A stretch of DNA of 64,000 nucleotides from Mytilus galloprovincialis (Eukaryota > Mollusca > Bivalvia > Mytilida > Mytilidae). Position 1 is the stretch's first letter. Every line of letters begins with the position of its first letter. Positions 1 through 64,000 of this stretch are shown piece after piece. The position numbers and the translations under genes were made by a program. Below the pieces are notes generated by a model. That model was not told the DNA's origin. It was given only the letters and a program-made list of their open reading frames with translations, and ran no database searches. Where the stretch lies: NCBI RefSeq assembly GCF_965363235.1, contig NC_134842.1, positions 7,467,112-7,531,111 on the forward strand, in the 5' to 3' direction.

Positions 1-982
1 CAGAGCATCAACAACGGATGGGTCATCGATGAATCACGGAAAAGAATAACTTTTGTTGCAAATCGAACCTTTTCAAATTTGTTTATTCGTCCATGCTTTA
101 TCCATATATATATATATATATATATATCAGGTATTTCACATTCAATCTTTTATGGTAAAATTCTTTACAAAGCACAAAAATGTTAGTATTCACCTCAAAA
201 GCTTACAAAACCTTTAAACAGACTTAATAAGAAGGGATATAGTTACGATACTGTTGTCAGGTCATTAAAGATTGCATATTTTGGCTTTAATATTGATGCA
301 CTTATAGGGTCTTTGCATCGGAACTAAAGACATTTATTAAAACAAAAAACAGTTGTTGGCATGACAAGGGTTGTGTTCTTCTCATATATTTTATGATAGT
401 ACGATACTAAACCCCTAACGGGAGGGATTGTGCCTGATATTCATATGATGAAGACATAATCTTTCAATCAGATTAATTGAGGTCTGGAGCTGGCATGTCA
501 CTTAACTACTAGTAGTCTGTTGTTATTTATGTATTATTGTCATTTTATTTATTTTCTTATGTTACATCTTCTGACATCGGACTCGGACTTCTCTTGAACT
601 GAATTTTAATGTGCGTATTGTTATGCGTTTACTTTTCTACATTGGCTAGAGGTATAGGGGAAGGGTTGAGATCTCATAAACATGTTTAACCCCGACGCAA
701 TTTTGCGCCTGTCCCAAGTCAGGAGCCTCTGGCCTTTGTTAGTCTTGTATGATTTTTAATTTTAGTTTCTTGTGTATAATTCGGAGTTTAGTATGACGTC
801 CATTATCACTGTACTAGTATACATATTTTAAGGGGACAGCTGAAGGACCCCTACGGGTGCGGGAGTTTCTCGCTACATTAAAGACCCATTGGTGGCCTTC
901 GGTTGTTGTGTGCTCTATGGTTGGGTTGTTGTCGCTTTGACACATTCGCCATTTCCTTTCTCAATTTTATATATATATATAT
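1..982 (+). mobile_element. Penelope-like element, family B, 3' part
   Basis: The stretch from about 130 matches the end of the better preserved element at 33.5-35.7 kb almost base for base: first the last codons of its reverse transcriptase ORF, ending near 325, then a non-coding tail of about 640 bases that includes 'catgtttaacccc' and 'cccaagtcaggagcc'. Both copies stop at the same place, after 'tctcaatttta'. Here the copy is 5'-truncated and sits between two (TA)n runs, at about 105-128 and 968-981, which suggests insertion into a microsatellite. Bases 1-104 show nothing I recognise. The family call rests on the 33.5-kb copy. Confidence 0.7.
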
Positions 983-1326
983 CAGTCTAAAGATTTGCAC
1001 AACGGTACTGATATAAGATGTTATAATACGAAAATGTTGTTATTAAATCGTGTTGACTTATATTTCGGCTCAACAAATGGCCTTCTTCAAGTGTCACAAG
1101 TTTTAACTATATTGATACATAATTATCAACAAATGGCCTTCTTCAAGTGTCACAAGTTTTAACTATATTGATACATAATAATAATTATGTATCAATATAG
1201 TTAAAACTTGTGACACTTGAAGAAGGCCATTTGTTGAGCCGAAATATTTGTCACAAGTTTTAACAACATTTTCGTATTATAACATCTTATATCAGTACCG
1301 TTGTGCAAATCTTTAGACTGATATAA
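983..1326. repeat. Large imperfect inverted repeat beside the PLE
   Basis: Bases 983-1042 are the reverse complement of 1264-1324, and 1064-1128 of about 1185-1250, folding around a centre near 1183. On the left arm a block of about 53 bases beginning 'tcaacaaatggcc' occurs twice in tandem (about 1074 and 1129). PLEs are known to carry inverted or tandem terminal repeats (pseudo-LTRs), and this structure directly follows a PLE tail, so it is probably such a terminus. That link is inference. Confidence 0.65.
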
Positions 1327-2343
1327 TTGTTTCCTTATCTGCATAGTATCGCCTATTTTAGACGATCCGGTACATAGTAAATTTGCATATATATAATAAT
1401 AATGTCCACTTACACGTGTGTCTCCCATTTCAAAACATAATTATCAAATACTTTTTGTTAAATTTTATCAAATATTTTTTTCAATTTCTATTTTAAAGGT
1501 CAAATAGAGATCAACGTTTTTATTTACTGGAGTAGTTTAAGTATTGCGCTGTTTATATATACCCTCGTGCTGAGAATAAACGTCCACCAGCAGTGGTAAC
1601 GTCCAAGATTGCAAAAATTCATCAAAGTAAACAAGCTTACAGTGTAGTAATATAGCCTCAAACAATTCAAAAAGTAAAAAATATTGTTTAAGAATGATCG
1701 ACCATTCTACTAAGCCGATCGGAATTTGTTGTTTTTACAAAACAAAATAGTTTGTGTGAGATCTTAAATTTTACGAAAATTGCAATTATTATTATATCAA
1801 TTTATAAATTATTTCTATTTACCATCATTTTCTTTCTTTCTTTTGACGGTGTCATCCTTTTGTAGAAGTTAAGCGTTCTGTGTGAGGTTTGACCAAGTCA
1901 TCTACAACCCAGCAGTGTATATCAATTAAGAATATAATATGTTTAAAACAAACATAACAAAAAACCTTTACAAATAATATATCTGATACGTGTGTTCAAT
2001 TATAGAAAAATATCTATGGATTTTAAAAATCATTATCATAAATAATACAGAGTTGATTTGTATCGCGGGGAGTACGTAAATAGTACATTGAACCCATTCA
2101 ATTCAAAGTTGGCATTAATTTTCGTATCAAGTGTTGGATATTTGTTTTAGATTAATTTCTGCCTCGGCGGAATAAATGTTATATTTATTGTTAAAATACA
2201 ATAGTTTACCTATCAATATGTTGTTACCCTGTTGGTTAATTTAGAGCTTTAAATCTTAAGGATAGAAACAGCTTTTGTTAAACGTTCATGTGCATTGAAA
2301 GAAATGACACTGAGCACGGAAAAAATAATGATACAAATTGAAG
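1327..2343. other. AT-rich intergenic DNA, no gene seen
   Basis: No reading frame, splice-framed exon, RNA gene or clear repeat was found here. 'tagtatcgcctattttagacgatcc' near 1345 may continue the neighbouring element. Confidence 0.5.
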
Positions 2344-2460
2344 GTCAACACGGATGAAAAAGGGATGTGGTGTGATGGAAAATGAGACAACTATCCATCA
2401 CAGTCCAAATGATGTGGTGTAATTGGCAATAAGACAACTATCAACCACAGTTCAAATAAG
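2344..2460 (+). repeat. Tandemly duplicated fragment of mussel repeat R2
   Basis: The phrase 'gatgtggtgtgatgg...gagacaactatcca' occurs twice, about 55 bases apart. It matches the start of the longer R2 copies at 32.0 kb (plus), 51.4 kb (minus) and 61.6 kb (plus). Confidence 0.6.
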
Positions 2461-2549
2461 GATGTTTGCTCTGAGAAATACGCAAGATCGTGTCATCCTG
2501 TAATGTTTTGATCAGACCATGCTATTGAAAAACTACCTACAAGTCAGCC

Positions 2550-2880
2550 ATTATGCAATCATTGGCAAGAGAATGGGACTATATACAAGATATGCACAAT
2601 ATTTGTAAAGTAGAAAAACAACATCTCAAGTTTAACAAAACAATATAACATTAATGAAGACTGCGCGTAGTACTGAAAGAAAGCTCTAGTTATTTCTGTG
2701 AAATGAGTCAAAAGTATATCAACAAAAATACCCGACTCCGAAGAAAATTCAGGAATATGAAAGTTGTTATTCATTCGTTTGATGTGTTTGAGCTTTTGGT
2801 TTTGCCATTTGATTACTAGCCTTCCATTTTGAATTTTCTTCGGAGTCGGGTATTTTTGTTGATATACTTTTGTATGTAAC
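2550..2880. repeat. Foldback repeat (R4-like) with 43-bp inverted arms
   Basis: Bases 2709-2751 are the exact reverse complement of 2830-2872 as far as I can read ('caaaagtatatcaac...' against '...gttgatatacttttg'), with a 78-base spacer. The spacer holds 'tattcattcgtttgatgtg', a phrase shared with the R4 copies at 12.2, 46.0 and 46.6 kb. Confidence 0.7.
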
Positions 2881-5020
2881 GAGGGATGATAGGGATTTTA
2901 ACACGATCGAGTTGGGTTCGCAATAGATCGCTAACATGAACTAAGTTTTGTCAGAAGAAGAATGCATAACATTCTGATTGTTGCTTTGTCAGAAAACTTT
3001 AGATATCAGTTTGAAAATGCCATAGAGGCTTCAACACCAGATTTTCAATAAATGTTCAACACAGAATTGTTTTCCATCCTGAAAATATGTGATATTTGCC
3101 ACTGAACTTCAACCAACAAACACTGAATCATATACATACATCTGAATATTATTATCTAGAGGTCAATTTTGAGCTTCGTAAATATATGTGCTTTGTTCAT
3201 TGTTGAATCGCACCGTGACCTTCAGTTTTTGCAATGACACCACATCTTCTTCTTTTTTAAATATCTAACAATGCTATATATACTCCATTGATCATGGCAA
3301 TTTTTGAAATAAACAGCAATATTTTTCAGAAGTTATACCACTTTTGGATAACTCTAAGGTATCAAATTAAGTTTATAGCCTACATTCTTTTTTTTCTTCT
3401 AAAAATATAAAATTACTTTAAAATGTTTATTTCTTATATCGGTTGAATGAATTATTTTTATTTGATTTCATTGTAGTAAATAGGACTATTCAACCAATCA
3501 TTTCATATTGACGATGCAATGATAAGACCCATTTGATTAAATTATCCTACACCGTGAAGGGTAAATAGATTTTAACAAGGTTTATCAGATGTATTCAAAA
3601 TTAAATTGGAAATTTTAAACCATTGAAATATATATAAATAGATGTGTATGTACGCATTACTGTAATTTTATCAACGGATATTCATTTTTCAAACGTATAG
3701 GTATATATACACAATTATAAATGTCATTGAAATGTTTTATTTTACAACTTATTCCAAGAAAGCTGTAGATTTTTTGTAAAAGTTTACGTACGACGACAGA
3801 CGACGGACGACGATAACAGACTCACTTGACGCTCTGGGCCAAACGAAATAAAAATTCGTGAATAAATTAGAAAGATGGTTTTATTTATTATACACCGACG
3901 AATTTCCTGACTTGGGACAGACCCATTAACACGAAATCCAGTAAGCGGTATAAGAACCAACTCACCCCCTTTTCAATCTAGACAAGTAAAATAATCTCAC
4001 ACATTTTGTTAAAAAGGAGATAATTTCTTAGACATGTTCAAATGTATTAAGACAAATACGACATTTAGATAAAATTTGGCGACTCGATTCATTGCTTATC
4101 ACTGATTTTTAAACATAATCAAATATTAATAGGCTCCAACTAACCATAGTTTATCCAGTGTGCATTTAAAGGATACATTTGTGTATGTAGCAGATCGCCC
4201 GATAGTAAACGTTACCAAACAAAATGAAGATAATAAAATTAAATCTTTCATATTTTTGTATGGCCACGATCAGGTACAAAGGGAGGTAATTATATTATGG
4301 AAGACCAGGGCAGTGTAAGTATTGTAATGATATAATAGAAGAAAACTGTATACATGGAGGGCGTGGTTTAATGTATAGAATACCCTTTTTTATAACAATT
4401 ATCGAGTTCCCGTTTAAATCATTAATGATGCTTTTATATATTTGATATTACATCAAGACGACACTCTGTTTGTTTCAGTACAAGGAGACGAAGTATAGAC
4501 AATTTTCCTTTGTCTACATTTAAACATGCTTAAGTTTGTTTTTGTACTAGGTCGTATAGGAGTACTACCGAAAAGTTTACAATTATTGTTGCGCGCTTGC
4601 TTGCTTATAATCGTCCTTGAATATAACAAACGTAGTAGCAATCCTTTTCATAATTTGATTTGTTGACCATAGACTACCTGATTGAAGTTTGTTTAATGTC
4701 CAGTAACAAATATTTGATGCACATTCAGGACAAAAACAAATAAACATTAAATCTAGTGGATATGCTCTGTATAGTGCGTTGACAGTGATGAAGGGAAAAG
4801 AAAAGGAAAAACAGACTTCCACTTGGAAGAAGATATTAGGATCGATAGAAGAAGTTTGCCTTGCGACAGAAACTCGACCACTCCAAAAAAGACTTGTTGC
4901 ATCATTTCTTTAACGTTACGTTTAGAGATCATGACACTTTCCTGTCTTCGGATTTAAACTTCTTAACCGATTTAGTGTGTATGCGTATTTATACATCAAG
5001 CAGAGCCAACAGACTGAATA
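2881..5020. other. Intergenic DNA, no gene seen
   Basis: No supported exon. At 3780-3842 there is a short fragment with repeated 'gacgacagacgacgg' followed by 'actcacttgacgctctgggcca', a phrase I recognise from dispersed molluscan repeats. The minus-strand frames at 4453-4822 match no family and show no exon signals. Confidence 0.5.
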
Positions 5021-5026
5021 TTACTG

Positions 5027-5895
5027 CACGTGTTCTGTCTCTGTCTTTATCGATCGACACGTGTTCTGTCTCTGTCTTTATCCAGTTCGATCGACACGTG
5101 TTCTGTCTCTGTTTTTATCCAGTTCGATCGACACGTGTTCTGTCTCTGTCTTTATCCAGTTCGATCGAGACGTGTTCTGTCTCTGTCTTTATCCAGTTCG
5201 ATCGACACGTGTTCTGTCCGTGTCTTTATCCAGTTCGATCGACACGTGTTCTGTCTCTGTCTTTATCCAGTTCGATCGACACGTGTTCTGTCTCTGTCTT
5301 TATCCAGTCCGATCGACACGTGTTCTGTCTCTGTCTTTATCCAGTTCGATCGACACGTGTTCTGTCTCTGTCTTTATCCAGTTCGATCGACACGTGTTCT
5401 GTCCGTGTCTTTATCCAGTTCGATCGACACGTGTTCTGTCTCTGTTTTTATCCAGTTCGATCGACACGTGTTCTGTCTCTGTCTTTATCCAGTTCGATCG
5501 ACACGTGTTCTGACTCTGTCTTTATCTAGTTCGATCGACACGTGTTCTGTCTCTGTCTTTATCCAGTTCGATCGACACGTGTTCTGTCTCAATCTCTATC
5601 TAGTTCGATCGACACGTGTTCTGTCTCTCTTTATCTAGTTCGATCGACACGTGTTCTGTCTCTGTCTTTATCTAGTTCGATCGACACGTATTCTGTCTCT
5701 GTCTTTATCCAGTTCGATCGACACGTGTTCTGTCTCTGTCTTTATCCAGTTCGATCGACACGTGTTCTGTCTCTGTCTTTATCTAGTTCGATCGACACGT
5801 GTTCTGTCTCTGTCTTTATCCAGTTTTCTCAACACGTGTTCTGTCTATGTCTTTTTACAGTTTGCTCGACACGTGTTCTGTCTCCGTTCGCTCGA
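5027..5895. repeat. 37-bp minisatellite with an E-box in every unit
   Basis: About 24 head-to-tail units of 'gatcgacacgtgttctgtct' followed by 'ctgtctttatccagttc', 37 bases each, very similar to one another and decaying at the right edge. Because 37 is not a multiple of 3 and the unit has no stop in any plus frame, all three plus frames look open. These are not genes. Nearly every unit contains CACGTG (variants GACGTG near 5168 and CACGTA near 5685), the core site of Myc/Max/USF-type bHLH factors. Whether anything binds is unknown. Confidence 0.95.
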
Positions 5896-5932
5896 CATCA
5901 AAAGCTAGAGTGGTCATTTATACTGCCATAAC

Positions 5933-7560
5933 ATCCAAGATCAACTCTGCCAGCAGTAGTTTGAATTCATATTATTACCGACCACGGACTGAGAGTCCAC
6001 CCTAGAGGTACCTTATGTGATCTAATATGTGGTAGGACTAAATATTCACGAGTCTCACATAAGTTACTTATTTAGGAATGTGACAACTTAGCTAATTCAA
6101 TGCTGCGTGACCTCAAGATGTTTTAAAAATATAAATGGTGTCCTGCTTCATATGTACACTGCATCTCAAATTTAATAATAACTATACCATCTCAGAGATA
6201 TATCTTTTCCTTTTAATAATTAGACAGTAGGAATTTGAATCTATTGCACACTTAACGCATTTTTATAATTTTAAGTTTCATTTTCAGGCTCAAAGGCTAA
6301 GTAGAAATGCATCAAAACTACAAATTATCCTTAGCTTATCAAGCAACATGATACCTAATAATTTTAAAACAGTAATTTCGTGTGTTTTATATCCAAAATT
6401 CCATTACCAATTTAAACAGTTTTGAACATTTTATGCATAATCTTTTTTTAATAAACAGATTTTGTTATTTCTAAAATCAATGAGAGTTGGTATATTCTGT
6501 AATAAACCATCGACATTTCATCAATACTTGTTATGTTAATAAGAGAAATAAACTATCATGACATTTAACGGATTGGAGAACAAAGAAATGAGACCCAACT
6601 AACCTTCATTTTATTAATTAAAACCTAAAACATAAATGGCTCTTTCCTCAAGGAGTAATAAATAATGCATGCTCTTATTGTCGTTTTCATATTAGTAATT
6701 TAGCTTAACTTGAAAACTCCGATGCAGCTTAAGCCGGCATGACGTTGTCCATTGTGAACATTTGGAGCTATCAATTTCTTTTTCTTTGCATCGATGACTT
6801 TTGATTCTGAAAAGTTGTCAAGAAATATTTCTCCATTTTAAAGCAAAAATGACACAGGACAATGTATCACAATATCACAACCCACTACTACAGGTAGGAG
6901 TTAACATTGGAAACAGGGGATGCATTTTTTTCTGTGTAATTGTGTTTTTTTGTGCTTGGCCAGGGGGGGGGGGTAGTTCATTTTAAATTGAGGGAAATAA
7001 TATTATGTTATTTTTTAGTTGGAAATCAATACGTTGAGAATCACAGGACTTATATAATTTTACAACCTAGAAATAGTTAATAACTTTACTGTGGTAAAGA
7101 AATCGTGAATGATGCGCTTTTGTAAGGCAATGCTATAATAAACACAATCATATAGAAATAATTTTAAAAGATGTCTATAAAAAAAACTTTTTTTGTTTTA
7201 GTTGATTATTAAAACAGTCTTTCGCATATCTTCAACGACAATTTTGGTCTCTTACGTTATATTGAAATATTCGCTGAAAATGTAAAAGTAGAAATGAAAA
7301 TAGTTTGAAATATGATTTATTTTTGCCTGTTTTAAGTTACCAGGATAGTCGATTGATCTGAAACTTAACAGACTGCGTCATATTCCCAATTGTGAAATTT
7401 TGTTTTTTTATGACAATTGATGCTTGCATAGACTCCTCTATATACTCTTACCTTGTCGACACTTGTGGCAATCCCTCAATTTTTAACTTGGTTTGTATAT
7501 TCAAAATAGATATATACGAGATTCGATATATGTAAAATAATTTGCATCTAACTACTGGAT
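5933..7560. other. AT-rich intergenic DNA, no gene seen
   Basis: No exon, RNA gene or clear repeat found. A run of G at about 6963-6973 and long A/T runs are the only marked features. Confidence 0.5.
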
Positions 7561-7567
7561 TAGACAA

Positions 7568-10135
7568 TTGGGAACTGCGACATCATATGGTTGCAATGAC
7601 AAAATTGATGGTATAGGTATTCTATTTAGTCGTTCGTGTAGCTCGGTGAATGTGATGAATATTTTCAACTCTACTCCTCGACGTAGACGCAGTCATGGTC
7701 ATCGTCATTATACATCACCTACTCTGCATGGTGTCTGTTTAAATGACTTGCTGCCATTTATACAAAAGCCTTAAGGTATTCATCACATCCACACGAAATT
7801 ACACCTTTCAAAATTTCATTCTCTGTTCAATTTATATTTGGAAACCACTGTTACAAACCCTCATTCAAACCAATACAAAATTACAGCTATAATTTCAGAT
7901 ATTGCAGGTCACACACTTTTTAAACCAGTCCGCATGGGAAAAGATCTTTTCTTTATCTTTCCTTTGCCAACAAAGGTCTCGATGGCGTCAACTTCGGCAA
8001 TATCCTTCATTATAAATTAGTACTATCGAAAATATCTCCTTATCTGTACCAATCATTTCTTATACCTCTACCAAACCTATTGCAACTAAAATTTTCAGTT
8101 ACAAACACGTTTTGCAGGATCTCAATATTGACGACTTCAAGTCTAAACCTCCTAATTGCACTTGTGCTTGTTCCCAATTCACATATAAACCGGCTGGCCA
8201 CGTTATTACCGGTGACCTCAACATTGTCAATAACAATTTCCTGCGAAATGTTTAATCGAAAAGTCCGACATATCGTGAGCCTAATTGTCCATCAATTGGA
8301 AATACAGCTTCAAAATTTTGATGGATTCAGTCGAGGATTATGCCAGGCAATTGGCTAAGCGCGAGAAGGAAGACGTAAACACTTTTCCGAATGGATTAAA
8401 GCAGTGAGGTCGTTGATACAAATCACAATTCAGAAACTGAATGGGGCTATCAATGCCCATGCTACGTCAATCTTTAAAGACCCAAAAAGTTGCAAAACAC
8501 TTATCCTACCTCCATGACAAATATGTTGTTGTCCCCGCAGATAAAGCCCCACACAACATTGTTTTTGTGTGTAAAACTCATTACATTAACTGTTTGATAA
8601 ACGAATTAGGTATTGACAATTCACTAGGAAACTCAAAATATACCCTCACGACACTTACCAAACAGGAAATCCTAGATAATCATAGGTCTGTTCTATGTTC
8701 CTTTGGAATTTCAACCAAAGATGAAGAACTTAATCTTCCATCACTGTATTAGATACGTAAACTACATACGTGTCCATACAAACAACGGTATATTGTTGGG
8801 TCTTCCAAGTGCTCCACGAGACCTCTTTCTAAATTATTAACATTTATTTTATTAGCAATCAAAGACGGGCTTCAAAGTTATTGTGAAACTGCCTATTCTA
8901 GGATGTGGCGTGAATCAGATTTGGATACTTAAAAATTCCAAAGAACTTTTAGAGTACATATAATCTAACTCTGTTTCATCTTGCAATAGTGTTAAAATTT
9001 GACTTTTCTGCACTTTACACAAGTATTCAACATTCCAAACCAAAAGACAAATTGAAAGAGTTGGTATTGCTTTGTTTATTAAAAAAGAATGGCCAACGTA
9101 GATACAAGTATCTTGTCTTAGGGAGGGATAAATCCTACTTTGTAAAGTATCACTCTGATTTAAACAAAAAATTCTCTGAAACTGACATTATCAAGATGCT
9201 TGATTGCTTGATTGACAACATATTTGTTACGTTCGGAGGACGTGTTTTTCAACAGACTCAGAATTCCAATGGGAACCAAGTGTGCCCCTCTTCTGGCGGA
9301 CTTGTTTCTTTATTATTATGAGGCTGACTTCATACAGGAACTTCTTAGGAAGGAAGATAAAAAGTTAGCAATATCCTTTAACTCTACTTTCCGCTCTATA
9401 GGTATTTTCTTTCACTAAATAATTCAAAATTTGGTGACTATGTTGAACGCATCTATCCCATCGAACTAGAGATAAAGGATACAATAGATACAGTTAAGTC
9501 GGCCTCATATCTTGACTTAGATCTAGCAATTGACAATTCAATGAGGATTGGTTGAAAAAAAAAAACTTTACGACAAAAGTGATGATTTCAGCTTTCCAAT
9601 TGTGAACTTTCAATTTTTAAGTAGCAACATTCCAGCAGCACCTGCATACGGGGTATATATATCTCCCAATTGATATGATATTCCCATGCTTGCATTTCCT
9701 ATTATGATTTTCTTGAAAGAAGGTTGTTGCTCACAAGGAAGCTGAAATCATCCCTTCGTAAATTTTGCCGACGCCATCACGAGTTGGTTCACCGTTATAG
9801 AATAACCGTTTCTCAAATGATATCGAATATGTTCTTTACGTCGTAACTGCAATCCCCGTCCCTTTGTTGAATGTGACCTACCGAATTAGACTATTTACCA
9901 GATTTGTTATAACATGAACAACACGACGGGTGCCACACATGTGGAGCAGGATCTGCTTACCCTTCCACAGCACCTGAGATCACCCCCAGTTTTTGGTAGG
10001 GTTCGTGTTACTTATTCTTTAGTTTTCTTTGTTGTGTCATGTGTACTATTGTTTGTCTGTTTTTATTTTTCATTTTTAGCCATGGTGTTGTCAGTTGATT
10101 TTCGATTTATGAGTTAGACAGTCTCTCTGGTATCT
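7568..10135 (+). mobile_element. Penelope-like element, family A, degenerate
   Basis: Conceptual fragments in several frames give recognisable pieces of a PLE reverse transcriptase in the right order: an N-terminal RRRRSHGHRHYTSPTLHGV stretch (about 7675), VVVPADKAPHNIVFV (about 8525), FDFSALYTSI (about 9003), the IPMGTKCAPLLADLF region (about 9265) and YDKSDDFSFPIVNF (about 9570). A family-specific tail follows with 'cacgacgggtgcca' and 'cctgagatcaccccc', ending near 10135. The element is broken in many places. It ends only about 130 bases before the acceptor of the KCTD exon, so it lies in that gene's intron or 5' region. Confidence 0.85.
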
Positions 10136-10265
10136 TTCGTCCCTCTTTTTAATAAGTGCAATAAATTTACTACAGCTGACATGTAATTCACATGCTGCAC
10201 AATTGCATTCGAAAAAAAACTTTCTTACATAAAAAAAGATGTTAATCTGTCTTTTCTTATTACAG

Positions 10266-10991
10266 TTTCCACACATTATAAACTTAAATGTTGGAGGATT
10301 TATATTCACAACGAGACTGGCAACTATAAGGAAATATCCAGACACTATGCTTGGAGCCATGTTTAGTGGACGATACCCTATTCAGAAGGATAAAGATGGC
10401 AATTATTTCATAGACCGCGATGGAACATATTTCCGTCATCTTCTAAATTTCCTTCGTGATGAACGCTGTTTACCACCCACTGACGTTGCACCGGAAGTGA
10501 TGAAAGAAGCCATGTTTTTTGGGATCGGTCAGCTGGAAAAACGAATGAAACTTTACAAATGTTTGTTTGCCGATTTTGTTATCTGGGAATCAGTAAGAAG
10601 AAACATAGAAGACTATTATAAAATAAAGGAACATATGATAGCAATAGCATGCCAAGTCCATCTGGAAAAGGGGAAAATTCCACCTGGATTAGTTCTAATG
10701 GAAATAGTTATCGAAGAAGACGTGACGTTTCAGGACTATGAACGCCAGTACAAGAGAACGGAACAGCGTAACCAATTAATTCATAAACACTTTGTAACAG
10801 TTCGCGCAAAAACATACGAGCATGCGTTAAATGTGCGTAGCTGTTTCCACCATGACTTATCTAAAGATGGATATAAGTTCGTTATAACTTCGCTCCATCC
10901 GTCCTATCTAGATCCAGACACTGAACAATACACACATCGTCCATTGATGATATTTAATGTTATGAACCTTTTATTCAAGTTTGAATGGTAA
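10266..10991 (+). CDS. KCTD7/14-like BTB (T1) domain protein, last exon
   Basis: The exon opens after a good acceptor (pyrimidine-rich tract ending 'ttattacag' at 10265) in phase 0 and runs 241 codons to a stop. The 5' exon(s) are not visible in the window. Residues about 1-75 are a T1-type BTB domain: NLNVGGFIFTTRLATI, then DTMLGAMFSGRYPI, then FIDRDGTYFRHLLNFLRD. This pattern, and the ending RPL...FKFEW, recall KCTD7 and KCTD14, which are cytosolic proteins; KCTD7 works with Cullin-3 ubiquitin ligases and in neuronal excitability. The C-terminal part has few charged repeats and no transmembrane segment. An ATG lies upstream at 10239 but it falls in the pyrimidine tract, so a spliced start is more likely. 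The family call is firm; the exact KCTD orthologue is not. Confidence 0.85.
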   Translation, partial: FPHIINLNVGGFIFTTRLATIRKYPDTMLGAMFSGRYPIQKDKDGNYFIDRDGTYFRHLLNFLRDERCLPPTDVAPEVMKEAMFFGIGQLEKRMKLYKCLFADFVIWESVRRNIEDYYKIKEHMIAIACQVHLEKGKIPPGLVLMEIVIEEDVTFQDYERQYKRTEQRNQLIHKHFVTVRAKTYEHALNVRSCFHHDLSKDGYKFVITSLHPSYLDPDTEQYTHRPLMIFNVMNLLFKFEW

Positions 10992-13036
10992 TTTTTGTTT
11001 TTGTCAAACAGTTTTATATTGTTATCAATGTTTAACTGTGTTTTGCCTGTGATCTTAGTGTGTACATAATGTAGCATCAATCACACAGTATTGTCATTTG
11101 TCACGTCTCTGTGTTTTTGTCGAAAGTTGAAAAGTTGTGGATAAATCAACATGTCACATAATTATGCTAATCTACATGTGTAAAATAACAGAAAGTAGTA
11201 TGTTTTGAAACATTATCAACAACATACAGAAAACAATATACTCTCTTAACATGGATTTATAACATAAATATAAGTACAAAAGAATTTTTTTAACCTCATT
11301 ACAGAATAAGATTTCATTATTTGCATATTTGAGAATCTCTAAACAAATTAAGTTTCCGATCCTGTGCTATTCTTGGTTTTCCTTTTCATGATATATTACA
11401 CATATCTATTATGTTATCTTTATAATATATATATATATCCTCATCATACTGTACAATATATTAGTTTGGATTGAAGTTGTTTTTGTTTTGTGGAAATCAA
11501 TGTGTTCATTCATCTAATTGCACTTTGAATTCCCATTTGAACGTTCAGAAATCATCAGGTCCCTAATGGCAACATTTACTTTTTTTTGGTATTTGATCTG
11601 GATTTGGGGTTTCTGCAGCGAAAACATGATCGCTGTGTTATTTATTAACCTACTTTTGTGATTGATTGAATGTTCGTGATCCGTTCTCCGTTTTTATAGT
11701 TTTTATTGTAAGTAAAGAGAAATAACATGAATCATGACCGTACATTGCCCTCTATAGGTTGTAATAGTTTCTGATTTTGTTTTATTTTGTTTTTGGTTTG
11801 CCGTCTAGTTAATATATACCTCTGGGACCGTATCTCTTTTATACAGTTTAATTTTGTTTGGCAATTGTTTCTCTTTTCGTCTTTTGTTTTGGTTGTCTGG
11901 TCTTCGTCAAATGACAATCGAAATGTATCTAGATATTTTATAATGTTTTATGATAAATAGAGACATATTGCATGTTCAATCTGTAATATTGCTCACTGTA
12001 CGCAAATTTATAGCAAGTCGTTTTAATATTCATTCCAACTTCAAAATATCTAATAAATTTTAAAAGATATCTTATAAAGTTTATAAAATATGTCATATAC
12101 TAATCTTTATATTAAAATATCTTTGAAATGTTAGAAAAAAGTAAAATCACAAAAATACTGAACTCCGAGGAAAATCCAATAATGAAAGTCCCTAACCAAA
12201 TGGCAAATCAAATAATAAAACACATCAAACGAATGGTTAACAACTGTCATATTCCTGACTTGGTACAGGCATTTTCAAATGTAGAAAATGGTGGATTAAA
12301 CATGGTTTTATGGCGCTAAACCTCTCACATGTATGACAGTCGCATCAAATTCCGTTACATTTACAACGATGAGTGAACAAAACAGACATAATACCTTTAT
12401 ATATCATTTGAGATATATTGAAGTTAAAATTAATAGTAAACCAGTTGTCATACATGTACAATTACTTTAATTTTACATCTGACTTTAATATGGTAGTTTG
12501 ACATGAACGGAAGACGATTAAGGTAGCTGATACATAGCAGCCTTGAAGAAAAGAAATAAACAAAAACTAAACAGTAATAACAAAAAATATCGTTCTTAAT
12601 AAATTAACAAACGAATCTGCATAAAAATTACTTCGAATATATTTAAATTAAAAAGTGTTATTAGTAATAGAAAAAGTTCGTCATTAATAGCTACTTTTAA
12701 TAATAATCTCATTTATAACAAAACTCTAGTCACACGAACCAAGGGACATTAAAATTTCATGTATTTTGCACAACAGTTGTTAATTAATTATTCAAAAAAT
12801 TAAACAAATGATAAATATCTTAAATGGGCGCGGGTGAACTAAATGTCCCATAATTTATAATTTTTTTAACTTGTACATGACAAGATAGTTACACTTAAAC
12901 AAAACCATTGAAATTTTAACAATTTTTGAAGAAGTGCTTATTTGTGAATTATGTAAATTGAACGATTTGACATGGATAACTGTTTGAAACATTTTATATA
13001 TTATTTCATGTTGTCTTGTTAACTATAGGAGTGAAA
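10992..13036. other. 3' flank of the KCTD gene and intergenic DNA
   Basis: No further exon found. The KCTD 3' UTR probably lies at the left edge, but I could not choose a poly(A) site with confidence. The region also contains the R4 repeat copy listed separately. Confidence 0.45.
12128..12345 (+). repeat. R4 interspersed repeat copy
   Basis: Contains 'aaatactgaactccgaggaa', 'caaacgaatggttaacaactgtcat' and 'gacttggtacaggcatttt'. The same phrases recur, in this or the reverse direction, at 18.1, 46.0, 46.6, 47.7, 49.7 and 62.0 kb. I know the family as common in mussel genomes. The short frame inside it is not a gene. Confidence 0.7.
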
Positions 13037-13127
13037 ATGAAGTGGAACATGTGTACATATTATAATTGTGTAACTTTATTTCTTCTCAACATGTTATTTG
13101 TTTCTATTACCGAATCAGTAACAACAG
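13037..13127 (+). CDS. Exon 1 of the Pif-like gene: signal peptide
   Basis: ATG at 13037 opens MKWNMCTYYNCVTLFLLNML..., a short basic start followed by a hydrophobic core and a plausible cleavage region around VSITES. It ends at 'caacag|gtgagt', leaving phase 1, which matches the phase of the giant exon. The bases before the ATG read 'aactatag|gagtg', so a 5' UTR intron may end just upstream. 'tatatatt' near 12994 is an alternative TATA-like site. Confidence 0.75.
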
Positions 13128-16100
13128 GTGAGTTATATGTAAGATATTAACATACATGGGTCATTATAAAAGAAAGTGCAAATTTCGACGAGGTAATATG
13201 TGGAAACATGATGTCATTTTGTTTATGTTTAACATAGCCCCAGCTCTTTGAAGTCAAATGGTCGTTCCCTATTTATTAGATATAGGAAGATGTGGTGTGA
13301 GTGCCAATTGTTTACTATGCTACTGTAACAAAATTAGAACACCAATATACGTGCTTTATATTGCTTGGGTTGGGTACGGACTGAATTGCCAAGTGGTCTA
13401 AGGCGTTCATCATCAACACTGAGGTAACGAGTTGTTCGGACACCGTACGGGGGAGGTGTGTTCGACATCGATCTTTATTGAAAGTTTTTGTCTGGTTGTC
13501 ACCGGCTCCCTCTCCTTCGTCCGATCAATCTTAAAATTTGATACAGAAGGTGAGCCTAACTTGCCTTTAAGCAGAATTCTAGGAACTCTTTTACTGAGAC
13601 AATGTACATTAAGTTCGAAGGCCCTTGACATTTTTCTAGACTTCAAGTACATTAAACTGCATAGTTTTGTGTTCACCAGCTTATTCCTTGAGGCATATAA
13701 TATATTCATGACGACAGGTTAAAACAAATCATCTAAATTATAGTAGGATATCTTGCATTATCAATTTATTTCCACTTTCACGACTTTTTCGTTGATGTCC
13801 AATCCAGGCAAGTTTTACAACAATATTTTTTTTTATGTTTAACATAGCCCCACCCCTTTGAAGTTAAATGGTCGTTCACTAAAGGACATTTTTTGAAGTA
13901 CCATTGGTCATTCAACAGGAAATAATTGAAGATAAAACCATGGCCACATGGACAAATACGGAAAGACAAACAAAGAACACTTCACTTAAAACAACAGATT
14001 AAGCAACAAGAAACTTTCAAACCCAGGGAAAATGTGGTGACCTAGAAGTCTAAATATATGCAAAAAGGACAGAGCCTGATTTATTTATGAGTACAAGTTT
14101 TTAAGTCCAAAATGATACAAAAAGTCAAAACAAAAATGTGATTAGGAAAAATCATCAACGAAACAGAAAATATGTAGGCACTGAGAGATAAGAAATAAAT
14201 TCTCGAAGATATATACTGAAATCAATCTACCACACCTGACGCTTTATAGCGGACATCAAATTGACAACCAACGATCTGCCGATAACGAATCATTTGTAGG
14301 ACAAAATCACGGTATGATTCGGGTAGCATTTTTTTCTTTGAAACATTATGTTATGTTGTTTTTACTGAATTGTTAAACAGATATGTTTAATAAAGTAGTC
14401 CAATTTAAATGACCACATTAATTTGTAATTTCAGGTTTAATAACACGAATATGAATGCAATTAATAATACGCCTGACTAATGAATTCAAGAAACATCACG
14501 AAAAACTAATTTTTAAACTAATTTTGCTTAACATTATCATTTTCATGTAAGATATAGCTAGCCAAATATATGTCTGTCAATCAAATAATGTCCTTGTAAA
14601 ACACTGCAACTGTGAAAAACCTCAGAAATGAAATATTCCGCGAAAACAGTCTAATCGAAAAAAAAAAAAAAAAAATTTAAAATGCAGTGACGGATCCAGA
14701 TGATTTAATAGGAGGGGTACTGAATGCCAAAGAGTGGGGCGCTCATATTCGCCGGGAAGACCAAATTTCGGCACTTACCGCAAAGAACCGAAAAGCAGAC
14801 AACGATTTTCGGCCAATTTCCTGAATGAAAAAATGATATCAAAGAAATATTTCTTAGGAATTCTTTGACTGATTGCACTAAATTTCAGTTCTTTACACCT
14901 TTGAAATGTCTGCTATTCACCTATAATGAAATTGATTGGACGAATATTGTTTAAAGCTGCAGTTATTTGGTTTTCAATATATGTGTAAAAACGGCAAATA
15001 TGTGCCCCCTTTTGATAAAACATCAGGAAATTTCAAATAGCCTTCAATCTTACTTTTCAGATGATTTTTTTCCATTTTAAAGTAGAAAATCAGGAAAAAA
15101 GGTCACATGATATAATTCTGTTTATTAGCTTATATCGAACTCAAAGCTAAAAGGGAAAGTCCCTCAAAACTGACATAAAAAATGTAAATTTTTTGAGAGA
15201 GGCATACACACTCAAAATGCCTCTTTAATAAAGAATTCCTTAATAGAGAGCTGCATCTGTCCAGAGGGTTCATCCTGGTAGATCATCTTTTCAAAGATTT
15301 ATAGCTCTAATAAGCGACTCAGTTGAAGGTTAAGGTACAACTACGTCACATACCAATTATGCAGCTGGAAATACGCCCAACTTTCCCCAGTCGTGATTCA
15401 TCATAGTTCAAATGTTCATGAGCAGCACGTCTGTATAATAGAAACTTTAGTACTTTAGATGATCCATGCGTTTTGATACTGTTCTTTATGATAAAATTTA
15501 TTTGTTTGAGTGCAATGTTTAATGAATTTGTTGCTGGAATATCTTTATTATTGGTTGTGTTGTCTTTCTTCTTTAGATATTGATTTATAATTGCCCCTTT
15601 GATATCTTCTTATATTTCTTTTCTATTTTTTTTGTAATTCGGTTGGAATTGTTGAAAAGATAGTAATACCCCCATTTAATTAAAGTCTTTATGACAATGT
15701 TTCCTTTTCGGATAAAGTAACTACAGAATGTAAAACAAAAATAATAGTCTTTTCTAATTATTTATCGATTTATGAATTTCGAACAGCGATATACTACTGT
15801 TGCCTTTACTAATCATTATTTTTCGGGTCGTGCCACGGAATTTCAAAACATTGCTTTAGAAAACATGTACCACATACATCAAGTAATTAGCACATATTTA
15901 TTTACTTTGCTGATTACTAATTAGTTAATGTAACACACCTGAACACTAGATGTGTCTTCTCTGACATGTCTTCAGGATAACTTGACACTAATTACCAAAG
16001 GAATGTTGAACCTCCATTTATCATCTAGAAATCCAACTATCATGACAGGAAACTTTTTAAATGGATTGTTTCTGATTTTTTCCTGCATCTTCGTTTTCTT

Positions 16101-19100
16101 CGTAGTTACGAGTCGGACTCTGTATTGAGAGTACTTGATTCGAGCGCATCTCAAACAGACAGGATACCAAAATTTAATGATATTTACAGTTAAATCACTA
16201 ATGTAGAAAGTATTTAAAACTATGGACGTTAGTTCTGCTGTCTAGATTGGACATTAGTCATGCTGTCTAGTTGAGATGTGGCTGGGTTCAGGACTTCGTA
16301 TTCTTTGTAGCCTTTAACTTTTTATAATGCTTCGGCCTCCACTTCATATTCTAGCTTTGTGTTCTATTCTCTTGTCCGTTCTTAATCTGGTTTTTCTAAA
16401 TGTGTGGCTACCCTTGGTTCTACTGTCTCCAGATGTGTAGTTTTTGTTGTATCAATGGTAATTCAAGAATGTTGGATCTGTTTTAACCTTCTGTTATATA
16501 GTGGTTCTCACAGAAAGTCATCTAAAACAACTGATAAAGTTGTGTTGGTCGGAGCGAAAGACTGATTTTTGAAGTTTGTTGTACCTGTGCCCTAAGTTAG
16601 GGGAGTGTTGGGCTGCCGCGAATATGCGCTTAACCCAGCCACATTCTGTATTGTCATGCCCCAAGTCAGGTGCATATATTTCAGTTTTATATTGTGTTGC
16701 TGTATGTCGTATTTGATTTTCGCTTATTGTTTTGTAGACAAAAAAGGCCGGTTATTGAGTAAGTCTTTAACATCTGTCAATATGGGATCCTTAATATTCT
16801 TCAACTTTTGGCTTTATAAATATTTTTATACATGTTATTGAGCGTCACTAATGAGTCTTATGTAGACGAAACACGCGTCTTGCGTACTAAATTGTAATCC
16901 TGGTACCTTTGATAACTAATTATAGCTTGCTATGCGGTATGACATTTGGTAATTGTAGAAGGCCGTTGTGTGACCAGAAGATGCTCAATTCCAATAAAGG
17001 CAACAGTAGTATACCGCTGTTCAAAACTCATAAATCCATGGACAAAAAACAAAATCGGGTTAACAAACTAAAACCGAGAGAAACGCATCAAATATAAGAG
17101 GAGGACAACGACACAACATTAAAATGTGACACACACAGAAACGGACTAAGCATTAGACAAAATCCTATGAGAATAAAAATATTTTTTTTTTATTGGATAG
17201 TTTTCTTTTTTCTTTATTGGATAGTTTTCAATCATGTTGAACGATGTTTCGACTACTATCCATCATACTATAATATAGCTCACACCTGTTAACGTTTTTT
17301 TTTGTGACTACATATACATGCAACTTATATTTCTACAGAACAAATGTGCATATAAATAGAAAAAAATCAAGGTTATTAAAGATGTCTTTCAAGAATTAAA
17401 GTTTGTCAAATGATCTTCGATCAAACTTCAAACTTACAATAGATTTATCAAATTGCTACAGTATCAACAGACATACATATTCTAAATTTGAATTTGTCAT
17501 TCAGAAGAAAAAAAAAACAAAAATAATATAAAATTCAAATTAGGATAAGGATTAAGAATGAGATCTTAATATGAAATACATTAATAGAAACCAACACTAT
17601 TGCGACGCAACATATTAAATAAGATGAAAATGTATTTCAGGTTTGTTTTACATGTTAACAATTTACTAGTAGAATAATGTTGCATTCCTAAACGTTCTTG
17701 CATTGTGTAATTTTTCATATAAAGGCGGTAGTCTGTCATATATTAGCAGCAAAACAATGCCGAGGAATACTAATTAATAATATGACCTTTTACAAAAAAG
17801 CCGAATAAGCAATTGGTACTGTAATTAAGATGTTCTTACTATACATGTGATATTCCATATCTATCGCGCCCAATGCGAATTAAGATGATGTCCTTTAGTC
17901 CGTTATCGCGACGAAAGAGGCATATTACATATTGTTGATACAAAATAATATTGCCCTAAAAAGATAAATCGGCTTATTGCCATAGAATGCCGAAAATTCA
18001 TAAGCTAGTGCTATGTTGCTAACTATAAAACCAGGTTTAATCGACTATTGTCTACATAAGAAAGTCAGAAATATGACAGTTGTTATACAATTGTATTATG
18101 TGTTTGAACTTTTGATCTTGCCATTTACTTTTTGAATTTTCTCCTCGGAGTTCAGTATTTTTGTGAATTATTGTATCTCATTTTATCTATAAACTTTATA
18201 TTATTTCAGACACAGTAAATTCATCTACCTCAGAAAAAGCAAATCCATTTTCATTAGAAGAATCATCATTAGACACATTTTCTGATGTAAATAGTTCATC
18301 GTTATCAGTCAATAACAACACATTTTTAAATGAATCAAATTCTATCAACGAACTAGAATCCAATTTAACATTGAGTAGAAACTTGTCTGTGATTGGTAGT
18401 GAAATTTCAAATTCAAGTATAAATGACAATGAAACCATCACAGATGATGTTGTCGTAAAAACAAAACAGCTAACAGCTGAAGATATAACATCACGAGGTA
18501 CACTAACAAATGAAGATATACCGTCACGAAGTGAACTAACACAAGAAACATCGACTTTATGTAAAGACTGTCCGAATGAACCACCTGTACCAGTGCAACA
18601 ACCTCCACCTTATCCGTCCGACGAAATGTTATCAAATCAGAATCAGGATATGAAGATTATTAAAGAAACACCGGAATTCACTCTAAACAAACATTTTCAA
18701 CCACGGGCAGGAAGAATTCCACAATCATGGATAGATAGTAAACCTGATATCGTTGAAGCTACAGCAAGACCCAAACAGAGGTCTACTACCATAAAACCAA
18801 TAATACAGCCTATTTTTGACCCAGAACTGCCTCCTCCACCTCCGGGGAGTTTTGCTTTTGGAAAGAAGGAAATGCTGTCTATTCCTGATAGTCAATCTTT
18901 AGGTTCAGATTTGACAGCTCCAATTACAACTGAAGATTTTACACAAGTTAAAAGTCAGCAACCAGCTGATTTTGAATTCCCGCCACAGCCAGAAGTGGAG
19001 TTACCTGGAAATTTTCAACCATTCAAAATTACTGAAACTGCATCCGACCTTGAATCTCAACCTATTTTAGAAACAGTTTCAATGGACCAAAAATTGACGT

Positions 19101-22100
19101 CACTTGATATCAAACAACCTTTAAATCAGTTGGACGAAGAACCCCCTCCTCCACCCCCTCATTTTAGTAGACCACCAACGATGAAATTTAAACAAGATAG
19201 AGAACGATCCCAACCGGTTCAGAGTGTACAAAATGTGCTAACCACATCACCACCGGAAGTTCTACAACCAAGAGGTCAACAATTAAATGCTGCCGCTTCC
19301 GAACAGCCATTCGCACCGGACCAACACATATCAGAAATTGATAAACAAATAATCGAATCAAAGTCTGACCAAATGTCTTCAGATACCATTGAAAAACAAA
19401 CGGCACCACTGAACCCTGAAACATTACACATAAAACCGAAAATAGCATTAGAATCTGACAACACTGGTGAGGATCAACAAAGGTCTTTTACACCAGATCA
19501 GTTGAAATCTGAGAGTCAACAGCTAACAAATATTAGTGAAGCTGACTATATGCAAACGAATGAGACGACAGTTTTGGGGTCATTACTAGATGAAAAACAA
19601 AATATGACAGATCAGATTAACCTTCAAAATGAAAATATGCCAACAACATCATTACTAGATCATATGCCGTCTATTAATCAAGATGTAGAATCAGACTTTA
19701 CAACAAATATAACTGCAGAGTTTGACGCAAGAAGCACTGCAGAGTTTGACGCAAACGAAACAGCAGAGTTTGTATCAAATGACACGACAGAGGTTAAATC
19801 AAGAAACACTTCAGAGTTTATTGCATTTAGCCCTACAGAGTTTGTAGCAAATGACACGGCAGAGTTTACATCAGATAGCATTGATGAAAGAACAGTACCA
19901 ATTTCAGAAATAAATCAAATATCAGAAACAATAAATAACATAAATAATACAATGAACGAAGAAATAGCATTACCACGAACAGATCAATTCCAAAATGAAC
20001 AGCAACTAAACAGTAGTATGGATTACATAAATCAGATATCTTTAGATACATTGCAGCCTGACGAATGGTATATATCAGAAAATCGAACCTTAATGGAAAC
20101 GCTAGAACAAAATATAACCGGAAGTGAAAAAACCGCTGAAATTAAAGCATTGAATATATCTTTGTTATCGGAACAAATGTCCATTGAAGGTCAACTTAAT
20201 CTTTCGGTAGATCAGAAACTAATTCCACAAGTCTTAGAAAATATTATCCCAGAAGACCAGATATCAGCAGATATTGAAGGTGCACTCGACAAGAAGAAAA
20301 TCATTGGTACTTCAGTTTTGGATCAGAATATAATCAAAAACGGCTCATTACCAATGGAATCAGAAACGCTAGATCAAATATCTATACGGATCCAAAATGC
20401 TTCCAACGCTGTTGAACTGAAAATTGAGAAACATATAGAAGAATCTGTTTCTGGACTTCAGCAATTGTCAGATTCAAACCTAACACAGTTTTTAAAAGAC
20501 AATGAGAAAGTAAAAACTACAATGGAGAATAAAATTCCAACTGAAATTCAAACTATCACTGATACAAACGGAACGACTTCCATGTTTGATCAGTTACATT
20601 CTGAGGGCCAGCTAGATGAATCACTTATACTGGGAGATGCAACTGATCAGCAACTGGAACCTTCTTTATCAACAGTAGAAGACAACGAGCTGTTGGAAAT
20701 TTTGAAAACAGCTGAGGATTTTAGTGCAGTTCCACAATCAGAAAGCCAACATTCACAAAACACTACCATAAACGATGGAAATCAAACTCAATCAGTTTTT
20801 GAGCAATTACCATCTGATGTTGAACAATCAGTGGGTACCAGTACAACTTTAGTTGAGATTACAACATTAACACCGGAACCAGAACTATCTGTGGGTACCA
20901 GTAAAACTGAAGTTGAGAGTACAACATTAACACCGGATCCAGTACTATCTATGTCAACCAGTATAACTGAAGTTATGATGAAGACAGAGGACATTGAAAT
21001 TACAACATTAACTCCGGATCCAGTACTCAATATAGGTAAAGAGCCAAAAGGTATCGACCATACAATGACAGGAACCTTGCCCCTTAATACAACTCCCTCA
21101 TTCGAGGTAACTACGAGTACACAGCAGCCACCACGGCCAGGTCAAATGCATTCTGAACTTCAAGAATCGTCTGCAACTGATAGACAACAACAGAGACCTG
21201 CCGACATTTCTAATTTGAATGAAAATCAAACTTTCCCAGACAACACTCAACAACGTCAGGATCAGAAAAACAAAGAAGAAATAAATGTGGAGACAGATAT
21301 ACCTCCCCCACCACCGAGACGAAGAACAGAATTAGTAGAGAAAGAAAGAAAAAATTTACCACCATCATTGAATGTATTGGAAGAGAACAGAAGGAAAGGT
21401 TTCCAACAAAATTCCGACCAACCACTACAGAGCCCCGAGTTATCCTCTGAATTACCGCCGCCACCACCAGGTTTCAAACAGGAAACTAAACACATTTTGA
21501 AGGACAAACCTATGACCTTGCTTAAAGAAACGGGCTTGTTGAAATCACAACAGGATGAAACGGATATTGCAAGTCAAGCCAAATATTCTGCATTATTTAA
21601 TCGAAACTCGCCATATTACCAGTCAATGTGGAAAATTAACACAAATCAGCCGTCAACAAAAATAAAACCGCAGACAACTCTTAATTCTATTGACCAGAGA
21701 CAATCGAGTAATAGTGCGGTCAGAAAAATGATAAATACGATTGAACAGGTTAGAACACGACCTAAGTCGGTTGATTCTTTAACTTTTTTTACACCAGGTG
21801 TGGTGAGAACTCAAACCCACCAGAATACTGATCGCAATAGTAATGTGAAAAGTCAACGTTCGGTACCACCTCTTTCAAAACAAATTAATAGTCAACAAAG
21901 TGCCGGTGTCGGCATACCACATGCAGGTTATACACCAGGAGTTCCTTTTATTCAGAATCACTTTTTACGTCGTAAACGTTGGAATGAGAGTAATCTACCA
22001 ATGGACATTGCATTTAAAACTGCAGTTCCAAAACAAGAACAATCTTATAACATACACGACAGGATGGCAGGAGGAAAAAAATATATAGAAGAAAAAGTGT

Positions 22101-25100
22101 ATTCTAATATTCCAATAAAGAAGAGATATTCGCTGAATGATCTGCGCATAAGCAAACTTAACAGACTAAATGAACTTAATAGATATTCAGATGTTAAACA
22201 TTCAAAGCATTTACAGAACAACATTGACATTAATAAAAATAGTTATAATTCACATCAAACTACACCTCGAACTAAACATCAGATAAAGGATATTATTTTA
22301 CATGGGAAAGTTCAACAATTCAAAAAATCAAATAGTAAGGTACATGCAAATGTTCTGCAGAATCAGAATAAGAATGACGCCCCACCGCCGATCATTTTAC
22401 GAACAGCAGATTCAACTGTGTTCAAGGTCTCGTATACACCACCTCCACCACCGCCACGAAAACTGACAACAGTGGCTCCACCGGAAACGATGAGCAAACC
22501 ACTTCCGGAAAACAAGCATATTTCTCCAAAACAATTCAAATCGAAGAAAATAACCTCCAACAATGTGACAAAAACCTCAGCATCTACGGAGTCTAACACG
22601 AAATCAACAGTATCGGTAATTGGAAATTCTTCACCAGAAATAAACCCCTCTTACACAAGAGAACTCTCAAATGCTTCTGGTAAGTTATGTTTATTATAGT
22701 TACGTAACTAACATAACAGTATGGTATTCACTGTGACGATATTAACTAAAACCATTAGATAAGCTACATATATTAATTTGGAATTTTTGGGAAAAGCAAC
22801 ACTATTGAATACAAAATAAAATACTTTTTTGTTTATGGAATATCAACAGCAACGAATGTATTTATGTGCTAATCACTATCATTAAAGATGTCACTGGCTT
22901 TTAGATCTTCTTAGTGATTATTTGGAAATATGAAATGCACATAATAAACAAAGGTATCATCAGCTCGGTAGATCTCAGTATTATGATTTGCAACAAACCA
23001 TCATCAAATCGTCTTTTGTAAATTTATAAATTGTTAAGAAAACCAAAGTTTTAAATCATTCAGCCAAGATGTAACTGAATATATTTGGCTATTATATTTG
23101 TTCACAAAGCTCTTCAACTGTTTGTGTTCTTACAAATCCAATGGCTTTCAAATTTTGCTTGAGCGTTCCTCCAGAAAAATACATTTTGTCATGTTTTATA
23201 ATCGTTTAAATTTAGATACTGACATTCAATGTGACAGTAATGTGATCTAGCAATGTGAGTTTTGTCCTGTGTGCCTGATTGAAAATACAAATAAAAAAAT
23301 ATTTTTATTGTACAATGTATTTTTCTTCCTCAGAAACGTGTGACAACTGTACGTACGTAAGTGATTTCTGTTACTTGAGAGAACCTACCAACTGTAACCG
23401 ATTTATAGTATGTTATAAACAAGGACACAAACTAAGAGCCACAGAAAAAGAGTGTTCATTTGGTCTGTTCTGGAGTCAAAGTAACCTAGCATGCACACAA
23501 CCATCCAGAGCACAGTGTCAAATAGGTACATTTTTTTTTTTAAATATGATTTTCAATAATTATACAATTCTACGGAGACTGATTTGAATTAGCAACCCTC
23601 AAATTGTATACGTAAATGAAGGATAAAATCTTCTTAGACTTTAGCACTGAATAAACTCAACATAGAAATCAGGTTTATAAGTGTGTACACCGGACGCACA
23701 TTTCGTCAACAAAAGACTCATCAGTGACGCTCGATTGAAAATTTGAATTGGATAGTGAAAGAAAACCCGTTATTTAAGAGAGGCAATTGCTTTTCTTGTC
23801 TGTTCTTGTAAATACGTTGTTTTAATCTTTTGGTGGCGATTGGAAAAAAAGAGGGTTCAGATCTGAAAAAAAAATAAATTATCAAACCTGTGCATGTCCT
23901 ATATCTAGAACCGTATCAGGATTGTTTTTTGATTCTGGAAAATATGGTCTTGGTGGTTTTTGCTTAATTTATGCACCCTCCTTTTTAGATCTTGATAAAC
24001 AAACAACATTCTTGTTGAAGACTTATATTAATGATACTCGTTATTTTTGTTTTTTGTTGTTGCTAAATTGTTCTTATGGTCGTTTATCCAAGACAGCAAT
24101 TTATTTATGTTAACTGTATTTAGTATGTTCATATATCAACAGGTTTTACTTATTTCATATTTTGCCGATTTTTTCAGATTGTCTCATTTACTTATTCAGT
24201 TACACTGAATTTAAATACACTTTTGATTTATAGATCCCTGTAGGACGAAAGGTGTTTACTTATTTCATATTTTGCCGATTTTTTCAGATTGTCTCATTTA
24301 CTTATTCAGTTACACTGAATTTAAATACACTTTTGATTTATAGATCCCTGTAGGACGAAAGGTGTTTACTTATTTCATATTTTGCCGATTTTTTCAGATT
24401 GTCTCATTTACTTATTCAGTTACACTGAATTTAAATACACTTTTGATTTATAGATCCCTGTAGGACGAAAGGTGTTTACTTATTTCATATTTTGCCGATT
24501 TTTTCAGATTGTCTCATTTACTTATTCAGTTACACTGAATTTAAATACACTTTTGATTTATAGATCCCTGTAGGACGAAAGGTGTTTACTTATTTCATAT
24601 TTTGCCGATTTTTTCAGATTGTCTCATTTACTTATTCAGTTACACTGAATTTAAATACACTTTTGATTTATAGATCCCTGTAGGACGAAAGGTGTCAGAT
24701 CTCACCCATATATCGGTAAATGTCGTGCATACTGGACATGTCGAAGACGTCGTTCTGATGCAAGATGTTGTCCGAATGGATATGCATATGGCGGTGGAAG
24801 AAACACGTGTGTTCCAAATAAAGACTGTAAAACAAATTGCATTACAAAAATCCCCGAAGTTCTTAATGGTATGTTTCATAATATTTTTGAATTTGGGAAA
24901 TGTTATGTTTATCGGATATTTACATTGAATGTGAGAAAATTTAATGACTGTTAACGTTATTACAGTTTACATTATTATTTGTCCATATATAAATAATATG
25001 TAAAACACGATTCACAGCTATCAACACACGTTTTTGGATTTTGAAAGCATTACAACTATTAGCTAAATAACCTACTAGCGACAAAGTGATAAATAAACTC

Positions 25101-28100
25101 ATCATAGATACAAGGACTAAATTTTTATATATACGCCAGACGCGAGTTTCGTCTATAACAGACTCGTCAGTGACGCTCGAATCCAAAAAAGTTAAAAAAA
25201 AAAATAAGTACGAAGTTGAAGTGCACTGAGATCCAATATTCATAAACGCAATACTAAAAAAGTATATAAGATAAAGGTATACTTAAGAATAAGTTTTTAG
25301 AAACTCTGAAATAAAATCTTCAACTAGACGCATGAATATAGAAAATGAATAGAAAACGCATGACAGAATTCGTCTCAGTCAATGTTTCATCAAATTACAG
25401 AACCAAACATCTACGATAAAAACGAATCTTTTCAAAAGATACGAGATCCGATACACAGCGTATATTCTCTTATACAATAGAAAGGTTGCATTTCAATAGT
25501 TTGCTTTAAAATTTGTTGCATTTTTTTGTCACGCTGATATTAGCTAATTAATTTAATATCTCCAGTCTTAGTCCGAATCTGCCGAGTGTTTTGGAAAATT
25601 ATAGTACACAGTGTAAGGCCAAAGCAACATTTTTCATTATTAAAAACATTTTCATTAAAGATTTTAAATTTTGAAATATTTATTACGGGTCTATCTGTTT
25701 ATGGGCTAGCGACAACCGGGGATATTGTTCTTTTTAACGACGTGCGTTAGCCAATGAAAATCCGAGAAATATACTTAGTCGAGGATAATTAAGTAGGCAC
25801 TTACATCAAGTTCTGAATGAGGATAACATGCTTTATTTTGTGTTTACAGTCCTATTCATTATATGAAAATTGTATGTTATCTGTCTGCTAAAAGCGTGTT
25901 CCCCCGAATAGCAATAGTTTATAACGCATTGTTTTATAGGCAAAATTTTCCATATTTGGTCTGGAGAACGATTAACTGAAAGAAAAGCGGATACAATGGA
26001 CCAAATTAATGAGATTTTTTAGAATAGTTTTTTATAAAATAAGCTATTGTTTTCAATTTCAGTGTGCCCTCTCAGAAAAGTTTCTGACTCCCCATTTGAG
26101 TATACAGATGGTGGGATGGTTCGTTCCTGTGCTCCCGGTACTCGGTTCGAAGAATCTATGTGCGCTTGTATTAGGAGCAATGTTGGTAACAGACCAGTAG
26201 AAAAGAAGCAAACACTTTTCGGTTATTATATATAAATAATTCCTATTCTGATTTGATTCATAACTGATTTTCTTAAATTGTTTGTTTATACATTTGCAAA
26301 TTTTTAAGAAACTATGGTTTCATCTACCTCAGGCAAAGCTGACTTTTAATGAATTTGTGTATTTTACTATGTCTTTTTTGTAATACATCCATGGCTTTCA
26401 CAGATCTTCACATATTCGGGTTTGAGCTTTACTGATGAAGGTTAACCTAGAAAAGCGATTGGGACGCATGAAATTGATAACATGGTCATGTTGAATTCAT
26501 TTTTAAGGGTAGTGAACTTCAACCCTGAATCGAAATAACCGATTACCAAGACATATTTATATTGATATGTCCTTAACATTTAAGGAATGACTGTTTTATT
26601 TTTTCTGTCTATGAAGAAATAACATAAAAAATTTGGTGCACACTGAATAACTCGCGTAGCGGGTTATTTCACAGTGTGCACCACATTTTTTATGTTTTTT
26701 CGAATAAACAGAAAAAATATTACAGTCATTTCTTATAATTTAATTCTAAATTCCATTTTAAGGTGGTACCCAACACTTCAACTAAAATTAATTTGGTTCG
26801 TTTAATTTTCTTGAAATTTTGACAAAGTACTTACTTTGACCCTTTGACAAAAATATAAAAAAAATTAAATAATAAAAATTTGAACCAACCGTTTTATCAG
26901 AAAAATTACACTGGTTATATAGCAGTTTGACAAACGCATATTTTGATCATTGAGAAGCTTAATATTCCCTTAACAACACAACGTAATTAAAACGTTCAGT
27001 TGATTTTACAGAGTTATCTCCCTGTAGTGTTAGGTACCACCTTAAACCGTAGAAAACCATGAAAAAACGCTGATGACTTCACGGTCACATGACTAAATTA
27101 TGTCTATGGGCTCATAACAAAATAACGTCAGCCAATCAGAAGTCGCGTTACATCCAAAATTAAATTATTTAATTATACAGAATATAATCGCATGTAATTA
27201 TAACATAATACATACAATTCCAAGAATTATTTAAAATTATGTGCAAATCCTTTCTATCTAATATTCATTGCATTCTGAATATTTGAAATTTTATTGTTAT
27301 TTTCATGCTTATGATTTGAACCAATAGCATTTTGATGTTTTTATGTTCATTAATAGTATTATATTATCTTTATATTATGTTATTTGCATGCATTTATCAT
27401 AAAGAAACAAATTAACATCATTATCCATTGTAGATCAACCTTTTCAATGTAAGCCTGCCATTAGTCTAGATTTTAGCGGATCCTCAAAAAATGCTTTCGA
27501 GGACAAATCCGGACAAAGTCAATCTATTGGTGTATCTAATGTCCTTCAGACGATTAAAAAGCAAGCAATGTTTAATGGACGTGGAAGCCTAAAACTGTGG
27601 CGTTTTTCGAATGTAGAACTTGGTCCTGAATTTGCCTTGCGTTTTAAGTTTTATGCACATGGAAGATCGCATCGTTCTGAAACATTGTTATCAAATTGTA
27701 TTGGGAAGAAGAAGGCTGCATTTGACATTAGACTTGAAACTGAAGTTTTAGAGATAGTGTTTACTGTGAAGACATCTGAAAGTCCTGAATCATATATAAG
27801 AATATTTTACAAGGTACAGTTAATAGATTTAGTTCATAATTCACAATTTTAGAAGTTTTAAAAAAATCGATTTGCATACATTCGTAGTGTAGTACTTTGG
27901 AAATCAAGGAGTTTTGTTTTACATATGTATATTTTTTTTATATATTATATATGCTGATGTTAGTCTTTGTCTCTTTTTTTGCCATCGCGTTGTGTGTATA
28001 TTTTGGGAGTTAGAGTGACACTTTGGTATCTTTCACCTTTCTTTGTAATATAATAAGTCGAATGGAAGAAGAAATTATTTAAAACAGATACGATTGGATG

Positions 28101-29923
28101 GAAGAGAGCAGCTTCTCATCAGTGTCATAGATAGCGTTAGACAAAGTTTTGAACATCTCTTTAACCATGCAATCTAAGTAGTGTGTTTTTAACACACTAC
28201 TTAGATTGCATGTCTAAACAAAATACAACATTATTTTAATATTGATTGTTTTTATTGCAGCCACACCAGTGGAACGAAGTTATTCTTCGATATGATGGTG
28301 CCAGTTTCTCAGCTGCTCTTGGCAAAGTCTCAAAAACGATTTATGTGGAAGGTAAATCGACTTTTTTTTTTATTTTGAAGCATTTCCAAACATCGTCATT
28401 ATTTTATCCAAAAACAAAAAGATATATGTACTTAACTGCAACTGTTAAGTATTTAAAAAAAATTACAAAATATTTCTTAATTATAAAAGATTTGCTTGTG
28501 TATGTTTTTATCGTGATAACCTCTAAACATGTTTGTTAACCATTAACTAGTCGTCTCTGTCCCTTTTCAGGTGTAATACCTACAAAACATGCTGCTATAT
28601 CTATTGGTGGCTGTGATCAAGACGATGGATTTATTGGATACATGGATGATGTAAGCCAAACTATTTATCAATTATTTAACTCTAATTCGTTTGTGGATCT
28701 ACAAGTACCCAACTTTTGTGTCCGCCCAACATGAAAATTCTGTATATTTGTTAGACTCAGATCGACGTCCGGTCTCTAATCGACGTCCGTACCTCAAATC
28801 GACGTCCAAATTATTCACAAATTGACGTCCAATATTTTGATACTCTATTCCATAAAGATTTTTTCAACCCGAAATAGGTAACATGTATGCTAATATTTAT
28901 CTTGATAAAAGTTAGTCAAATTAATCTACATTGTAGTATGTCATTCCCATACATATCAATAATTGACATGCGTGTATGTGTAAGTGAATGAAAAGAAACC
29001 AAACGACATAAAGAGGGCACTGGCCAGTCTTTAACAATACACAAAATAAAGAAGTACAGCCAATTGTTTTGTGAGTATCATATTTTAAACTCTGTTTAAA
29101 CCTGGAGTGAAAAATATATAGAGAAGCTAAAAATTGGACGTCGATTACAGAAGCCTAAAATTGGCCGTCGATTAGAGAAGCATAACATTGGCCGTCGATT
29201 TGGAATGTTATTTTATTGTGACGTCAGATTTGGACGTCGATTTCAGGAACGGACGTCGATTAGAGACCGGACGTCGATCTGAGTCTTACATATATATGCA
29301 ATTCGTGCGTACCCGCCTTTTGGATGGCTCGCAAACTGTTGAATTTGTTCTGTTTTCATGTTCATTATAATAGTGGTCTTTGTTAATAACCCTTACAGTA
29401 AGCATGTTTGGTATTGATGCATTTGTTTAATATTGAACAGATATATCATCTTAAGGAGGGGTATTTGCAAAAAAATACCATTCGAGAGAATGTTCCCGAG
29501 CCGTAAGGCGAGAGAAATTTATTCTCAAAACTGGTATTTTTCGCAAATACCCCTCAAGAACATGCTATATCTGTTTAATTACACCGAATATTAACGTTCA
29601 AAAACGCATTGATGATCGTGACGTAACAAGCGTCAAGTCGGATATAGTATTTTTGGCAAATATCATGGCAAAGAGGGTAAAAAAGGCATATCCTTTTTGC
29701 ATATACCCCGTCGGCGTTAAAAAATGAACGATATTCATTTGATAATAGTAAACTGGTGAAAAATACACTGCCTATCAAAACCCAGGATTCTTGCATAAGG
29801 TGTAATTAATAACTATATATGTATTTGAGATATGGTCTTCATATAATTTTTGCATATTTTTTTCAGGTGATAATATACAACGGCTGCATACCAGAAGATG
29901 TAAGAGGTCTTGTGTTTGAATAA
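13037..29923 (+). CDS. Pif/BMSP-like secreted chitin-binding and laminin-G protein, nine exons
   Basis: I assembled this gene from GT-AG junctions whose phases all agree: 13037-13127, 18210-22679, 23334-23525, 24674-24868, 26063-26185, 27434-27813, 28261-28351, 28571-28650 and 29867-29923. The product is about 1892 residues: signal peptide (1-27 or so); a long disordered region (31-1520); three cysteine-rich modules of peritrophin/chitin-binding type 2 character (about 1521-1690); and a laminin-G-like domain (1691-1892). Secreted molluscan proteins with this tail (Pif, BMSP and relatives) bind chitin and help organise the shell matrix. Those proteins also carry VWA domains, and I see none here. 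Introns 1-5 are phase 1, the classic arrangement for shuffled extracellular modules. AATAAA signals lie at the stop (29919) and at 30106. The exon model is strong; a role in biomineralisation is inferred from architecture only. Confidence 0.82.
13385..13510 (+). repeat. Possible tRNA-derived SINE fragment
   Basis: 'ttgccaagtggtctaaggcg' at about 13387 is very close to the D-arm/A-box of tRNA-Leu or tRNA-Ser genes, and 'tgtgttcgacatcg' about 65 bases later is a weak B-box. The intervening stems do not fold as a good tRNA, so a decayed SINE head is more likely than a tRNA gene. Confidence 0.35.
15765..15835 (-). repeat. R3 interspersed repeat fragment
   Basis: 'tttatgaatttcgaacagcg' followed by 'atatactactgttgccttt' is the reverse complement of the R3 phrase at 16.99 and 41.78 kb. 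Confidence 0.6.
16835..16915 (-). repeat. R1 short interspersed repeat
   Basis: 'gagcgtcactaatgagtctt' and 'tagacgaaacacgcgt' are the reverse complement of the R1 core seen complete at 25.1, 33.3, 38.9 and 62.4 kb. Confidence 0.7.
16985..17130 (+). repeat. R3 interspersed repeat
   Basis: 'aaaggcaacagtagtatacc' and 'aaaccgagagaaacgcatca' match the copy at 41.78-41.90 kb. Confidence 0.65.
18035..18170 (-). repeat. R4 interspersed repeat copy
   Basis: 'accaggtttaatcgac', 'atatgacagttgttat' and 'cctcggagttcagtattttt' match other R4 copies. It ends about 40 bases before the acceptor of the giant exon, so it sits in the branch-point neighbourhood. Confidence 0.65.
18210..22679 (+). CDS. Exon 2 of the Pif-like gene: 4.47-kb disordered region
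   Basis: One uninterrupted frame of about 1490 codons between a 'ttatttcag' acceptor and a 'ctg|gtaagt' donor. Residues run from D31 to about 1520. The composition is Ser, Thr, Glu, Gln, Asn and Pro rich with many N-glycosylation sequons and almost no cysteine. It carries at least five proline runs (PPPPP or longer) at about residues 238, 342, 1062, 1113 and 1440; seven 8-residue repeats of the type TAEFDANE (532-587, bases 19712-19879); and three repeats of about 20 residues ending TTLTPDPVL (from 904). The last 400 residues are Lys/Arg rich. RRKR at 1284-1287 (bases 21968-21979) fits a furin-type site; Pif is known to be cut into two chains, though at its own site. I recognise no folded domain in this exon. 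Confidence 0.88.
22680..23333 (+). other. Intron 2 of the Pif-like gene
   Basis: Nothing besides splice sites was recognised in this 654-base intron. Confidence 0.6.
23334..23525 (+). CDS. Exon 3 of the Pif-like gene: chitin-binding type 2 module
   Basis: Frame continues in phase 1. About 64 residues with CDNC, then six cysteines in the peritrophin-A order: ...DFC-x6-C (PTNC)-x5-C (FIVC)...KEC...LAC...AQC, with aromatic FGLFW before the fifth. This is the pattern of CBM14, a small disulfide-held chitin-binding fold. This is the best conserved of the three modules. It ends 'caaatag|gtaca'. Confidence 0.83.
23640..23745 (+). repeat. R1 short interspersed repeat in intron 3
   Basis: Degenerate copy with 'aagactcatcagtgacgctcga'. 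The rest of intron 3 up to the tandem array shows nothing recognisable. Confidence 0.65.
24145..24694 (+). repeat. 110-bp tandem array (5 copies) carrying an acceptor site
   Basis: Five units of exactly 110 bases that I read as identical. Each holds a 'gattttttcag' pyrimidine tract, 'ttgatttatag' and then the first 21 bases of exon 4. The acceptor AG therefore occurs at 24233, 24343, 24453, 24563 and 24673; only the last is followed by the whole exon. Use of an earlier one runs in frame into a TAG at the next unit's acceptor. Identity between copies means a very recent expansion or an assembly effect. Confidence 0.95.
24674..24868 (+). CDS. Exon 4 of the Pif-like gene: second cysteine-rich module
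   Basis: Phase-1 exon of 65 codons: DPCRTKGVRSHPYIGKCRAY at the start, WTCRRRRSDARCCPNGYAY in the middle, then CVPNKDC and CKTNC-type cysteines. The DPC...YIGKCRAYWTC...CCPNG...C layout is that of the second chitin-binding-like repeat in Pif/BMSP-type shell proteins as I remember them. The very basic RRRR stretch is unusual. It ends 'cttaatg|gtatg'. Confidence 0.78.
25085..25265 (+). repeat. R1 short interspersed repeat in intron 4
   Basis: Near-complete copy: 'aactcatcatagatacaagg', 'cgccagacgcgagtttcgtc', 'gactcgtcagtgacgctcga' and 'agtacgaagttgaagtgca'. The remaining intron sequence 25270-26062 shows nothing recognisable. Confidence 0.8.
26063..26185 (+). CDS. Exon 5 of the Pif-like gene: third short cysteine-rich module
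   Basis: A 41-codon phase-1 exon giving VCPLRK..., GGMVRSCAPGTRF and MCACI. Four cysteines remain, so this is a half module. CAPGT.F...C.C is the motif that closes this type of repeat. It links the chitin-binding part to the LamG domain. It ends 'aatgttg|gtaac'. Confidence 0.72.
26583..26734. repeat. Foldback element, arms about 73 bp
   Basis: Left arm 26583-26655 pairs with 26659-26734 around 'gcgtagc'. Shared phrases are 'aacataaaaaat', 'ggtgcacactg' and 'tttttctgt'. The arms are imperfect, so not fresh. It lies in intron 5. Confidence 0.75.
26760..27043. mobile_element. 284-bp MITE with terminal inverted repeats
   Basis: Begins 'aaggtggtacccaacact' and ends with its near reverse complement 'agtgttaggtaccacctt'. 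It has no coding capacity, so it is a non-autonomous DNA transposon. It is inserted next to the foldback element in intron 5. No clear target-site duplication could be fixed because the flanks are A/T runs. Confidence 0.7.
27434..27813 (+). CDS. Exon 6 of the Pif-like gene: first half of the LamG domain
   Basis: Opens after 'catt gtag' and runs 127 codons. CKPAISLDFSG, then an FEDKSGQ stretch, GRGSLKLWRFSNVELGPEF, LRFKFYAHG and LLSNC follow the strand pattern of a laminin-G/concanavalin-like sandwich (LamG3 type). Such domains bind glycans or matrix partners in extracellular proteins. It ends in phase 0 at 'tacaag|gtac'. Confidence 0.75.
28166..28212. repeat. Perfect 22-bp palindrome in intron 6
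   Basis: 'catgcaatctaagtagtgtg' plus 'tt' is followed after three T by its exact reverse complement. It would form a tight hairpin in DNA or in the intron RNA. It starts 95 bases before the exon 7 acceptor. Confidence 0.85.
28261..28351 (+). CDS. Exon 7 of the Pif-like gene: LamG middle
   Basis: Phase 0 in, phase 1 out. It encodes HQWNEVILRYDGASFSAALG and the strand after it, the W..V.L.YDG core typical of LamG domains. Confidence 0.75.
28571..28650 (+). CDS. Exon 8 of the Pif-like gene: LamG late strands
   Basis: Phase 1 in, phase 0 out. It encodes ...AAISIGGCDQDDGFIGYMDD, the LamG signature G.C....GF.GYMDD, directly before a GTAAGC donor. Confidence 0.78.
28741..29300. mobile_element. 560-bp TIR element built of GACGTC sub-repeats
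   Basis: Terminal inverted repeats of about 80-95 bases: the left end 28741-28835 holds four 'tcgacgtcc'-like units ('agatcgacgtccgg', 'taatcgacgtccgt', 'aaatcgacgtcc', 'aattgacgtcc') and the right end repeats them inverted, with further units near 29140, 29165 and 29195. The bases ATTC flank both ends (28737-28740 and 29301-29304), a likely 4-bp target-site duplication. There is no coding capacity. It lies in intron 8 of the Pif-like gene. Superfamily not identified. Confidence 0.8.
29438..29573. repeat. Foldback repeat, arms about 43 bp
   Basis: 'cagatatatcatcttaagga' to 'aaaataccat' (29438-29481) is inversely repeated at 29531-29573, with 'aggggtatttgc' as the best matching core. It lies in intron 8. 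Confidence 0.7.
29867..29923 (+). CDS. Exon 9 of the Pif-like gene: C-terminus
   Basis: Eighteen codons and a stop, VIIYNGCIPEDVRGLVFE, in frame after 'tttttttcag'. With exon 8 this gives MDDVIIYNG.C, the usual end of a LamG domain, with the last disulfide cysteine. AATAAA overlaps the stop. Confidence 0.72.
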   Translation: MIIYNGCIPEDVRGLVFE

Positions 29924-32007
29924 AATATGAAAATCCTGACTGCGTGAAACTATTGTTCATTCAACATTGTCATATACATGTTCGTTGTTTATTATTATTC
30001 ATATTTTAGTATATTCATTGATATGCGTGTTATATTTACAATTATTGAGGTAAGGGAAATCGAGAAAACAGTTGACTGATGATTCGCACCAAAGATTTGC
30101 ACCACAATAAAGCTATTTCGATTGAATATAATAAGTAGCTGACCTTTTAAATTAGATATTTAATATTTTTTTTAAGAAATGTCATTGAGGACTCTTTGAT
30201 AGTCCTGGTTTCTGAACATGGGGCTATTAAGAGCTTGACAAAATGTATAAAGATTTTGCTATTGTTGAAGACCTGATAAAGATTTTTAGATCGTTTGCCA
30301 CCTTTACATATTGTACCCCGTATATCCTGAATTTATAAAAAAAAATATGAGTTTTCCTAATTACCGGTCAATTGTCTTCTCGAATGAACATTTTCTATAT
30401 TGTAATTTTACAAAATTCCATTATCATAATATTTGTTTATTGTTACATGAATATATATGTTTTGTCTTCAAATATCATTAAGCGCACTTGCAAGTCACAA
30501 GAGATAACTCATTAACTATAAGATAAAGTTCATTTATAGAAAAATATAGAGAAATCCTATATAAATGATTTAGACCCGCGAACCCCCTTAAAGGTGTGAT
30601 AAAGCTTTTGCAACCATGCTGATATCGATATCATCACGAGTGGTTGATACAGCACGCTTGCCATTGACTGTATTACACATACAATTTATTTGTATTTACT
30701 ACTAAGTATATAATAAATGGCGTTAAACACCACGAGAGAGCACATAATGCTATAAATGGCGTTAAACACCAACATTTAATTGATTTTGTAAGCGTCTTTT
30801 GTTATCCTCGAGGTTATAGTGTAGAAACGATTAGTTCATCTTACTTTTCATTCAAAACATTTGAAACGTGTAAACACACCATTCACTCGCGTTAGTTTTT
30901 CATCGTATCATCTTCACGTCTTTATCATGTACGCGCATATTTCGTAAAATGTCAACGCTGAACAGCCATACATAAACTAAGATTTTTATGGCACAAATGA
31001 AACGTGCCGTGTAAAGTTTTGTTGTTGGTTTTGTAATTTGTTTCCGGTTGTGTTCTAAGCATTTTATTGAAATAAAAATCCCTTTAAAGGTTTGAATATA
31101 TATATATATATATGTTCCTAAGAGTTTCAATTAAATCGTTTACCAGTTGGGTTTCTGTCATTGAATATGAGCAGTTGTGTAATAATAAGTCACACTGGTA
31201 AGGTTATATTAACTACTTCAGATTTACACAAAAATGTTAAGTCGTTTTATTTGGATGTTGAAAAATTCACCTTTGAGTTATTTAAATTTTAGTTACAAGT
31301 TGAACCAAGCAACACCTATACTACTTGTGTTTTTTTGTTTCCAATATATTTGATTAAATGAATACAATATATTTTTTTATTATTATTTTATTGTTTGATA
31401 TGTTTTATTTTATACTGTTTACGTTACTGGTGGAGAGGGTTTGGCCTGTGCATTCGTTGCATGCCTTCGGACAGCATACTGACAATATCGCAGAACCAAT
31501 CATTCAATTCAACTAATATCAAGTGTCAGATGCATAGAAATGACAAGAGGTGACGATTGCGCGAAGCAATGTATTCGGTCATATAAAAAAAAAAAAAAGT
31601 TTTATATTTATTTGACAAAGATAACAATAAACACTATCGCAGTATCTCTGTAGCAAATTGTCATCCAAAAGTTTCAATACATTTTTGAATCTTATAGGTT
31701 TTAGACGGGCGATGCATTTTCAGTTGAATGTCTCCTTGATCTTTCGCTTTTTAATTCAAACTATGTGATTTTAACAAACGGAGATGTTGTTTATATGTCT
31801 ATAAGTAAGAGGCACAACGACAGATTAGTCATAAGACATCACAAGGCCAATATAGTCTCCCACAAAAGACAGATGAGTTTTTTTAACTACCTAGTAAATT
31901 TAAAGTCGTTTTTGACAAAGTTACAAAATAAATACATGCACATTTAAAAATTGCAGGAAAGTAACGCTCTTATTATAGACATGTATTCAGTGATTGACCA
32001 TATAAAA
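29924..32007. other. 3' flank of the Pif-like gene and intergenic DNA
   Basis: A poly(A) signal AATAAA lies at 30106-30111. The phrase 'ataaatggcgttaaacacca' occurs twice (30713 and 30754). Bases 31425-31600, from 'gtggagagggtttggcctgt' to an A-rich run of about 14, could be a small retroposed sequence, but I cannot name it. No exon found. Confidence 0.45.
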
Positions 32008-32350
32008 AAGAAGATGTGGTATGATTGCCAATGAGACAACTATCCACAAGAGACCAAAATGACACAGAAATTAACAACTATAGGTCACCGTACGGCCTTC
32101 AACAATGAACAAAGCCCATACCGCATAGTCGGCTATAAAAGGCCCCGAAATGACAATGTAAATTAATTCAAACGAGAAAACTAACGGCCTAATCTATGTA
32201 CAAAAATTAAACGAAAAACAAATATGTAACACATAAAAAACGACAACCACTGAATGACAGGTTCCCGACTTGGGACAGGCACATAAATACAAAATGTGGC
32301 GGGGTTAAACATGTTGGCGGGATCACAACCCTCCCTAACCTGGGACAGTG
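32008..32350 (+). repeat. R2 interspersed repeat
   Basis: Starts 'gatgtggtatgattgccaat', continues through 'gacaactatccac', 'caccgtacggccttcaac', 'cataccgcatagtcggcta', 'cttgggacaggcac' and 'cggggttaaacatgtt'. Most of it recurs inverted at 51.27-51.46 and 37.26-37.45 kb. I know the family as abundant in mussels. Confidence 0.8.
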
Positions 32351-32400
32351 GTATAACAGTACAACATAAGAAATAACTATAAAAATCAGTTGAAAAAGGC

Positions 32401-32720
32401 TTACTTTTTTAAATTGTTATTTGGATGGAGAGTTGTCTCCTTGGCACTCGCACCACATCTCCCTATATCTATTAACTCATCAGAAGGATAAAAATACAAG
32501 TGGACGTCGATGGGTACATTACACTCTAGTACCGTCTGAGAGTACTCGTAATTATTGGCAGCTAGTCCAAAGCCTCTAACAACTAATAAAAAAACATGCA
32601 TCTAAGACTAAATTATTAATCCGTACACATCCAACATTCAATGGATTTAGCGTAAAGACGTCATAAACAGTCAAAGAAAAACATCATCTTGTGCAATGCC
32701 AAGATACATGTATCGATAGA
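32401..32720 (-). repeat. R2-associated repeat, inverse copy of 50.94-51.24 kb
   Basis: 'catgcatctaagactaaatt', 'taatccgtacacatccaaca' and 'tcttgtgcaatgccaagata' are the reverse complement of 50.94-51.09 kb. 'ggatggagagttgtctcctt' belongs to the R2 end. The two copies are in opposite orientation 18 kb apart. Confidence 0.75.
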
Positions 32721-33294
32721 TTGTAGATCCATAAAATGTGTATATGTGTGTAACATAAATAATATTTAGTTTGCTTTTAATTTACTGATAACAAAATCAA
32801 TATTTATACCAATAAAATCAATATTCAATGATCTTATTACAGTGTTGGATTGGTACATGTAACTTTTTTGAATAATTTTATTTGAAGGATCAAGTTTACC
32901 AGTGTTTTTTATCAAACAGATTCAAAGAATATATTTTACTGTGTCTTTTCTTGAATGAAGCAGAAAAAAACCATTAAAATTTTGCAGCAATAATATTTTA
33001 ATTTCAATATTTTCGACGAAAGCAACTACTTAGTTTATACAAAACAATAACTCTATCGTATGATCCTGAGTGTTTATGTATAATTGCTCGGTGAGCAGGT
33101 TATATTTGTATTTACTTGTTGGCACTTTGAACTATTCATTGGCTCGCATACACCTGTAAAATAAATTTATTGGAATTCTGTTAATAAAATGAATATGTTT
33201 GTTAGAAAAACAAACTATCATTTACATTGATATGGGATGCGACAACAAACGTATGGTTAGGAATGACGACGCATTAACAAGTCCAATTATGCAA
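32721..33294. other. AT-rich DNA, no gene seen
   Basis: No exon or repeat recognised. Confidence 0.5.
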
Positions 33295-33515
33295 ATAAAC
33301 TCATCGTACCAGGATTGAAATTTTGTATTTGAGTTAGACGCGCGTTCCGTCTACAAAGGACGCATTAGCGACGTTCGAATAATAAAAAAAAAAAACAACC
33401 GTTAAAAAGGACAAACAAAGTACGGAATTGAAGAGCATTGAGGACCTAAAATTCCTGAATGTTTTTTTCTAAATACAGCTAAGTTAATTTATGCCTGAGG
33501 TAGAAATATATATCG
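33295..33515 (+). repeat. R1 short interspersed repeat
   Basis: 'aactcatcgtaccaggattg', 'gttagacgcgcgttccgtct', 'gcgacgttcgaa', an A run, then 'gtacggaattgaagagcatt' and 'tatgcctgaggtag'. It directly abuts the PLE that follows. Confidence 0.8.
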
Positions 33516-33519
33516 TCCC

Positions 33520-35702
33520 CCGTCAATTATTAATTGGAATGAGTGTCGTAATATCATCCACGACTCACTCCATACTTACTGTATGAAATGGATAAAACGG
33601 GAAAAAGCTGACAAAAAATCTTTGGACTCTTTTTTTAATTCAGTAATGAAGATAGTTGATATACGTATTCAACATTTTAAAGAACATTTTACTATAAACA
33701 ATAACCACAATAAACCTATTTCTCGTATCAAATATAAACTAAAAGAACTAGCCAAGGAATTTGTTTTTGTCCCGGCAGATAAAGCTGCTAATAATATTAT
33801 TATTGTTTGACGTAAATTTTACATTGATGTTCTGAAAAAGGAAATCACCAATTCACCAACATTCCAACTGACTCAATTTTCAGAAAACGAAATCTGTAAC
33901 AAACATAAGTTTTTAGCCACCGCTTTACAAGCAGAGCCAAATACAATGAAAGTCCCAACTATATATTGGCTTCCGAAGCTACACAAAACCCCTTACAAAT
34001 ATAGATTTCTTTCGTCTTCAAGCCATTGTTCAACTACTAAATTGTCTATTCTTCTTACTAGCACACTTGGTACAATTAAAAACCTGATAATAAATTGTTC
34101 AAATAAGGCCTTCGAAAATAGTGGAATAAATTACTTTTGTGGAGTGTCAAAAACTCGTTGGAAGTACTTGATAAATTGCATGCTTATATTGGTGATTTTG
34201 AATCAGTTCATAGTTTTGATTTTTCTACCCGGTATACCACATTGCCTCACATTCTCATTAAGAAAAAATTCACACACCTAATTAAATGGGCATTCAAAAA
34301 ATCAGAATGTGAATATATATGTTCAAACTCTTTTAGGTCATTTTTTAGTAGCAATAAACAAAAAAAAACTATGTTAATTGGACATGCTTTGATACTATAT
34401 ATGCCCTTGAATTTTTACTGGATAACATTTTTGTTCGCTTTGGGGATTCAATAATGACGACTTCAGTATGTATATTAATGAAATTTATCCTGTTGAACTT
34501 ACTTTAAATAAAGCTAATACTAACAATGACCACTGCCCTTTTCTCGATCTTGATATCTATATCACTAATGGAAAGCTGAATACTAAAATTTATGATAAAA
34601 GGGATGATTTTTCATTTCCTATCGTTAATTATCCGTTTTTAGATGGTGACGTTCCCTTGTCACCATCTTACGGTGTTTATATATCTCAACTTGTAAGATT
34701 CGCTCGTGTATGTAACAATGTTTTAGATTTTAACGAGAGAAATTTATGTATTACCGAAAAATTATAACACCAGGGTTTTCGATATCACAAACTAGTCAAA
34801 ACATTTACTAAAGACATCATTCGTAAATATAGCTCAACATGCAGACTTCTAATACGTTCAGGTATTTCACATCCAATTTTTTATGGAAATATTCTTTATA
34901 AAGCACAAAGGTGTCAGTATTCACCTCAGAAACTTACAAAACCTTTGAATAGACTTATTAAGAAGGGATATAATTACGATACTGTTGTCAAGTCATTAAA
35001 GATTGCAGATTTTGGCGTTAATATTGAGTCACTGATAAGGTCTTTGCATCGGAACTAAACACATTATTTTTTTAAAAACAGTTGTTGGCATGACACGGGT
35101 TATGTTCTTCTCATATATGTTATGATGGTATGATACTAAACCCCTAACGGGAAGGATTGTGCCTGATGTTCATATGATGAAATCATAATCTTTCAGTCAG
35201 TTTAATTGAAGTCTGGAGCTGGCATGTCAGTTAACTGCTAGTAGTCTGTTGCTATTTATGTATTATTGTCATTTTGTTTATTTTCTTTGGTTACATCTTC
35301 TGACATCAGACTCGGATTTCTCTTGAACTGAATTTTAATGTGCGTATTTTTATGCGTTTACTTTGCTACATTGGTTAGAGGTATAGGGGGAGGGTTGAGA
35401 TCTCACAAACATGTTTAACCCCGCCGCATTTTTGCGCCTGTCCCAAGTCAGGAGCCTCTGGCCTTTGTTAGTCTTGTATTATTTTAATTTAGTTTCTTGT
35501 GTACAATTTGGAAATTAGTATGGCGTTCATTATCACTGGACTAGTATATATTTGTTTAGGGGCCAGCTAAAGGACGCCTCCGGGTGCGGGAATTTCTCGC
35601 TACATTGAAGACCTGTTGGTGACCCTCTGCGGTTGTTTTTATTTCGTCGGGTTGTTGTCTCGTTGACACATTCCCCATTTCCATTCTCAATTTTATATAT
35701 AT
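33520..35702 (+). mobile_element. Penelope-like element, family B, best copy
   Basis: Pieces of reverse transcriptase in order: KEFVFVPADKAANNIIIV (about 33755), PTIYWLPKLHKTPYK (about 33955), FDFSTRYTTLPH (about 34215), then YDKRDDFSFPIVNYPF (about 34595) and YGVYISQLVRFARVCNN (about 34670). PKLHK and VPADKA are hallmarks of the PLE class. The ORF ends near 35055 and a non-coding tail follows to 35702 that is shared with bases 335-982. I see no GIY-YIG endonuclease. The copy is broken in several places. The tail contains 'catgtttaaccccgccgcat', a phrase also found in R2. Confidence 0.87.
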
Positions 35703-36114
35703 TATTCAATGCACTAGATCATGGCTCTCTGTACGACGTGTTTGTGAAAATTCTACTCGGAAATGCAGAAAAAATAAAATAGAGAGTTTCGTTTCGTTTT
35801 ACGCTTTCCTGTGACTGTGGTAAATATGTCATATTTGTATAGTTCTTTCACCCTTTTCACTCTTTTGTTTGTCCCAGTGATCAACAAAAAAATAAAAAAA
35901 AAAAAAGATTAAACATCAGAGTGCGCAAATAAATAAATCCTAATATTCAACTTGATATATGAATTTTATACAAATAATCGTTATTTTTAAATTGTTAGTG
36001 CCTTGAGTTTCAATTAGTTCATATGTTTAAGTAAAAATGAAATTAAAATGCAAATTGTCTTTGCTTGAAAGTAGAACTGACAGTTTCATTTTCTTATTTA
36101 TACATTATTTGCTC
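35703..36114. other. Intergenic DNA between PLE and temptin-like gene
   Basis: No exon recognised. If the temptin-like gene has a third exon on the minus strand it would lie here; I could not find one. Confidence 0.45.
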
Positions 36115-36907
36115 CTATCTAGAACTATACTGACCAGGATGTCCTGTGGCTATCCCTTCAGGAGTTCCCCCTGGTGTCCATTTACAATCAGCATCACCAA
36201 GCTCAAATCCATTAGATTTACCATCCTGGTCAGAATCTTTCTGGCAGAATTCGGGAGTCCATACCTTCCCAGAAGAATTAAAATCCTGAAAATATAAACA
36301 TATATTTTATATGTCAAATATTTGAGAAATTTAAAAAAAAAAAAACAAACCAAATCTATGATTTAATTCTAAATTCATAAGCTTATTTAATTTAAAATCA
36401 AATTTTTGCTTGCTATCTAACAGCCAAAAGAGAAAGAATTTCTTTAAAAAATCGTATTAACTGTTTTCAGTAAAAATTACAAATAAGTGTCAAACGCAAG
36501 GAAGACAAATCGACTACAGAACTCAGAAATTATAGTGAAAAATACGGCAGTGCTATATTTGCAGCAATTTAAACTCGCATTTTGATTTTTTTTATATAAA
36601 TTCAATAGGATTCTCTCAATATTGCAAAAATTAAAATCACATTTTAGTCTCAAATGACAAAATCGCAATAATAAATGCACGTAAAAATTTCTGAATTTAC
36701 ACTAATGGTTATAAATTTAAATCTAACCAGTCCAAATTGATTGTTAAGTCCTCCTCCAGCTGCGACGTTATGTCCGACACCTCCCCATATTCCAGACTGA
36801 CCAGCGCAAGGATTTGGAACAGCATCTCCATTTGGTATTAGCATTTGAAACTTTTGATAACTCCAAACGATAGTAAATAACATAAACAAGGATATTTTTC
36901 TCAACAT
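36115..36907 (-). CDS. Temptin-like secreted protein, two exons
   Basis: Minus strand. Exon 1 is 36728-36907 and exon 2 36115-36285, joined in phase 0 (donor 'gactg|gttaga', acceptor 'ttttcag|gattt'), giving 116 residues. It has a signal peptide MLRKISLFMLFTIVWS, then YQKFQMLIPNG and NPC, then FCQKDSDQDGKSNGFELGD, CKW and ending TGHPGQYSSR. The order LIPNG...C...C.KDSD.DG..NG.ELGD..C.W..G...HPG is that of temptin, a water-borne attraction pheromone component of Aplysia of about the same length; relatives occur widely in molluscs. The DSDQDGKSNG loop resembles a calcium-binding loop. A TATA-like stretch lies at 36941-36955, about 35-45 bases before the ATG. An alternative donor, 'cctg|gtcagt', near the stop leaves open a further exon. 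Function in this species is inferred. Confidence 0.85.
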
Positions 36908-37261
36908 TTTGAATTTTACAAACTTATTATTTAAAGCCTCTTATATATATATAAAAAGAAGCAACACAAATTTATTTCCAGTATCACATACGGTCTAAAT
37001 GATAAAGTCCTTAAAAGTAGAATTTTATAAGATCTGTTGACCTTAAGCGTTATTTCAATAACCTTAGTTCTATGTTATCATTAAGTGACACAGTTTGACA
37101 CGAGCAGATGTCCTGATCATTGGTAAACTTATATAAGTATGACATTGTATAATATATATGGTCATCTTTTCTGATAAAGCACTTGGAAACTCGTATTTTC
37201 TTATCAGAACATTCATTCGAATATTTGATAGTCGTGAAGCATAGATTATGTTAAACTTTAT

Positions 37262-37455
37262 ACGTGAAACAACTATCTTAGGAAGGAGGGTTGGGATCCC
37301 CCTTACATGTTTAACCCCGTCATATTCTGTGTGTATGTGTCTGTCTCATGGCCAGGAGCCTATAATTCAGTCGTTTCCTTTTGTTGATGTGTTACATATT
37401 TGTTTTTCGTTCAATATTTGTTCATAAATTAGACTGTTCGTTTTCTCAATTGAAT
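37262..37455 (-). repeat. R2 interspersed repeat fragment
   Basis: 'gatcccccttacatgtttaa', 'aggagcctataattcagtcg' and 'gtgttacatatttgtttttc' are the reverse complement of parts of the 32.0-kb copy. The flank 36956-37261 shows nothing else. Confidence 0.65.
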
Positions 37456-38105
37456 TATTATGTCACCCGATCGACAATGTCGGGTAACATATTGCTTTTC
37501 CTCTGTGTCTGTTTCTTTTTCTGTATTATTATTATTCTTCCACCTATTTTGTCCGAAAGTTTTCTCGGAGCCAATGGAACCAATCTTAATGATAGTTAAC
37601 TATAATGAGGAACACAAAATTTCGGGTTGCAGTAGGTCTTAAGGCCATATAAAATGGCTGCCGTTACCATGGAAACGGAACAATTGCAAACAATTCCAGT
37701 TTTTGATTTTAATGAATATTTGGAGTTGCTTTAACTTAGAATCATTATATTTTGATACAATTTAGGTGCTGGGCATATACTGGTTTTGGATAATTTTGGC
37801 AATCATTGGAACTATCATGTTGCCATGGAAACTACACCAAAAATTTCTAAATCAAAATGCTCCAAATTTAATAAAACCCACAGTAACGACGAACAACAGT
37901 GGTAGATGTGCAATTTGGCGTTGGAATTTCAAAAATGTCTGCCGTTACCATGGAAACAAGTCAAAAATGGTCCAAATGCTTCAAAAACTTAAAGTGGCAT
38001 TTCCTTTCTTAAAATGGTAGGTCAAATCCATTGAAACTTTGATGGTATGTTCCCTCCAATGTACCAATGTGGTATCTGCAATTAGAAATTTGGAATGGTA
38101 TCTGT
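37456..38105. repeat. Unclassified repeat with recurring GTTACCATGGAAAC
   Basis: 'gccgttaccatggaaac' occurs at about 37661 and 37938, with variants near 37818 ('gttgccatggaaac') and 38101 ('gttaccatagaaaac'), roughly 120-160 bases apart, in otherwise diverged sequence. This is an old tandem array or a repeat-built element. Short frames in it are not supported. Confidence 0.5.
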
Positions 38106-38109
38106 TACC

Positions 38110-38640
38110 ATAGAAAACAGCCAAAACGAGATAAATTCAGCTTCCAATTCATTTCATGTGGCAAAATTCAAGCAGCGACTGCATATGTGGTATATATCTT
38201 CCAGATGATACAGTATTCCTGAGCTTGTATTTCCTGTAAATATATTTTTGATTTTGCTGCTAACAAGGAAACAACTATTGCATTAGGAATTCTACGTATT
38301 GAAGTTGAAATCTTCCCTTTGAAAGTACATAGAACGCTGTTATAAGATGGATGACCGTTATCGTTACCACAATCCCGTCCATTTTCCACGATTGTGACCT
38401 ACTTATCACCGCGAATGTACATGTACCTACGCAACAAGACGTGTGCCACATTAGGAGCGGGATCTGCTTACCTCTCCGGAAACCTAAGTTCATCCTTTCT
38501 TTCATGTTGAATCGTAGTATTTAGTTTCTGGTTTTCAATGTTATGTTTTGTGAACTGATGTTTGTCTTTTGGTCGTTTTAGTGTTTTGACATGATAATGT
38601 CAGATTGTTTAAGCTCTTTATCAATATTTTCTCAATTCAC
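38110..38640 (+). mobile_element. Penelope-like element, family A, 3' fragment
   Basis: Matches the end of the 7.6-10.1 kb element: 'agcgactgcatatgtggtat', 'gttgaaatcttcc', 'ggatctgcttacc' and 'aaacctaagttcatc'. Only the end of the ORF and the tail remain. Confidence 0.75.
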
Positions 38641-38647
38641 CTTAACA

Positions 38648-39325
38648 ATACGAAAATAGAATAAGCGACCTATTACACCTTTTCATAAGTGATACCTGAT
38701 ACAGAACATAAGTATCGGTTATTTTTTCAATATTTTCCCAAAAACGTTAACTCACAGTTATAACAAAATATTTTGTTATTCTCGATGGAATTAAAATGAA
38801 ACAGGGTTGTAAAATTGTGACAAGATTATTTGACAAAAGATGAAGAGGAAATGACAGAAATTACAATAAGACAGAAATGATTCGAAGGAGCTTTCATACA
38901 TTTTCTTATACAAATATATTAATTGTACTCTTTCCGATAAATAAACTCATCATAGAGACCAGGATTTGAGTTTTGTATTTGCGCCAGACGCGCGTTTCGT
39001 CTATAAAAGACGCTCAAATCTAAAAAAAAAGAGTTAAAAAAGCTAAATATAGTACAAAGTAGAAGAGTATTGAAGACCAAAGATTCTTTACAGTTTTTCT
39101 AAATACATCTAAGGTAATCTATTTCTGCGGTAGAAAACAATCACGAAATTCGAATCACTCTTATGAATTTATTATCCCATAATGACATTCTATCAAGAAA
39201 GCCTAATACTGAAAATGAATCTTTAACACAAAAAATGTTCAATATTTATAGGAAAAATCGTTTTAAAATAATGAAAAGATAACATACAAGATTGACGATC
39301 TTGTTTTGAAGTAAACAAACATACA
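38648..39325 (+). repeat. Duplicated block, copy 1 (copy 2 at 62.09-62.84 kb)
   Basis: From 'aaaatagaataagcgacc' to 'gacgatcttgttttgaagta' this block lines up with 62.09-62.84 kb over its whole length, including the same R1 insertion (38935-39150) at the same place and the sequence after it ('ccataatgacattctatcaa'). The shared R1 position shows that the R1 was already present when the block was copied. Here it ends about 370 bases before the first Kunitz gene. Confidence 0.85.
38935..39150 (+). repeat. R1 short interspersed repeat
   Basis: 'aaactcatcatagagaccag', 'gcgccagacgcgcgtttcgt', then 'gtagaagagtattgaagacc' and 'aggtaatctatttctgcggt'. It has lost part of the 'cagtgacgctcgaa' core compared with its partner at 62.4 kb. 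Confidence 0.8.
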
Positions 39326-39529
39326 TTTGAGGAACGTTTTATTTTCCGTTTCCTCCAAGCTTTTAAACGTCAAAATAATAAGTAAGGAAAAACCGTTCGT
39401 AGCGGTCATGCACACATATAAAACAAAAGAAATTCATCCTCTTCAATCACAAAGTTATTACAAGCCACTGTTTTCCACGAAATTGCATTATGTAATTTAT
39501 AAATGCTAATTAAATTAAAACAAATTGTT

Positions 39530-39692
39530 TTGAAATTCCTTGTTTTAATGTATACAAATCATTAATATTGTACTTTAACATCCTATTTCAAATATATTAC
39601 AACTGTTACACTTCTTAAACGTGTTATAGTTTGTTGTGCAAGTTATATATAAAGAAGACTTCAAGTGTATCTGACATAGTCTTATTTTAATC
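39530..39692 (+). promoter_or_regulatory. Core promoter of Kunitz gene 1
   Basis: TATATAAA at 39646-39653, 40 bases before the ATG, preceded by 'tgttgtgcaagtta'. The same order ('ttgttttaatgta.acaaatc', a 'catcct' box, 'gtgcaagtta', TATATAAA) stands before Kunitz gene 3, and a decayed version before gene 2, so the promoter was copied with the gene. Confidence 0.7.
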
Positions 39693-40914
39693 ATGGATAG
39701 TCATATTAAACTACTGTGTTTCTTCTTCATTATATTTAACCTTGTTCCGCATGATGTCCAAGGAATCAAAGGTATGTTTGATTGTTCCGAATGATGCAGA
39801 CGGAACTAAAGGTAGGTTTCATTGTTCCAAATGATGAAGATGGAACTAAAGGTACGTTTCATTGTTCCGAATGATGTAGATGGCAATAAAGGTATGTTTT
39901 ATTATTCCGAATGATGTAGACGGAAATAAAGGTACGTTTCATTGTTCCGAATGATGTAGATGGGAATAAAGGTATGTTTGATTGTTTCGAATGGTGTAGA
40001 CGGAAATAAACGTATGTTTCATTGTTCCGAATGATGTAGTTTGAAATTAAGGTAAGTTTCATTGTTTAATATTGGTAAATCCTAGTATTTGTCAGGAATG
40101 TACTAATTTAGAGGGATTTTCGTTTATGGCACATTGATTGTTCATACATTATTTTTTAATTTGGAAGGAGAATCCATAATCAATCTTTATAATACGAAAT
40201 GTAAAGTAAGTATGATAATATATTATATTAGACGAATCAATAACATTTGACACTCGAGGTTTTCCCTTGCTCAATTACAAAGTTTGAAAATATATAATGT
40301 CGATGTCAGTCCCTACTGTTGAGTAATAACTATGGATTGTTATTTTAGATTAACATACGAACTAATTGAAGAAACTAGGTTAACTAAACATACATAATTT
40401 GTTTCAAATTTAGCCGATCAATGTTAGATTTGTACATTTGTGTTCGCAAATTATTTTGAATTTTGAACCCCTGTTTCAGTGACATCGTGATAACTCCTAG
40501 ATTGTACTACACCATGAATATCGCCCTATTGTACATGATATTTAGACAGAGACATATATAACATGGACATTACTTCTATTCCCACCTCCCCAAAAAATCC
40601 CTTAATTATCTGATAGTAACCTTCTAATACACTTGTATTTTTGCATTTTATTTGCATTTAAGTTCATTATTTATTTTGTCGTTTGTTTAAAAATGTGAAG
40701 ATATTGTTTCAGACCATCATTTTCTTAAAACATTAATACAAAATATGTTCCAGTTTGTAAGCTTAAGCCCGAAAAAGGACTATGTTTGGCAGCTATTCAG
40801 AGATACTACTACAATTGGAAAAAGGCAAAATGTGAACAGTTTACATACGGTGGCTGTGGCGGAAATGGTAACAATTTCCACACTATGACTGAATGCCGGG
40901 CTAATTGTCCTTAA
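39693..40914 (+). CDS. Kunitz-type protease inhibitor 1 (P1 Leu)
   Basis: Coding exons 39693-39771 and 40754-40914, joined in phase 1, give a 79-residue protein: signal peptide MDSHIKLLCFFFIIFNLVPH, a short linker, and one Kunitz/BPTI domain. The six cysteines have the exact family spacing C-x8-C-x15-C-x7-C-x12-C-x3-C, with YYYNW, FTYGGC and GNGNNF motifs in place. The residue after the second cysteine (P1, which sets target specificity) is Leu, followed by Ala, which suggests a chymotrypsin- or elastase-like target rather than trypsin. Such small secreted inhibitors act in haemolymph, mucus, digestive gland or shell matrix. The stop is followed by 'ctaacat|gtatgt', a donor to a 3' UTR exon. 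Intron 1 begins with a 40-bp tandem array that copies the donor. Confidence 0.92.
39771..40065 (+). repeat. 40-bp tandem array carrying the Kunitz 1 splice donor
   Basis: 'ggtatgtttgattgttccga' plus 'atgatgcagacggaactaaa' repeats with a period of exactly 40: starts at 39771, 39811, 39851, 39891, 39931, 39971, 40011 and a last partial one at 40051. The unit is derived from the last 30 bases of exon 1 plus its donor, so eight GTAnGT-type donors follow each other (gtatgt, gtaggt, gtacgt, gtatgt, gtacgt, gtatgt, gtatgt, gtaagt). Read-through from exon 1 reaches a TGA in the first unit. Confidence 0.93.
40066..40753 (+). other. Rest of intron 1 of Kunitz gene 1
   Basis: AT-rich with no repeat or exon recognised. 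It ends with the acceptor 'tatgttccag' at 40753. Confidence 0.5.
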
Positions 40915-41595
40915 CTAACATGTATGTAATATATGATTTTGTTATGCATGAATCTTTGTGGTTTATAGAGTTAAAAAATTACTTGATACAGAGTGCGAGA
41001 TTTAGAATTTTTATGGGTTTATAGAGTCTAAGTTTATCTGATAAATTAGGCCTTAGAAAGTGAATATCATGGTATATCACGTATATCTAAAAGTTGTCTT
41101 TCTATTTGGAACTGATTTGTTTAAACTCATATTTAAATCTCAGAAAGAGAAGTATCATTGCATATAAAACGCCACAAATTCCCGACGAATTTAGATAGGA
41201 GTATTGATGCAGCATTTGCACGACAATGAAGTCTGAACTGTTCAGCTATATGGTTATAAAACTTTGATAAGGGACTTTCCGTTTGAATTTGAATCGGACG
41301 TCATTTTCTTTGTGATTTTACTTTTTCTCAAAAATGCATATCGAGCATGTGATATTGTCACATATTTTCGGAAATGTGGGGAAATAAAACAAAACATTAA
41401 TACATTAATTAACAAAATAAACACGCAATGAAAACTTCTGTCTGTATGTTATGTACACTTAGGTGACAAAACTGACAAAATAAAAGTTATTTGGATGCAC
41501 TCACGTTTCAAACACAAAAGGTGAACAAAACATAATATTTTTATTCATATTTAAAGCTTCACCTGCGTTAACATTTACTTCTCTCTTCTTTTCAG

Positions 41596-41660
41596 ATATC
41601 AGAAAGAATAAAAGAGATCAACAAACATCAAATTAAATAAAAGAATTGTTAAAAATTATG
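41596..41660 (+). other. 3' UTR exon of Kunitz gene 1
   Basis: After 'cttcttttcag' comes 'atatcagaaagaataaaaga' and a poly(A) signal AATAAA at 41636-41641. The same arrangement (pyrimidine tract, 'at.ccag.a.gaa' and poly(A) signal) follows genes 2 and 3. The donor is at about 40923. Exon end estimated. Confidence 0.6.
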
Positions 41661-42288
41661 ATTTACAGATTTTTTTGCCTTAACACATAATAACGGATAT
41701 CGTTTCAAATCTATCAAAATATTTTTGATTTCACATAACTAACCAACCTTTATAACTGTGAAAACAAGTAAATATTATACAAATAAAGGCAACAATAGTA
41801 TACCGCTGTCCAAAGTCAATAATCGATGGGGAGAAATCAAATTCAGGTTAAAAACTAAAACCGAGGGAAGCACATCAACTATACGACGAAAACAACGAAT
41901 TCTAATGCAATTAGTTTGTAACGATAATTTTCATTGGACGTTTACAAATATTTTGAGGGGTTAGATTTCACATTCTACCAGTCCGTAACTAAGAAAGCCA
42001 CCAATTTGAATTCTGATTTTTTGTGGGATGTAATTTCTAAAAAAATAAACAAGATAGTCACATTGTACACCTCAAAATCTTCTTTTTGTCTATATTGAAA
42101 CCATTCTAAAACGTACGAAAAGTAAACATACGTTTAGTATTCATGTTTGACATCCAAAGTATACATATGACGTCACATTGTTTAGATGCTAAAGACGATG
42201 CAACAGTTTCGCGGAATTTTTCATTTATTCCATTTTAAAGCCACAAAATGTATTAAATGACATTTATTTTAGTATGTTGCATTATAAT
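41661..42288. other. Intergenic DNA with an R3 copy
   Basis: Apart from the R3 repeat nothing is recognised. Confidence 0.5.
41778..41900 (+). repeat. R3 interspersed repeat
   Basis: 'aaaggcaacaatagtatacc', 'aataatcgatgggg' and 'aaaaccgagggaagcacatc' match 16.99 kb. The frame across it is repeat-derived. Confidence 0.65.
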
Positions 42289-42454
42289 GGAGATAACTGT
42301 ATTGTATTTTAAGCTTGGCCTTCGTAAAACTTGATTTTAATGTCGCAAATATCCGTTACCTGTCTCCTCTCCGCGTCGCTAGGTACACTCAATTTGCGAC
42401 AGTAAAATCGACGTTTTACGAAGACCAAGCTTAAAATACAATACAGTTATCTCC
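42289..42454. mobile_element. 166-bp foldback MITE
   Basis: 'ggagataactgtattgtatt' continuing to 'gtcgcaaat' (62 bases) is inversely repeated at the other end with few mismatches; the 40-base centre contains 'ctctccgcgtcgctagg'. No coding capacity. Confidence 0.75.
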
Positions 42455-43364
42455 TAAATATCAGAACACTGAAGTGCAACAAAAACAAACAACAATACAA
42501 TATACATAGAAACGAACTATAAGATAACAACTGCCATATTTATGACTTGGTGCAGAACATTTTAAGAACAAAATTTGTGTGTTCGACCTGGTTTGTCGCT
42601 AGGGAAATGTTAAATATACCGCTAAAATGACATCATTACATGACGGGAATACAATACACACAGATGCAATCAATTACACCAAAGACAGATAAATACAGAT
42701 AAAATAATATAATAATAATCATACATTTTGACATGGTAACCACAGAATAACAACGAACAACTAAAATTAGGTAGGACAATACACAACCTATTATCGCTAG
42801 GGAATCAGTTACATATATGTCTCATCGTGTCAACTGATATCAACACATGAATTTTGTTTTGGCGTGCAGCTCGTAAATATGTGTGGAATACATTTCATCA
42901 GGTATACGTAAGAATGGAATTTTTAATAATTGAAAACATAAACGGTTAAAAGGCAAAACAACGTAGCCTGTCTCAACAGAAGAGCCTACAATATTTGATG
43001 CTGTTCCAGGGTATCACGGGGTGTTCCAGGGGGTTTTATTCTTGGTATATTAACAGACAAATATATCAGATCAAGTTAAAGAAAAAAGAAAAACCGGTAC
43101 TAACCATCAATATTATATATATATTTGTATTACTCATAGAATAAAGTAAAAGCACAAAAATACTGAACTTCTGACTTTCTTTTACAATTGTGAAACCAGT
43201 TTTATATCTCTGTCTTAGTTGGTTAGCTGACAAAGGGTGGTTGGTCAAAGGTTTAGATCATTGACAGTATATAGATTCTTTCTTAATGTATTGATGCATT
43301 CACATCCTTTTTGTTGCCAAATAGAAGTTTAGATTTTCTTTTTCTTTTTTTTATATACTAGAAC
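42455..43364. other. Intergenic DNA with R4 fragments
   Basis: R4 phrases near 42530-42575 ('atgacttggtgcagaacatt') and 43140-43200 ('aaaaatactgaact'). No exon recognised. Confidence 0.45.
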
Positions 43365-44660
43365 ACACCCGTGATATCGCGGGTCTGTGGCTGAATTAAA
43401 GAATATAACTATGCGTAAGCCTTATTTTAGTATTGGTATTGTCATCTGATATATTTTCGTATTTATTTTTGCCAGTTATTCTGGTCAGTTTGTAGCCGTA
43501 CTTAAAATCCCTTTGGCGATATGAATTATAAAGAACATCCATATTAATCCTGTCTGCGTTTTGCTTGTTTTTTTTCGTGATAAAATACAATTTTATAACT
43601 TTATGTTGCGTAAGATGAATTTATTAAACTTTGTTCTGTCTATTTAGTCACGCGGTCACTGTCTAACAAAGTGAGCAATGTCTTTCCTTTGTATGTGAGA
43701 TTGGATTTACTATGAGAGTTCGAAGGTTAACTTAAATCAGCTGTAATGTCTATATACCCAATACTTAAATAAGAAGACATCGCAATAAGTGTATCAAAAT
43801 AAGCTGAAGCTTTTCTCCCCTAACTAATGCAGTGGCGACTTATTCTAAAATACATAGTAAAAATTGGTGTTGATGGCAAAACTTTGATAGAACTAGAACA
43901 CACCCGTGATATCGCGGGTCTGTGGCTGAATTAAAGAATATAACTATGCGTAAGCGCCTAATTTTTTGTATTGGTATTGTCATCTGATAAAGTCATGCCG
44001 ATTATAAGATGCACAGTTTTCTCTGCTTTCAACATCTTTCTGTTTGAACCCGTCGACCTGGAACTTATCAATTATTGGTATTATTAATTTTATTTGGAAA
44101 ACAAAAGTCCCTGGAAAGGAGTATTTTTTAATCAACAGCATTGTCCTTAATGAGTTATAATTAAAGTTGAATTCTTTGATTCGCTGATTTACATCATTCC
44201 GGCTTACAAATTGAAAACTGTACATGTTGTACCGATACGCCTTATTTTAAGTCAAGAATTATATTATTCGTATTGTCATCTAAAAAAGTCATACTGATTA
44301 AAATACTACAATCGGGAACAATGTGACAATGATTGAATTTAGAAGTGTCAACCCTGTGATTTACGACCCGTGTATATAGCAAAATCCTAAATACAGCGTT
44401 TGGTGGTGCGCCTGTCAGATGCGGAACGTACAGATAAGGTAATAGGTAACAGGTGAATATACTATTGGTATCGGTATCGGATTCGACCCGGAACTTCTTA
44501 CTTATTGTCAATATTAATTATGTGGGAAACAAAGGGGTCTGGAGTGGTGTAATTTTTAATCAACAGCATTGTACTATATTAGTTAGATATAAAGTTGAAT
44601 TCTTTGATTCATCGTTTTTACGTGATGACGGCTGATAAATTGGACCTCGTAATTTTAGTA
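43365..44660. repeat. Three tandem diverged copies of an unclassified repeat
   Basis: 'ctagaacacacccgtgatat' plus 'cgcgggtctgtggctgaatt' occurs at 43360 and again, nearly unchanged, at 43891. The sequence after it ('ggtattgtcatctgat', 'aacagcattgt', 'agttgaattctttgattc') recurs at 43970-44190 and 44270-44610. Unit length is about 400-530 bases. No protein motif seen; family unknown. Confidence 0.65.
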
Positions 44661-44720
44661 TTATAGATATTTCGGAGATCTATCAAACATATACACAGAT
44701 AAATTATAAGTATTCTTTAA

Positions 44721-45296
44721 AAGGAGTAGGTCCGGTAAGGACCGGTTTTGGCCTCAAATTTCAGGTTCATCTGACGAAAGACTTTGACCACTTTTTAAAC
44801 ACTTAAGTGTCTATTTTATTTGAATTAATTAGTTTATGTGGAAGATTTTAACAGATTTAGTCATTAAAAACCATCCGATTCGAGCTCAAATATGAAAAAT
44901 CTACCAAATATGCCGAAAAATGTCATTTTTCAGTTGGTTTTTGGTACAAATGAGAGTGGCCGCATCCGTGTTCATCCTCAACCTTTATATATGTTATGTA
45001 TCAAATACAACTTACGTTTTAATATTAAGGATGAACACGAATGCGACCACTTTCGTTTTACACGAAAACCGTCTAAAATTTAACTAAAATGCTAGAATTA
45101 TTAAGATTTCAGTAATTTAGTATGACTTAATGGTGCTAGTACCGGATAAATTTGCATTGTATTGTCAAAAACAGCCCATATTTGTGTAGCAGAAGCATTC
45201 TACTGTCTAATGAATAACTAAAAGTTTACATTTTAACAATTTTGTAAAACTGCTATATTTTGGGGCCAAAAAGGGGTCTTACTGAACCTACTCCTT
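44721..45296. mobile_element. 576-bp TIR element with a nested inverted repeat
   Basis: The ends are inverted over about 40 bases: 'aaggagtaggtccggtaagg' against '...cctactcctt' ending at 45296. Inside, 'gtggccgcatccgtgttcat' (44957) and its inverse 'atgaacacgaatgcgaccac' (45030) form a second hairpin. No coding capacity; the frame 44892-45083 lies across the inner hairpin. Target duplication not resolved. Confidence 0.75.
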
Positions 45297-45950
45297 TGTA
45301 AAATTGTTTACATTTGTTGTTGAACGAAAAAAGCTTAACATAATGCATAAAAATTTAATGTATGACTGTACTTATATCAGATATTGCAAAATTTGTACTT
45401 TGTATTAATTGTCAAATCACTTGATTACGTACTGTTAAGATGGTTGGCAGACACCAGAAAATACATTGAGATTTGCGCCTAAAACCTATTATAACAAGAC
45501 GTAGAGAAATGAACTTTGCACTATGCCTTCTACGATTAACATAAAAAATAAATAAATAAAAGTTAATACAAACATCGACTTTTGGATAAGTGTTATCTGA
45601 TAAAATTAATTAAATAGTTTTTTAAAGATTTTCTCACAAAATACTGACATATACGCAATCAATAAAAAAAACCGAAACTGGAATAACTTAATTCTAAGAT
45701 TATTACATCTATAATGGTGAGCGCCATTTAATAAACCATGAATTAATTATCAGAAAAAAAAAACAAAACATCAGTTCATACAGTCAAGTGGATAAGAGAC
45801 ATTGCCTTGAGGTACATATATTTTTTACATTGCCTGCATCACTTTGAATTGATTTATTGTTGATTTTTTTAATGTTTTAGCTTCAACACAAAATTTTCGG
45901 ACATGGAAGAACTGATCAAAAGTGTTCGTCCATTGAAGACTATTGTACTT
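45297..45950. other. AT-rich intergenic DNA, no gene seen
   Basis: No exon or repeat recognised. Confidence 0.45.
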
Positions 45951-45954
45951 AACA

Positions 45955-46035
45955 GTTATGTGACAATTGTTATCCATTCGTTTGATGTGATTGATCATTT
46001 GATTTTGCCATTGGATAAGGGACTTTCCGTTTCAC
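45955..46035 (-). repeat. R4 interspersed repeat fragment
   Basis: 'gacaattgttatccattcgt' and 'gatcatttgattttgccatt', then 'gggactttccgtt'. It abuts the PLE tail that follows. Confidence 0.6.
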
Positions 46036-46049
46036 AGTTAAGTATGTTT

Positions 46050-46545
46050 CATATCTTGACGTACATCTAGAAATTGACAATCAATGAGGGTCGGTTGAAA
46101 ACAAAACTGTATGAGAACAGAGACGATTTCAGTTTCCCAACTGGGACCTTTCCATTTTTAATTCCAAATGGTGAAGTTGAAATCATCATTTCGTAAATTT
46201 TACGGTCGCCATCAAGTGTTGGTTGACAGTTATGAAATATCCGTTTCACAGATGATATCGGATATGTTCCTGATGACGTAACTACAATCCCGTTTTTTTT
46301 TTACGAATGTGACCGATCGAATTCGACTATTTACCGGCTTTGTAATAACATTAGCAACACGACGGGTGTCACATGTGGAACAAGATCTGCTTACCCTTAC
46401 GGAGCACATGAGCTTAACCCAATATTTTGGTGGGGTTCGTGTTGCTGTTGTATCCCTAGTTGTGACATTTTTACCGATTGTGTTTGTTCTGTTCACACAT
46501 CGTTGTCAATATAATGGAATTTGATGAGACTGTCATACAAATGAG
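46050..46545 (+). mobile_element. Penelope-like element, family A, 3' fragment
   Basis: Starts within the end of the RT ORF (YLDVHLEIDN-like codons, then 'gacgatttcagtttcccaac') and continues into the tail: 'ggatatgttcctgatgacgt', 'acacgacgggtgtcac' and 'cttaccctta'. Same family as 7.6-10.1 kb. 5'-truncated and decayed. Confidence 0.8.
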
Positions 46546-46559
46546 AGGATAAGCTAGCT

Positions 46560-46690
46560 TTACAACCAGGTTCAATCCATCATTTTCTACATAAGAAAAT
46601 GCCTGTACCAAGTCAGGATTATGACAGTTGTTATCAATTTGTTTGAATTTTTTTTATACATGTCGGTACTTCCCCCCGAAGTTTTCTAAT
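46560..46690 (-). repeat. R4 interspersed repeat copy
   Basis: 'aaccaggttcaatccatcat', 'aaatgcctgtaccaagtcag' and 'gacagttgttatca'. Confidence 0.65.
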
Positions 46691-46966
46691 GAAGTAGGTT
46701 AGTAAAAACAAACAAACAACATATAAATGTTCTTGTAAAGACAAAGGTTACTTTGTATTTTTTAATATGGACAAATCTGTTATAGTGAATGTAAACATCC
46801 TCTTTGTGACATGTTACATATATCAAAGTTGTGCCAGTTTTTTATAGTTCAGACTTGTTATAGTTCTGGCATTTTATTTTTTTTGTCATGGAAAGCTACA
46901 TCAAATTACTGTTTTTCTTCTTTACATTAGTCGTCTTTGTTCAGACATGTGTAGACGGATATTCTG

Positions 46967-48255
46967 GTACGTACAATTCTTTTCATATTTTTGTCAAGTG
47001 AGTATTAAAGCTGAGATTTTTTTTCTTTTGTAAAACGTATAAACACGCACGTTCCAATACATTTTAATAGTGTATATCCGAACACTTTAGACAGAAATGC
47101 AAATAGCTTCATTAAAATGTTGAGACAAAAACGTGTACACATGTACGTATGGACACGTTGGTACACGTTCTGGTTTCTTTTGAAATTCGTATGAGAGAGT
47201 TGGGTTCAGACTACCATTTACATTATATTCGTTTTTGTTATATGAAGTGACAAAGGCTATATAATGCATAACGGAAACTAACAAAAATTGTATATTTATT
47301 AGATTGAACACATTGAACTCGTTGAAAAGTTTCATAATAACAGAATCCGGGGTTAGTCATTAGCATAATATTGTCGAAACTAAAACAATTCTACTCTTCC
47401 TTATTACTTTACTTCTACTTTTTATTGTTTGATTTAATTACACTCCCAACCTCTTTAATCCAGATGCGATTTAATTGATGCCTGGATGTAGATGTACCTA
47501 CCGAGTTTTGAATATTTCAAGCCGCCAATGTCGTGAAAACAGCAAAACTATGAAAATATCAATAAAATTTCAAACTAAATGAATCTTCACCGACATGTCC
47601 CTGGCCATACAAAGATGTGCCTTCCGACTTACTTTGAGATTTTAATGACTAAGTTTGGCTAGCCACGAAACGAGGTTCAACACACCATGTTTTCTTAAAA
47701 TGTTCTGTACCAAGTCAGGAAAATGGCATTTGTCATCTTATATTTCGTTTCTGTGTGTATTCCATTGTCGTTTTTTCTTCACTTCAGTGTTTCTGTTGTT
47801 TCGTTGTTTTCCTCTAATAGTTGATGTGTTTCCCTCGGTTTTAGTTTGTAACACGGTTTTATTTTTGTCTCAATCGATTTATGACTTCCGAACAGCGGTA
47901 TACTACTGTTGACTTTATTCACTATCATAAAAAATCAGAAATGTGACAAAAATAAAATGTGCGTGAAATTGTACAAAAATGTGACCTGCCTTGTTTCTGA
48001 CTCTTGAATTCTCCAATGAACTGCTGCTGTCATGGTTATAGAAAGTTAAAGGTTATATAAGCTATTGCTTGCAATTGCAAAAGTAGTTTAAGTAGCCTTT
48101 GTTAATTTCACCATATTGTAGGAAATACGTTTTACGTATAAATATATTGTATGTTTCAACAAATGCTGTGATGAATTTGATGTGTAATTTTTCGTTTTCG
48201 TTACGCTATTTAGAAGCTGTTCATTTTTTACTCAACAAGACATCATGTTTTGTAG
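46967..48255 (+). other. Intron 1 of the broken Kunitz gene
   Basis: Contains an R4/R3 composite at its middle (listed separately). No exon recognised elsewhere. Confidence 0.5.
47640..47930 (-). repeat. Composite of R4 and R3 repeats
   Basis: 'gaggttcaacacaccatgtt' and 'tgtaccaagtcagga' (R4), then 'cccctcggttttagtttgtaac'-like text and 'gaacagcggtatactactgt' (R3). The frame across it is repeat sequence. Confidence 0.65.
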
Positions 48256-48404
48256 TATAAACTCGACGATAGATCATGTGATGGACACGAGCCAAGGTTC
48301 TATTATGGCAGACGTCATAATGTGAACAATTTATACACGGAGGTTGTGATGGAAATGGGAACAATTTCAAAAGTATTGCTGACTGCCAGGCTAATTGTCC
48401 GTAA

Positions 48405-49620
48405 CTAACGTGTATGTATAGTATGCGGTAATGAATGGGAATGTTTATATTTTAAATTTTGTTGGAAAATATTTCACATACAACGTCCAGCTCACCTGAT
48501 AAAGATACCATTAGCAGCTTAGCGGATTTTCGTATGATAAGTAGTCTTGATTAATACAGGCATGTCTAACTTTATATTACTATAATGTATTTTGAATAGA
48601 AATATTAAATATGTTTAAAAATAAGGGGGCTTTAAACGTGTATATGTAAAAGCCATCGATTTTAGTAAGAAAACATTGAATATTTCTAAAGCATTCAAAA
48701 ATGATAAATTGTCCTGGTTTTACGCTACATCACATGTTGAGGCTTTTAGAAACCACCTCATAACCATTGGTTATGAGATTACACTGAGATTATTAAAAGT
48801 CCATATTATGAGAGATGTGATTCAAAAAGAATACGTTAAGAAACTTACTTAAACGGCATTTTTTTTTCAAAAATAAAATAATATATAACATTCATATAAA
48901 CGAAAGGCGACAGATTTCAGAGGACATTCAAAATCATAGATAAAAAAACCATGTATAAGTTATACACACATGTCGGGCAATAAGGAATGCGGGTATATTT
49001 TGAAATACCAAAGCATATAATTATACATTTATTTCTATTTTTTTCAGATTCCAGAACGAATTTTAAATTACATGCAAATATAAAAATAAAATATAGCTGT
49101 ACTACGATTTTTATTTCTTAATTGATTTAAGCTGAAGGCATTTTACTTCTTTAAAGGCGTTTTTGTTTTGCAAATCTTCATAATTTTATTAAGAGAGTAA
49201 CTATGTGTCTAGTAGGGTCAGTTATGGTGATCCATGTACACTGATATCTAAGCAATAGCCAACACTACGGAGTCCGATTTTAATGACAATTTGAATTAAC
49301 AAAATATTCCACTATTCTAAAGTATGTTTTTATATCATGTTCATTTGAAATACTCAATGTCGCTTTCATGAGTAACAAATTAGTAATCAATTCAATGTTT
49401 CCGCCAAAACATTTTTTTTTGTACTTCAGTGCGTTACGTTCTCTCGCTAATTATAGACAACCTGACATCACTTAATGCCGGCTTTGACTTCCTTGCATTG
49501 ATATTAGTTTTCTGAAAAAGGCCATTGTTAATTATCTGCATTTGTTTTAAAAACAGGGTTCAAGTCAAACTGTTGTTTTTCAATACTGGGCAGGTTTATA
49601 GATTAATTTCGGACGTCAAA
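48405..49620. other. 3' flank of Kunitz gene 2 and intergenic DNA
   Basis: Holds the relic 3' UTR exon at about 49048-49110 ('tttttcag' acceptor, AATAAA at 49085-49090), after a donor at 48411. Nothing else recognised. Confidence 0.55.
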
Positions 49621-49624
49621 GTTG

Positions 49625-49750
49625 CTAAAAGTTAAAAGCGCAAACACATCAAATGAATGCAAAACAACTGTCACATTTCGGACTTGATATTGGCACTTCC
49701 TTATTTAAAAAATGTGAATTAAACCTGGTTTTAAAGATAATATAACCTCT
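49625..49750 (+). repeat. R4 interspersed repeat copy
   Basis: 'acacatcaaatgaatgcaaa', 'caactgtcacatt' and 'taaacctggtttta' in the R4 order. Confidence 0.55.
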
Positions 49751-49764
49751 CATAGTCGCATAAT

Positions 49765-50935
49765 ATATCAGCATATTGACATCAATATGTGAACAACACA
49801 AACAGATTTTTTGGAGTGTAAACAATTCTTTGGATGTTTTAGATAAATTACGTGCTTTTGATGGTCTTTTTGATTCTGTTGACAGTTTTGATTTTTCTAC
49901 TCTTTACACTACACTTCCACACTATCTTATCAAACAAAAGTTTTCCTATTTAATTACATGTAATTGGTCGTTTGATAAATCTGAATGCATATATATTTGC
50001 TGCAACTCATTTAAAACCTTCGTCTCCAATGAGAAAGGTAAATATGCTAGATATACTTACTAGAGGTGTGATGAGATGATTGAAGCTGTTAATTTTCTCC
50101 TTGATGATATTTATGTACGTTTCGGCAACAAAGTTTATCGACAGGTTGTAGGTATCCCTATGTGCACTAAGTGCGCCCCCTTAATAGCTGACTTGTTTTT
50201 GTACTGTTGGCTAAACTCAGTAAAGACCCGTCGAAATTGCATTTAATTGATAAATTCAACAACACTTACCGTTATCTTGATGTTATTTTTTCGTTAAATA
50301 ATCAAGAATTTTCTCAATATACTGCTGAAATTTACCCCAAGGAACTTACTTTAAATCAAATGTAAACGGTAATAAATGTCCTTTCCTAGATTAAGATATT
50401 TCGTTTTTTAAACGGGAAACTCCACACTAAAATTTACGACAAACGGGACGAATTTTCGTTCCCTATTGTTAATTTTACATTTTTAGATGGTGATGTTCCT
50501 TTGACCACATCTTACGGTGTTTATATTTCACAGCTCGTTCGCTATGCCCGTGTCTGTTGTGACGTTTTTGATTTTAACGAACGTAATGTATGAATAACTG
50601 GTTAATTACTAAATCAGGGGTATCCTTACCATAAATTACTTTAAACCTTTACTACATTTTTCCATAGATATACAGATTTGGTTTTGAAGTTTTGTTATTT
50701 CAAACGGGATAGCACAAGTCATCCACATTTTTACGGAAATGTTGTTAATCCGTGCCCGGAAATTTAAACATGATCCTGATAAGCTTATCGCTCCTTTAAA
50801 TAAACTTATTCTAAAAGGTTACCAATTCAACACTGTGATAAGATCATTGAATATTGTTTTTATTGGTATTAATATTGATTTTGTTATCAGTAAATTAAAA
50901 GCAAACTAAATATTACTAGTATGCTATATACATAT
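49765..50935 (+). mobile_element. Penelope-like element, family B, 5'-truncated
   Basis: Starts within the RT: WSVNNSLDVLDKLRAF, FDFSTLYTTLPHYLIKQKF, then the CAPLIADLFLY region (about 50170), YDKRDEF (about 50440) and YGVYISQLVRYARVC (about 50515). Same family as 33.5 kb but a more distant member. The copy is broken and lacks the long tail. Confidence 0.82.
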
Positions 50936-50939
50936 ACAC

Positions 50940-51465
50940 ATTCATGAATATACAATCTGTCGATACCTGTATCTTGGCATTGTACAAGGTCATGTTTTTC
51001 TCTGACTGTTTATGACGTCTTTACACTAAATCCATCGGATGTTGGATGTGTACGGATTAATAATTTAGTCTAAGATGCATGATTTTTTTTAGTTGTTAGT
51101 GGCTTTGAACTAGCTGTCAGTTTACTACGAGTACTTTCAGATCTGTTTCTATGGTCTTTTTGTTGTTGGGATGTACAAGTACCCGACCACGTCCACTTGT
51201 ATTTATTTTCCTTCTAATGAGTTAGTCGTTTGTTTATGTGTTACATATTTGTTTTTCGTTAATTTTTTTGAAGCCGTTAGTTTTCTCGTTTTAATTGCTT
51301 TACATTGTAATTTTTGGGCCTTTTATAGCTGACTATGCGGTATGGGCTTTGCTAATTGTTAAAGGTCGTATGGTGACCTATAGTTGTTAATTTCTGTGCC
51401 ATTTTGGTCTCTTGTGGAGAGTTGTCTCATTGGTAATAATACCACATCTTCTTTTTTATATGACA
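50940..51465 (-). repeat. R2 and associated repeat
   Basis: Reverse complement of pieces of 32008-32720: 'ttggatgtgtacggattaat', 'cgtccacttgtattt', 'gactatgcggtatgggcttt', 'gtgacctatagttgttaatt' and 'gagttgtctcattgg'. Here the pieces are in one collinear order, so this copy shows the fuller structure. Confidence 0.8.
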
Positions 51466-51819
51466 GATTAAAAGGTCCAACGTTGGGTAGTCAGTCGAAC
51501 TTGTGTTGTCCTCTCAATCAAAAAACAAACAACTATGTTAACCAAGAAAAAAAATCAAAATGCCATGTATAATCTCAATAGACAAAGAGATGAAAGAAAG
51601 CGTGGATACCAAAGGCACATTCAAACTCATGAATTGAAAATAAACTTACAACATCATGACTAAAAAGAAATTGACCAACAGTACAAAAACAAAATACAGA
51701 AAACCTAAGAGAGACCAACAAGTACCCCAAATTACACTTGATGTGTTCTCATGTGCTTTCAGAGGTTAATCATATCCTGATCCACACTTTGCACTGTTGT
51801 TCATGTTTAGACATAACTG

Positions 51820-54800
51820 GTGAAAATTCTTATTCGGTATTTCACATTCAAGGAAAAGTGGACGTGATTGTAGATACGACAATTGGAACATATCCGTTGC
51901 TATACGTGAACCGACAATCCATAACGCTCAATCAACAAAGCAATGGGGGCAATAAAAGTGTTTGGTATTGCGGAACCAGTGATTCTCGTGGTGTCTCTAT
52001 TTTACAAACAAATAATTGTCCTGGCGAAGTCGTTTTTGATAATGATCGATAATAGTAACCCGCAAAACGGTCGAATAATAAAATGTAGCATCAAAACGGA
52101 AAGTGCGATTTATCATATTTCAAATATATATGCCAACAATAGTGGCGTCGAGAGGAAACGGCTTTTTGAATCATTTCATAATTTTTTTGGTAATTTTACA
52201 GACGATAGTGTAGACCATTACAATATTTTGGTAGGGGATTTTAACTGTACTCTTGACAAAACAATTGATAGAAATCCCTCTCATAATCGTGATGACATTG
52301 GTACAAAGGAATTACTTTTTTATTGTCACAATATGATCTAACAGATATTTGGAGGGACAGATATCCAAAACAAACGGTATACGTTTCAGAGAGGAAATTC
52401 AAAGTCTAGAATAGACTTTATCTTTTGTGATAAAAGTCTGTCAAATAAAGTTTACAATGTTGGTATCGCGCATTGTCCTTTTAGCGATCATGGTCTTGTG
52501 TCATTCAAATTAAAACTTGATGAAATACAAAGAGGTCCGAGTATATGGATAATGAATATCAATACTATAAAAAGTGAAGAATTTATAACATGCAAGCTTA
52601 GAATTATATAAAGTAAAGTATATAATGGAATTTACTTGACCGTGATATTACAGCGGAGGAAATAATGAAAGTTCTAAAAATTATAAAAACAAATAAATCC
52701 CCAGGGGAAGACGGGATCATATCTGAATTTTATGTATTATTTTGGAATATCATACAAGAAGAATTTTGTACGTTATTGCAAGAAATATTTAATGACAAAA
52801 CATTGTCGGACTCGCAATATAAAGGAGTTTTAACATTATTATTTAAGGGCGGGGAACGGGAAAATATACGAAACTGGCGCCCACTTACTCTACTGAATTG
52901 CGATTATAAAATTATAGCTAAAATACTAGCAGAAAGATTAAAAATAGTCCTTCCTAAGCTTATACATCCCGACCAAAAAGGGTTTGTAAAAGGCAGACAT
53001 ATAACGGAAGCGAATAGAATGATACAGGATATCATAAAATATATTGATGACGAAGATGAAGAGGGTATAATTGTCTTTTTAGACCAACGAAAGGCCTTTG
53101 ATAGGATGGAATGGGGATGGCTAGATTTCGTTATGAAGGAATTTAATTTTGGGGACAAATTTCTTGGTTGGGTTCAAATGCTATTAAAAGGTGCAAAGAC
53201 GTGTATTAAAACAAATGGCTACGTCTCAAAATATTTTTCAATTTCTAGATCAGCCAGGCAGGGATGTCCTATAGCCCCCTTTTTATATATATTACAGGCA
53301 GAGCCCTTGGCCTGTGCAATAAGGGCAGAAAAGGAAATTCAAGGCATTATATTGCCTGGGGAAGAAAATGGGGAGCGAATAGAAACCAAATTAAATATGT
53401 TTGCAGACGACACGCAATTATTAAATAAAAATGAAAGTTCTGTAAAAAAAATCTTTTGAAATATTAGACAAATATGAAAAGGCATCGGGTTCTAAATTAA
53501 TTATGAAAAGACTAAGGGAATAAATATTGGCGCAAATAAACGCAGACGACCTACTTATAAAAAGATAAGCTGGACAACAGATAACATAAAAGCACTAGGT
53601 ATTCACCATGGTTATAACATTGACTATGACAAAATTTGGAAATCAATATTAGAAAAAGTACAAAATTGTGTACACGTCTGGAAAAGTCGAAAATTGACTT
53701 ACTCTGGAAAAGTCCTTATTATTAAAAAAATAATTATATCAGTGTTTGGATATGAGTTAGAAATAATAGGTATACCCGAAAAATACAAAAAAGAATTGAA
53801 TAAGATAATATGGAATTTTATTTGGGATGGGAAAGTGAATCAAGTAGACCGGAATGTTTGTTGTTTAAATGTTAAAAAGGGGGGCATGGTGATGGTAAAT
53901 TTAGATAGTTGGATAGAAAGTAAATATATCAAATCTTTATATTCGATATTACATAAGCCATTATCTAGTTGGAATGCAATAGGTAAATTTTGGTTAAAAA
54001 AATGTGATAAGAAATTTGAGGATGAACTTTTTCTGTGTAAATGTTCTAACCTTTCAGGTCTTGAGATAAAAAACCTACCACATTATTACAAAAGCGCTTT
54101 ACAATCGTGGTCAAAATTGACAAAGATCACACAGGGTATATTTAACGGAATGGAAGTAAAGAAACAGCGATTATTTGGAAACTCAAATATTTTATTTCAG
54201 GGCAAATCTTTATTTTATTCTTCCGTTTCAAAAAGTCAGATCAAAACTATTGGTGATATATGGGACGATAATACCAAAGATTTTAAATCGTGCAATGAAA
54301 TATATAGACAATTAATAGATAAACGTAATTGTATTTCGGAATATTCACGAATTAAAAGTTCCATACCACAAACATTCATGCAGATTTAAAAAAATAACGA
54401 TGATCAACCTGCTTTAAAAAGCAACAAAATAAAAATGTCTGAAAACCTTGAATTTTTAAATCCAGACAATAAAATTATTAAAATCAAGGATTTGACATTA
54501 AAATATGTTCAATTAAACATTAACATAACTGAGACCCCTAAGTGTCAAACAAAATAGGAAAATTTGTATAGCGAGTATATAAATTGGGAAAAAATTTGGC
54601 TAAATCTAAGTAAAATGAATATTAATAGAAAAGTTAAAGAATTTCAATGGAAATGTATACACGGGATTATATATACAGAAAACAGACTGAAAATAATGCA
54701 CATGTCAAATGGAAAATGTCACTTATGTGACATTTTCCATTTGACATGTGTATTATTTTCAGTCTAATATTGAAATTAATAATATTGAAACTCTTGAGCA

Positions 54801-55180
54801 TTTATTTTATCAATGTATCAATGTTAAACCATTGATAGAAACGGTTGTTAGAAATTTACAACTTTGTAACCTTATAAGCGACGAGGCTCTCGTTGAAAAG
54901 GATATTTTATTAGGAACTTGTACAGAGAATTCGAATAACTTTATTTCAAATTGGCTATTTGGAAAATACGTAATAAATGCAAATTCGATAAAATTAAACT
55001 GAATGTACAGTCTATACAGGCTTTGCTAAAACTGCACATGAAAAACGAATTAAAATTTCTTCTGCTACGCTCGGATATAAAGTATATATGCAAAACAAAA
55101 ATTACACTCTTTATCAAAAAATTTAGGAAGATGTACTTAGTTCTACTGCTATAAACGAAAGGTGTGTTCGATTCCATATA
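51820..55180 (+). mobile_element. L1/Tx1-type LINE, ORF2 part
   Basis: An apurinic endonuclease precedes a reverse transcriptase in one orientation. Endonuclease pieces: CGTSDSRGVSIL (about 51975), NIYANN (about 52122), VGDFNC (about 52232), SRIDFIFCD (about 52405) and FSDHGLVSFKL (about 52480). RT at 52665-53456: NKSPGEDGI, NWRPLTLLN, DQKGFVKGRHI, FLDQRKAF, SARQGCPIAP and MFADDTQ, which is the L1-like form of the FADD active site. The usual 3' part follows (53470-55160), with a CHLC and HLFYQC zinc-knuckle-like motif near the end. ORF1 and the 5' UTR are missing. There are several frame breaks (about five or six), so it is inactive but not old. No poly(A) tail is obvious. Confidence 0.9.
54684..54765. 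repeat. 39-bp near-perfect inverted duplication inside the LINE
   Basis: 54684-54722 ('agactgaaaataatgcacat' onward) is the reverse complement of 54727-54765 with one mismatch and a 4-base loop. It interrupts the LINE coding sequence at the CHLC motif, and downstream coding resumes as NIEINNIETLEHLF. It is a secondary event in this copy. Confidence 0.9.
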
Positions 55181-55820
55181 TACTTATCCTATTGTATCTT
55201 GTGTATAAAGTAGTGAACAATATGTTATTATAACAGAAAGAAAAAACAATATTTTGTATTGTAATTATTATTTAAATCTATGTCTGTGCATATTAGTTAC
55301 ATTAGTAAATTACCACATATATTATGCTTCGTAATACATTTGTACTCACCACATGTGCTTTATCCTTTTTTATAATCCATAAATATATATTAAAGAATAC
55401 TTTCAAATTCTGTTCAATCACATCAAAATTCTTCAAGTCAAACTATAACTTATTTTCGCAATCAAATTTTAAAGTATTTCCTGTTTAAATCAACACATGT
55501 GTGTTCAGTGAACCGGATATACGATAGTGATTTTATACAGTGATCTTATCAGGTGTGAAAATCAATTGTATTGGTTATTTAAATATAATTATGTATGTAA
55601 AACTATTGTATAAACTCATCTGATATTTTCCCTGGTCAAGTGAGGCTGTTAAAATACAGGGGCCCCTAAGTATGCGACCTGGGCTACTTAGGTATTTATA
55701 TATCAGGGAATGATTGAATAAAATATTTGTTATCGTTAAAAAAAAACCCAAAAAACAAAGCACACAGGTAAACATGATGCCAAAGATACTAAATTTAGCC
55801 GTATTTGACACAACAGTTGA
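55181..55820. other. Intergenic DNA after the LINE
   Basis: AT-rich; the LINE 3' UTR probably extends to about 55260. No exon recognised. Confidence 0.45.
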
Positions 55821-55824
55821 GATT

Positions 55825-55950
55825 TTTTTTGGTCATCAATGCTCGTCAACTTTGTACTTTGTTTGGCTTTCTAACTATTTTGATCTGAGCGTCACTGATG
55901 AGTCTGATGTAGACGATCGGGCGTCTGACGTATAACGTTATAAGCCTGTT
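55825..55950 (-). repeat. R1 short interspersed repeat
   Basis: 'aactttgtactttgtttggc', 'gagcgtcactgatgagtctg' and 'gtagacgatcgggcgtctga' in reverse orientation. Confidence 0.75.
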
Positions 55951-56154
55951 TACTTTGATATATATTTACACCACTCGGTCGATGCCACCGCAGGTTGATT
56001 TTTGTGTCCGTGGGTATAACCAGCCTAGTAGTCAGCACTTCGGTGTTGAGATGAATATCAATTATATTGTGATTTTTTTTTTAATTTACTGTTTGCAAAA
56101 GTATGGATTATTCGAAATACTCATGATTTTGTTTTATCCCGGACCTAAATAACC

Positions 56155-56285
56155 TTAGCCGTATTTGACACAACTTTTTGGCATTTTGGGTCAATGTTCT
56201 TCAACTTTGTACTTTGTTTGGCTTTTTAACTATTTTGATTTGAGCGTCAATGATGCGTCTTATGAGTAAAAAAAGACAGACACAA
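56155..56285 (-). repeat. R1 short interspersed repeat, second of three
   Basis: Shares with the preceding copy not only R1 but also the flank 'ttagccgtatttgacacaac' (55795 and 56156), so a segment larger than R1 was duplicated in tandem here. Confidence 0.75.
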
Positions 56286-56644
56286 ATTCATAATTAAAGC
56301 AGACAAGCAATACGTAAAGCGGTCCTTATGTCAAGTCAATTTAGCGATGAGCAGACAAGTCAAAAGATAACTTAAGATCAGGTCTTGTTCAATTGGAGTT
56401 CATATAAGATTAAATACAAAGCTCTTACTTATGTTTATATTTAGCTGAACCTTCGGTCCCTTCTAATTTAATCATCGTTTGTATATATATGGATTTTCAA
56501 AACCTTTGATCCGAGCATCAGTAAAAATACATTAATTGTCGAAATAAACATATGAAGCATTACACATGTTTCGTTAAAGTTATAACACAACAAACACAGT
56601 ACATCAAACAAATAAACAGAAAAATCTATTTAGTTGTAGTTTTT

Positions 56645-56800
56645 TTCTAGATTATTTGCGTATCGCTCTCTTATCAATGGTCTTCGTCTTTGTACTTTAT
56701 TTTGCGTTTTAAATTTTTCTTTTTATTCGAGCGTCATTTGTATGCTTTCGTAGACGGAATGCACGTCTGACGTACCCATTTTAAGCCTGCCATATATCAG
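56645..56800 (-). repeat. R1 short interspersed repeat, third of three
   Basis: 'atggtcttcgtctttgtact', 'cgagcgtcatttg' and 'gtagacggaatgcacgtctg'. More diverged than the other two. Confidence 0.65.
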
Positions 56801-57350
56801 TGATGAATTAATGTTATATTTATCTGAATAGATCAGTTTAATGGATTATTTATTAGTGACACACAACTCAAAGACTTCATGAACTGTTAATGTCTGGCTC
56901 GTGTGAAGTTAATAAAATGTATCAATATCAAAGATCTGAATTAATTGTTTTTCTTCACGAAGCATATTTTGTAAATGTTTTTACATATTTTTGTCTCAAT
57001 ATTCATCATCTATAGATTAACGGATAAGTATTCTCTTTTAAAACTTGAGGAGTCAATATGGTTTGTTTGGTCGTCTTGAATATGCATGAGTTAATCACAC
57101 ACGGGATATTTAATTAGATGGAGTCTTGACTAAAATACACACGAAACGAAACTACATATTATTGACCCTATGCTCTGTCAATTGTTTATTTCACACTTTT
57201 GATAGTTTGGATAAATGTTTTACATTGTTATAAATAAAATATAAAAATTTGAGTCAAATCGGTGACCATGAATTTGACAGTTAGTGTCCCTTTAAAAAAG
57301 AACTATATAATCAACACTTGTTTTTATTTTCAATTTTTACTTACTCCTTA
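56801..57350. other. Intergenic DNA, no gene seen
   Basis: No exon or repeat recognised. Confidence 0.45.
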
Positions 57351-57354
57351 ATTC

Positions 57355-57705
57355 CTACCTTCATCAAGTACGCTCGAAGTACGTTTTTTGTAACACCTTT
57401 CATCAGTAACGCGCAAGACGCAATTATTTGGACGAACCTTCATCAGGTATGCTAGAGATACATTTTTTTTCGGATTTATCGTCGTCAGGTCCGCTCATGA
57501 CACGGATTCACCTTCATATGACACACTAGTGACACGTAGTGTAAATTAACCTTTATCAAAAATGCTTGGGATACACATTATTGAAACAGCTTTACCCTTC
57601 TTGTACGCTGGAGACACGTTTTTTTTTTTGGAATTAACTGCCTCAGATACACCAAAGACACGTGTTTTGATCTTATCTGCATGAGGTATGCTCGAAGCAG
57701 TTGGT
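57355..57705. repeat. Degenerate tandem array, unit about 50 bp
   Basis: Seven or so diverged units on the theme 'ccttcatcaggtacgctcga' + 'gacacg' + T run, at about 57358, 57400, 57442, 57490, 57550, 57595 and 57680. The theme resembles the core of R1, from which it may derive. Confidence 0.55.
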
Positions 57706-58009
57706 ATACATGGGTTGAAGAGTATATCAAATATTGTGATTTAAAGAAAAAGATATGCACGAGTCTCCATTTTGAAGTAATTTGTTTTTTTCCCTTCTCT
57801 TCTTGTATTAACCATGTTAACCAATTCATTTAAATGCAAAAAATAAAGTTTTTAGTTTCCTTTCCGGACAAGGACATATAATTTTTATTGAATTCTTTTA
57901 ACATTTTAATCCAATGGAGACTAGCTCTTCTACCACAAAGTTATTATATGTCGCTTTTGTACAAGATGTTATCATATATATTAATTAAGTAAAACCACAT
58001 TGTTATGTT

Positions 58010-58165
58010 TTCCCTTGTTTTAATGTAAACAAATCTAATACATTACAATTATACTTTACGTGCACATCCTCTTTCTATCATATTCAAACACGATTTAGTT
58101 GTGCAAGTTAAATATATAAAGCACTATTCAAGTATTACTGTCAATTTAAGCTTTTCCTTATCATC
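58010..58165 (+). promoter_or_regulatory. Core promoter of Kunitz gene 3
   Basis: 'cttgttttaatgtaaacaaa', a 'cacatcctc' box, 'gtgcaagtta' at 58101 and TATATAAA at 58113-58120, about 50 bases before the ATG. This is the same series as before gene 1. Confidence 0.7.
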
Positions 58166-58171
58166 ATGATC

Positions 58172-60387
58172 ATGGAGAGCCTTATCAAAATTATGTGTGT
58201 CTGCTTCATAATAGTTGGCCTTGTTCCAAATGGTTTAAACGGAAATAGTAAGTATTTTGTTATCGTATAGTATCGTATGCATAAACATTAACGATAGAAG
58301 TGTAAGTAGATTCAAATAATATACATTTTCTGTCCAAATTTATAATTATCTAAGGTCAAAGCTTACTGTATATTGTTAAAGCTACTCTGCATAGGTCTGT
58401 TTGTTTCTAATACTATAATATTCTTCGATTTAATTTGACTCTTTTAGACGTGGTGTTCTGCATGCATTTACAATATAAATACATTATCGGTAATTAATAG
58501 ATTTGTTTTCACGAGCTTATAACCTGTTTTGTTTTACAAGGTTCAAATAATATTTCAACAATGTATATTGTTTAATCCTACAAATTTATATGCAGGCCAA
58601 TATAACTTTAAAGTGATATGAAACTTCAAATTAAAAAAAAAAATATATGCATATGTTTTTTTTTTTATAAATAAACGGCTAGTTTTCGTTATGAAACTTA
58701 TGTACATGTACTTTTTCTCAAGAAAATTTTATAATTTGTCCAAATTTATAAGAAGTTTTTTTAATTACTTGCTTACAGCATACAATTCGCCGACATGTTT
58801 TCCGCATGCAGCGTGACCTTTCCTGTAAAAATCCGGTGATCGCAATACGCAAGTGCGAATGTAAATCCAAACGTACTAAACATCGCTCCGGCATCAAGAT
58901 AAACTATATCTTATTGTACCTGTTATACACGTGCCTACCTGGATATCCATGCTTCTTTCTTGATGGTTTACAAACGAGTGACAATCGATAAACTTCGGCT
59001 TCAAAACACGACTATTTATTAGCTACCATATTTTCACAACTTTGACGGAATGAAATATGTTTTGACGATTATACGAACTTTATGCGAAAAAAGTGATAAA
59101 ATCGTGTACAGAAGACTAAGTTTATGATATATGCTGCATTAGTTCAAGTATTGGATTAACACTATTTATCATTGGTCACTCGTTTCATATGACTTTAAAG
59201 ATCAGTTTTAAGAAATATCAGTCGTTCAGTAAACAAATCGGCACTGCTTAGACACAGAATGCAAAGATAAATGATGATGATAACCGTCATTTGAATATTA
59301 CTGATTACTAGCGATATAAACCGGAGAACAGAAATGTAGTGAAATAGTCAAAATTATATCATACATATTGTACATATTTTACTCATATATATATTTATTA
59401 TCGACTCCTAGGAGTCGAGATTAGGAATTGAACGATGGACAGTTAGTGCGTGAATTTTTCTTGCTACCTGATTGGAAGATATTACGTGACGTGAATAATC
59501 AAAGTTTATTGATTGGTTAGGACAATCCAAACCTAGGAAATGTCCTTCAATCCCGTAGAGTATCGGATTTGTCCTCTCTATTTTAGCAATTAGATTTTGC
59601 CTAGTTATTAATCATGCATATTCATGATTTTGGTACACAGGTAACTTTTATCTATAAATAGTCGAATCTTCTGGAGTTTGTAAACAACAACGTTAAACGA
59701 TATATACTACTACATAACGTGTGACCTCACGTCTGGGTAAAATTCGTTGATTGATGCACGTGGCTATTCTAGTAAATGAATTAATCTACAAAGCGAGAGC
59801 ACTTTCCATTTTCATCAGCTAAGAGTCGACAAGCCCTTTTTGAAAGGCTAACGCTTGTGTAGCTTAAGTGGTCGAGTGGTCAAATGCGCTGGCCATATAT
59901 GACCACTGGGCATATATTTTCCTTCGGATGACACGTGGTCAAACAGGATTAACAACATAAAATATGTATTGATTATTTGTCTCCGGGATCATATTGATAG
60001 CGACTAAATATAATGGAAAAGTCATCTTCTGGTTTAAACTAAAAGCATTATTTTTTCAAATATCCAAGCGCACCATATACATTACTATAACTACATGTAG
60101 TTAAATTATCGTCAAAAGCTTGTGTGATACCGTTTTGTGGGAATACGTGATACGTGCAAATGTGTAGTTAAAACATTATTTTGTCATTAATTTTACAAAG
60201 TGAAACTCAGATGATTGTTTTTGTAGTTTGTATGCAAAAACCGGACCCTGGACCTTGTGAGGCACACATGTTAAGACATTACTACAATTGGCAAAAGAAA
60301 GAATGTTTGACATTTTTTTACGGAGGATGCGATGGAAATGGCAACAACTTTAAAAGTCTTGCTGAATGTCAAGCTAAATGTCCCTAA
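58172..60387 (+). CDS. Kunitz-type protease inhibitor 3 (P1 Glu)
   Basis: Exons 58172-58247 and 60227-60387, phase 1, encode 78 residues: signal peptide MESLIKIMCVCFIIVGLVPN, then one Kunitz domain ICMQKPDPGPC...YYNWQKKEC...FFYGGC...GNGNNF...EC...CP with the full C-x8-C-x15-C-x7-C-x12-C-x3-C spacing. I chose the ATG at 58172 because it lines up with genes 1 and 2; an in-frame ATG at 58166 would add two residues. P1 is Glu, followed by Ala-His. Kunitz inhibitors mostly have Lys, Arg or hydrophobic residues there, so this copy either has an unusual target or no longer inhibits. The fold-determining residues are all kept. After the stop 'cctgaat|gtatgt' leads to a 3' UTR exon. Confidence 0.9.
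58606..59200. mobile_element. 595-bp TIR element in the Kunitz 3 intron
   Basis: Ends 'ctttaaagtgatatgaaac' and 'gtttcatatgactttaaag' are inverted with one mismatch over 19 bases. The inside has no coding frame that I can assign, including 58806-58991. Probably a non-autonomous DNA transposon. Confidence 0.65.
59201..60226 (+). other. Second half of the Kunitz 3 intron
   Basis: Contains a 16-base perfect palindrome 'cgactcctaggagtcg' at about 59400 and, near 59860, 'taagtggtcgagtggtcaaa' followed by 'tgcgctggcc', which resembles a tRNA A-box region; no matching B-box was found. Origin unknown. Confidence 0.45.
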
Positions 60388-61085
60388 CCTGAATGTATGT
60401 ATTAGTTTATATATTAATAGATGAATCATTTGGTGGTATTTGAAGATATGCAAATCATATAAGATCTATAGAGACATGATCATTTTATATTAAAATTGTA
60501 TTTTGATTCATTGAATGATTTAATAACCATTTAAAATTCAGATTTTAAAAGAAGAGTTTCATTCCATAGATACGTAGATACAAACGGAATTTCTAATGAA
60601 TCCATTAGATAAAAGAACACACATGTTTTCAAATTAAAAAAAAAAATACATAGTAATAAAGACAGATGTGAGGTACATGGGGAAAACAACCGGAAAGACA
60701 AAAGAAACAAAAAACAATTAAAAAATATACAAATATCAGTACGTAGATAAAATTGTTATTTAAATATTCATCTTTTCGAAAATTAAAGTTACATTTCATT
60801 AACAAAGATATAGACACATAATAAGAACTAATACGAGTATGTGTTGAAATTGACAGGTGCGTTTTCATTTTCCTCTCTTGTTTTATTTTCAGATCCACGA
60901 AAAAATTGAAATATAGAAAATGTGTATTAAAATACAGGATGTTCAATATATTCATAATATACTGTTCTTTTTATATATATATACCCAAATTTAAAAGCGT
61001 CTTGTAGGTCAGAGGTAAAAATAGCATTAGATTTAAACATACCATTGAAACAAACGCAAAATAAGCTGGCATTGTCATTATAAAG
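60388..61085. other. 3' flank of Kunitz gene 3
   Basis: 3' UTR exon from about 60894 ('ttattttcag|atccacg') to a weak poly(A) signal ATTAAA at 60927-60932. The donor is at 60395. Nothing else recognised. Confidence 0.55.
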
Positions 61086-61089
61086 ATGT

Positions 61090-61580
61090 TTGAGTTCCTA
61101 ATTGACATCATATTTGCTATTTTGTGAGGACGTGTATTTGACAAACAATCGACATTTTAATGGGAATTAACCAGGCAGGTCGTATTGCCGCCTTGTTCCC
61201 TTTTGTATATGAGCTAACCTCATACAAGAGCGTCATTGACAAAAAACGAAAAGAACCTAACATTTTCCTCACACTTCTCGTTTCGTTATATATATGATTT
61301 CCTCTCACTAGATAAATATCAAAAGGTTGTGACCATGTTGAACGCAAATAGACCATTGAGTATAAAATAAAGGATATGATAATGAGGATTGATTGAGAAA
61401 TTAACAGCAGAATTGATTTCTGGTCTCCAATGTTAACGTTGTTTATTTTTGTAGCTCACTACCAACACCGTCTGAATATAGTGTATATATCTCATAGTTG
61501 AAAAACATATCAAGATCTTGCACTGCCTATCATGTTGTCTTTTAAAAAGGTTGCTGCTTACAAGGAGGCTATTAATTTAG
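61090..61580 (+). mobile_element. Penelope-like element, family A, short fragment
   Basis: 'ttgtgaggacgtgtatttga', 'acaccgtctgaatatagtgt' and 'gctgcttacaaggaggct' match the later RT region of the 7.6-kb element in order (FGGRVF and the codons before the tail). Heavily decayed. Confidence 0.65.
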
Positions 61581-61584
61581 AAAT

Positions 61585-61795
61585 AAAAAAGGAGATATTG
61601 GATAATTGCCAATGACACAACTATCCACCAAAGTTGAAATAAAATGAGTGTTAGCAATTATAGGCAACCGTACGGCCTTTAACCTTGGTAAAAACCCACA
61701 CCATATAGTCCACTATATAAGGCCTTAAAATTACAAATATGTAACAATGAAAAAACTAACGGCCTAATTTAAAACAAAACAATTTACTTAAAACA
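61585..61795 (+). repeat. R2 interspersed repeat
   Basis: 'ggataattgccaatgacaca', 'ggcaaccgtacggccttt' and 'aacggcctaattt'. It follows the PLE fragment directly. Confidence 0.75.
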
Positions 61796-62085
61796 GACAT
61801 GAACAAACGACATATGCATTGAACTATGGCTCTCGACTTGAAACGGGCAATATAGGTTGTCGCAAGGTTACACTAGTTTGCGGACGCCATCCAACGACAT
61901 GATACAGTAACGGCATAGTATATGAACCAACTGAACGTGGCATCGGATATCTTACAAAACGAAGACACGAAGTTAAATTTTGTAAGTCCTTGCAATTACT
62001 GCAAAAACGAATTGTAATATAACAATGGCCATTTTCCTGACTTGGTACAAGACATTTTAATAAAAACAAAAATGGTGGGTTTATA
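61796..62085. repeat. R4-containing repeat remnants
   Basis: 'tgacttggtacaagacattt' at about 62038 belongs to R4. Between 61860 and 61995 there are PLE-A-like phrases ('gcggacgccatccaacgaca', 'tatcttacaaaacgaagaca') in uncertain order. Confidence 0.4.
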
Positions 62086-62087
62086 CG

Positions 62088-62840
62088 AAAATAGAATAAG
62101 CAATGAATAACCCCTTTTTATAAGTGATACCGGATACTGAACATTAGTATCGGTTATTTTTCAATATTTTTTACAAACACACAATTATGACCAAAAAGTT
62201 AATTTGATATATTGCTATTCTAGATGGAATTAAAATGAAACAGTTTTGTAAAATTGTAACAAGTATAGTTTTTGACACCATAGAATGGCCAAGTATTTAC
62301 ATATTCGAAATTAAACAATGGATTATTTCACTTAAGGTGAAGAAGAAATGACAGAAATTATAATAAGACAGAAATGATTCGAAAGAGCTTCCATACATTT
62401 TCTTATACAAATATATCGATTGTACTCTTTTCGATTAATAAACTCATCATAGAGACAAGGATTGAATTTTTGTATTTGCGCCAGACGCGCGTTTCGTATA
62501 GAAAAGACTCACCAGTGACGCTCGAATATAAAAAAACGTTCAAAAAGCAAAATATAGTACAAAGTAGAAGAGTATTGAAGACTAAATATTCTTTAATTTT
62601 TTTCAAAATACATCTGAGGTAATCTATTTCTGCGGTAGTAAACAATTACGAAATTCGAATTACCCTTATGAGTTTATTATCCCATAATGACATTCTATCA
62701 AGAAAGCGTATTACTTAAAATCAATCTTTAACACAAAAAATGTTCAATGTTTATAGAAAAATTGTTTTAAAAAAATGAAATGATAACATACAAGATTGAC
62801 GATCTTCTTTTGAAGTAAACAGAGATACATATACATATGC
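62088..62840 (+). repeat. Duplicated block, copy 2 (copy 1 at 38.65-39.33 kb)
   Basis: Aligns with copy 1 from 'aaaatagaataagc' to 'gacgatcttcttttgaagta'. It has about 70 bases near 62265-62335 that copy 1 lacks ('agaatggccaagtatttaca'). It includes the R1 at 62435-62645. It is followed not by a Kunitz promoter but by a PLE tail. Confidence 0.85.
62435..62645 (+). repeat. R1 short interspersed repeat
   Basis: 'aactcatcatagagacaagg', 'cgccagacgcgcgtttcgta' and 'agactcaccagtgacgctcg'. Same insertion as at 38.94 kb. Confidence 0.8.
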
Positions 62841-62864
62841 ATGTGATTTCAACAAAAAAAAACT

Positions 62865-63105
62865 AATAACACGCACAACATGACGGATGCCAAGTGGGGT
62901 GCAGGATCTGCTTACCCTTCCGGAGCACCTGAGATCACCCCCAGTTTTTGGTGGGGTTCGTGTTGCTTATTATTTAGTTTTGTATGTTGTATCATGTGTA
63001 CACTTGTTTGTCTGTTTGTCTTTTCATTTTTAGCGTTGTCAGTTTAATTTTCGATTAATGAGCTTTACTGTCCCTCTGGTATATTTTGCCCCTCTTTTAG
63101 TATTT
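62865..63105 (+). mobile_element. Penelope-like element, family A, tail only
   Basis: 'aggatctgcttacccttccg' + 'gagcacctgagatcaccccc' + 'agtttttggtggggttcgtg' is nearly the same as the tail at 9.94-10.13 kb and ends alike ('tccctctggtatattttgcc'). Confidence 0.85.
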
Positions 63106-63954
63106 AACGATAATGGATAAAATCCACGGTAAATACTTTCACCTAAAATATGTTAAAATATAATGGATTTTACTATCAATAAGAAAAAAATAAGTATATA
63201 AATAGTATTTGTCAATAGCTTGTGAAGTGACATGACAGATCATAATTTTTTACTTTATATTTAATCAACGAAGATGTTACATAGTGCATTGATACGCAAG
63301 CAGTGTCTTATTGTTTTATCCAATTATATAAAAATTTTATTAATAATTCAACGACATTTATATAAACCTTCCAATGGATCTTTGTTTTTGTACAATGGAC
63401 AACTTTGAATACATAATTGGAATCATTGTTTTGTGTTTATGGATACTTATTGCCAAATTGGAATTATAAAAATGACAAGTTTCAAAGAAGAGAAGTATTA
63501 TATTTTTGTTTACCTGTTGTGAGTATGAGTATAATTATCGTTTGTGTTCATTTCATTTGAATTCAGTTATGAGTGACTTTATTTATCGGTTTACGGAATG
63601 TTTTCCAAACATTTAGGTCTTAAAGTTCTACTTGGCTGTTGGCATCTCCAAAAAAAAAAAATATTAAAAATCGTGGTCGATGTATATTGTATTAAGGGTC
63701 AGGAAAAGACCCTTCGAAATACAAATGAAGGAACCAGTTGTTTTATGAACGCTTTCATGTCTGTTGATCTTGAAGGATATAGATAACATCAATTTAAAGA
63801 CTTGTATCAAAATTATTCCAATTTAGATTAATCAAATCGGTTAATGCTTGTAACTACAGATCAATGGAAATATAACTATTTAAAAAAAGGAGGAACAATC
63901 GTAAGTGAACAAAATCATATTTTCTTTGTCATTTTATTTAATTTATTTATTTTG
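63106..63954. other. AT-rich intergenic DNA, no gene seen
   Basis: No exon, promoter of the Kunitz type or repeat recognised. Confidence 0.45.
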
Positions 63955-64000
63955 GGGAAGTTTGAATCGGGCATCGCTAATGTTAGTAGACGAAACGCAC
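63955..64000 (-). repeat. R1 short interspersed repeat, cut by the window edge
   Basis: 'gggcatcgctaatgttagta' followed by 'gacgaaacgcac' is the R1 core in reverse. Confidence 0.55.

Follow-up and report, generated by a model that had tools for sequence, protein, structure and literature searches.

We found that a gene of the mussel Mytilus galloprovincialis is, judging from its homologous exons for chitin-binding (CB) and laminin-G (LG) modules (CB1-CB2-CB3-LG) and from shared intron phases, a member of the Pif/BMSP family by descent. It has a giant low-complexity block in place of the VWA domain. An earlier note on this DNA had proposed both a Pif/BMSP-like protein and the missing VWA, and both proposals hold up. 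We think it likely that the gene, which is of the "LamG3" type, encodes a secreted chitin-matrix protein of the shell or periostracum. We infer secretion from a signal-peptide-like exon; use in the shell or periostracum is plausible.

The gene lies in a 64-kb stretch of contig NC_134842.1, the whole of which was analyzed and which we will call the window. Nine exons with GT-AG borders throughout (13037-29923) make up 5,679 nt free of internal stops, and their phases are consistent, as claimed earlier, so that a single open frame of 1,892 residues results (Table 1). Exon 1 encodes a hydrophobic core (FLLNMLFVSI, mean hydropathy 2.33), its donor matches the consensus at 9/9 positions, and a TATA-like TATATAT stands 5' of it at 12995. 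A further exon 5' of 13037 may exist. (A sigma-70-type scan is meaningless for this DNA.) At the other end, an AATAAA at 30106, 3' of exon 9, could act as a poly(A) signal.

Table 1. Exons and other features of the gene, in window coordinates.
Feature	Position	Strand	Description
Exon 1	13037..13127	+	start codon and signal-peptide-like segment (MKWNMCTYYNCVTLFLLNMLFVSITESVTT); phase 1 at end
Exon 2	18210..22679	+	1,490-residue low-complexity region; symmetric, phase 1-1
Furin-like site RRKR	21968..21979	+	residues 1284-1287; from motif and charge calculation, coordinates from the exon table
Exon 3	23334..23525	+	CB module CB1 (CBM_14); phase 1-1
110-bp tandem array	24141..24695	+	5.1 copies, 99%
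Exon 4	24674..24868	+	CB module CB2; phase 1-1
Exon 5	26063..26185	+	CB-like module CB3, half-size; phase 1-1
Exon 6	27434..27813	+	N-terminal part of LG (LGa); phase 1 at start, 0 at end
Exon 7	28261..28351	+	LG continued (LGb, ...WNEVILRYDG...)
Exon 8	28571..28650	+	LG continued (LGc, ...ISIGGCDQDDGFIGYMDD)
Exon 9	29867..29923	+	LG end and stop codon TAA

The earlier note had listed three CB-type modules and a LamG domain. CB1 matches Pfam's CBM_14 above the Pfam cut-off (E = 2.5e-5, residues 1526-1582), and exons homologous to the whole series occur in paralogues, but the third module is half-size and only CB-like. The LG match to Laminin_G_3 (E = 0.044 for the full-length protein and 0.0014 for its LG part) is below Pfam's curated cut-off, so we assign this domain by its homology with the paralogues' LG exons instead. 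Among 11 LG sequences compared with Laminin_G_3 at E up to 1, this gene's alone matched; the other ten are half domains. A longer LG from locus B matched with E = 0.0077, and a longer one from locus C did not match. Searches of solved structures by sequence found nothing significant for LG or CB. Single-sequence folds were poor (pLDDT of 58 for CB1 and 36 for LG exon 6), and the first Foldseek match of the CB1 fold falls short of significance (human chitotriosidase, E = 3.1).

Homologous CB or LG exons were followed at 16 further loci of the host genome, with largely identical intron phases. Homologues of the CB1 and CB2 exons are present in 12/16 loci each and those of the CB3 and LGa exons in 13/16 each (LGa is matched only partially in K, L, and N). 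Frames similar to LGb, with W..(x)..YDG, are found in loci B, C, D, and I, with E below 1e-10 in B only and of about 0.1 in D and I; a frame similar to LGc is found in B (E = 0.05). The CB1 donor lies 7 nt past the last cysteine, in phase 1, in 12/12 genes read, and the CB2 acceptor is at the same spot, in phase 1, in 13/13. The LG exon's donor has phase 0 in 10/14 genes (it is uncalled in F1 and K and has a different phase in L and N). Within the CB-LG module, the gene's exon borders and phases are thus as in VWA-bearing members. The family may be larger, since the search scored 50 candidates. Weak CB/LG matches lie at C1:40.50M, C3:26.67M, C4:85.04M, C6:99.47M, C10:84.93M, C13:69.73M, and C14:68.16M, and another, A3 (C5:33.865M), has a CB match with E = 0.76 and a VWA about 8 kb 5' of it.

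We also considered that this could be a VWA-less chitin-matrix protein of some structure other than the shell, such as the gut peritrophic matrix, mucus, byssus, or egg coat. In favor of this, CBM_14 goes by the name peritrophin-A as well, and, according to the part of PMC10543319 on which we draw, high expression in the shell-forming mantle is lacking for many Pif and LamG3 genes. However, the series CB-CB-CB-like-LG and the intron phases are those of the Pif/BMSP family, which counts several shell proteins among its members (PMC11291548), and we consider a non-shell role rather unlikely.

Alternatively, exon 2 might belong to one gene and exons 3-9 to another. Intron 2 does contain AATAAA hexamers (at 22815, 22943, and 23290), but intron 1 contains 11 AATAAA/ATTAAA hexamers, as is usual for AT-rich DNA. 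Furthermore, the exon 2 donor matches 8/9 consensus positions and its phase fits exon 3, and locus B has a low-complexity exon whose phase-1 donor lies about 0.6 kb 5' of CB1; the order of signal peptide, low-complexity region, and CB is common to B, J, and M. Two genes seem very unlikely. A decaying gene seems just as improbable. The 110-bp array duplicates the acceptor of exon 4 together with that exon's initial 22 nt, and exon 4 continues from the last copy only; the earlier acceptors, taken as the start of exon 4, each run into stops. A fresh array might have created four decoy acceptors and spoiled splicing, and 4/5 acceptor copies do run into stops, but 9/9 exons are open and the array's last acceptor has stayed intact.

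We searched the window with a profile whose seeds were three VWAs from the host genome. No VWA turned up among open frames of at least 30 residues, and none within the 18 kb that precede exon 2. The earlier note had named a VWA exon in intron 1 or upstream as what would tell against it; we looked for one there and elsewhere in the window and found none. As a positive control, the same profile found the VWAs of five paralogous loci, of which three had supplied the seeds and the other two, K and D, whose VWAs are split, had not. It is very unlikely that a VWA exon is used from farther off (beyond the window's start, or from an alternative promoter), which would make this a usual Pif/BMSP protein: an acceptor-like TATAG that ends at 13028, shortly before the start codon, would allow for an exon farther upstream, but a signal-peptide-like segment directly follows the start codon, the 18 kb searched hold no VWA, a different gene (with a BTB_2 domain, on the same strand) occupies 10233-10988, and the nearest VWA on contig C5, among the best 150 of 257 candidates, is at about 13.29 Mb, almost 6 Mb away.

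The gene is not alone in this. Across the 17 CB-LG loci (including this one), a VWA lies 5' of the CB/LG exons in 9 and none was found in 8; at four of these 8, the absence is firm. Four of the 8 (this gene, B, J, and M) have a signal peptide directly next to a low-complexity region of their own. The earlier suggestion that this gene may be a new branch is not supported. A single VWA-less branch of this gene (W) with B, J, M, F2, and G is rejected by the AU test (p = 5e-5), and so is W+B+J+M (p = 4.8e-8 with 17 taxa, 4e-4 with 14 taxa, and 0.002 on CB alone), although not on LG alone (p = 0.07). For B+J+M, neither CB alone (p = 0.055) nor LG alone (p = 0.15) leads to rejection, and W+B+J is rejected in no set (p = 0.14-0.43). 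Inner nodes of the CB/LG tree are mostly weak. These tests suggest that VWA-less genes sit in more than one place of the tree rather than on one branch, which is not significant on LG alone.

The low-complexity region is encoded by an open frame whose length has a chance of about 10^-44 given the base composition; the other two forward frames of exon 2 have 103 and 140 stops. No homologue of it was found in the host genome except itself (13 candidates scored). It has five runs of 5 or 6 prolines and 34 N-glycosylation sequons (versus 20.8 ± 3.9 in 1,000 shuffles), and its last part, residues 1288-1520, is basic (pI 10.0); in these respects, the earlier description was accurate. Its label "mucin-like" is loose: serine, threonine, and proline make up 10.8, 9.6, and 8.2% (about 29% together), tandem arrays in exon 2 are few (four short ones), and the long Pro/Thr/Ser tandem repeats of mucins are missing. 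The 1,490 residues are probably disordered by the charge-hydropathy rule, which is a weak test here because the Cys-rich CB stretch also fell just on the disordered side. The region is acidic up to RRKR and basic beyond it, which puts this furin-like motif on the border between an acidic N-terminal part (net -90) and a chitin-binding part that is basic (net +30). RRKR is not a family trait: in frames of at least 150 residues from nine loci, it is absent from the other low-complexity frames, and the only other RXKR is in locus M, beyond the LG exon's donor. Cleavage is therefore without support from the paralogues.

How does this gene compare with described proteins? It has the CBM_14 and then CBM_14-like modules of Pif/BMSP proteins, followed, by homology, by an LG domain or its two partial halves, but neither the PfuPif-clade VWA (PMC11291548) nor the tandem VWAs of BMSP. 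The M. galloprovincialis BMSP likewise combines CB and LG but has four VWA domains; a four-VWA gene on host contig 14 appears to be its counterpart. In the part of PMC10543319 (Bai et al. 2023) on which we draw, proteins with CB and LG but no VWA are named LamG3, repeated VWA loss from a Pif ancestor in molluscs is inferred, and such VWA-less proteins are among oyster shell proteins, including the chalky-layer LamG3 (Pif-f) of Ostreidae. (Elsewhere in the literature, "LamG3" denotes a protein that has one VWA; PMC9635652.) This gene has the same combination, with LG by homology, and adds the 1,490-residue region before the CBs, in a comparison by description rather than by alignment. It would probably have gone uncounted there, as that classification begins from a Pfam cut-off of 1e-5, which its E values (2.5e-5 and 0.044) miss. 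In Perna viridis, another mytilid, a table of nacre proteins includes a "mucin-2-like" protein (Unigene51584) with ChtBD2 and LamG and no VWA listed (PMC6641155). It too is compared by description, and it may be partial because it is known from a 2,135-nt transcript and two matched peptides. Since both had already been described, this gene is not a new kind of protein, and the novelty that the earlier note saw in a VWA-less member falls away.

In Pif of Pinctada fucata (Pif97/Pif80), which also has CB and LG, a dibasic RMKR parts the chitin-binding from a highly charged fragment (PMC11291548). RRKR, between an acidic part and a basic chitin-binding one, may be the equivalent. However, Pif has a VWA and its chitin-binding part is N-terminal, whereas this gene has the reverse order and yielded no VWA. 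PifN has a long low-complexity region between VWA and CB, and PifS1 has one before the VWA, but both keep the VWA (PMC11291548); loss of the VWA exon from either would yield the layout of this gene.

We propose that the CB modules probably anchor the protein to chitin fibrils and that the LG module probably attaches it to glycans or to other molecules of the matrix, as their families suggest. The low-complexity region would probably be a flexible, glycosylated polyelectrolyte brush, whose acidic first 1,257 residues could retain calcium ions or water and whose remainder is basic, like the CB modules. At RRKR, the chain may be cleaved by a furin-type protease of the secretory pathway; of the two fragments, the acidic one would have about 140 kDa and the basic chitin-binding one about 68 kDa (before glycosylation). 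The two could stay paired by charge, as is thought for Pif 80 and Pif 97, in the reversed order. Most likely, the VWA disappeared when a symmetric exon dropped out (the VWA exon of locus C has phase 1-1), which leaves the reading frame intact. That the protein is a reversed, VWA-free Pif, cut at RRKR and held together by charge instead of VWA, in a family that, in this mussel lineage, repeatedly lost or gained VWAs and private giant disordered exons through phase 1-1 exons, is a tentative proposal that we consider possible but doubtful.

Symmetric exons offer a simple and testable route for VWA loss. If the VWA-less loci (8 of 17, four of them firmly) encode shell proteins, then complex formation through the VWA, as reported for Pif 97, cannot hold across the family, and surveys seeded with the VWA overlook a sizeable share of its members; the Pif/BMSP classification in PMC11291548 begins from the VWA domain. 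And if VWAs and giant disordered exons did come and go repeatedly in this lineage, a good part of the family would be invisible to any survey that starts from the VWA.

The window gene, W, is a real gene and a new entry in the VWA-less (LamG3) kind of Pif/BMSP relative. The earlier note read it well: with borders set from the sequence, its start and end are identical, and the nine exons join with consistent phases into 5,679 nt, encoding 1,892 residues before the stop codon, with GT-AG at every intron. A signal-peptide-like core comes directly after the start codon. Exon 2, described earlier as a giant low-complexity region (LCR) within one exon, has 1,490 open codons; given the exon's base composition, the chance of this is about 10^-44. 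It does contain PPPPP runs (five stretches of five or six prolines) and many N-glycosylation sequons (34, versus 20.8 ± 3.9 in 1,000 shuffles). Low complexity is seen in a quarter of the region's 25-residue windows, versus 5% in the remainder of the protein. The charge-hydropathy rule places the LCR among disordered sequences; the cysteine-rich chitin-binding stretch also falls just on the disordered side, so this rule is a weak test. The chitin-binding (CB) part matches Pfam's CBM_14 (E = 2.5e-5). For the proposed LamG domain, Laminin_G_3 matches below Pfam's cut-off (E = 0.044 with the whole protein, or 0.0014 with the laminin-G (LG) part alone).

An exon encoding VWA might have been hidden in intron 1 or upstream. 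An iterated profile seeded with three VWAs from the host genome (L033, L034, and L038) found no VWA in the 64 kb window among open frames of at least 30 residues. (The best score, E = 0.25, was a chance match within the upstream gene.) The same profile found VWAs in the paralogous loci L024, L033, L034, L036, and L038; L024 and L036, which were not seeds, both have split VWAs.

Other features of the window are tabulated below. Temptin is a mollusc pheromone component. The 110-bp array in W looks very recent; its four decoy acceptors run into stops, and it could affect splicing or vary between haplotypes.

Features of the window other than the exons of W
Feature	Position	Strand	Evidence or description
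37-bp satellite, 23 copies	5027-5884		Several open frames; no sign of a gene
Retroelement-like frames (by eye)	7924-9321, 33499-35058, 49764-50063		No Pfam match in those scanned
Upstream gene, BTB_2 domain	10233-10988	+ (as W)	E 2.3e-19
110-bp tandem array, 5.1 copies	24141-24695		99% identical; copies the exon-4 splice acceptor and first 22 nt
28-nt hairpin, intron 6	28160-28218		93% complementary
Foldback element, intron 8	28736-29303		76-nt arms, 91% complementary, spacing 416 nt; rich in ATCGACGTCC-type repeats
Temptin_C open frame	36650-36940	-	E 1.8e-9
Reverse transcriptase frame	52626-53456	+	RVT_1 E 1.7e-27
Frame following RVT_1 frame	53496-54386	+	No Pfam match

Across the host genome (1,384,861,812 bases), the LCR matches only itself, while the CB-LG part matches a family. 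The hits obtained in this genome lie on contigs C1-C14 (73-116 Mb where the size is shown) and C33. The family's size is a lower bound (50 candidates were scored with the CB-LG part). We followed 16 loci besides the window, or 17 in total. Single-exon profiles found the first and second CB exons in 13 loci each, the third in 14, and the first LG exon in 14 (three partial); these profiles were iterated three times, so their E-values are in-sample, and a module's absence may reflect the extent of the fetched sequence. CB modules of loci B, E, and N exceed Pfam's CBM_14 cut-off. Among 11 LG sequences, Laminin_G_3 matches only that of W, the sole full-length one. A longer version of B's LG scores 0.0077, and that of C has no match. 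Exon borders agree as well. The first CB exon's donor lies 7 nt past the last cysteine, in phase 1, in 12 of 12 readable genes; the second's acceptor is in phase 1 at an identical position in 13 of 13; and 10 of 14 genes have a phase-0 donor at the LG exon (L and N have a different phase, and F1 and K have no donor called). Because this agreement is common to VWA-bearing and VWA-less genes, W is a family member by descent.

At 9 of the 17 loci, a VWA on the same strand precedes the CB or LG exons (C, D, H, K, and N from fetched sequence; F1, I, L, and A2 by coordinates). A BMSP-like gene with four VWAs lies on C14. In the family gene on contig 10 (L038:8-931, minus strand), the stretch between VWA and CB is rich in serine (30%) and aspartate (18%), with a net charge of -55, and is a candidate acidic mineral-binding region. 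We found no VWA at the other eight loci (W, B, J, M, E, F2, G, and A1), as judged, for all but W, from about 8-12 kb of fetched DNA each and the best 150 of 257 candidates in the genome-wide VWA search. In W, B, J, and M, the lack is firm because the LCR comes right after a signal peptide, which was recognised by eye. In E, F2, and G, a low-complexity frame precedes the CBs, with no first exon found in the fetched DNA, and no N-terminus was found there for A1. A second VWA-less gene (L032:3522-8999, continuing into L020; C5:34.8435M, plus strand) has a signal peptide and, in an exon of about 2,000 codons, acidic, threonine-rich low-complexity sequence that contains tandem repeats. About 20 kb away and convergent with it is a PifN-like VWA-bearing gene with poly-threonine between VWA and CB.

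The earlier note suggested that W might represent a new branch. But a clade of W, B, J, M, F2, and G is rejected (AU test, p = 5e-5), and so is W+B+J+M (p = 4.8e-8); W+B+J is not (p = 0.19). The CB+LG tree has weak inner nodes, yet B+J is firm (99/100). When the 14 taxa covering at least half of the columns were used, the p values of W+B+J+M were 4e-4 with all modules, 0.002 with CB, and 0.07 with LG (not rejected); W groups with E in the best trees for CB and for all modules, but not for LG alone. Because a single VWA-less clade is rejected, two or more losses of VWA, or its exchange, are probable. In C, VWA is encoded by a phase 1-1 exon, and the low-complexity and CB exons of W are likewise phase 1-1, so a VWA exon could drop out in frame, which may be how VWA was lost.

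In published work, the family is defined by VWA (Shimizu et al. 2024, PMC11291548), and VWA-less CB+LG proteins are named LamG3 and reported from lophotrochozoans and amphioxus and among oyster shell proteins, with repeated loss of VWA or LG inferred in molluscs (Bai et al. 2023, PMC10543319). (Elsewhere, "LamG3" is a protein with one VWA; PMC9635652.) The survey of Bai et al. included Mytilus coruscus; W's Pfam E-values (2.5e-5 and 0.044) miss its starting threshold of 1e-5. ChtBD2 and LamG are listed for a "mucin-2-like" nacre protein of Perna viridis (PMC6641155), and the nacre of M. galloprovincialis yielded a chitin-binding protein that is 34% identical to BMSP (PMC4517812). In the literature covered, mostly open-access main text and including PMC7747718 and PMC8194122, no VWA-less member has so long an LCR or a furin site within one; this coverage does not establish novelty.

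Residues 31-1287 of W have a net charge of -90, a pI of 4.5, and 30 sequons, and end in RRKR (1284-1287); residues 1288-1892, with the three CBs and LG, have a net charge of +30 and a pI of 9.3. In P. fucata, cleavage of Pif at RMKR yields Pif 97, the N-terminal fragment that binds chitin, and Pif 80, the charged fragment from the C-terminus (PMC11291548). W resembles Pif in reversed order and without VWA, and we infer that it may be a two-fragment matrix protein. Because RXKR is absent from the other low-complexity frames examined, and their net charges differ widely (B -143, J +89 and +36, E +19, F2 +23, G +21, M +9), the acidic/basic layout with RRKR seems private to W. As predicted from sequence, the points of interest would be that VWA is missing repeatedly in a single genome and that W has a reversed acidic/basic layout.
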